Source: a virus. From it: DNA of 31,294 nt. The position numbers and the translations under genes are program-made. Shown piece by piece: positions 1 to 31,294 of the stretch. Within the stretch, counting starts at the first letter, position 1; each line of letters starts with the position of its first letter. The notes under the pieces were generated by a model. That model made no database searches. It saw nothing but the letters and a program-made list of their open reading frames with translations, and was not told the origin of the DNA. The DNA lies in IMG/VR virus record IMGVR_UViG_3300032282_002440, positions 1 through 31,294 of that record; one strand, given 5' to 3'.

Positions 1-156
1 CGGCGGCTTGTGCGGCGGCTTGTGCGGCGGCTTGTGCGGCGGGTTGTGCGGCGGGTTGTGCGGCGGCTTGTGCGGCGGCTTGTGCGGCGGGTTGTGCGGC
101 GGGTTGTGCGGCGGCTTGTGCGGCGGGTTGTGCGGCGGCTTGTGCGGCGGCTTGTG
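1..156. repeat. 12-bp tandem repeat, 13 units, inside the tape measure gene
   Basis: Thirteen back-to-back copies of cggcgg[c/g]ttgtg start at base 1. The only variation is at the seventh base; from base 1 the order is C C C G G C C G G C G C C. Read on the minus strand in the tape measure frame, each unit encodes Ala-Ala-Ala-Gln, or Pro-Ala-Ala-Gln when the variable base is G. The repeat is far more GC-rich than the surrounding sequence and reaches the window edge, so the true copy number is unknown. Confidence 0.97.
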
Positions 157-3100
157 CCCTTTCTTGCTCTGCTTTTCTTCTTTCTTGATATGCTAAGGCT
201 GATTGTCTACTAGCACCACCATAACTAGTATGCTCCATTGTCATTGCTCTTAAAGCAGCTTGACCGCGCAGAGTATTAACTACCGAGCCGTTTTTATCAC
301 GAATCTGATATCCTTCTCTTTTTACCTTCTCTATTTCTTGTTTTTTTAGTTCTTTTTCTCTCTTTCTGACTTTAGCTAGCAATACCTGGTCTGCTTTGCT
401 AGGTCTATAGCCACGAACTTGAGAAGCATGAAGAATTTCTGCTGCTCTATCGAAATTAACATCGTGTTGATCAACATCTCCACCATTTTGAAAACGAATG
501 GGTCTTCTTGGTATAATACCTCCATTATTACGATTAATTGTTTTAGTACTACCGCTATTATTCATACCTAGTGCTGATGTGGCAGCTTTTCTAATTACAA
601 AACTACCTTCTGGTAATTGAGTTTTAAAACTATCACTATTACCCTGGCCAGGAACCAGAGCAATACCACCTTGAGCTAATCGTATTCTTCCGCCATTGTT
701 CATTGGTTTTTTATCAGCATGATTCATCCTTTTAAGTGTGCTGGTACCTATACTTTGAGCAAGCGCTGGGTCTACTACTGCTTCTCCTGGGGTTAGAGCA
801 ACATTAACCATACCACCATTAGCGAATACTTTTCCTCCCAAAGCTTTCGGTATTGTGGCACCCTGAGGTTCAACTAATCTTTTTATAGATTCCACCTGTG
901 AATTTAATATTGGTATTCTCAAATTGCCAATATTTTCTTTATCATAAATTGTAGTACCATTATCTAAGAATTGCTCCTCAAGCACTTCCAGGAAGGTTTG
1001 TCGGTTAGACGGTTTGAAATGTTTACCGAATCTTGCTGCATTTTGTTTGTCTATGCCGAATTTATTGGTGACTGTACTTGCTGTGTCTGATTGTTGTTTT
1101 GCTAGCCACTTTGCTTGCTCAAGACCCCTAACCCACTCTTCGTGTGCTTTATTCACAATATCATTAACTTTAGTTCCGTTAGTATAAGATAAACCACGAT
1201 TCTCTCCAGCTTCATCTAAACCAAAAACCGAAGGATGTATATATTGTGCCTTATCTGGATGGTAGGGTGGTGCGGGGAGTCCGGGTATGAAGGGCTCTAA
1301 CGACATTTCCATCGCGAGAGGCCAATATATATCATCGAAATCTAATTGAAAAAGTGGGTTGGAATCATTTTGATTCGGTTGATTAGGTTTATAATTATTT
1401 TTTAATTGTTTCAGATACATGATTGCATTAAGATATTCATCCATTGTATCTTGATAAGATGGAGTTGTTTCTTGATATGGAGAATTGAGTCCTGCCTCTA
1501 TAGCATACTCTGATGCTCTCTTAATTGATCTCTGTGTTTTGTCATATATTCTTTTTGAATATAGTATACGACTAGCCATACCCTCTGTATCTAATTTTGT
1601 TATATCATTATCTGGTTCTTGTGTATTAATTTCATTGCCAATACCAGAAGACATACGATGAGTATTTTCTGGTATTCGTGGCATACTCCAAGATGGTGGA
1701 GAAGAGAAGTTTTCTCGCATAACTTTGACTAATTCAGAATATAATTCATTGGCCTCTTGAGAATTAGTTAATTGTTGTGATTTTTTACCATTTGTATATG
1801 AACGAAACTTTTTTAGTTTATTAAAGTAGTCTATTGCAACATTAATTTCTCTAGTTTCATCTAGTGGATTAAAAATAGGTTTACCAAACTCATCTTTTGT
1901 TTGTGTTGCAAGACTACTCTTTTTAAGTCTTTCGAATATATCAATAGCTCCCGATGCGGCAGTTCCAAGAGACTTATCAGCATCTGGAGTATCCAATTTG
2001 CCCATTCTCAATCTTGTAATAGCATCTTCAAATACTTTATAATAGGCCATTGTTCTTTCGATAATATATTCACTATCAAATAGAGTATCATTATGAGTCC
2101 ATTTTACTGCATCGTCTCCTTGGATCACCCATGGTTTTCCTAATAATTTCCTCATCCATGCTGGATGCAACTCTTCAAAACTTGTGCTATCTGTCAAAGG
2201 AACAAATGCTTTAGGATTTAATTTTGGAGGTTTAATATCAATTTCTTCTCCCGTCGGATCTGTTGTTATCATTGATCCTTCTGAGCCAATGGAACTAAAT
2301 TTTTTCCAATGATCCAAAATAGCATTAAAACCGCTCATATTTTCTGCCGAACTATCATCATAGATTTTTTTATTCGTTTTCACCCCAGGTTCGCCATGAA
2401 ATCTTTTTACCACTTTATCTAAATTAATTTGTGTTAATAGTGCTTGAGAACTAATTTTCTTTAAAAAATTATGATTATTAGCATCACTAAACTTTCTAAT
2501 ATCCATTTCTAGTGAAAACCTGCGTTTAAAATATTCATCAGGCGCTGTTTCAAATAAGTTATTCAAGATGCTTACTGGTTCATCATTAAGATTAAATAAT
2601 TTATTTAATTTTTCCTTATCTGCTAATCTTTGTAAACGATTACGTTCAATATTATCTGGTCCACCACTGGTAATTATCATATCAGTATAAGCATCTTTAA
2701 ACGCACTATACTTAGATAGCAACAATGGATTTATTTTTATTGGTTCTGGTTTAGGTTTTGCTTTATCTACTAATACTTGCTTAGTTTCATCAGCTGTCAT
2801 TTCCATACTCGCAACACCAGCACCAGGAGTGACTCCAATTGCGGTGTCAAATTTTGCTGCTTCTTGAGCTGTTCTTAATTCTGTTTGATCAATTGCTACT
2901 GGGCCTGGTTTATTTTCTGGTAGAAGTCCAACAGCTTGTAATCCTCCAACCACCATTTCTGCTGCGTTGCCTGGTCTTCTATGAGCATTTTTTAATTCTA
3001 AACTATCTAATTTTGAATTTTTATCAGAATCAATTTGTGGAAAGAGATTCTTCCATTGATCAGCACTGTGTTTCGGCAAAGAAAAAGTTTGTCCACTTAT

Positions 3101-6100
3101 ATGATTTAAAAGAATACCCAGTGGAACCTTAACTTCTTTGAACGACGGTCCATTAAAGGTTCTAGTCATCCACCTAGGTATAAACTCGCCTGTTTTACTG
3201 TTTTGAAATGTTGTGACTTTTGTGTCAAACATAGGACCTATCAAACCTTCAGATATTCTTAGACTTTTTTCATCCCAAGTTTGTTGATCTATAAAATCTT
3301 TATCCGGATATTTTAAATGAATCATTTGTCTAAAATATGGACTATTTGTTGTAAAATCAGACTTTGCGGCAGATCCTTCTTGGCGAATCTTGTTAGCAAG
3401 ATAAGGTCCTACAAAGCTTGGTACTCTATATTGAAAAGGAATCATAGCATCAATACCAATTATATTATTTAATACTTTTTCCCTTTGGGCCATATCAGCA
3501 GCTTCTTCAGGAGTTCTTAAATTTTCATCTAATAGCATACTATCCAGGGTGGGGGTGGTGAACTCAACCGCAGGTTTATCTGTGCCATGACGCAATTTTC
3601 TTAGCTTTCTTAAATTATCTATTAGGCGCATTTTATTTGCTAGTAGTTTTGCTTTATTTGGATCCGGAGCAGACTCTTCCATAGATTGATCATCTGAACT
3701 TTTTGTTATATTAGGATTAGGTATCAAACCATGTTCAGAACCACTATGCCAATCATATAATTTTGCATAATCATCATATAGATAATCTAAATATGGACTT
3801 AAATCTTTAATACCATATTTAATATCTGTAACTCTATTGATAGGATGACCTTGATCTCCTGGCATTTTAATAGGCATTAAAGATGTTATTAATCCTTTAC
3901 TACCACTTAAATATTTAGTAAAATCATAACCATCTAGTGATAGTTTGGGTCGATCCATATCTCTAAGATAAAAATATTTGCTATATTGTTTTTTTAGATC
4001 TCTTAATCTACTTTCATTTTCGAAATATATTTTTTCATTAAAATTACCTTTAGCATCATATGGGTTCCTAGATTTATATTTACCATTTATCATATCTTTA
4101 ATATTTATATATGCTTTACGCATATCTCTATCACCAAAAAATAACATATTACTATAATCTTTAGAAGCTATGCTCTGTAAGGATTGTATATTTTCTCGTG
4201 GATAACTACCAAAATGAAGCATGCGCTCAAAATCTCCGGATTGGACAAGTAGTCCTTTTTCATTTGGATCTCTATTTCCATATGCTGGCGAATTTCCTTT
4301 TTTAGTAAACGGATCAACAGAAGCAACTTGTCCACCATCTTGGAAATAGGTGGGTCCATTTACCACACCACCCCTATTATAAGAGCCACTATTAATACTA
4401 TGTAATAGTGGTAGATTTTGTTGTGTGGCCTGTTTATTAACTACAAATTCACCTTTAGAAAGCATTGCTGGTATCTTATCTTCACCCTTTGGTTGAAAAT
4501 CAATATAAGCACCCTTACTAGCATATACCACACCTCCGTGTGATTTTCCTTCGGCCTCTTGCATTTTAACTAATTCTTGATTAGCTCTAATCTGTTCTAG
4601 TTTTTTAAAGTCTGGTAGTACCAAATTAGTTCCAAAAGTTAAAGTTTTAAAAGCATCAGCATATTTTAAATAATCTTTTTTAAATATATCATCAGTTGGC
4701 CACAACATACCAGTATCCAAATAACGATCTTGAAATCCAAACCATTCATCCATCATTGTTAATTTATCAATAAATAATTGTTTATTTTTGTTTGCTATGG
4801 GAGATGATGGATTTTTTGCTTCTTCAAATGCATCGATAATATGATTAATTAATACGCTTCGATAACCCCCAGGAAATATATTATAAGGATCAAGAGCTAA
4901 ATTACCTAGTTCACCAATATTTTTTGGTTTATTATTTTTAGATAGTGGTTTATAACTAACAGCACCAGTCTCTTTATCAATACTAGCAATTTGCGCACCA
5001 CTATCATCCTCCCAGAGTTCATTTAATGCTAATTGAATATCAGCACCCAAAATATTTCGATTAAGAACAGGATCCGCATCATTAGCAGATTTTTTACCCC
5101 CAGATGCCATTAATCCAGAGGCTATTGCATTACTGGTTTCTTTAATTCTAGTAACTATATCATCAACAGAGTTAAGTTCTGGTGGATCCAAATTACTATA
5201 TATCGGAGATTGAATAAGACCAGATATACCACCAAAATCCTTACTGCCCACAAAACTAAAAAACTGACCCAATACATCCATTATTGACCATGCTTTAGCG
5301 TATGGTTCTCTAATTTGATAGCTAGTTACACGATCTCTACCCACTCCCTCTGTTATAGTTTTAATAAATTGTGGCATTTTTTCAATATTAGGTTTGGTTT
5401 TTGTTGCTTCTTGTCCAAACAGTCTAAATAATGCCGCTTTAGAATTATTATCTTTTGGTAATCGTCTGATATCTAATGCTTGTAATGGAATACGCATACG
5501 ACTTAAAACAGTAGATGATCTTACAGATTTTTCAGCAATTAATCTACCATAATTCTTTTTGACAAATTCATCAAAAATTGCTTTATTATTATCAACATCT
5601 TCTATTGATAGTTCTTTACCTTTTACAGTTAAATCTGGGCCTATAGTATCACGCAAATCTTCTTTTTTTTGCAAATCTTTTAGCGTCTGGAGAAATATGG
5701 GAGCCTGCCATGCAAGATTTGTGCGAGGCTTATCCACGAAAGCATTATTTAATGTGTCTTTATCGTAACTTAGTGCCATAAATTTGGCATCAGTAACTCG
5801 TCTACCAAAAGAGCCTGTAAAACCTACGGGTGTTTTAGTTTTTATTAAATTTGTTACATATTTTTCAATTTCCTGCCGACCATGACCAGGAATAATAGCT
5901 GCATAATTATTACTATTAACAGTATTAGCTTCAGCAAAGGGATTGTTTTTGGCATTCTGTCCACCAAGTTCTATAACAGAAAAAGTCTGTGATTGTGGAG
6001 AAAAGTCTTCTATATCAGGATCGTAAAATGGACCAGTAATGGTTTTATATGTCAAATTTAATCCTCGTTCCATATCCTCATAAATATCTGGTTTTACAGT

Positions 6101-9100
6101 TATTTTTTTATTAGAGAGTTTAAATGCTTCTTCAGCATTAATCATATTGTTTTCATCAAAACCTTGAGTTGACCATGGAAAATCACGAGAAAATCCTCCT
6201 GTTTGAGTGTCAGTTATTTTAATCCAATTGTTTCCATCTATACCACTAAGAACTTCAGGCTTGTCTTTAAATTCTGGAAATGTTGGAACCAGATCTTTCC
6301 AATTTTGAGGGTTAATATTATATAATGTGACTGGACTAGTAGTATTTAAATCTTCATTGGTAAAATTTGCTTTAAATAAAGTTTTATTAAACAATCCTTT
6401 CATTTTACGAAGACGATTTCTTTTTTCTGTTGATGCCTTTGTTTCGGTCTCTCCTTTATCTTCGTTTAAATTAGCTAATGCTTGCTGTAATCGTGTTTTA
6501 TACTTAAAATAATCAACAATACCACTTTTGATTGTTGTATCGCTTTCAGTTGCTGTTAAAACTTGATAATCTTTAAAAGGAATATCTCGATCAAATCCTA
6601 TAGTAAATGGTTGACCATAAGCATTATTGTCGCTCCAATTATCAAAACCAGCAACAACTGTAGCATATCCTCTTCCATACAATTGTGAGGGCGTTGTTGT
6701 TATATTAAATGGATAGCCCTCATTTTTTGCAGTAGTGTGGGACTCTTTTAATTTAGTTTTTAAAGCTTCGGTACTAAATACTCCATAGTTACCACTCAAA
6801 TGTTTTGTTAAATTTGATAATTTTATTATAACTCCAGCATCATTAGACGATTTATTTATTGTAGGGTTTATCTTTTGTGAAAAATCTGTGATACTATCAA
6901 TTCTTCCGCTTCCACTTTTATAGGATGATCCGTTTTCTTCTAAATCTGCTGAGAATACTCCTTTTAATAATAGATCATATGCTTTTTTATATTTATCAAT
7001 TTTGTCTTTTTTAAGTTGTCCATTTTTATTATTATCAAATAAATCATTAATATTATTTTTGGGAATAAAACCTAATGGATTCACCTTAGGATCATTGGTC
7101 ATTCCCGCATATTGCCTATCAGCATTAGAATGATTTAAAAAACTAGCAACTGATGTTCCAGCAGCTATACCAGCCCCGATACCAATGGTTAATGGCGCGG
7201 CCACTGTTGAAAGAACACCGGCTGAGATAAGACCAGTAGCCCCTGCGTATCCAGCCGCTGCTCCTGCTCCCGCTCCAACAGTGGTTGGTGCTGTGCCTCC
7301 AAGTAATGGAGCAGCTATTTCTAGAGTCATTTCATTATATGCTTTTCCTACTCTCGCTGTGTTTTTAAAGGGCTCATCAAATAAACCATTTTCATCATCC
7401 AAATTTAAAGGTTTGCCTCTATATGTTGAGTCGGCACTTGCATAAATAGAAGGATTACTTAATGTTGAAACTGATTGACGATAATGACCCACATCAGGAT
7501 TTAGGTTTTTTAAGAGTGGATAATCAACTTTTTGTGTGCCAGTTTCTTTTGTTGCTGTGTCTGTTTCATGTTCTTTTTTACCCCACGATTCACTCTTATT
7601 ATTCTTGCCACCAAATACATATCCTCCGTCAGCATAATAAGAGACTTTACCACCCTTACTTCTATTAATACTATGTAAGAGAGGTAAATTATTTTGAGTA
7701 GACTGTCTATTAACTACAAATTCTCCTTTTGTTAACATTGCTGGCACAGTATCGGTACCTTGAGGTATAAATGCTCCTTGACTAGCGTATACTAAACCTC
7801 CAGTAGCAATACCTTGCGCTGGTGCGGGATTATTTCTTCCTCTAACTAGGTTAACTAAATCATTAATACCATCTCTAATATCAACTAATGTTCTGCTTTC
7901 AAAATTTAATGTTGTGCCAACTAATGCTTCTTTTAGTTTTTGCGCTGCTATAGCAGCAGAGTTGTCTCTCATTCTACCGTCAATGCGAGCCAATTGTTCA
8001 TTAGCAATTTTTTGAGTATTTAAACTTTGTTCATAAATACTAATAGCACGAGCCATTTCTGGATCAGCTTTTGGATTTCTTAACGAATCCAGAATGTTCT
8101 GAAACATTGGTCCAATAGCAACATTAGACTCTTTTAACATACTCTCAAGTACATTAGCTTTTAGCGCTCCTTCCTTTTCACCCAAGAAGGGAGCGATCAT
8201 GTTAAATAGTTCTAAGCTTTGCTGTCTAGTTTCTGGTGTGGAATAGGCATTGACTCTACCAGCCATATTTTCATTTAATCTCATAGCCGCTTGATTCATA
8301 GCAGCAATATCTTCTGGCATACTAGTAACAACTTTTTCTAATATAGCCACACCAGCTTGTTGTTTTTGTTGTATTTCTGTAATTTTACTCATTGCTGCTG
8401 ATGCAATATCTGAGCTTTCACTTAGTCTTTTTAGAGCATCATAATTATCTCTTAGCGCCACATTAGTTTTAAGCAATTGATTTGTCATTAACTGGAATTC
8501 AGCCATTCCAGAAGGTCCTTTATTAGCAGCGGTATTAGCTGTAGCTTGTCTGGCTTGTCTAACATTTTCAAGTTCTAATGCTTTATTACCTATGGCTACT
8601 GGTGAAGATAGCCCACCCGTCATTTGTTTAATACTAGCTTTAAAATTACTAATAATTCCAGTAAGATCCACATTAGCACCAAAAGTTCTGGCTAACTCCA
8701 TACGACCATTAATTTCAATATCTGTGGCTCTACGGTATCTATTATTAGATTCAATTTGACTTTCAATAATAGTATTGAATGTTTGTGCATATTCATTAAG
8801 ACCATTTTGCCAATTCTCCAAAGCTTTAGTAGCCGCTTCCTGTGCTCGTTTAGCGCTTTCTAAAACTCTAGATAATTGTGGAATTTTTTCCATTAATTGA
8901 CTAAAATCAACTTTATCTTCACCTTGTTTTCTCATTTCTTGTAAGGTAAGACCAATTTCTGTAGATAATTTATCTGTTAAATCTGATGGTAATTGTAAAT
9001 CTTGTAGAGCATTATTTATAGCGGATGTGATTTTTGCTCCCATAGCTTCATTAGTAATCGTGCCTCTTGTTGTGCTACTAAGAACATTATTAATAGTAGA

Positions 9101-12100
9101 CATTATAGTTTCTTCTAATTTTGGACCCATTTCTAATAGTCCTCTAACAACATTAGACTGAGATCCAAAAGATGATGATGCTAGTGAGGATGCTCGTTTG
9201 CGATCTATATTGCTATAAGCTTGAGGATTTTGTATAGTATTTATTGCTGTTAATTTTGTTGGTGAGATTTTAGCTTGTCCAGATAGTGCAGCAGCAGACG
9301 CTTCTGCCTGGTCTGTTAATAAAGACATAGCGTATGAAGCTCGATTAATAGCTTGTTCCATATTTTGGAACATTCTTTCAAAACTAAATACTAATCTATT
9401 AGCAGATTTATTAAGATCTTCAATAGCTTTTTCTCTAAGAGCGCGAGTTTGTATATCTCTAGCCTTACGTTCTGAGGCCATAGCTATCACAGATTCTTTT
9501 CGTTGTTGTTTTTCAATATTACCAATACCAACAAGATTATCTATACTCATAATTTCTTGTTGTACAGCAGCATCCGCTAATGCTAGACTTCTTGTGAGTC
9601 TATCAAATTCTGCTGGATTTTCTTTTTGCATCCCAGCTACTGAACTACCAGTTTTAAATCTGGTTTCTAAATATTTAGTTGTGACTTCAGCCGCACCCTG
9701 AAAAGATTTTGATGCTTGTTTAGAGAGTTCTGGTATGTATTTCTGGAAAGCTATAGACTGATTGCTCTCTCCGCCAATGCCAATAGTACTCAAATATTTA
9801 AATATTCCTTCTCTTTGTAAAATTTCACCCCTTTGATATGATCCTTGTCCAGTATCAGCTAGATTCATGATTCCATATTGGGTTCTTTGAGTTTGTTTAA
9901 CTACATTTTCAGCATCAGACACAACTTTCATAATATCTGTTTTAGCTTTTATTTGCAAAGCATCATTTTTAACATCCTGAGTGAATTTATCTAAACTTTG
10001 TGTAGCTCGTTCTAATGAATTTTCTAAAGTATTTTTACTTGCTGTTATAGCGAATGTTTTTGCCGCATTTTCTGCATCGGCGAAAGATTTAACTAAACCA
10101 TATCCAGCTGCTGCGGCACCAGCAATCCAACCCAAAGGGCCACCCATACTAGAAAGAACTAAACCCGTACCAACAGCATTTGCCATTCCTTGATTACCGG
10201 CTTGAGATCTTGCGGCTTGTTCGCTTCCTGGTTCACCACCTTGAAGCATGTCAGTTAACATTGGGATAGCCATGCTTAATGCAAACATGGAATTTTGGCC
10301 AGGACTACTATTATTTCTATTACGATTTGGATCTCTGTTAGGATTTGTGCCTGTTGGCGGCACACCAAATCCACCCAACCCGCCTCTGCCCCAACCTGAT
10401 CCACTTGGCATATTTCTAACAGTACTGAATATTCTACCAATACTATCAGTAAAATTTCTTAATAAGTTACTAAGCACCGATACTGTTGATCCTAGTGGAC
10501 CTCCACCAGCAGCAAGTTTAGTTACAGCTCCAACCTTACCTCCACTATGATATTTATTAAGTTGATGTAAATTATTATAACCAATAGCCCTAGCCGATCT
10601 ACGATTAATAATATATTCCCCACTTTGAGCCATTATGGGAACTTCACCACCCATAGCATGAGAACTAGTAAATCTTCCAAGAGTTAATGATCCTAATAAT
10701 TCAGAAGCTTCATCTCTGGTTAGATTATGCATTACCTTACCACTTCTTGATAATTCAATTCTACCATTATCAAGTTGTGCAATATTATATCCTGATGCTT
10801 CTGCGGCTTTCCTTAATTCAGCACCACTTAATTGCTTTCTGCCCATCAAAGCTGCTGAAGCTTTTTGTGATGAAACAGGAGTGGGAGATATAGGGTTTCT
10901 TGACCCACCAGCTAAATGATGAACGGCCCCACCCAAAGCCCTCTTTAGAGGCGGAGTACGTCTCATCTTAGAAAATTTTTCTAAAACCGGAACTTTAGAA
11001 CCTCCAGATGTAAATTCCATATTAGATGTTGGTATGCTAAACATTTTGCTAATGTGTTCAGCCAATCCTGGAACCTTAGATGATTTACTAATTATAGAAA
11101 GATTTTGTGGTTTGATTACGCCTTTTTTAATTAAGTCCTGTAATTGTTGACCAAACTGTGTCAGTCTTGCTGATTTTACGTCATCTAATCTAGCTTGTGG
11201 ATCTCTAAAATATTTATCTAATACAGCATCTTTTTGTTCTGGTGTTTTAGCGCTAGCATAAGCAGCATCTCCGACTGTTCGCTGTAAAGTTCTGTCGAAA
11301 TCTAATGCGCCACCACGATTTTTAATAATTCTATATAATGGAGATCCTTTACTAATACCCGGAATTGGTAACATAGATCCAGGAGCATTAGGTAGATCGT
11401 CTATTAACGGTAATCCTCCTCTACTTAATCCTATAAAACCGCCCAGTGCTCTTCTTAATTTTTTAGCTTTAATGTCTCTTCTACCTCTAGTAAATTGACC
11501 TTTGGCAACTTTTGCTCTTGCCACTTCTTTGGTGGCTTGCTTTGTCGCATCGGTTAATGCTTTAGGGTCTACTCCAAATAAAGAACCTAGATCTTTACCT
11601 AATCCTTTACCAAAATCCAATGCTTTGGATGATGGATCATATGGGGCGCCAGCAACAGCTAAACCACTTTCAAATAATAAACCAGAAATATTATCTAGTT
11701 GTTTACTAACAATAGCACGAATTTGTTTTCTGTCTGTTACTGGTGATGACCCAGCTCTGGTTGCAATAAGTTTACCAACTGTTGCTGCTATTCTTTCACT
11801 TTGATTTCTAATAACCGCTTGTACTTGTTTGGATAAATCATCTGGTAACGATCCTGTTTGAAGAGTGGCTGGAAATCCTTTTATTGATTTCTTGCCTTTT
11901 TTGCCTTTACGATCTGGACTCATAACCTCTTCAGATATAGCTTCTCCTGTTAATCCAACAACAGCTATATTTCTTTTTTTGGCTTGTTGTGATATTTTAT
12001 CTCTTTTAGCTTTAGTAATTATTCTTTGATCTTCTAATTTTTTTATTAGTTGACTTCTAGCCTGTTCAGATCCTTTTGCTCTAGGATCTAATAATCTTCT

Positions 12101-14749
12101 AATATCACCAGGAACATTTACACCTAGTCTTAATGATTCTTTTAATAGATCAGCTCGTCCCATATCTTTTAATGGAGCATCTGAACCTACGCCAAATTTT
12201 TGAATCAATCCTCCTATTTTTGAATGAATAGACAAAGAATCCTTAACACCCTCAGACAGCTTATTTGGTAAAAAGTCTCTATTTTGTGTTCTTAATTGAT
12301 TTGGTTGATTAACCATTAGTTCCATAGGTCTATTCAGTATCTGTCCTTTACTTTCATAAAAGTCTTTAATTATCTTTTCAAACCCATGTAATTGAGTATC
12401 GCTTGATACAACTCTTGTTCCTTTTTTATAGGGTCCAACATCACTAATTAATCTAGTAGAAGATCGAACAATTTCTTTCTGTAATAACCTGACTAATTCT
12501 GCATCTTCTTGTGGGGATAATGCTGGAAGAGATTGTTTTTTTTGTCTTGAACTAATTTTTTTTCCATCTAATGATACAGCCCTTAGAAATTGTGGTGATC
12601 TCATACTTTGTATAAAATCTTTTAATAAAATGACTTGATTTGATCCTCTTTTTAAGGCTTCATTAAATTCTCTGGGTAATCCTACGGTTAAATTTTCTGT
12701 TAATTCCCCTTTGGCTGCGCTTGAGGAAAACATCGGTTGAAATTTTTTAGGTATAGATTTATTGAAAGAAGAGTAGTAGTTTTTTATTTTTTCTAATATA
12801 CTATCTGTAATTTTTTTGGGAGCAGTAACATGTGATCTAACGTATTTGGCTGCGGATTGTATTTTTGGTGCTATAGTTACTCCTCCTATGCCAAATTTTT
12901 GTCTGCCCCTAGCAATTTGAGATATATTATCTATACCAATAGCACTAGTAGCATCTTTACGAATAACGAAACTCCCTGCTGGTAGCTGTGTATAAAAACT
13001 ATCAGTATTACCTTCGCCAGGAACCTGAGCAACACCACCCCTAGCTAATTTTACTGCTCCTCCTCTTTTCATTGGCCTTTTATCAGCATAATTCATTTTC
13101 CTTAATGTATTCACACCAATACTTTTAACAGCATCAGGGTAGACAACACCTTCTCCTGGCATTAGTGCAACGTCTATCATTCCACCCTTAGCATAGCCCA
13201 CAGATCCACCACTAGCACGCCCTCTTCTTATACCACCCATAAAACCGGTGCCAAATTGTCTAATAGCTTGTGCTCCTCTCACAGCCATAACAATACTGAG
13301 AATTGGCAACACTTCTTTAGCAGCATCGGCCACTTTAATCAATGCACTAGCGATAGATAAAGCACTTTTTGCTAATGATTGAAAAGTATCTGTTCCACCA
13401 ATTTCTCTAAACAAAGCTAAAAATTCTTCTCTAACTTTAACGATTTGATTAGCTAAACTCTTTTGTGCAAGCGCTGCGTCTTCTGCTAGAGAGCCTTGAC
13501 CTTGTTGAGCCACAGCCAACGCTTGCTGCGCTGTTGTGAACTGTTGGATAAGTGGAATCACTTTACCAATCTGTCTAAAACCACCAAGTTCTTCAATAAT
13601 TTGAGAAAATTTTAAATCTCTTGGATCTATACTACTGAGTCCTCTAGATAATAATTCTACTGCTTTATATGCTCCAACGAATTTACCATCTAAATCTGTT
13701 AAATTGATGCCAAACTCTTTAAGTGCTTCAACCGTACCTCCTCTTTGTATTCTAGTAAAAATAGTACGCAAACCAGTCGCAATAGTTTCTGCGCTTTCAC
13801 GAGTAGTAGCTCGTACACTAGTAAATACTGCAATAAATTCATTAAGAGCATCTTTTCCTTCACTGACGCCTTTGCTTGCTGCTGCAAACACACCACCAGT
13901 TCTTTGTATGGCAGCAATTATATCACTCGATTCCACAGCAAATTTTGCTGCTACAGCGTTAACAGATCCGAGGGCATTATCAAGATCATCAGCACTAATA
14001 CTAAACTGTCTCATTAATGCAATACTACCCTCTACTGTTTTATTCATGTCATCAAAAGATGGAGCTAAACTACTAAGAGCTAAAGCTTTAAGGGCTTTTT
14101 CAGTATCTCTAGCACTTAGGCCAGCTTGAGCGAGGGTGGATGCTACGTTAGTTAATTCACTAGAGCTAACGCCTAAATTAGTCGATAGGTTTGTTATAGT
14201 GTTGGATAAACTTTTGAGAATATCTTGTGATTCACCAGTTACTTGTTGCAGTTTAATGAACTGTTTGTCGAATTCAATAAATGCTGCCGTACCTTGTCTA
14301 ATAGCATTAGTAACACCAAAAATAATACTTGTAACAGCACTGAATGCAGCAAATCTTCTTACTGCTAGTGCTGATTGTCTACCAAACTCTTCCATCTCAG
14401 TTCTTGCTTGACCAGCACCAGCTCCCATATTGTTCATATTGCGTTGCGCATTATTTAGACCACGATTTAAATTGGCTGGATTAACATTATTGACTGCTGC
14501 GGCAAAATCATTAATGGCTTGGGCGGCTGCTGCTGCATTAGTTTGTGTGGTTGTGAGTGTGGCATTCAAATTTTGTAATGCTGCATTGAGTTGCGTAGCA
14601 TTTCTAGTAGCATTTGGAGCTACACTTAAATTAACATTAGCATTTATATTGCCCAATTGTCTACGAATATTAGACACAACCGCTCTAATATTGGCCGGGC
14701 CTCTCAAATTAATTTCTGCGGTTAGATTAAAAGATCTTGCTCTGGCCAT
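1..14749 (-). CDS. Giant tail tape measure protein, 3' end outside window (at least 4,916 aa)
   Basis: Tape measure proteins fill the tail tube, set tail length and are ejected with the DNA. I translated the minus strand codon by codon from ATG at 14749 (MARARSFNL) and met no stop before base 1, so the gene is 3'-truncated here. The start has an AGGA ribosome site ten bases upstream. Residues ~1-130 are Asn/Ala/Gln-rich. Residues ~160-460 resemble the TP901-type tape measure core, with phrases such as ATTRESAETIATGLRTIF and EELGGFRQIGKVIPLI. Hydrophobic segments lie near residues 127-150, 477-503, 1520-1556 and 2472-2535. Residues ~1400-2300 are helical, Ala/Gln/Glu-rich tail-rod-like sequence. 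Glycine-rich modules of two types recur (listed separately). A HAD-like segment, an EF-hand-like loop and a C-terminal AAAQ/PAAQ repeat are embedded. Residues ~2380-4640 match no fold I recognise. The gene follows the tail-assembly proteins, as expected for a tape measure. Confidence 0.93.
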   Translation of the reverse strand, partial: MARARSFNLTAEINLRGPANIRAVVSNIRRQLGNINANVNLSVAPNATRNATQLNAALQNLNATLTTTQTNAAAAAQAINDFAAAVNNVNPANLNRGLNNAQRNMNNMGAGAGQARTEMEEFGRQSALAVRRFAAFSAVTSIIFGVTNAIRQGTAAFIEFDKQFIKLQQVTGESQDILKSLSNTITNLSTNLGVSSSELTNVASTLAQAGLSARDTEKALKALALSSLAPSFDDMNKTVEGSIALMRQFSISADDLDNALGSVNAVAAKFAVESSDIIAAIQRTGGVFAAASKGVSEGKDALNEFIAVFTSVRATTRESAETIATGLRTIFTRIQRGGTVEALKEFGINLTDLDGKFVGAYKAVELLSRGLSSIDPRDLKFSQIIEELGGFRQIGKVIPLIQQFTTAQQALAVAQQGQGSLAEDAALAQKSLANQIVKVREEFLALFREIGGTDTFQSLAKSALSIASALIKVADAAKEVLPILSIVMAVRGAQAIRQFGTGFMGGIRRGRASGGSVGYAKGGMIDVALMPGEGVVYPDAVKSIGVNTLRKMNYADKRPMKRGGAVKLARGGVAQVPGEGNTDSFYTQLPAGSFVIRKDATSAIGIDNISQIARGRQKFGIGGVTIAPKIQSAAKYVRSHVTAPKKITDSILEKIKNYYSSFNKSIPKKFQPMFSSSAAKGELTENLTVGLPREFNEALKRGSNQVILLKDFIQSMRSPQFLRAVSLDGKKISSRQKKQSLPALSPQEDAELVRLLQKEIVRSSTRLISDVGPYKKGTRVVSSDTQLHGFEKIIKDFYESKGQILNRPMELMVNQPNQLRTQNRDFLPNKLSEGVKDSLSIHSKIGGLIQKFGVGSDAPLKDMGRADLLKESLRLGVNVPGDIRRLLDPRAKGSEQARSQLIKKLEDQRIITKAKRDKISQQAKKRNIAVVGLTGEAISEEVMSPDRKGKKGKKSIKGFPATLQTGSLPDDLSKQVQAVIRNQSERIAATVGKLIATRAGSSPVTDRKQIRAIVSKQLDNISGLLFESGLAVAGAPYDPSSKALDFGKGLGKDLGSLFGVDPKALTDATKQATKEVARAKVAKGQFTRGRRDIKAKKLRRALGGFIGLSRGGLPLIDDLPNAPGSMLPIPGISKGSPLYRIIKNRGGALDFDRTLQRTVGDAAYASAKTPEQKDAVLDKYFRDPQARLDDVKSARLTQFGQQLQDLIKKGVIKPQNLSIISKSSKVPGLAEHISKMFSIPTSNMEFTSGGSKVPVLEKFSKMRRTPPLKRALGGAVHHLAGGSRNPISPTPVSSQKASAALMGRKQLSGAELRKAAEASGYNIAQLDNGRIELSRSGKVMHNLTRDEASELLGSLTLGRFTSSHAMGGEVPIMAQSGEYIINRRSARAIGYNNLHQLNKYHSGGKVGAVTKLAAGGGPLGSTVSVLSNLLRNFTDSIGRIFSTVRNMPSGSGWGRGGLGGFGVPPTGTNPNRDPNRNRNNSSPGQNSMFALSMAIPMLTDMLQGGEPGSEQAARSQAGNQGMANAVGTGLVLSSMGGPLGWIAGAAAAGYGLVKSFADAENAAKTFAITASKNTLENSLERATQSLDKFTQDVKNDALQIKAKTDIMKVVSDAENVVKQTQRTQYGIMNLADTGQGSYQRGEILQREGIFKYLSTIGIGGESNQSIAFQKYIPELSKQASKSFQGAAEVTTKYLETRFKTGSSVAGMQKENPAEFDRLTRSLALADAAVQQEIMSIDNLVGIGNIEKQQRKESVIAMASERKARDIQTRALREKAIEDLNKSANRLVFSFERMFQNMEQAINRASYAMSLLTDQAEASAAALSGQAKISPTKLTAINTIQNPQAYSNIDRKRASSLASSSFGSQSNVVRGLLEMGPKLEETIMSTINNVLSSTTRGTITNEAMGAKITSAINNALQDLQLPSDLTDKLSTEIGLTLQEMRKQGEDKVDFSQLMEKIPQLSRVLESAKRAQEAATKALENWQNGLNEYAQTFNTIIESQIESNNRYRRATDIEINGRMELARTFGANVDLTGIISNFKASIKQMTGGLSSPVAIGNKALELENVRQARQATANTAANKGPSGMAEFQLMTNQLLKTNVALRDNYDALKRLSESSDIASAAMSKITEIQQKQQAGVAILEKVVTSMPEDIAAMNQAAMRLNENMAGRVNAYSTPETRQQSLELFNMIAPFLGEKEGALKANVLESMLKESNVAIGPMFQNILDSLRNPKADPEMARAISIYEQSLNTQKIANEQLARIDGRMRDNSAAIAAQKLKEALVGTTLNFESRTLVDIRDGINDLVNLVRGRNNPAPAQGIATGGLVYASQGAFIPQGTDTVPAMLTKGEFVVNRQSTQNNLPLLHSINRSKGGKVSYYADGGYVFGGKNNKSESWGKKEHETDTATKETGTQKVDYPLLKNLNPDVGHYRQSVSTLSNPSIYASADSTYRGKPLNLDDENGLFDEPFKNTARVGKAYNEMTLEIAAPLLGGTAPTTVGAGAGAAAGYAGATGLISAGVLSTVAAPLTIGIGAGIAAGTSVASFLNHSNADRQYAGMTNDPKVNPLGFIPKNNINDLFDNNKNGQLKKDKIDKYKKAYDLLLKGVFSADLEENGSSYKSGSGRIDSITDFSQKINPTINKSSNDAGVIIKLSNLTKHLSGNYGVFSTEALKTKLKESHTTAKNEGYPFNITTTPSQLYGRGYATVVAGFDNWSDNNAYGQPFTIGFDRDIPFKDYQVLTATESDTTIKSGIVDYFKYKTRLQQALANLNEDKGETETKASTEKRNRLRKMKGLFNKTLFKANFTNEDLNTTSPVTLYNINPQNWKDLVPTFPEFKDKPEVLSGIDGNNWIKITDTQTGGFSRDFPWSTQGFDENNMINAEEAFKLSNKKITVKPDIYEDMERGLNLTYKTITGPFYDPDIEDFSPQSQTFSVIELGGQNAKNNPFAEANTVNSNNYAAIIPGHGRQEIEKYVTNLIKTKTPVGFTGSFGRRVTDAKFMALSYDKDTLNNAFVDKPRTNLAWQAPIFLQTLKDLQKKEDLRDTIGPDLTVKGKELSIEDVDNNKAIFDEFVKKNYGRLIAEKSVRSSTVLSRMRIPLQALDIRRLPKDNNSKAALFRLFGQEATKTKPNIEKMPQFIKTITEGVGRDRVTSYQIREPYAKAWSIMDVLGQFFSFVGSKDFGGISGLIQSPIYSNLDPPELNSVDDIVTRIKETSNAIASGLMASGGKKSANDADPVLNRNILGADIQLALNELWEDDSGAQIASIDKETGAVSYKPLSKNNKPKNIGELGNLALDPYNIFPGGYRSVLINHIIDAFEEAKNPSSPIANKNKQLFIDKLTMMDEWFGFQDRYLDTGMLWPTDDIFKKDYLKYADAFKTLTFGTNLVLPDFKKLEQIRANQELVKMQEAEGKSHGGVVYASKGAYIDFQPKGEDKIPAMLSKGEFVVNKQATQQNLPLLHSINSGSYNRGGVVNGPTYFQDGGQVASVDPFTKKGNSPAYGNRDPNEKGLLVQSGDFERMLHFGSYPRENIQSLQSIASKDYSNMLFFGDRDMRKAYINIKDMINGKYKSRNPYDAKGNFNEKIYFENESRLRDLKKQYSKYFYLRDMDRPKLSLDGYDFTKYLSGSKGLITSLMPIKMPGDQGHPINRVTDIKYGIKDLSPYLDYLYDDYAKLYDWHSGSEHGLIPNPNITKSSDDQSMEESAPDPNKAKLLANKMRLIDNLRKLRKLRHGTDKPAVEFTTPTLDSMLLDENLRTPEEAADMAQREKVLNNIIGIDAMIPFQYRVPSFVGPYLANKIRQEGSAAKSDFTTNSPYFRQMIHLKYPDKDFIDQQTWDEKSLRISEGLIGPMFDTKVTTFQNSKTGEFIPRWMTRTFNGPSFKEVKVPLGILLNHISGQTFSLPKHSADQWKNLFPQIDSDKNSKLDSLELKNAHRRPGNAAEMVVGGLQAVGLLPENKPGPVAIDQTELRTAQEAAKFDTAIGVTPGAGVASMEMTADETKQVLVDKAKPKPEPIKINPLLLSKYSAFKDAYTDMIITSGGPDNIERNRLQRLADKEKLNKLFNLNDEPVSILNNLFETAPDEYFKRRFSLEMDIRKFSDANNHNFLKKISSQALLTQINLDKVVKRFHGEPGVKTNKKIYDDSSAENMSGFNAILDHWKKFSSIGSEGSMITTDPTGEEIDIKPPKLNPKAFVPLTDSTSFEELHPAWMRKLLGKPWVIQGDDAVKWTHNDTLFDSEYIIERTMAYYKVFEDAITRLRMGKLDTPDADKSLGTAASGAIDIFERLKKSSLATQTKDEFGKPIFNPLDETREINVAIDYFNKLKKFRSYTNGKKSQQLTNSQEANELYSELVKVMRENFSSPPSWSMPRIPENTHRMSSGIGNEINTQEPDNDITKLDTEGMASRILYSKRIYDKTQRSIKRASEYAIEAGLNSPYQETTPSYQDTMDEYLNAIMYLKQLKNNYKPNQPNQNDSNPLFQLDFDDIYWPLAMEMSLEPFIPGLPAPPYHPDKAQYIHPSVFGLDEAGENRGLSYTNGTKVNDIVNKAHEEWVRGLEQAKWLAKQQSDTASTVTNKFGIDKQNAARFGKHFKPSNRQTFLEVLEEQFLDNGTTIYDKENIGNLRIPILNSQVESIKRLVEPQGATIPKALGGKVFANGGMVNVALTPGEAVVDPALAQSIGTSTLKRMNHADKKPMNNGGRIRLAQGGIALVPGQGNSDSFKTQLPEGSFVIRKAATSALGMNNSGSTKTINRNNGGIIPRRPIRFQNGGDVDQHDVNFDRAAEILHASQVRGYRPSKADQVLLAKVRKREKELKKQEIEKVKREGYQIRDKNGSVVNTLRGQAALRAMTMEHTSYGGASRQSALAYQERRKAEQERAQAAAQAAAQPAAQAAAQPAAQPAAQAAAQAAAQPAAQPAAQAAAQAAAQAA
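566..820 (-). repeat. Tape measure module A, copy 2 (residues 4644-4728)
   Basis: This 85-residue glycine-rich module contains GGMVNVALTPGEAVV, a SIGTSTL..MNHADKKPM stretch, VPGQGNSDSF and a TQLPEGSFVIRK segment. It aligns without gaps to residues 521-605 of the same protein, with about 55 of 85 positions identical by hand count. From memory, similar PGE/VPG.GN.DSF/GSFVIRK phrases occur in other large phage tape measures. Confidence 0.9.
2996..3031 (-). other. EF-hand-like calcium-binding loop in the tape measure (residues 3907-3918)
   Basis: The twelve residues DSDKNSKLDSLE place Asp, Asp, Asn, Lys(backbone), Asp and Glu at loop positions 1, 3, 5, 7, 9 and 12. This is the canonical EF-hand/dockerin-type calcium loop, with Leu at position 8; Ser replaces the usual Gly at position 6. 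The segment sits between FPQI and LKNAH, which could form flanking helices. Calcium binding is inferred from the motif only. Confidence 0.5.
4331..4537 (-). repeat. Tape measure module B, copy 2 (residues 3405-3473)
   Basis: The module reads GGVVYASKGAYID, then IPAMLSKGEFVVNKQATQ, then QNLPLLHSIN, and ends in a Gly-rich DGG. It closely matches residues 2317-2376 of the same protein. The phrase P-A-M-L-x-x-GEFVVN is familiar from many phage tape measures, which supports the identity of the whole ORF. Confidence 0.9.
7622..7801 (-). repeat. Tape measure module B, copy 1 (residues 2317-2376)
   Basis: The module reads GGLVYASQGAFIPQGTDTVP, then AMLTKGEFVVNRQSTQ, NNLPLLHSIN and a terminal ADGG. 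It is closely similar to copy 2 about 1,090 residues later. It separates the helical mid-section of the tape measure from the large unrecognised region that follows. Confidence 0.9.
10532..10651 (-). repeat. Tape measure module B, divergent copy 3 (residues 1367-1406)
   Basis: The segment runs GGEVPIMAQSGEYIINRRSA, then RAIGYNNLHQLNKYHSGGKV. It keeps the module B pattern of a Gly-Gly lead, a GE[YF][IV][IV]NR core, an N-L-x-x-L turn and a closing GGKV, but is shorter and more divergent than the two copies further along the protein. Confidence 0.7.
10964..11311 (-). other. HAD-phosphatase-like segment in the tape measure (residues ~1147-1262)
   Basis: Residues 1149-1155 read LDFDRTL, with D1150, D1152 and T1154 in the DxDxT motif I spacing of HAD hydrolases. 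A predicted strand NLSIISKS then puts S1221 where motif II Ser/Thr is expected, followed by a helix. SKVPVLEKF supplies K1252 in the place of the motif III lysine. An acidic motif IV is not evident before the glycine-rich linker that follows, so the domain may be inactive or incomplete. This is a motif reading, not a database result. Confidence 0.45.
12935..13189 (-). repeat. Tape measure module A, copy 1 (residues 521-605)
   Basis: The module reads GGMIDVALMPGEGVV, SIGVNTLRKMNYADKRPM, VPGEGNTDSF and QLPAGSFVIRK. It has the same length (85 residues) as the copy some 4,120 residues downstream, with no gap needed in the alignment. It closes the TP901-like N-terminal region. Confidence 0.9.
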
Positions 14750-14766
14750 AATTTTATAATCCTATT

Positions 14767-14806
14767 AAAAACAATATCCCCAAAGAACTTTGATATTCTT
14801 GGGGAT
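14767..14806 (-). terminator. Intrinsic terminator or attenuator just before the tape measure gene
   Basis: On the minus strand an ATCCCCAAGAA arm pairs with TTCTTTGGGGAT (one bulged base) around an eight-base loop and is followed by ATTGTTTTT. It lies in the 86-bp gap between the 295-residue tail assembly protein and the tape measure start. Since no promoter is evident between it and the tape measure, it may act as a partial terminator that lowers tape measure expression. Confidence 0.75.
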
Positions 14807-14835
14807 AATGAATGTAGGTGATAGAAGTTAAATGA

Positions 14836-15723
14836 TTATTTATTGATTTCTGAAACGCTGGTTGATTTGGATTCTGTATTAGTTTTTTCATCTTCCTTCT
14901 TAGACTCCTCAATCTTATTGGTTTCTGTTTCAATAACAATTGGTTTTCCATCATCATCTAAGAATGGTTTACTTTCAACAATATACTCTCCATCCTTATC
15001 CACCTTATTACCTAGTTTATCAACAAAATTACCCTCACTATCAATAAATCTGCCACTTTCATCAATTAGTCTGCCTTCAAAATCAACTAGTTTACCTTCT
15101 TTATTAATGAAACGTAATTTATCATCAACAAATTTATATTGCTTTAAAAATTTGTTTTCTGGTAAAGTACCCTCATAATCATTATCTAAACCATAAAGCA
15201 TATTAGCCAAATTTTGAGCAGCAGTTAGGGCTACCTCATCAGTTGACCTATTAAGGTAGTCCTCCAAACTATGAAAATAGCGCTGTTTCGTATTATCATA
15301 CACCGTGCAGGCGGAAACCAAATAATTAAATCTAGCATTATCGGCTTGACCTTCTGCTGTGTGAGTATCCAGATTAGTTTTGACAGAGATTAGTTCTCTT
15401 AGTTTATCTCTGTGCTTTTTGATCTCCAGAGCAATAGTCTTGGCTTCTGACAGAGGAATACCTCCTCTAGCCAATTTTCTTTCATTCTCTAGAACCTGTG
15501 TTTGTAGATTATCAAATTGATTTTGTTTATTATCGTCCCATAAACCCTGTTCAATTAAAAGATCGTCTAATTTAGCTCTAACAACTGCCTTAGACTTTAA
15601 TGCATCGCTGAAAGCCTGATTATAAGCTTTTGTGGCCTCTTTTTGATCCTCAATAGATGGTGATCTAACAGCGATTGTTACTTCTTTGCCATCTATAGTT
15701 TTTGTAAAAGTTCTGATTTTCAT
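14836..15723 (-). CDS. Tail assembly protein in tape-measure-chaperone position, with 7-residue repeats (295 aa)
   Basis: Function is not recognised from sequence. Its place directly upstream of the tape measure is where tail assembly chaperones usually lie. Residues ~54-150 (IEQGLW ... DTHTAEGQADNARFNYL) match the pattern of residues in the neighbouring 350-residue protein, so the two look paralogous. Residues 199-261 form nine 7-residue units of the type [VI]D-x-[ED]-G-x-[FL]. The C-terminus (~268-295) is a Lys/Glu/Ser-rich, probably disordered tail. The start is supported by AAGGAA six bases upstream of ATG. It lies 14 bases after the preceding gene's stop and ends before a terminator hairpin. 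Confidence 0.8.
   Translation of the reverse strand: MKIRTFTKTIDGKEVTIAVRSPSIEDQKEATKAYNQAFSDALKSKAVVRAKLDDLLIEQGLWDDNKQNQFDNLQTQVLENERKLARGGIPLSEAKTIALEIKKHRDKLRELISVKTNLDTHTAEGQADNARFNYLVSACTVYDNTKQRYFHSLEDYLNRSTDEVALTAAQNLANMLYGLDNDYEGTLPENKFLKQYKFVDDKLRFINKEGKLVDFEGRLIDESGRFIDSEGNFVDKLGNKVDKDGEYIVESKPFLDDDGKPIVIETETNKIEESKKEDEKTNTESKSTSVSEINK
14941..15129 (-). repeat. Nine 7-residue repeats in the 295-aa tail assembly protein
   Basis: Residues 199-261 divide into VDDKLRF, INKEGKL, VDFEGRL, IDESGRF, IDSEGNF, VDKLGNK, VDKDGEY, IVESKPF and LDDDGKP. The consensus is a beta-branched residue or Leu, then Asp, two variable residues, Gly, and an aromatic or aliphatic residue at position 7. The DNA copies have diverged, so this is a repeat at protein level. 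A short-strand solenoid or acidic ion-binding array is possible. Confidence 0.88.
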
Positions 15724-15737
15724 ATCATGTTCCTTTC

Positions 15738-16001
15738 TTATCTTTGATAAAATTTATAATTGTATTGTACAGTATCCGGTCTCAAATCAGCAATGCATTT
15801 TCTTAATTGATGATTTCCATTATTCAAAATTTGATTTCTAATATCATCCCAAATTAGTCTATATTGTTCTTCTTGAGCTGTTAGGGGCTGGTCGGGATCT
15901 TTATTTTGTCCCCACAGATAACCAAAATTTTTTTCAAATTCGAATAAAGCTCCAATCATTGTGGTTTGAAATCTTTTAGTCAATATGTCTTTGTAGTTCA
16001 T
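15738..16001 (-). CDS. Small tail-assembly-region protein, unknown function (87 aa)
   Basis: This 87-residue protein starts MNYKDILTKRFQTTM, has an aromatic stretch FEFEKNFGYLWG and ends with an NHQLRK...YNYKFYQR segment. I recognise no catalytic motif. The ATGA overlap (15998-16001) with the stop of the upstream 350-residue gene indicates translational coupling, and the next gene starts 14 bases downstream. The cluster of three small to mid-sized genes between tube protein and tape measure suggests a role as a tail assembly chaperone or tail initiator partner. That is inferred from position only. Confidence 0.75.
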   Translation of the reverse strand: MNYKDILTKRFQTTMIGALFEFEKNFGYLWGQNKDPDQPLTAQEEQYRLIWDDIRNQILNNGNHQLRKCIADLRPDTVQYNYKFYQR

Positions 16002-17050
16002 TGTTTTCCTACGCTCATAGCCTGTTTATTGGATTGCATTTGTAAATTTCTTCGAACATCCGGCAGATTCGTTTCCGATATTTCCTGATCAGAACTAAGT
16101 ATTACATTATTTCTTTCATTTATAATATGTCTGGATGAAGCATTATTCAAGTTATAAATATTATCTGCTTCTTCTTTAGAACTCGCCATTAAAAATACTT
16201 CTTGAGCATTATTTAATTTTTTACCATCTAATATTTTTTCTGCACGTTTTTTAGATCTAATTTTTTCATTTTCTCGTCGTTGTAATATCATCCAGCCATC
16301 AAACATATCATCATCTTCTATAACGCTGTCCTGAGGACATTCAGGATGCTCATAAGTACTATCATACATTTTAGTAAATAATACTAGTGTCCTTTGCTCG
16401 TCTGTCCAATTTATTGGAGACTTGTCAAAAATATTATTCTTATTACATGACCAATAATTTCTCCATAGTTCATTACGAGCTATTTTTTTTAGAATACTAA
16501 CATCAATAATATTATCATTAATAATGCTTGACATATTATTAACAACTAAATAATCCACATTTATCATATCTGAAAATACAAGATTATCATTCATGTCTCT
16601 GATACTATTAATAAGTAAATATTGATTCTTAAGAGTAGTAGCAAAACCTTTGGAGGTCAAATGATCTAATGAATGTCTAATATTGGTATACTTATAATAA
16701 GAGTGTCTAATATTAGATAAGCTTCTTCTAATAGATTTAATTTTATTAGGATTCAAAATATTTTTAAATAATTCGACCTTATTATCCTCTATTTCCTGCT
16801 CCATCTTTTTGAGTTGCTCATCTCCATTGTAATTCCATAATCCTACATCGATCAGCATATTCACTATGTCTTCATCTGTAATCCAAGTATTATACTTATT
16901 ATTTTCATATTCATTACTAGCATATATTTCAGCTTCATATTTAACTGAAATATTTGGATATACTAGTTTATACTTAGTATTTTGAAATAAGAATATATAA
17001 AACCCAGATAATATTCTGGATAAATATAAATTAATCTCTTTATCTTCCAT
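15998..17050 (-). CDS. Tail-assembly-region protein, paralogue-like to the 295-aa neighbour (350 aa)
   Basis: No catalytic motif is visible. Residues ~66-160 run MLIDVGLWNYNGDEQL, an acidic and basic helix, KIKSIRRSLSNIR, SLDHLTSKGFA and NQYLLINS. This follows the same order of conserved positions as the 295-residue protein (LLIEQGLW, EIKKHRDKLRE, LDTHTAEGQA, FNYLVSA), so an ancient duplication is likely. The C-terminal ~100 residues are charged and include a mostly helical RRENEKIRSKKRAEKIL stretch. The gene is coupled to the 87-residue gene by an ATGA overlap. It begins 40 bases after the tube gene with an AGGGGA site close to the ATG. Position suggests a chaperone or assembly role in making the tail. 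Confidence 0.75.
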   Translation of the reverse strand: MEDKEINLYLSRILSGFYIFLFQNTKYKLVYPNISVKYEAEIYASNEYENNKYNTWITDEDIVNMLIDVGLWNYNGDEQLKKMEQEIEDNKVELFKNILNPNKIKSIRRSLSNIRHSYYKYTNIRHSLDHLTSKGFATTLKNQYLLINSIRDMNDNLVFSDMINVDYLVVNNMSSIINDNIIDVSILKKIARNELWRNYWSCNKNNIFDKSPINWTDEQRTLVLFTKMYDSTYEHPECPQDSVIEDDDMFDGWMILQRRENEKIRSKKRAEKILDGKKLNNAQEVFLMASSKEEADNIYNLNNASSRHIINERNNVILSSDQEISETNLPDVRRNLQMQSNKQAMSVGKQ

Positions 17051-17090
17051 AATCCCCTAACCATAGTCCAAAATCCGGTTATAAACTCTA

Positions 17091-18221
17091 TCAGACGCCC
17101 ACTACCACAGTGCTATAGTAGAGTCCACCACTATGAGCAACAGTAAAGTCGTTGAAGTTCTGATAACTATAAGTCATTGTCACATTGCCTCCACCAGTAT
17201 CACCACCAGTATAGTTAACACTGGTTAGTTTATTCCTGGAGCCAAGACCAATTCTTGTACCTTCGCAGGTTTCAAGGAAAATAGTCTCGTTAAGAAGATT
17301 AAATCTATTGGCACAAGCGGCAGTCGAATCATTAGCAACAGACTTATTAGCTTCTGTGCCAGTATAGTAACCCTGGGCTGTGGCATTGACCCACTCACCA
17401 CTTACTGACATAACTTCAAATTCACTTGTTACTTCAACTGGGAAGTTAACATAGCGATGGTATGGTTGTCTTGTGCCAATCTCATACATGCTTTCACGAC
17501 CAAGATCACAACTAACTGTGATATTTTGGAAATGCACAGAGAAACCGTCTGTAGTATTCACAAGATCATTTGTACCACTGCTGCTGATACCCGGAATCTG
17601 CTTGGGGAATCTGCAATTACCCATTGTGAGATGCTGTCTACGATTCACGCCTTGAATAGCAACTGGACTATCATTATTATTGGTAAATGAACCAGTAATA
17701 GCTGTGGTGGCCCAAATTTTATCATTACCAACTAATGTAACATCTTCTGTAAAATTACCATCAACAGGGAATGTATAACTAACAGAACTCACATACATAC
17801 CACTGCAACTAACAACTGCTGTGGAACCATTCTTCGCACTGGTTTGAGTGTCTGGATAGATTGCTAATTGAAGATCTGTTCGAGTGTTCGATCTACCAGC
17901 AAGATCAGCACTAGTAGCAGTCAAGCCCGACTGTAGACCTGTGCCTCTTTCTGTTGACAACACATAAAGTAGTGGATAACCATCGAGCACTTTATTAAGA
18001 GTTACTTCAATATCTGGAACATTTTCATAGTTCTGATATAGAGCTAACTGACCCATTTCATAGATTTGTTCTAGATTGAAATTTGTGCTGATACCGACTG
18101 TCTGTAAGCCATGTATCGCAACTGGTGAGCCCGTTACGCCACTTCCTGGTTGACCAGGGGAAGTAAGGCCGCTACCTAAACTGACTTGTTGAATTGCATA
18201 ATAAATACGATGATTGGGCAT
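17091..18221 (-). CDS. Major tail (tube) protein candidate (376 aa)
   Basis: The protein is Gly/Ser/Thr/Asn-rich with alternating beta-strand patterns and few Lys, as in a secreted-like structural beta protein. Its place between the connector cluster and the tail assembly genes is where the major tail tube protein is encoded. Examples of strand-like runs are GMYVSSVSYTFPVDGNF, GFSVHFQNITVSCDLG and NVTMTYSYQNFNDF. The ribosome site GGAG lies seven bases before ATG. The gene has visibly more balanced codons than its AT-rich neighbours, which fits a highly expressed virion protein. No tail sheath gene is seen in the window, so siphovirus morphology is favoured but a sheath elsewhere is not excluded. 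An adhesin-like virion protein is the alternative. Confidence 0.7.
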   Translation of the reverse strand: MPNHRIYYAIQQVSLGSGLTSPGQPGSGVTGSPVAIHGLQTVGISTNFNLEQIYEMGQLALYQNYENVPDIEVTLNKVLDGYPLLYVLSTERGTGLQSGLTATSADLAGRSNTRTDLQLAIYPDTQTSAKNGSTAVVSCSGMYVSSVSYTFPVDGNFTEDVTLVGNDKIWATTAITGSFTNNNDSPVAIQGVNRRQHLTMGNCRFPKQIPGISSSGTNDLVNTTDGFSVHFQNITVSCDLGRESMYEIGTRQPYHRYVNFPVEVTSEFEVMSVSGEWVNATAQGYYTGTEANKSVANDSTAACANRFNLLNETIFLETCEGTRIGLGSRNKLTSVNYTGGDTGGGNVTMTYSYQNFNDFTVAHSGGLYYSTVVVGV

Positions 18222-18264
18222 AATTATTCTCCACTATTTATTGTTATATGGTGAACTCGACTAG

Positions 18265-18280
18265 ATCTTATTAGTAAGAT
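18265..18280. other. Perfect 6-bp inverted repeat upstream of the tube gene
   Basis: On the plus strand ATCTTA-TTAG-TAAGAT forms a perfect hairpin with a four-base loop in the 75-bp gap between the 320-residue gene and the tube gene. No T-run follows on the minus strand, so it is not a standard terminator. It may be an mRNA stability or processing element, or chance in AT-rich DNA. Confidence 0.35.
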
Positions 18281-18296
18281 ACACAAAATCCAGAAA

Positions 18297-19259
18297 TTAT
18301 ACAGAAATTATCTCAAGCATAACCCTGGCCTCTCCTTGATGGAAGTTATGGTGGATAGAATCGATTTCTATAAAATCTACGCTTTTAATCCAACATTTTT
18401 TCCATAAATATTGACATAATAAATCAGGATACATTAATGGATTTTGTATTAAATCGCCATTTGCGTCTAATGGAAAAGCATTATCTTGAGACATTTTATT
18501 AGTGTCAAATAAAGCAATTGTCGCATCTTGTTGGGATCTTATAATATCCAGTATTTTATTACGATCATTTTTATTTTCTGCTAAAATACGAAAAGTTAAT
18601 GCTTGATCCACAATTAGAGCATTTGAACCTATTTCATATGGTCTTTGTCTTGCTCTTGGTAATGATTCTATCATAATTGCTGGTAATTGAACTCTATGAT
18701 TGCCCCCAATTGACCAATTTCCATCATTAGATCTGGAGATATCAGGATTATCAGTTTGTAAAGAAGCATATTGTATGATATTAAACCATGGACTATCGCT
18801 AGCCCTGTATGTTTGCACATATCTATAGCTATAATTAGCTTTAACTGTTGATGTAGTAGCTATTGGATTATCAAATATTACTCTTCCTAATGGATAATCG
18901 ATTGTAATATTGCCACTGCTATATGGATTAAAAGCATTATTAATATAAACACCACTTATTGAGATAGGATAATTATTCTTATAATTAACACCACTTTCCC
19001 AAACCCATTCTTTGCGAATGCCCTGCCAAACTTGACCAGCCGTATAATTGTCATCATCGGTTAGTAAAAGCGTACTGTAAGGATGAGATGATCCATGTAT
19101 GGTTCCGCTGTACGCTATCCTAGCATCAAACCAGCCGCCAATGTTTAAAAAACACCAGTCCAAATACATTTTAAAATTAGATTCTATAATATTTAGTAAT
19201 AAGTCGTCATTGATACTATTGACGCTTTTAAATGTTGTTAAATAATCACATATACTCAT
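18297..19259 (-). CDS. Connector or tail-completion structural protein, unknown family (320 aa)
   Basis: I do not recognise a named family. The N-terminal ~40 residues look helical. Residues ~40-170 are Tyr/Trp/Asn-rich with strand-like runs (KEWVWESGV, YPISISGVYIN, NITIDYPLGRVIFD, STVKANYSYRYVQTYR), which suggests a beta-sandwich. A C-terminal EARVMLEIISV strand closes the protein. The start overlaps the stop of the 212-residue gene by four bases (ATGA), indicating coupled translation. Position between connector genes and tail tube favours a neck or tail-terminator role. This is inferred from gene order. Confidence 0.7.
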   Translation of the reverse strand: MSICDYLTTFKSVNSINDDLLLNIIESNFKMYLDWCFLNIGGWFDARIAYSGTIHGSSHPYSTLLLTDDDNYTAGQVWQGIRKEWVWESGVNYKNNYPISISGVYINNAFNPYSSGNITIDYPLGRVIFDNPIATTSTVKANYSYRYVQTYRASDSPWFNIIQYASLQTDNPDISRSNDGNWSIGGNHRVQLPAIMIESLPRARQRPYEIGSNALIVDQALTFRILAENKNDRNKILDIIRSQQDATIALFDTNKMSQDNAFPLDANGDLIQNPLMYPDLLCQYLWKKCWIKSVDFIEIDSIHHNFHQGEARVMLEIISV

Positions 19260-19894
19260 ACTTTAAGTGCCTCATTTAGCATGTTTTGAATATCATCTTC
19301 AGCAGCATCTATCGCTCTGGTAATCCAGTTATCACTTATTGTGCCAGAAAATTCAGCAGGGACTTTCCAGCTATTTTGTTTGGTTTTTTTCATTACAGCA
19401 TTGCCTGTGCGTGATCTTGTGTTCGGACCAAAAATAACATCATAAGATGGTACCAGAACTCTATTTCCCTCTGTGAGTAGCCATTCTAACCAAGGTATAG
19501 TATATCCTTTAGCATCCCTCACAATTGCAAAATCAGAATAAATAACATCATCAAAATTAATTTTTATCATTTCAGCACTAAAAGTACTAATGATTTTATT
19601 ATTATGAATAGCTGGAGGATTATAAGTATATTGAATATTATTAATCCAGATATTTAGTAATCCACTAATTTTATTAGTAGCATCTGGTATTCCCAATTCT
19701 AGTCTTAGACTACCACTCGTAAGAGAACTATATTCTGGACTATTCATTATAGCATTATTAATAATTGATGGTAGATGAATCTTAATATGTGTTGTAGCGT
19801 CTTTCATATAGTCTGTGGCTGGACCCAATAATGCCATCAAAATTTGTTTATAAATAGCATCGCTACTATCTGTTAATTTAAAATTAAGACGCAT
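19256..19894 (-). CDS. Head-tail connector or tail-completion candidate (212 aa)
   Basis: The protein has a helical N-terminus, a central GSLRLELGIPD phrase and a C-terminal part with PWLEWLLTEGNRVLVPSYDV, RSRTGNAVMKK and WKVPAEFSGT followed by a helix WITRAIDAAEDDI. The order resembles tail-completion or neck proteins of the kind encoded after head-tail adaptors, but I cannot assign a family. AGGA lies seven bases before the ATG. The stop is fused to the next gene's start by ATGA. Confidence is high for coding, moderate for role. Confidence 0.7.
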   Translation of the reverse strand: MRLNFKLTDSSDAIYKQILMALLGPATDYMKDATTHIKIHLPSIINNAIMNSPEYSSLTSGSLRLELGIPDATNKISGLLNIWINNIQYTYNPPAIHNNKIISTFSAEMIKINFDDVIYSDFAIVRDAKGYTIPWLEWLLTEGNRVLVPSYDVIFGPNTRSRTGNAVMKKTKQNSWKVPAEFSGTISDNWITRAIDAAEDDIQNMLNEALKV

Positions 19895-19903
19895 AATATA
19901 GTC

Positions 19904-20416
19904 CTAACCACTATTCTTTTTCCACATTGAAACAATATAATTATTATCTCCTAAACCACAAGGAGTGGGTTCAGCAAACAATTGGAATTTTGGTAAATAG
20001 TTATTATTTGAAGGATATATGATACCCATATCTTTACATTGTCTAATAACAACTAGATCCGACTTGCTACCTATAGCTTGCACAAAACCTTCAGGATTTT
20101 GAATATTATCTGGAGTTGTAATCCATTCTTTATAATCCCAAATAATCATCATATATATAGTTTGAAAACTTTCTGAACCAAAATAACCAACACCATTACA
20201 ATATGGACACATCATACCAGTAGTAAATGGCGTTGGGCCACCAACTTTATATTTGCCTGCTGATTTTTTTAAATTAACATCATAAATACAATTTGGACAG
20301 AGATCTCTTTTTGTAACACCAAAATTTAATCTACACTCGCTAGATAATCCATTATTTGCTAGCATAGAATCTATCTGAGCGTTATAAACACTTCTTAATG
20401 CATTAAAATCAACCAT
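19904..20416 (-). CDS. Cysteine-cluster head-tail connector region protein (170 aa)
   Basis: Two CxxC knuckles are present, CPNC at 40-43 and CPYCNGVGY at 70-78. The second has the CxxCxGxG form of DnaJ-type zinc fingers. C28 could be an accessory ligand. A four-cysteine zinc site of this kind usually stabilises a small fold or mediates protein contact. Residues after ~80 are strand and helix without a known motif. AAGG lies seven bases before ATG, nine bases after the stop of the adaptor gene. Position implies a structural or assembly role in the neck. Zinc binding is inferred from the cysteines. Confidence 0.72.
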   Translation of the reverse strand: MVDFNALRSVYNAQIDSMLANNGLSSECRLNFGVTKRDLCPNCIYDVNLKKSAGKYKVGGPTPFTTGMMCPYCNGVGYFGSESFQTIYMMIIWDYKEWITTPDNIQNPEGFVQAIGSKSDLVVIRQCKDMGIIYPSNNNYLPKFQLFAEPTPCGLGDNNYIVSMWKKNSG

Positions 20417-20425
20417 AATTTTACC

Positions 20426-20956
20426 TTATGCGTAAAAGTCGTTTGTGGATGTGCTTCTGAATGCACCGCGCAATAGGTATCTTGGATCAAAGTTATTACC
20501 AACAAATGGACCAAGAACAGCTCTAACAACAGCAGTATTACCTGTTTGATATTCCATTCTCATTCTATTATAGAGTGAGCATGGGCCTTCTTCTAATAAT
20601 ACTTGATAGCCTCTTAAATTACCTTGTATAGCTAAATTAGCAGATGCTAAATTTGTTCTAATGCCTTCATTAACTGCTTTGGTTCTATAGGTACTTTCAT
20701 CAGCAATACAAGAAGCCTTTAAAACAACAAGATTAGTAAATGCATCATCAAGAGTTGCTGTGTCAGTAGGATCAGGAGTTAAACCAGATGTGGCAAAATT
20801 AATAGTATAATTTGTACTAAATTTAACATCTTGTTCAACATATCTAGCGGCTACTAATATTAGTTGCTGTAATCTGCCATCAGTATAAGTTGGTGTGGCA
20901 CTCAAATCATTAATTAAAACACGAGTCATAGTGGTCATTGTGTCTTGCCATGCCAT
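20426..20956 (-). CDS. Head-tail adaptor candidate (176 aa)
   Basis: The protein begins MAWQDTMTTMTRVLINDL, then YTDGRLQQLILVAARYVEQD, a strand pair around YTINF and a PDPTD turn, then helices including FTNLVVLKASCIADESTY. This arrangement of short helices, a beta hairpin and more helices is typical of gp6-like connector proteins that bind beneath the portal. It is the first gene after the capsid terminator. GGAG lies eight bases before ATG. Gene order supports the role; no catalytic residues are expected. Confidence 0.7.
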   Translation of the reverse strand: MAWQDTMTTMTRVLINDLSATPTYTDGRLQQLILVAARYVEQDVKFSTNYTINFATSGLTPDPTDTATLDDAFTNLVVLKASCIADESTYRTKAVNEGIRTNLASANLAIQGNLRGYQVLLEEGPCSLYNRMRMEYQTGNTAVVRAVLGPFVGNNFDPRYLLRGAFRSTSTNDFYA

Positions 20957-20996
20957 AAATTAATCTCCAGATTGTATATTTATACATACACCTAAC

Positions 20997-21023
20997 AAAA
21001 AAGGCCGGCCACTAGGCCAGCCT
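20997..21023 (-). terminator. Intrinsic terminator after the major capsid gene
   Basis: On the minus strand AGGCTGGCC-TAGT-GGCCGGCCT forms a nine-pair stem with one wobble pair, followed by six T residues. It starts 31 bases beyond the capsid stop codon. A strong terminator here limits readthrough from the highly expressed capsid gene into the connector and tail genes. Confidence 0.93.
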
Positions 21024-21054
21024 CTTTTGGTTTAACATGCTTTGTAGATCACTA

Positions 21055-22059
21055 TCAGATACTGCCGAGTAGTACTCTACGGTTATCAAGAACAGCGAAG
21101 CCCTGTTCGGCCCAACCATAGAAGCCTGCTCTCTTCTGACGATGAAGAGTATCGTCTTCGAAGATTTGAACTTCTTGACGAACTGGCATAATAAAGGAAT
21201 CGCGTCTGCGAAGATCAAGACCTAGTACAACTTCTTCCTTACCTGATGGTAGAGCACCAGATAGGGTGTTTGTGTAGAAGGTTTGATATTGCTGACTAAC
21301 ACCAAGTTCGTCACGATCATGTAGATTGATGCCGAATACACGGTTTAGTGTACCATCACCAGCAACATAGATCTCACGACGAGTGATTTCATCTACCTGA
21401 TCTAGACCCCAGTTACGAATATCTTCCATAGCTTCTGGTGAGATATAAAGATCAGTTAGCATACCACGATTCTGACTTGCAGAGTTACCACCGCCGTTAC
21501 GACGCATAACGGTCTTCATTAGACTTACTAGACGCTTGGTGAATTGACCTTGTGTGGCATCGTTATCATAAACAATGATGTTACGGTCAACGCCAGCGGC
21601 TAGTAGTGTGTGCCAGCCGTCATCGTTCATTTTCTTGACGAATTGGGCTTCGAGAACTTCCATAGCACGACCAACAACGTCCCAACGGGCATCGCGGGCA
21701 TACTTTAGAAGATAATCGATACTAGCGCCAATGTCATAGGTTGGAACCATGACGTAATCGCCTTCAACGTGACGTTGTGGAATATAACCATGGTTTGGAA
21801 TGGTATAAGCCACAAAGTCTTTTTCGGTGCCAGGAGCAACGAAGTCAAGTGGAAATTCTGGAGTGGCACTTTGAGCAAGTTGGATTGGCTCGAAAATGTC
21901 ATCAAGAATATCACCGTTCAATACACCCTTACGAAGAGGAAGCTCTAGAGCCTTTGCAAACTCGTGGTTTGCGGCCATTGCTTCTTCTTTATTTACTGAA
22001 CCAGAACGAACAAGAAGATCTGTTAATTCTGGAGTTGCTTCAAATCTATTATTGGACAT
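21055..22059 (-). CDS. Major capsid protein (334 aa)
   Basis: The protein forms the icosahedral shell. It follows portal, protease-scaffold and decoration genes, as in most tailed phages, and is followed by a strong terminator. The sequence reads as an HK97-fold type: an N-terminal acidic helix, an E-loop-like stretch around RHVEGDYVMVPTYDIGASID, a long spine helix (ARWDVVGRAMEVLEAQFVKK) and a C-terminal QEVQIFEDDTLH...GFYGWAEQGFAVLDNRR strand pair. AAGGGAG gives a strong ribosome site. Codons are visibly more GC-rich and Arg is mostly CGT/CGC here, unlike the AGA-rich neighbours. This fits selection for high expression. Confidence 0.9.
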   Translation of the reverse strand: MSNNRFEATPELTDLLVRSGSVNKEEAMAANHEFAKALELPLRKGVLNGDILDDIFEPIQLAQSATPEFPLDFVAPGTEKDFVAYTIPNHGYIPQRHVEGDYVMVPTYDIGASIDYLLKYARDARWDVVGRAMEVLEAQFVKKMNDDGWHTLLAAGVDRNIIVYDNDATQGQFTKRLVSLMKTVMRRNGGGNSASQNRGMLTDLYISPEAMEDIRNWGLDQVDEITRREIYVAGDGTLNRVFGINLHDRDELGVSQQYQTFYTNTLSGALPSGKEEVVLGLDLRRRDSFIMPVRQEVQIFEDDTLHRQKRAGFYGWAEQGFAVLDNRRVLLGSI

Positions 22060-22076
22060 ATTTTTCTCCCTTATGA

Positions 22077-22547
22077 TTATCTGATATTAATGTCTACTTT
22101 TGCATAACCGTCGGCATCTTTGGAACTCAAGAAGGTGCCTACTGGAACGAAAGCACCGCCAACATATTGACCACTAGCGGTACTTGTTAGGTTACCAGTA
22201 GCGTCATAATATGCAGGATTACCAGCAGTTGGAGTTCCAGTGATATTGTTAGTAGTAACTTGACCTCTACGGAGTAGAGTTACCTTACTACCAACCTGAA
22301 CCTCGTCTTTGTGCCAATTGATGTGCTGTCTAGTTAGGTCATAGTTAACAACATCATTTAGCAATAGACCACCTGGATTGGTGCCAGATGAAGTTGTGCT
22401 TGGATAAGCAACAACAGCCTTGGCATCATCCATACTTACGCCTGAGCCACTTGTGCTAATTACTACGATACCACCACGAGTAGCGGTTGTACCCATAAAA
22501 AATGAAATATCTGTGAATGTTTCAACGCGATCTGCTTTTAAAGCCAT
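22077..22547 (-). CDS. Capsid decoration-like protein (156 aa)
   Basis: A Gly/Thr/Val-rich beta protein lies directly before the capsid gene, the usual place for a head decoration or stabilisation protein. Typical phrases are GSKVTLLRRGQV, GTPTAGNPAYYDATGNL and PVGTFLSSKDADGYAKVDIN, similar from memory to DUF2190-type decoration proteins. I place the start at the ATG of ATGGCTTTA (22547), because the GGAG ribosome site is seven bases upstream of it. The ATG two codons earlier (22553) is only a base or so from the site. The upstream protease stop TGA overlaps this region. Confidence 0.75.
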   Translation of the reverse strand: MALKADRVETFTDISFFMGTTATRGGIVVISTSGSGVSMDDAKAVVAYPSTTSSGTNPGGLLLNDVVNYDLTRQHINWHKDEVQVGSKVTLLRRGQVTTNNITGTPTAGNPAYYDATGNLTSTASGQYVGGAFVPVGTFLSSKDADGYAKVDINIR

Positions 22548-22549
22548 GT

Positions 22550-23239
22550 TCATTCTCCCTTATTAAGTTTTTTACCTAGTCTACTATAAACAAAATCAAC
22601 TAAGGCAGCTCTTGTGCTGTGTGATTCAATTTCTGTTTCACTACCAACACTAAGATCAATGTCTTTCTCAACTTCTGCTGTTTCAAGAGCATCAGAAATT
22701 GTAGCAAATGGGTGTTGACTATCTTCTGTTTCTAGATTAGGATTAGTCTTAACTTCTGCTACCTTGACTGGTTTAACCGCAGCAACTAGTGTTGTAATAG
22801 CATCAAAAGATACATCATCAACATTCTCTAGTGTGTCGATCACATTGCTAACAACCTCAGAGTCTACTCCGCTCTGTACTAGAGCAGCAACTCTTTTCAT
22901 TTTCTTTTCTTTTTTCATTGTTTCAGCAAGCTCTTTCTTTTTTGTTTCTAGAGCAGCATAGACGTTATTAAGTTCGGTCTGCATTTTAGCCATTTCTTCA
23001 TTTTTCTTTTGAAACATGGTCTCTTGCATAGCCATTTCTTTATTTTTCTTTTGAAGCATAGCTTCCTGCATATCAAGTTCTTCTTTTTTCTTTTGAAGAT
23101 CTTCTACTTTTTTCTTAAGTTCTTCTTCATTCATTTCAGCGGTTTGTGCGCCTGGAGGAGTTGCTCCTGGATATAGCATATTCATGCCTTCTTTTTCTGT
23201 GATAGCAGCTACTTCTTGATTGTCAGTCTCTAGACTCAT
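22550..23239 (-). CDS. Candidate free scaffold protein from an internal start (229 aa)
   Basis: An in-frame ATG at 23239 (codon 282 of the protease-scaffold gene) begins MSLETDNQEV. AAAGGAG stands six bases upstream, stronger than the sites of most genes here. The product would be the coiled-coil scaffold without the protease, as in the lambda C/Nu3 arrangement. An in-frame nested product is inferred from the site and the domain border; it has not been observed. Confidence 0.6.
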   Translation of the reverse strand: MSLETDNQEVAAITEKEGMNMLYPGATPPGAQTAEMNEEELKKKVEDLQKKKEELDMQEAMLQKKNKEMAMQETMFQKKNEEMAKMQTELNNVYAALETKKKELAETMKKEKKMKRVAALVQSGVDSEVVSNVIDTLENVDDVSFDAITTLVAAVKPVKVAEVKTNPNLETEDSQHPFATISDALETAEVEKDIDLSVGSETEIESHSTRAALVDFVYSRLGKKLNKGE

Positions 23240-24082
23240 TATGTTCTCCTTTAAATTAGCTTGATTTGAAAATACACCTACTTGTGAAAAAGACTCATTT
23301 TTTTCTTTATTAAGTTCAATATTTAGTACTTGTTTATCAAAATTCATATTGTCTTTAGTAAATATAACACTATCAGGATTAGCTGGCTTGCTTACAAACC
23401 CCTTACCAGAGAATGTTATATTTCTTAATACTCTACCAATTTTATAATTTTGGTGTTCGCCAAGACCACCATATGCTCTTAAGTGTTTTGTTAAGAATGC
23501 TGTTTCTGTATTTCTTGGTAATATTTTATATTGTGCAGTTGTTTTATTAATTAATCCATAATCAAATCCACTAAAAAAGCACTCCATACTTACATATTTA
23601 TTTCCTGATTGTATTTCATTTATTAGTTGTGCAGTTCTACCTTTAAGGTCTGTATCTGTAAAACCGGTATAGATAACTGAACCTGTTAGTATATGAAATT
23701 TTTCTGGTAAATCTTCAACGGGAGTATTTTCGTCAATAATATCTCCATTTGGCATGATTGGCCAATTAGACGTAATATGACCAACTATTACCGATTCATC
23801 ATGTTCTAAATTTGTTGGTTTATCTTCTGGAGTATTTCTAGCTGCCCAAACCTCTGCTTTATCAAATATATCATCATTTTTATTCCAAGAACTTGTAACA
23901 AGAATGGATTGTGTATAATACAAATCTTTGTCTTCAATACCAGCAAGAGCCTTGATATTAATTTTTGAATGACGAGATTTTGGGGCTGGAGATTGTACTA
24001 ATTGTGAAGCATAAACTATAGAAGCTTTTGCAGATAGGACTTGTGATAGGCCATCTTCAATTTCTTGTGGATAAATTTCCAT
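22550..24082 (-). CDS. Prohead protease fused to scaffold (510 aa)
   Basis: The N-terminal ~245 residues are a prohead-type serine protease. H94 lies in NLEHDESVIVGHI and S165 in YVSMECFF, the His and Ser motif pattern of S78/U35-like phage maturation proteases. The C-terminal ~230 residues are scaffold-like: a Lys/Glu/Gln coiled coil from ~316 to ~395 with 14-15-residue near-repeats (MQEAMLQKKNKEM, MQETMFQKKNEEM), then an acidic tail ending in a basic LGKKLNKGE capsid-contact-like segment. The protein would template capsid assembly and then digest the scaffold. A strong internal ribosome site precedes M282, exactly at the domain border. It lies between the portal and decoration genes. Confidence 0.88.
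   Translation of the reverse strand: MEIYPQEIEDGLSQVLSAKASIVYASQLVQSPAPKSRHSKINIKALAGIEDKDLYYTQSILVTSSWNKNDDIFDKAEVWAARNTPEDKPTNLEHDESVIVGHITSNWPIMPNGDIIDENTPVEDLPEKFHILTGSVIYTGFTDTDLKGRTAQLINEIQSGNKYVSMECFFSGFDYGLINKTTAQYKILPRNTETAFLTKHLRAYGGLGEHQNYKIGRVLRNITFSGKGFVSKPANPDSVIFTKDNMNFDKQVLNIELNKEKNESFSQVGVFSNQANLKENIMSLETDNQEVAAITEKEGMNMLYPGATPPGAQTAEMNEEELKKKVEDLQKKKEELDMQEAMLQKKNKEMAMQETMFQKKNEEMAKMQTELNNVYAALETKKKELAETMKKEKKMKRVAALVQSGVDSEVVSNVIDTLENVDDVSFDAITTLVAAVKPVKVAEVKTNPNLETEDSQHPFATISDALETAEVEKDIDLSVGSETEIESHSTRAALVDFVYSRLGKKLNKGE
23239..23252 (-). promoter_or_regulatory. Internal ribosome binding site for scaffold
   Basis: The minus strand reads AAAGGAGAACATA followed by ATG. Spacing from AGGAG to ATG is six bases, which is near optimal. 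The site lies in the linker between the protease and the coiled coil, where a chance strong site would be unlikely to coincide with the domain boundary. Confidence 0.7.
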
Positions 24083-24102
24083 AATTTGCCTTCTTAAAAG
24101 TG

Positions 24103-26316
24103 TTATTCGGGAATATACACCGTTTTATACAAATAAGCTTTGGTATATTTAATTTCTTCTGAGGTTAATGACCTATTTATTTCATTATTAATTACTTTAA
24201 TAAAATTTTTATAATTTATAAAATCATTATTAATATCAATACTATTTAAAGTATTGAGTTTAGACAAAACTAACTCTTCAGTTACTTCTTCAAAAGGCTC
24301 TAATGATAATAGGATCTTAGTTTTGACATCTTCTGCTTCATCATATTCACTACTAGATAAGCTTCTCATATTTTTTTTATTATAAAATTCTAATAATTGA
24401 GGATTCATTATATCAGAAATTTTATCTTGAGATTCTATAGCCCAAATATTTAATGAGGCACCAGTTTGTGGACTAAACTTTTTAGTTTTTCTTTTTTGAG
24501 TATCTTTAACATTTTTTGGTCTTCCTTGTCCTGATACTCCAGTTGGCTGATTTTGATCTTGTGGAGTACCACCACCAAATCCGCCTACTTTAGGAGCGGC
24601 TGGAAATTCAGCTTTCATTTCAAGAAGATTAAGTTCATTTCTCTTTTTGGGTTCTAGTTCTAAACCCACTTGGCTTGGTGCTGCTATACCAAGTTGTAAA
24701 GCAATCTTTTTAAGACTCTTATCAAAATTAGCGTCATGATAAGGTCCAGCCTTTTTGGTCATACGATTAGTATCTCTTTCTGAAGATTCTCTATTAATTC
24801 TTGCTTTCTCAATATCTGGATCAACACCAAACATTCTTTGAATAAGTTCATCACTAATAATATTACGATCTGCTAATTGAATTAATAATGCTTTCTCAGC
24901 ATCTTCATTACTAAGATCCATCTTATCAAATTCAATTTTAGCTGGATAGCGAAAGCCCATAGCTTTTTGAACTAGTGCAATCTCTTGTTTCCAAAAGGAT
25001 GTTAGTGTTTTACGACCATACTCAAGTCTTTGAGTTAATGTTTTAAGACTAATAAAATTATTTGTAGTTCCACCACCGCCAAATGTTCCTGTTAGAGTTG
25101 GTGGAATACCAAGACCAGCATAAATAGCATTTAAATGTGGGATATATTTACCTTCTCCCAAGAATTGATGAACACTAGTTTTGCTCTCAATCAACTCAAT
25201 ATCTGGACCCCAAATAAGATCCATTGTGCCACCACCCACGTTATTACCAAGAATATTACTTAGTTTAGTGGCTGCAGATGCTGTTGGTGCAATCTTGTGT
25301 TCTAAACTACCAAGTTTAAAAATACGAATATTATTAATAGCACCATCAAGAGCTGTAACGTCAGCAAGTTTTAATTTTTCTACAATATTAATATCATCCA
25401 TGATAGCATAGATCATTGGATATGCCCAACTCTTCCAATCATCTTTCTTATAATGAAATACTAAGGTTTTATCTGGATCCAGCATGTATGCCCTTTTCTG
25501 TCTTGCGGCTTCAATAATAGCTGGAGGTAATTGTTCAACAATTTTCTTTTCTGCTTCACTCTTAGGACTGTTAATAGTTTTGCGTAGAATAGGAGGTAAA
25601 ACTATAGCATATGATTTATCTCCAACAAATGAAGATAATGCACCACCAACAACTTCGATGCATACAGGATCAATAAAAGTATATCTCCAAGGAATTTCTC
25701 TTTTTTCAGTTTTCAAATCATCAGTATTGATAATAAGATCTGGAGATGCGACACTCTTATAAAGATTATCAGTAACTTTTAAACTGATTTTAGCGGTTTG
25801 ACGATTGATTACAACATTGCCAACTCTATAAAGATTGTTAAGAAATCTTTCGCTTCTTTCTTCGCCTCTAATTTTATCAAACCAGTTTCTATAAAATCTT
25901 TCAATACGTTTATTTGGATGAACAAGTCTAATGCCCTGACTAGCAAAATCACCCATAAGATCAATAACATTTTTTACCAATCCAACACGATTATAAATAG
26001 CATCCGCTTTTCCTAAAATACCACGAATATGTGTTGGAACGCTCTCTTCTGGACGGAAATAATCATAATCTGCACGAGTTAAACCAGGACGGCCAGATGT
26101 TAGACCATCAAGATTAGAAAAGTCTAAGCGATAACGGCTATTATTAGCTACAGTCTTATTTACTAGACCAAATTCATCCAAGCCTTTGCTAGCTTCTGCT
26201 AAAGCTTCACGTTTATCGGCTAAATTGCCATCCTCCCATGTAACATAAGCATTAAGAGGTTGATCCTGAGCAGCATCAGGAATATTTTTATTTTCTTGAT
26301 CTTTTTTTCTTGGCAT
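24103..26316 (-). CDS. Portal protein (737 aa)
   Basis: The portal dodecamer sits at one capsid vertex and is the channel for DNA packaging and exit. Assignment rests on position between the large terminase and protease genes, size, and portal-type sequence: an N-terminal charged region, a helix and strand wing (YNRVGLVKNVIDLMGDFA, RFYRNWFDKIRG), a long central section with HLNAIYAGLGIPPTLTGTFG and FISLKTLTQRLEYGRKTL, and a stem-like helix region near SFWKQEIALVQKAMG. A Gly/Gln/Pro-rich linker (~560-610) precedes a charged C-terminal domain. No clear ribosome site precedes the ATG. The 48-bp gap after the terminase contains a TATAAT-like box without a good -35. Confidence 0.88.
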   Translation of the reverse strand: MPRKKDQENKNIPDAAQDQPLNAYVTWEDGNLADKREALAEASKGLDEFGLVNKTVANNSRYRLDFSNLDGLTSGRPGLTRADYDYFRPEESVPTHIRGILGKADAIYNRVGLVKNVIDLMGDFASQGIRLVHPNKRIERFYRNWFDKIRGEERSERFLNNLYRVGNVVINRQTAKISLKVTDNLYKSVASPDLIINTDDLKTEKREIPWRYTFIDPVCIEVVGGALSSFVGDKSYAIVLPPILRKTINSPKSEAEKKIVEQLPPAIIEAARQKRAYMLDPDKTLVFHYKKDDWKSWAYPMIYAIMDDINIVEKLKLADVTALDGAINNIRIFKLGSLEHKIAPTASAATKLSNILGNNVGGGTMDLIWGPDIELIESKTSVHQFLGEGKYIPHLNAIYAGLGIPPTLTGTFGGGGTTNNFISLKTLTQRLEYGRKTLTSFWKQEIALVQKAMGFRYPAKIEFDKMDLSNEDAEKALLIQLADRNIISDELIQRMFGVDPDIEKARINRESSERDTNRMTKKAGPYHDANFDKSLKKIALQLGIAAPSQVGLELEPKKRNELNLLEMKAEFPAAPKVGGFGGGTPQDQNQPTGVSGQGRPKNVKDTQKRKTKKFSPQTGASLNIWAIESQDKISDIMNPQLLEFYNKKNMRSLSSSEYDEAEDVKTKILLSLEPFEEVTEELVLSKLNTLNSIDINNDFINYKNFIKVINNEINRSLTSEEIKYTKAYLYKTVYIPE

Positions 26317-26364
26317 AATAGTATTGCAATAGGATTATGATGGGATTATAACTAATATACACAA

Positions 26365-28392
26365 TTAATGGTGAATACCCATATAGATATTATCGTTTGC
26401 ATTGTTCACAAACCAATTCGGCCCTTTATACATTTGACCATTATGGTCTACCGCATCTTTTGCATTAATTCCAATTACATCATAAGTAAATGGAGTTAAA
26501 GATCTATTCAATTGTCTAGCTAACATATTAGCAATTATTAAAGCACTATATCGGTCTTTTCTTAATTTACCTTTTTTACCATTGGGTAATTTAATTTCAG
26601 GAGTATCCCATCGATCTCTAGCATTTGGACCAGTGCTAGTTTGAGTCATAACTATAGTAGTTAATTCATTTTTAAGTTCTTCTATTTCTAATAAACATTC
26701 GCTTTCATTATCATATAAATTATCAAGATCAGAATCTAAAATATCTTTACCATCTTTATCTAAGGCTAATGCTAAACTTAATTGATCAAATCTTGGAAAT
26801 AATAAAATTTTATCTTCTAAATCTTTTCTTAATCCGTGGTTAGCCTGTGCTGTCCAGTCTGCTCTGGCAAACTGCACAAGTTCCAGAACATGCAATCCTT
26901 GTTGATCATCAGTATCTTTTGGTTTATCTCCAATAGCAGGCCATATTAATTGTTCATTTTCTTCAGCTTTGCTAGGATCATGTAAAGCTTCTTCAATAGC
27001 AACTCCACCACCCTGAGCATCCATACCAATTCTGGCACAAGGAAATATTTTCATTAAGTTACGAATTTTTCTAGCACAGAATCCATAAAAATCATGCTCA
27101 TTCACCAATCCAGTTTTTTGTCTATCTTTAAAATTATTTCTATTAGTTGTCCAACAATAAACTACTCTATTATGTGTTGGATGTAATTCTATAACTATAA
27201 TACTAAAATTATCTTTTTCTGATGCTGGGTCAATTCCGTATACATATTGAAGATTAGGATTACCTTTAGTACTAACATCAAATACTACTGGTGATCCATC
27301 AATAAGAATTGGTTTAGTATCGTTTGCCACACAACTTTCAATTAGTGATCGTCTAAAGAATCCATCACTATCTTCTGTGAAACAGGCAGCGTATTCCATA
27401 TTATATATACCAGTATGAATTGTTGCTTTGGCTCTACTGACTTGCTTATCATCCATGAAGCCTTTGGGAATTAATTCGTATGGAATTCTTATAATACTAT
27501 AATCTTTCCAATTAAAGCTTTCTGGTACTTCACCCTTAAAGATTTCTTCTAGTTTAGTTTTATCTCCCTTACTATTAATAATAGCTTTATATCGTTTCCA
27601 ATACTGCGCAAAATGTTTAAAACTATAATCTGCTGTGCCAGAAATAATAGCTTGATTACCTTTTTTAATTTGTACAGCTTCTAGTTCGTCATTCCACAAT
27701 CCAGCATCTTTCATAGCTGCTTTTTTAGCTTCTTCTTTAACATTTTGTATAGGACTAGCACTAACAGCAGCGAACCCTGATACTACTGTCTCATAAATGT
27801 CTGGTGATATTGATGCGAACTCGTCAGCGATGATGATATGTGCTCTTAAACCTCTGATCTTACTACCATCACCCATAGGAATAGCAACTGTCCAACTCTC
27901 GCCCAACCTCATGGTACAACGATCAACATCTCGACGCGGACCATCATCGTTACCAGTATAGATACTTCGTAATATGGGACTATTACGCCATATTGTTTCC
28001 ATATATTCAAATATGATCTTACTCTGTCGGAAAGCAGCGCCCACCACCACGATTTTAGTTCCCGGCACAAACACACACTTTAGTATGCAATATAATGCCA
28101 TTAAAAAACTCTTACCAAAACCACGACTCGCAACGAACATTGGAAATGATGTGTTCCAAAATTCTTGTAATATGGATATTTGAATAGGATGAAGTTCTAT
28201 ACCAAACATCAATTTGCATGTGCTGCCAAAATATTTTGGATTACGAAATAACCGTAATAGGTGCAGATCAGGATTTTCTATATCATCCTTGTCTCGCCCT
28301 ATCATTGGATTGTGATTGACCACAAGATCATTTAGATCTCCTAGTCCCAACCACGCATCATCAAATTTTTTCTTGACTATTTTTGTTTCCAT
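26365..28392 (-). CDS. terL: Terminase large subunit (675 aa)
   Basis: This is the ATP-driven DNA packaging motor and genome-end nuclease. The N-terminal ATPase carries Walker A ASRGFGKS at 88-95, Walker B IIIADE at 186-191 (catalytic E191) and a coupling motif SGT at 251-253. The C-terminal RNase-H-fold nuclease has its metal aspartates in YGIDPA (D388), IGMDAQGGG (D458) and KDRYSAL (D613). Length is in the upper normal range for terminases. A 40-50 residue insertion-like acidic stretch (~545-580) lies between the second and third nuclease motifs. The start overlaps the ERCC4-nuclease gene by 32 bases, so the two are probably translated together. Confidence 0.97.
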   Translation of the reverse strand: METKIVKKKFDDAWLGLGDLNDLVVNHNPMIGRDKDDIENPDLHLLRLFRNPKYFGSTCKLMFGIELHPIQISILQEFWNTSFPMFVASRGFGKSFLMALYCILKCVFVPGTKIVVVGAAFRQSKIIFEYMETIWRNSPILRSIYTGNDDGPRRDVDRCTMRLGESWTVAIPMGDGSKIRGLRAHIIIADEFASISPDIYETVVSGFAAVSASPIQNVKEEAKKAAMKDAGLWNDELEAVQIKKGNQAIISGTADYSFKHFAQYWKRYKAIINSKGDKTKLEEIFKGEVPESFNWKDYSIIRIPYELIPKGFMDDKQVSRAKATIHTGIYNMEYAACFTEDSDGFFRRSLIESCVANDTKPILIDGSPVVFDVSTKGNPNLQYVYGIDPASEKDNFSIIVIELHPTHNRVVYCWTTNRNNFKDRQKTGLVNEHDFYGFCARKIRNLMKIFPCARIGMDAQGGGVAIEEALHDPSKAEENEQLIWPAIGDKPKDTDDQQGLHVLELVQFARADWTAQANHGLRKDLEDKILLFPRFDQLSLALALDKDGKDILDSDLDNLYDNESECLLEIEELKNELTTIVMTQTSTGPNARDRWDTPEIKLPNGKKGKLRKDRYSALIIANMLARQLNRSLTPFTYDVIGINAKDAVDHNGQMYKGPNWFVNNANDNIYMGIHH

Positions 28393-28843
28393 ATTTCTCG
28401 TATATTCTTTTCATAATACCCACGGCCACTCTTTCTGCTGTTTCTGCACAGCCACAAAATAAGATGTGAATATTATGATTGAGTTGAGCCTGGACCAGAT
28501 ACTTCATAATATAATTACCACTAATTTTTAGTTTATCCCATAATTTTTTAGGCACATCGCTGCCCACAGGAAAACTATAAACATCATCAATATCAAATTC
28601 TAATAGCATAAAACTGTGTGGTATTTGACCAAGTCGATTTAGCACATCTTTAAAGCGACTCTCTGTTATATTATTAGCAATCTCACTAACACTCTTTTTG
28701 CGTTCTATTGCCAGAATATTCTCTAATCCCTCTATGCTATAGTCTCCAGTATCTAACTTCCTTTTAGCTGTGGTATGCAAACCAAATTCCCATGGCATTT
28801 GCTCTCTGGTATCTATAATGACGGTGAAAGGATCTTTGGTCAT
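28361..28843 (-). CDS. ERCC4-domain nuclease (160 aa)
   Basis: The protein is a stand-alone XPF/MUS81-type nuclease domain. IIDTRE at 9-14, TGDYS at 32-36 and IERK at 46-49 give the usual D...GDY...ERK active-site pattern, with D11, D34, E47 and K49 as likely metal and catalytic residues. The position that is often Asp after ERK (ERKxxxD) is Ser53-Glu54 here. No helix-hairpin-helix tail follows, so DNA targeting must come from a partner. The gene overlaps HNH by ATGA upstream and terL by 32 bases downstream. That points to a role in replication-intermediate or branch removal linked to packaging, or in end formation. The role is inferred. Confidence 0.9.
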   Translation of the reverse strand: MTKDPFTVIIDTREQMPWEFGLHTTAKRKLDTGDYSIEGLENILAIERKKSVSEIANNITESRFKDVLNRLGQIPHSFMLLEFDIDDVYSFPVGSDVPKKLWDKLKISGNYIMKYLVQAQLNHNIHILFCGCAETAERVAVGIMKRIYEKYGNKNSQEKI

Positions 28844-29112
28844 GTTTTGCCTTTTAGTTTATTTAATATTAATTGGCTAAAAAATCCACAATAATTTTCC
28901 TCATTATCCTTTATAAGATCATGATGAATTTTGCAAAGAGAGATTCCATTATTGATGTTGTATCTTAAACCGGGGAAATCGGCCCATTTGTTAATATGAT
29001 GAGCATGAATTTTAAGTCGAGAATTACATCCTGGCCATTGACAGGTATGTTTATCTCGTGACTTTATGGATTGTCTCCATTTTTTATATTGGGGATCATT
29101 ATAATTACGCAT
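28840..29112 (-). CDS. HNH endonuclease (90 aa)
   Basis: This is a small HNH nuclease with a structural zinc site, C24-x4-C29 and C60-x2-H63, around HAHHI (H38-H39), N55 and H64. HNH enzymes near terminases in many phages stimulate or perform specific cleavage during packaging, so this is a packaging accessory rather than a homing enzyme, judged by its place inside the coupled operon. The start codon shares its A with the stop TAA of the upstream gene, and its stop overlaps the ERCC4 gene start. Confidence 0.92.
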   Translation of the reverse strand: MRNYNDPQYKKWRQSIKSRDKHTCQWPGCNSRLKIHAHHINKWADFPGLRYNINNGISLCKIHHDLIKDNEENYCGFFSQLILNKLKGKT

Positions 29113-29924
29113 TAATTATCTTCTTTAAAAGCACTAGTACTATTTAGTATGGGACTATCAACTTTATGATCAGCATACTGATGATATTCGTAAAGATTTT
29201 GTTTGGCCTTTTCTGTGGCCATAGCCAATATCTCCATTTCTCGCCCCTCTTTTTCTCTAATGTCCTCGTCCTCTAGCATACGAATCAAACCCACCCAACT
29301 ACTTTTACCATCTTCAATACGCTTGATTCTTTGCTCTCTGGTGGCTTTTAAATCTTTGCTAATCTTTTGCTGCTCATTTAATAGTTTAGTATATTCGTTA
29401 GTATAGCTAGCAATACTATTTCTTGCAAAACTTAATTGAGTTTCGAGGTTGGCCAGTTTAGGAATATCACGATCAGTTTCGCTCTTGTCATATTCTTTAT
29501 CCACTAGCTTTTGTAATTTTTCCGTTTCGCTAATATGACGCTTGCGCTCTTTCATGCTACGATTAATAAGAATATCTATAGTGATAAATTGTTTGATTTG
29601 TAATTCTTCAGCGGGTAAAACGTCTTCTCTGAATTGTTTAATTAGACCAACCCACGTATCCTCAAAATATTCTAGTTCGCCACTGTCCTCATCAAATTGC
29701 CGCACAATCTCATTCCAGAAAGTTTTACTATGTAATTTTCTTTTTAAGATTTCATTTTCACTCTTGTCGTGCAAACTATACAATTGTTGTTCATCAATAT
29801 ATCGATTTATAGGATCCACATTTCTATTTAGTGCTGAGGCTATTTGTTCAGCAGATAGGTCTCCCACATTGTCGGTTATAAATTTTTCTTCATCTAAGCT
29901 TAATTGTCCGCGTTTTTTAGCCAT
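29112..29924 (-). CDS. HTH and coiled-coil protein, candidate small terminase subunit (270 aa)
   Basis: The N-terminus (~8-45) has an HTH-like pattern SLDEEKFITDNVGDLSAEQI followed by ASALNR and a second helix. Charged helices and probable coiled coil fill ~120-205. The phrase WVGLI occurs twice, at 91-95 and 210-214, suggesting an internal duplication. Its place just before the HNH, ERCC4 and terL genes suggests the DNA-recognition subunit of the terminase. The coding sequence overlaps the sigma-like gene by 8 bases and abuts the HNH gene. A regulator or structural assembly factor is the alternative, as no family was recognised. Confidence 0.65.
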   Translation of the reverse strand: MAKKRGQLSLDEEKFITDNVGDLSAEQIASALNRNVDPINRYIDEQQLYSLHDKSENEILKRKLHSKTFWNEIVRQFDEDSGELEYFEDTWVGLIKQFREDVLPAEELQIKQFITIDILINRSMKERKRHISETEKLQKLVDKEYDKSETDRDIPKLANLETQLSFARNSIASYTNEYTKLLNEQQKISKDLKATREQRIKRIEDGKSSWVGLIRMLEDEDIREKEGREMEILAMATEKAKQNLYEYHQYADHKVDSPILNSTSAFKEDN

Positions 29925-30534
29925 CGTTATCCTCTAGTATTTTTTTAATTTCACTCATTAATTTTTCACTATCGCCCTTGCTAACTTTACCACCATTTTT
30001 AAGTTTTAAATAAGTTACGCGATTTTCCCCAATTAAATTTTCCTCTATCTTATTTACTATTTCACCGTTGCTAATTTGAGAGAATAAACTATCTTCTTGA
30101 GTGGTAAATGCTGATCCATAATCTTTTAGTTCATCTATGGTGCTTAGGTGCATCAGATTCTTTTTGGTGCTATTTCTAGAGTGCCAGTCAACATATTCTG
30201 AGCAATCATTCTTATCATTATATTTGGTGCAACCACTATAGCTTTTTGCTAAGTGGGGATCGTATAGTGGACAACTTAAGCAGGGTTTATCTGGCCTTTG
30301 ATAGTTGTCTCGTTTGTAATTGAATAGTCTATTTCTAACGTGGGTCCAAAGAAAGTTTTCTAGGGGCCTTTTGTGATCATAATTTTGAAGACCTTCCAGA
30401 GCAAAGATGCTAATCTGTTGCTTCATATCCTCTATTTCATGATATCCAAATTTAAATTTATATGCTAATTTTTTGCTTATAATATCAATAACTTTTAATA
30501 GTTCACTTTCATCAATCACTTTCTTTTTCATCAT
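29917..30534 (-). CDS. Sigma-70 region-2-like late transcription factor with four-cysteine cluster (205 aa)
   Basis: Residues ~30-80 follow sigma region 2: YHEIEDMKQQISIFALEGLQ, a YDHKRPLENFLWT turn, then a basic recognition helix HVRNRLFNYKRDNYQRP. This is the part that binds the RNA polymerase clamp and the -10 box. A cluster C85-x2-C88-x13-C102-x8-C111 follows and could hold zinc or an iron-sulfur centre. Region 4 is not recognisable; the C-terminus is helical and charged. Such short phage sigma-like factors drive late gene transcription, which fits a gene at the head of the virion operon. The start ATG ATG lies inside the preceding 46-residue gene's end, with a weak ribosome site, implying coupled translation. 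Confidence 0.78.
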   Translation of the reverse strand: MMKKKVIDESELLKVIDIISKKLAYKFKFGYHEIEDMKQQISIFALEGLQNYDHKRPLENFLWTHVRNRLFNYKRDNYQRPDKPCLSCPLYDPHLAKSYSGCTKYNDKNDCSEYVDWHSRNSTKKNLMHLSTIDELKDYGSAFTTQEDSLFSQISNGEIVNKIEENLIGENRVTYLKLKNGGKVSKGDSEKLMSEIKKILEDNDG

Positions 30535-30652
30535 TTTCTTCTATTAGCTGAGCTATGGATTTGTTTTGTTCAGCTAGTAGATCTTCGCTAATATTAACAT
30601 CACTATTAGCTACAACATGCAATACGCTTGGTATAATAGGGTCAATATTCAC
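30512..30652 (-). CDS. Small acidic leader-gene protein, GTG start (46 aa)
   Basis: I choose GTG at 30652 because AAGGAG lies six bases upstream. The longer frame from an ATG at 30718 would begin at the -35 box of the promoter and so cannot be translated from that transcript. The product starts MNIDPIIPSVLHVVANSD and ends in an acidic ENDEKESD tail. No family is recognised. Its end overlaps the sigma-like gene by 23 bases, so it may serve to couple translation into that gene. Confidence 0.7.
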   Translation of the reverse strand: MNIDPIIPSVLHVVANSDVNISEDLLAEQNKSIAQLIEENDEKESD

Positions 30653-30690
30653 GGTTGTCTCCTTGCATAAAATGAACAAACTTATACCAT

Positions 30691-30718
30691 ATAGTATGTT
30701 TTGTACACATTTTGTCAA
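30691..30718 (-). promoter_or_regulatory. Sigma-70-type promoter for the leftward virion operon
   Basis: On the minus strand a perfect TTGACA (30718-30713) is followed after 16 bases by TACTAT (30696-30691). Transcription would start near 30684, giving a leader of about 30 bases before the AAGGAG and GTG of the first gene. The sequence between is AT-rich. A TATAGT box on the opposite strand overlaps the -10 region, but lacks a well-spaced -35. Confidence 0.75.
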
Positions 30719-30733
30719 AAAAGGGAAATATTT

Positions 30734-30943
30734 ATGGGTTCATATAAAAAGTGGAGTGATGCAGAATTGAGCTTTGTTAGGGATAATCTTAGTGTTTTGA
30801 GTGATGGGGAGTTGGCCAGTAAACTCAGTGAGATGACTGGTGAAACTATTACTTATGGTATGATTCGTCGTCAGCGTCGTAAGTTGGGTGTGGTTAAGCC
30901 TAGGGGCAGAAGGAAAAAGGTTGTGGATAATATGCAATCATGA
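30734..30943 (+). CDS. Small HTH (Myb-like) DNA-binding protein (69 aa)
   Basis: This is the only rightward gene in the window. It begins MGSYKKWSDAELSFVRDNLS, followed by a DGELASKL helix and MIRRQRRKLGV, then a basic RGRRKK tail. The W-x3-E-x2-FV pattern, a second helix and a RRxRRKLG third helix look like the Myb/SANT-like HTH of phage and bacterial proteins. AGGGA stands eight bases before the ATG at 30734; the in-frame ATG at 30701 lacks a site and lies within the promoter. Divergent from the virion operon, it is well placed to regulate it. It ends before a strong terminator. Confidence 0.82.
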   Translation: MGSYKKWSDAELSFVRDNLSVLSDGELASKLSEMTGETITYGMIRRQRRKLGVVKPRGRRKKVVDNMQS

Positions 30944-30973
30944 ATAGATAAACTAGATTCAAATAGTTTTAAA

Positions 30974-31008
30974 AGGAGCAAGCATCTGCGTGGTGCTTGC
31001 TTTTTTTT
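30974..31008 (+). terminator. Intrinsic terminator after the small HTH gene
   Basis: GCAAGCATC and GGTGCTTGC form a nine-pair stem (one G-T pair) around a five-base loop TGCGT, followed by eight T residues and preceded by AAAAGGA. It starts 31 bases beyond the stop codon. On the opposite strand the hairpin is followed by TCCTTTT, so it could act weakly in the leftward direction too. Confidence 0.95.
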
Positions 31009-31172
31009 ATAGATAATGGCTAATAAACTGGCCAATTAGAATTATGGTGTGAATTGTGTTTGGACCACCCGGCGATTTTTCACAAAATTTTCCTGGTATT
31101 CTAAAAAACAGAAAAACCCCCTAAATACTTGTGGCATAAAGAGTTACGACGAATATGCCCCCGCAAATTTGT

Positions 31173-31201
31173 TGTAAGTGCTTATGCTGCAACGACTTAC
31201 A
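31173..31201. repeat. Inverted repeat, 7-bp arms
   Basis: TGTAAGT (31173-31179) and ACTTACA (31195-31201) are perfect inverted copies separated by 15 bases. The spacer is GC-mixed (GCTTATGCTGCAACG). It could be an operator for a dimeric regulator or the stem of a structured RNA. Nothing in the window shows which. Confidence 0.4.
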
Positions 31202-31212
31202 TCAAATGCTGA

Positions 31213-31228
31213 CGCAAGTAGCGTGCCA
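31213..31228 (-). promoter_or_regulatory. Sigma-54-like -24/-12 element, leftward (a)
   Basis: The minus strand reads TGGCACGCTACTTGCG. It matches the consensus TGGCACG-N4-TTGC exactly, with ten bases between the GG and GC pairs; only the next base (G instead of A/T) departs. Transcription would start near 31203 and run into non-coding DNA toward the terminator at 30974. Confidence 0.4.
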
Positions 31229-31236
31229 AACTTTTT

Positions 31237-31252
31237 TGGCATAGTATTTGCA
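31237..31252 (+). promoter_or_regulatory. Sigma-54-like -24/-12 element, rightward
   Basis: The plus strand reads TGGCATAGTATTTGCA. GG and GC are ten bases apart as required, and TTGCA fits TTGCW, but the CG after TGGCA is TA. Transcription would start near 31263 and leave the window on the right. Confidence 0.35.
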
Positions 31253-31254
31253 CT

Positions 31255-31270
31255 AGCAAACCGCGTGCCA
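31255..31270 (-). promoter_or_regulatory. Sigma-54-like -24/-12 element, leftward (b)
   Basis: The minus strand reads TGGCACGCGGTTTGCT, a complete match to TGGCACG-N4-TTGCW. It lies 42 bp from the similar leftward element (a), about four helical turns, and forms the right arm of an interrupted dyad with the rightward element. Confidence 0.45.
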
Positions 31271-31294
31271 TTCACAAGCATTTTTGCCATAATA

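Follow-up and report, generated by a model that had tools for sequence, protein, structure and literature searches.

A modular tape measure protein with variable, possibly cargo-bearing slots in a family of uncultured phages

The stretch of DNA analysed here (the window, 31,294 bp) corresponds to a linear IMG/VR record in its full length. Its genes follow each other on one strand in the order terminase, portal, protease-scaffold-like, structural, capsid, neck/tail and tape measure protein (TMP), the TMP gene being the longest of this head-neck-tail block as well as its end (Table 1). Most tail genes located between capsid and TMP match nothing, and no Pfam or PHROG match to a sheath-like gene was found among them. 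The virus is probably a long-tailed phage of the siphovirus type. The protease-scaffold-like gene contains tandem repeats of 42 and 21 bp (22987-23132). Genes for an ERCC4-type nuclease and an HNH endonuclease (28361-29112) are situated directly upstream of the large terminase gene, and the late block begins with a sigma-factor-like gene (29917-30534; PHROG 1740, E 5e-4).

Table 1. Features of the window (feature; position; strand; remarks). aa, residues of the TMP.
12-bp tandem repeat	1-157	none	13 copies, encodes AAAQ/PAAQ, at contig edge
TMP frame	2..14749	-	4,916 codons, 3' end cut at contig edge
Start of further segment, aa 4760-4916	2..472	-	truncated by contig end
Repeat-domain copies 6 and 7, aa 4638-4695 / 4691-4759	473..838	-	
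Slot 4, aa 3476-4637	839..4324	-	
Repeat-domain copy 5, aa 3404-3475	4325..4540	-	
Slot 3, aa 2379-3403	4541..7615	-	rich in W/Y/F, N/D, P
Repeat-domain copy 4, aa 2316-2378	7616..7804	-	
Middle domain, aa 1417-2315	7805..10501	-	conserved; low in Pro and aromatics, helix-favouring composition
Repeat-domain copy 3, aa 1369-1416	10502..10645	-	
Slot 1, aa 625-1368	10646..12877	-	variable
HAD-phosphatase-like segment in slot 1, aa ~1146-1270	10940..11314	-	from motif alignment
Repeat-domain copies 1 and 2, aa 514-572 / 569-624	12878..13210	-	
N-terminal core, aa 1-513	13211..14749	-	38-71% identity across 27 loci; contains PF10145
Neck and tail genes	14836..20956	-	upstream of TMP; assigned by position, tail-tube gene included
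Major capsid, structural, protease-scaffold-like, portal and large terminase genes	21055..28392	-	capsid and portal: weak PHROG hits

The long frame almost certainly encodes a tape measure protein, an identity already proposed in the preliminary description and borne out by a match of residues 183-389 (window 13583-14203) to the Pfam family PF10145, PhageMin_Tail (1.4e-23), and by seven PHROG tape measure families that match the N-terminal part of the protein. Named phages match the N-terminal core only, at 23-30% identity. For instance, Slash-like and SPbeta-like Bacillus phages and the Rhodococcus phages Reynauld and Mbo2 possess a homologous core of the PhageMin_Tail type; in the Bacillus phages the large terminase is related as well (about 24% identity with Slash-like phages). 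However, the TMPs of these phages, in those read, are composed of 2,249-3,192 residues, and the similarity is confined to the core.

The ORF listing with open ends and the translation gave a single stop-free frame of 4,916 codons that starts with the ATG at 14749 and is open at its 3' end, confirming the earlier claim of one uninterrupted 14.7-kb frame reaching the window edge. The likelihood of such a succession of sense codons by chance is negligible. Since the left edge of the window falls inside the 12-bp tandem repeat, the frame has been cut by the assembly and the gene is unfinished; the assembly probably broke at this repeat, an edge type typical for short reads, and the contig of one relative (L112) likewise ends within a low-complexity repeat. 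Nearly every complete relative examined carries a terminal repeat domain and roughly 80-290 residues at its C-terminus. The window frame is short of an end of this type and, therefore, the complete protein probably consists of at least about 5,060 residues.

With high confidence, the plan of this TMP can be described as modular, with a repeat domain at every junction and variable slots in between. The repeat domain is about 70 residues long (consensus GGxVYASxGxLIxFxPKGTDTVPAMLTPGEFVVNRxATQxNLPLLxAINxG...GGxV) and is present in seven copies in the window TMP and in two to nine copies, located at junctions, in all 37 TMP frames compared. The repeats divide these proteins into an N-terminal core of about 540 residues, pre-middle slots (181-2,196 residues), a middle of about 1,150, post-middle slots (83-2,558) and a C-terminus of about 155. 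Differences in total length among the 31 complete frames come mostly from the slots (83% of the variance), with 10% from the middle and 1% each from the N-core and the C-terminus. Tryptophan, tyrosine and phenylalanine, as well as proline, are more frequent in the slots than in the core and middle. In the window frame, 60% belongs to variable slots, the conserved parts and repeat domains amounting to only about 1,830 residues.

The repeat domain also occurs in 158 records of cultured phages, of which almost all of those listed bear a TMP annotation, and in gp16 of the mycobacteriophage Douge, which is in the PDB, and thus is a widespread TMP element. The Douge protein, of 1,699 residues, carries it twice, and the same domain is present in the TMPs of phages infecting Gordonia, Mycobacterium and Brevundimonas. 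PHROG TMP families match the repeat domain, no Pfam match to it was obtained in the window protein, and its AlphaFold model is of low confidence.

Of the 36 TMP frames compared with that of the window, five have sequence related to its slot 1 (L109 at 66%, L110/L087 at 53%, L113/L218 at about 30%). Slot 1 of the window contains a putative HAD-phosphatase-like segment in which motif I (DFDRTL, at residue ~1149) and a motif II-like serine (IISK) are kept. The DD of motif IV is missing from this segment, which for that reason looks degenerate; its AlphaFold model is of low confidence (mean pLDDT 64.8) and gave no Foldseek match below E 0.2. Slots 3 and 4 together comprise 2,187 residues rich in aromatics, asparagine/aspartate and proline. 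Slot 3 shows weak similarity (24%) in L109 only and an EF-hand-like DNNKNGQL; slot 4 has a weak EF-hand-like stretch near residue 3898 and no relatives in the TMP frames compared. Single-sequence patterns retrieved no relatives of either slot from IMG/VR.

Relatives of this virus are numerous among uncultured phages. Terminase relatives were found in at least 597 IMG/VR contigs, the best 80 at 76-100% identity, and relatives of the TMP N-terminal core numbered 27 with a single-sequence search and 454 with a profile. Contigs of three terminase relatives (L122, L123 and L124) have been binned in MAGs of Alphaproteobacteria, Flavobacteriales and SAR202, bins that conflict with each other. Host assignment through MAG contigs was set aside, as these are three unrelated groups.

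The TMP frames range from 1,962 to 7,577 codons. More than 5,000 are present in 22 of 65 relatives' records, a non-random sample (15 plus 50, including a few near-duplicates) made up of the best matches to the window N-core, in which a small number of frames are cut by the end of their contig. All 19 long frames that were fetched and re-read are closed, and the longest measures 7,574 residues when read from the first ATG. This frame (L216/L217, G050) is free of cysteine from first ATG to stop and is the longest found here. The preliminary description had considered TMPs near 5,000 residues to be rare, with P74-26 as the known example. Among named phages, only P74-26 (5,006 codons in its record) and P23-45 (5,002; PMC10770324) were encountered at that size. 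Within its own family the supposed rarity does not hold, and the size of the window TMP is typical for a little-known family. This family supplies TMP frames that exceed the one of P74-26, 7,574 residues being the longest known to us.

The TMPs of P23-45 and P74-26 (gp96 and gp95) resemble the window protein in being encoded, at about 5,000 residues, by one gene, and both phages have a long non-contractile tail. In P23-45 an enzyme, an RNA polymerase, is fused to the tape (PMC10770324), of which it forms the first ~1,100-1,200 residues. That enzyme is single and N-terminal, whereas here several different domains would occupy slots between repeats. The RNA polymerase motif DxDGD was absent from all 37 TMP frames in a motif scan, and a fusion of the P23-45 type was rejected on this ground.

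Cysteine is absent from the 4,916 residues of the window TMP. The 37 TMP frames together contain 12 cysteines in 178,323 residues (0.007%), as against 0.97% in adjacent tail and neck genes. Loss of cysteine as a trait specific to this family can be ruled out, since reference TMPs are also nearly free of it: there is none in lambda gpH (853 residues), P74-26 (5,006), YomI of SPbeta (2,285), Slash (2,249) and TM4 (1,229), none in the part of HK97 that was read, one in the 3,192 residues of Reynauld and one in 432 residues (part) of P2. The near-absence of cysteine is possibly a general, little-noted rule of TMPs, slots included, and a search of the open-licence literature found no published statement of it. 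Threading through the tube together with an oxidising periplasm would favour such avoidance.

Enzyme-like motifs are frequent in the slots of the relatives. At least one was detected in each of the 20 fetched TMPs above 5,000 residues, and none in 10 of 17 shorter frames. In slot 1 of 12 TMPs, a P-loop, GxFxPxxxGH and ISxTxxR occur in the same order and with near-constant spacing. The latter two motifs are hallmarks of HIGH-type nucleotidyltransferases, and profile scores agree weakly with them: Pfam CTP_transf_like covers the whole putative domain at E 0.021, and NadR-type and other adenylyltransferases are among the weak nucleotidyltransferase hits of profile searches against the PDB. A P-loop together with NadR-like nucleotidyltransferase motifs within the TMP was observed in slot 1 of L213, L214, L218, L220 and L216. 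An NAD-related activity of these modules at infection would be speculative.

A HAD-like domain is also found in slot 1 of relatives, with 16 aligned copies, most of which keep motifs I (DxDxT), II (S/T), III (K) and IV (DD) in order; it gave no confident fold or profile match in Pfam or the PDB. In most copies it is followed by a conserved E...IDFP.GLG...PTExK segment, which may be nuclease-like. Slot 1 of relatives also holds HExxH domains, which look metallopeptidase-like. This motif occurs 24 times in the TMP frames, nine of them within a well-conserved domain of 240 residues, and neither this domain nor the HAD-like one had a decisive match in PDB profile searches. One relative showed a weak match to ART-PolyVal (0.0025), and three enzyme modules of one relative had no match in cultured phages. 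Made from motifs and weak profile scores, these enzyme assignments of the slots are putative.

We consider it probable that the TMP is a modular tape which at the same time carries swappable cargo. The tape proper would consist of the conserved N-terminal core, the helix-favouring middle and, in complete relatives, a C-terminus of about 150 residues, with the repeat domain marking junctions between which slot content and length can vary freely. The protein would fill the tail tube in an extended or unfolded state and set tail length, and it would be ejected ahead of the DNA, taking the slot domains along into the envelope or the cytoplasm as cargo. The main interest of the family lies in this modular, possibly cargo-bearing plan. 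That the cargo includes enzymes delivered into the host has somewhat less than an even chance of being correct; the RNA polymerase fused to the P23-45 TMP is a precedent for an enzyme on a tape (PMC10770324). A fast-evolving spacer would be an equally good reading of the slots. In its boldest form, the cargo reading would make the TMP a tail-delivered multi-enzyme carrier, in which cysteine-free cargo modules (kinase-like P-loop plus NadR-like nucleotidyltransferase, HAD phosphatase, nuclease-like and metallopeptidase modules), inserted between copies of the repeat domain, are threaded through the tube and enter the host first and tail lengthening, perhaps beyond 1 µm, is a side effect. We regard this as conceivable, although rather doubtful.

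Two known systems invite comparison with such a carrier. The polyvalent proteins described by Iyer et al. (2017; PMC5512222) are also large and multi-domain, are thought to be injected with the DNA and contain peptidase and ART domains; however, TMPs go unmentioned in the main text of the paper, and here the carrier would be the tape itself. Sle1, from actinobacterial contractile injection systems, is a TMP-related carrier of exchangeable functional domains, but it belongs to a cellular injection system and its tape is far smaller, a coiled coil of 440 residues (PMC13277306).

Tail length is usually read directly from the length of the TMP gene. An almost fourfold range of TMP lengths, achieved through partly enzyme-like inserts, puts to the test both this rule and the idea that tapes routinely deliver proteins. 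If every residue counts, the linear relation known from TP901-1 would give the window phage a tail of at least 0.7 µm, which is plausible; if the conserved parts alone count, it would measure about 0.3 µm. Since 60% of the frame lies in variable slots, 0.7 µm is better placed in the upper range for the sequence shown than taken as the minimum, as the preliminary description did. In TP901-1 mutants, tail length is linear with the residues removed, in several regions, about 127 residues remaining uncounted (PMC5099701), and the tail of P74-26, with a TMP of about 5,000 residues, measures nearly 1 µm (PMC10034513). The TP901-1 linearity and the length of the P74-26 tail, reached although the related P23-45 TMP begins with an RNA polymerase, favour the counting of all residues.

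These same observations would suit a TMP that is nothing but a length tape, able to tolerate almost any sequence, with all its residues extended and its slots acting as neutral filler. For the window phage it would predict a tail of about 0.73 µm or longer, and for the relative with 7,574 residues one of about 1.1 µm. Slots 3 and 4, nearly without relatives, look as weakly constrained filler would. However, the enzyme motif sets of slot 1 are conserved in order and spacing, and proline and aromatics are richer in the slots than in the tape-like middle, which makes a purely passive tape unlikely.

It is less likely still that the slots are folded cargo, compacted or looped, which does not count towards length, so that the N-core, middle, repeats and C-terminus (roughly 2,050-2,250 residues) would alone set a tail of about 0.3 µm. 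The conserved parts are indeed near-constant while total length varies almost fourfold among relatives whose N-cores are 60-73% identical. Nevertheless, the lumen of the tail tube, of about 4 nm, is too narrow for large folded domains of several chains abreast; for a trimer in a 4-nm lumen, at 134 cubic angstrom per residue, we estimate a packing floor of about 0.16 µm. In addition, the P74-26 tail is no shorter than predicted from its whole TMP despite the RNA polymerase domain reported for P23-45.

An assembly artefact, by which two or more genes were fused through a missing stop or in a chimeric contig, could be suspected from a single metagenomic record that terminates in a repeat, but it is extremely improbable, since uninterrupted homologous frames, equally long and with the same plan, occur in dozens of separate contigs, which argues that the window frame is real and rules out a chimera, and since cysteine is absent from the entire frame, as in TMPs.

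A sibling contig is 97.8-100% identical to the window over ~20.5-30.2 kb (head genes) and then about 70-86% identical across the tail genes, the alignment ending at 13178, inside the TMP at residue 524, where the first repeat domain lies. Exchange or divergence has affected the tail block as one unit. Module swapping restricted to the TMP of this sibling is too simple an explanation, since identity falls to about 70-86% across the whole tail block. The drop in identity is sharp, it is located at ~20,400-20,500, the boundary of the head and tail gene blocks, and the same break is found against two other siblings.
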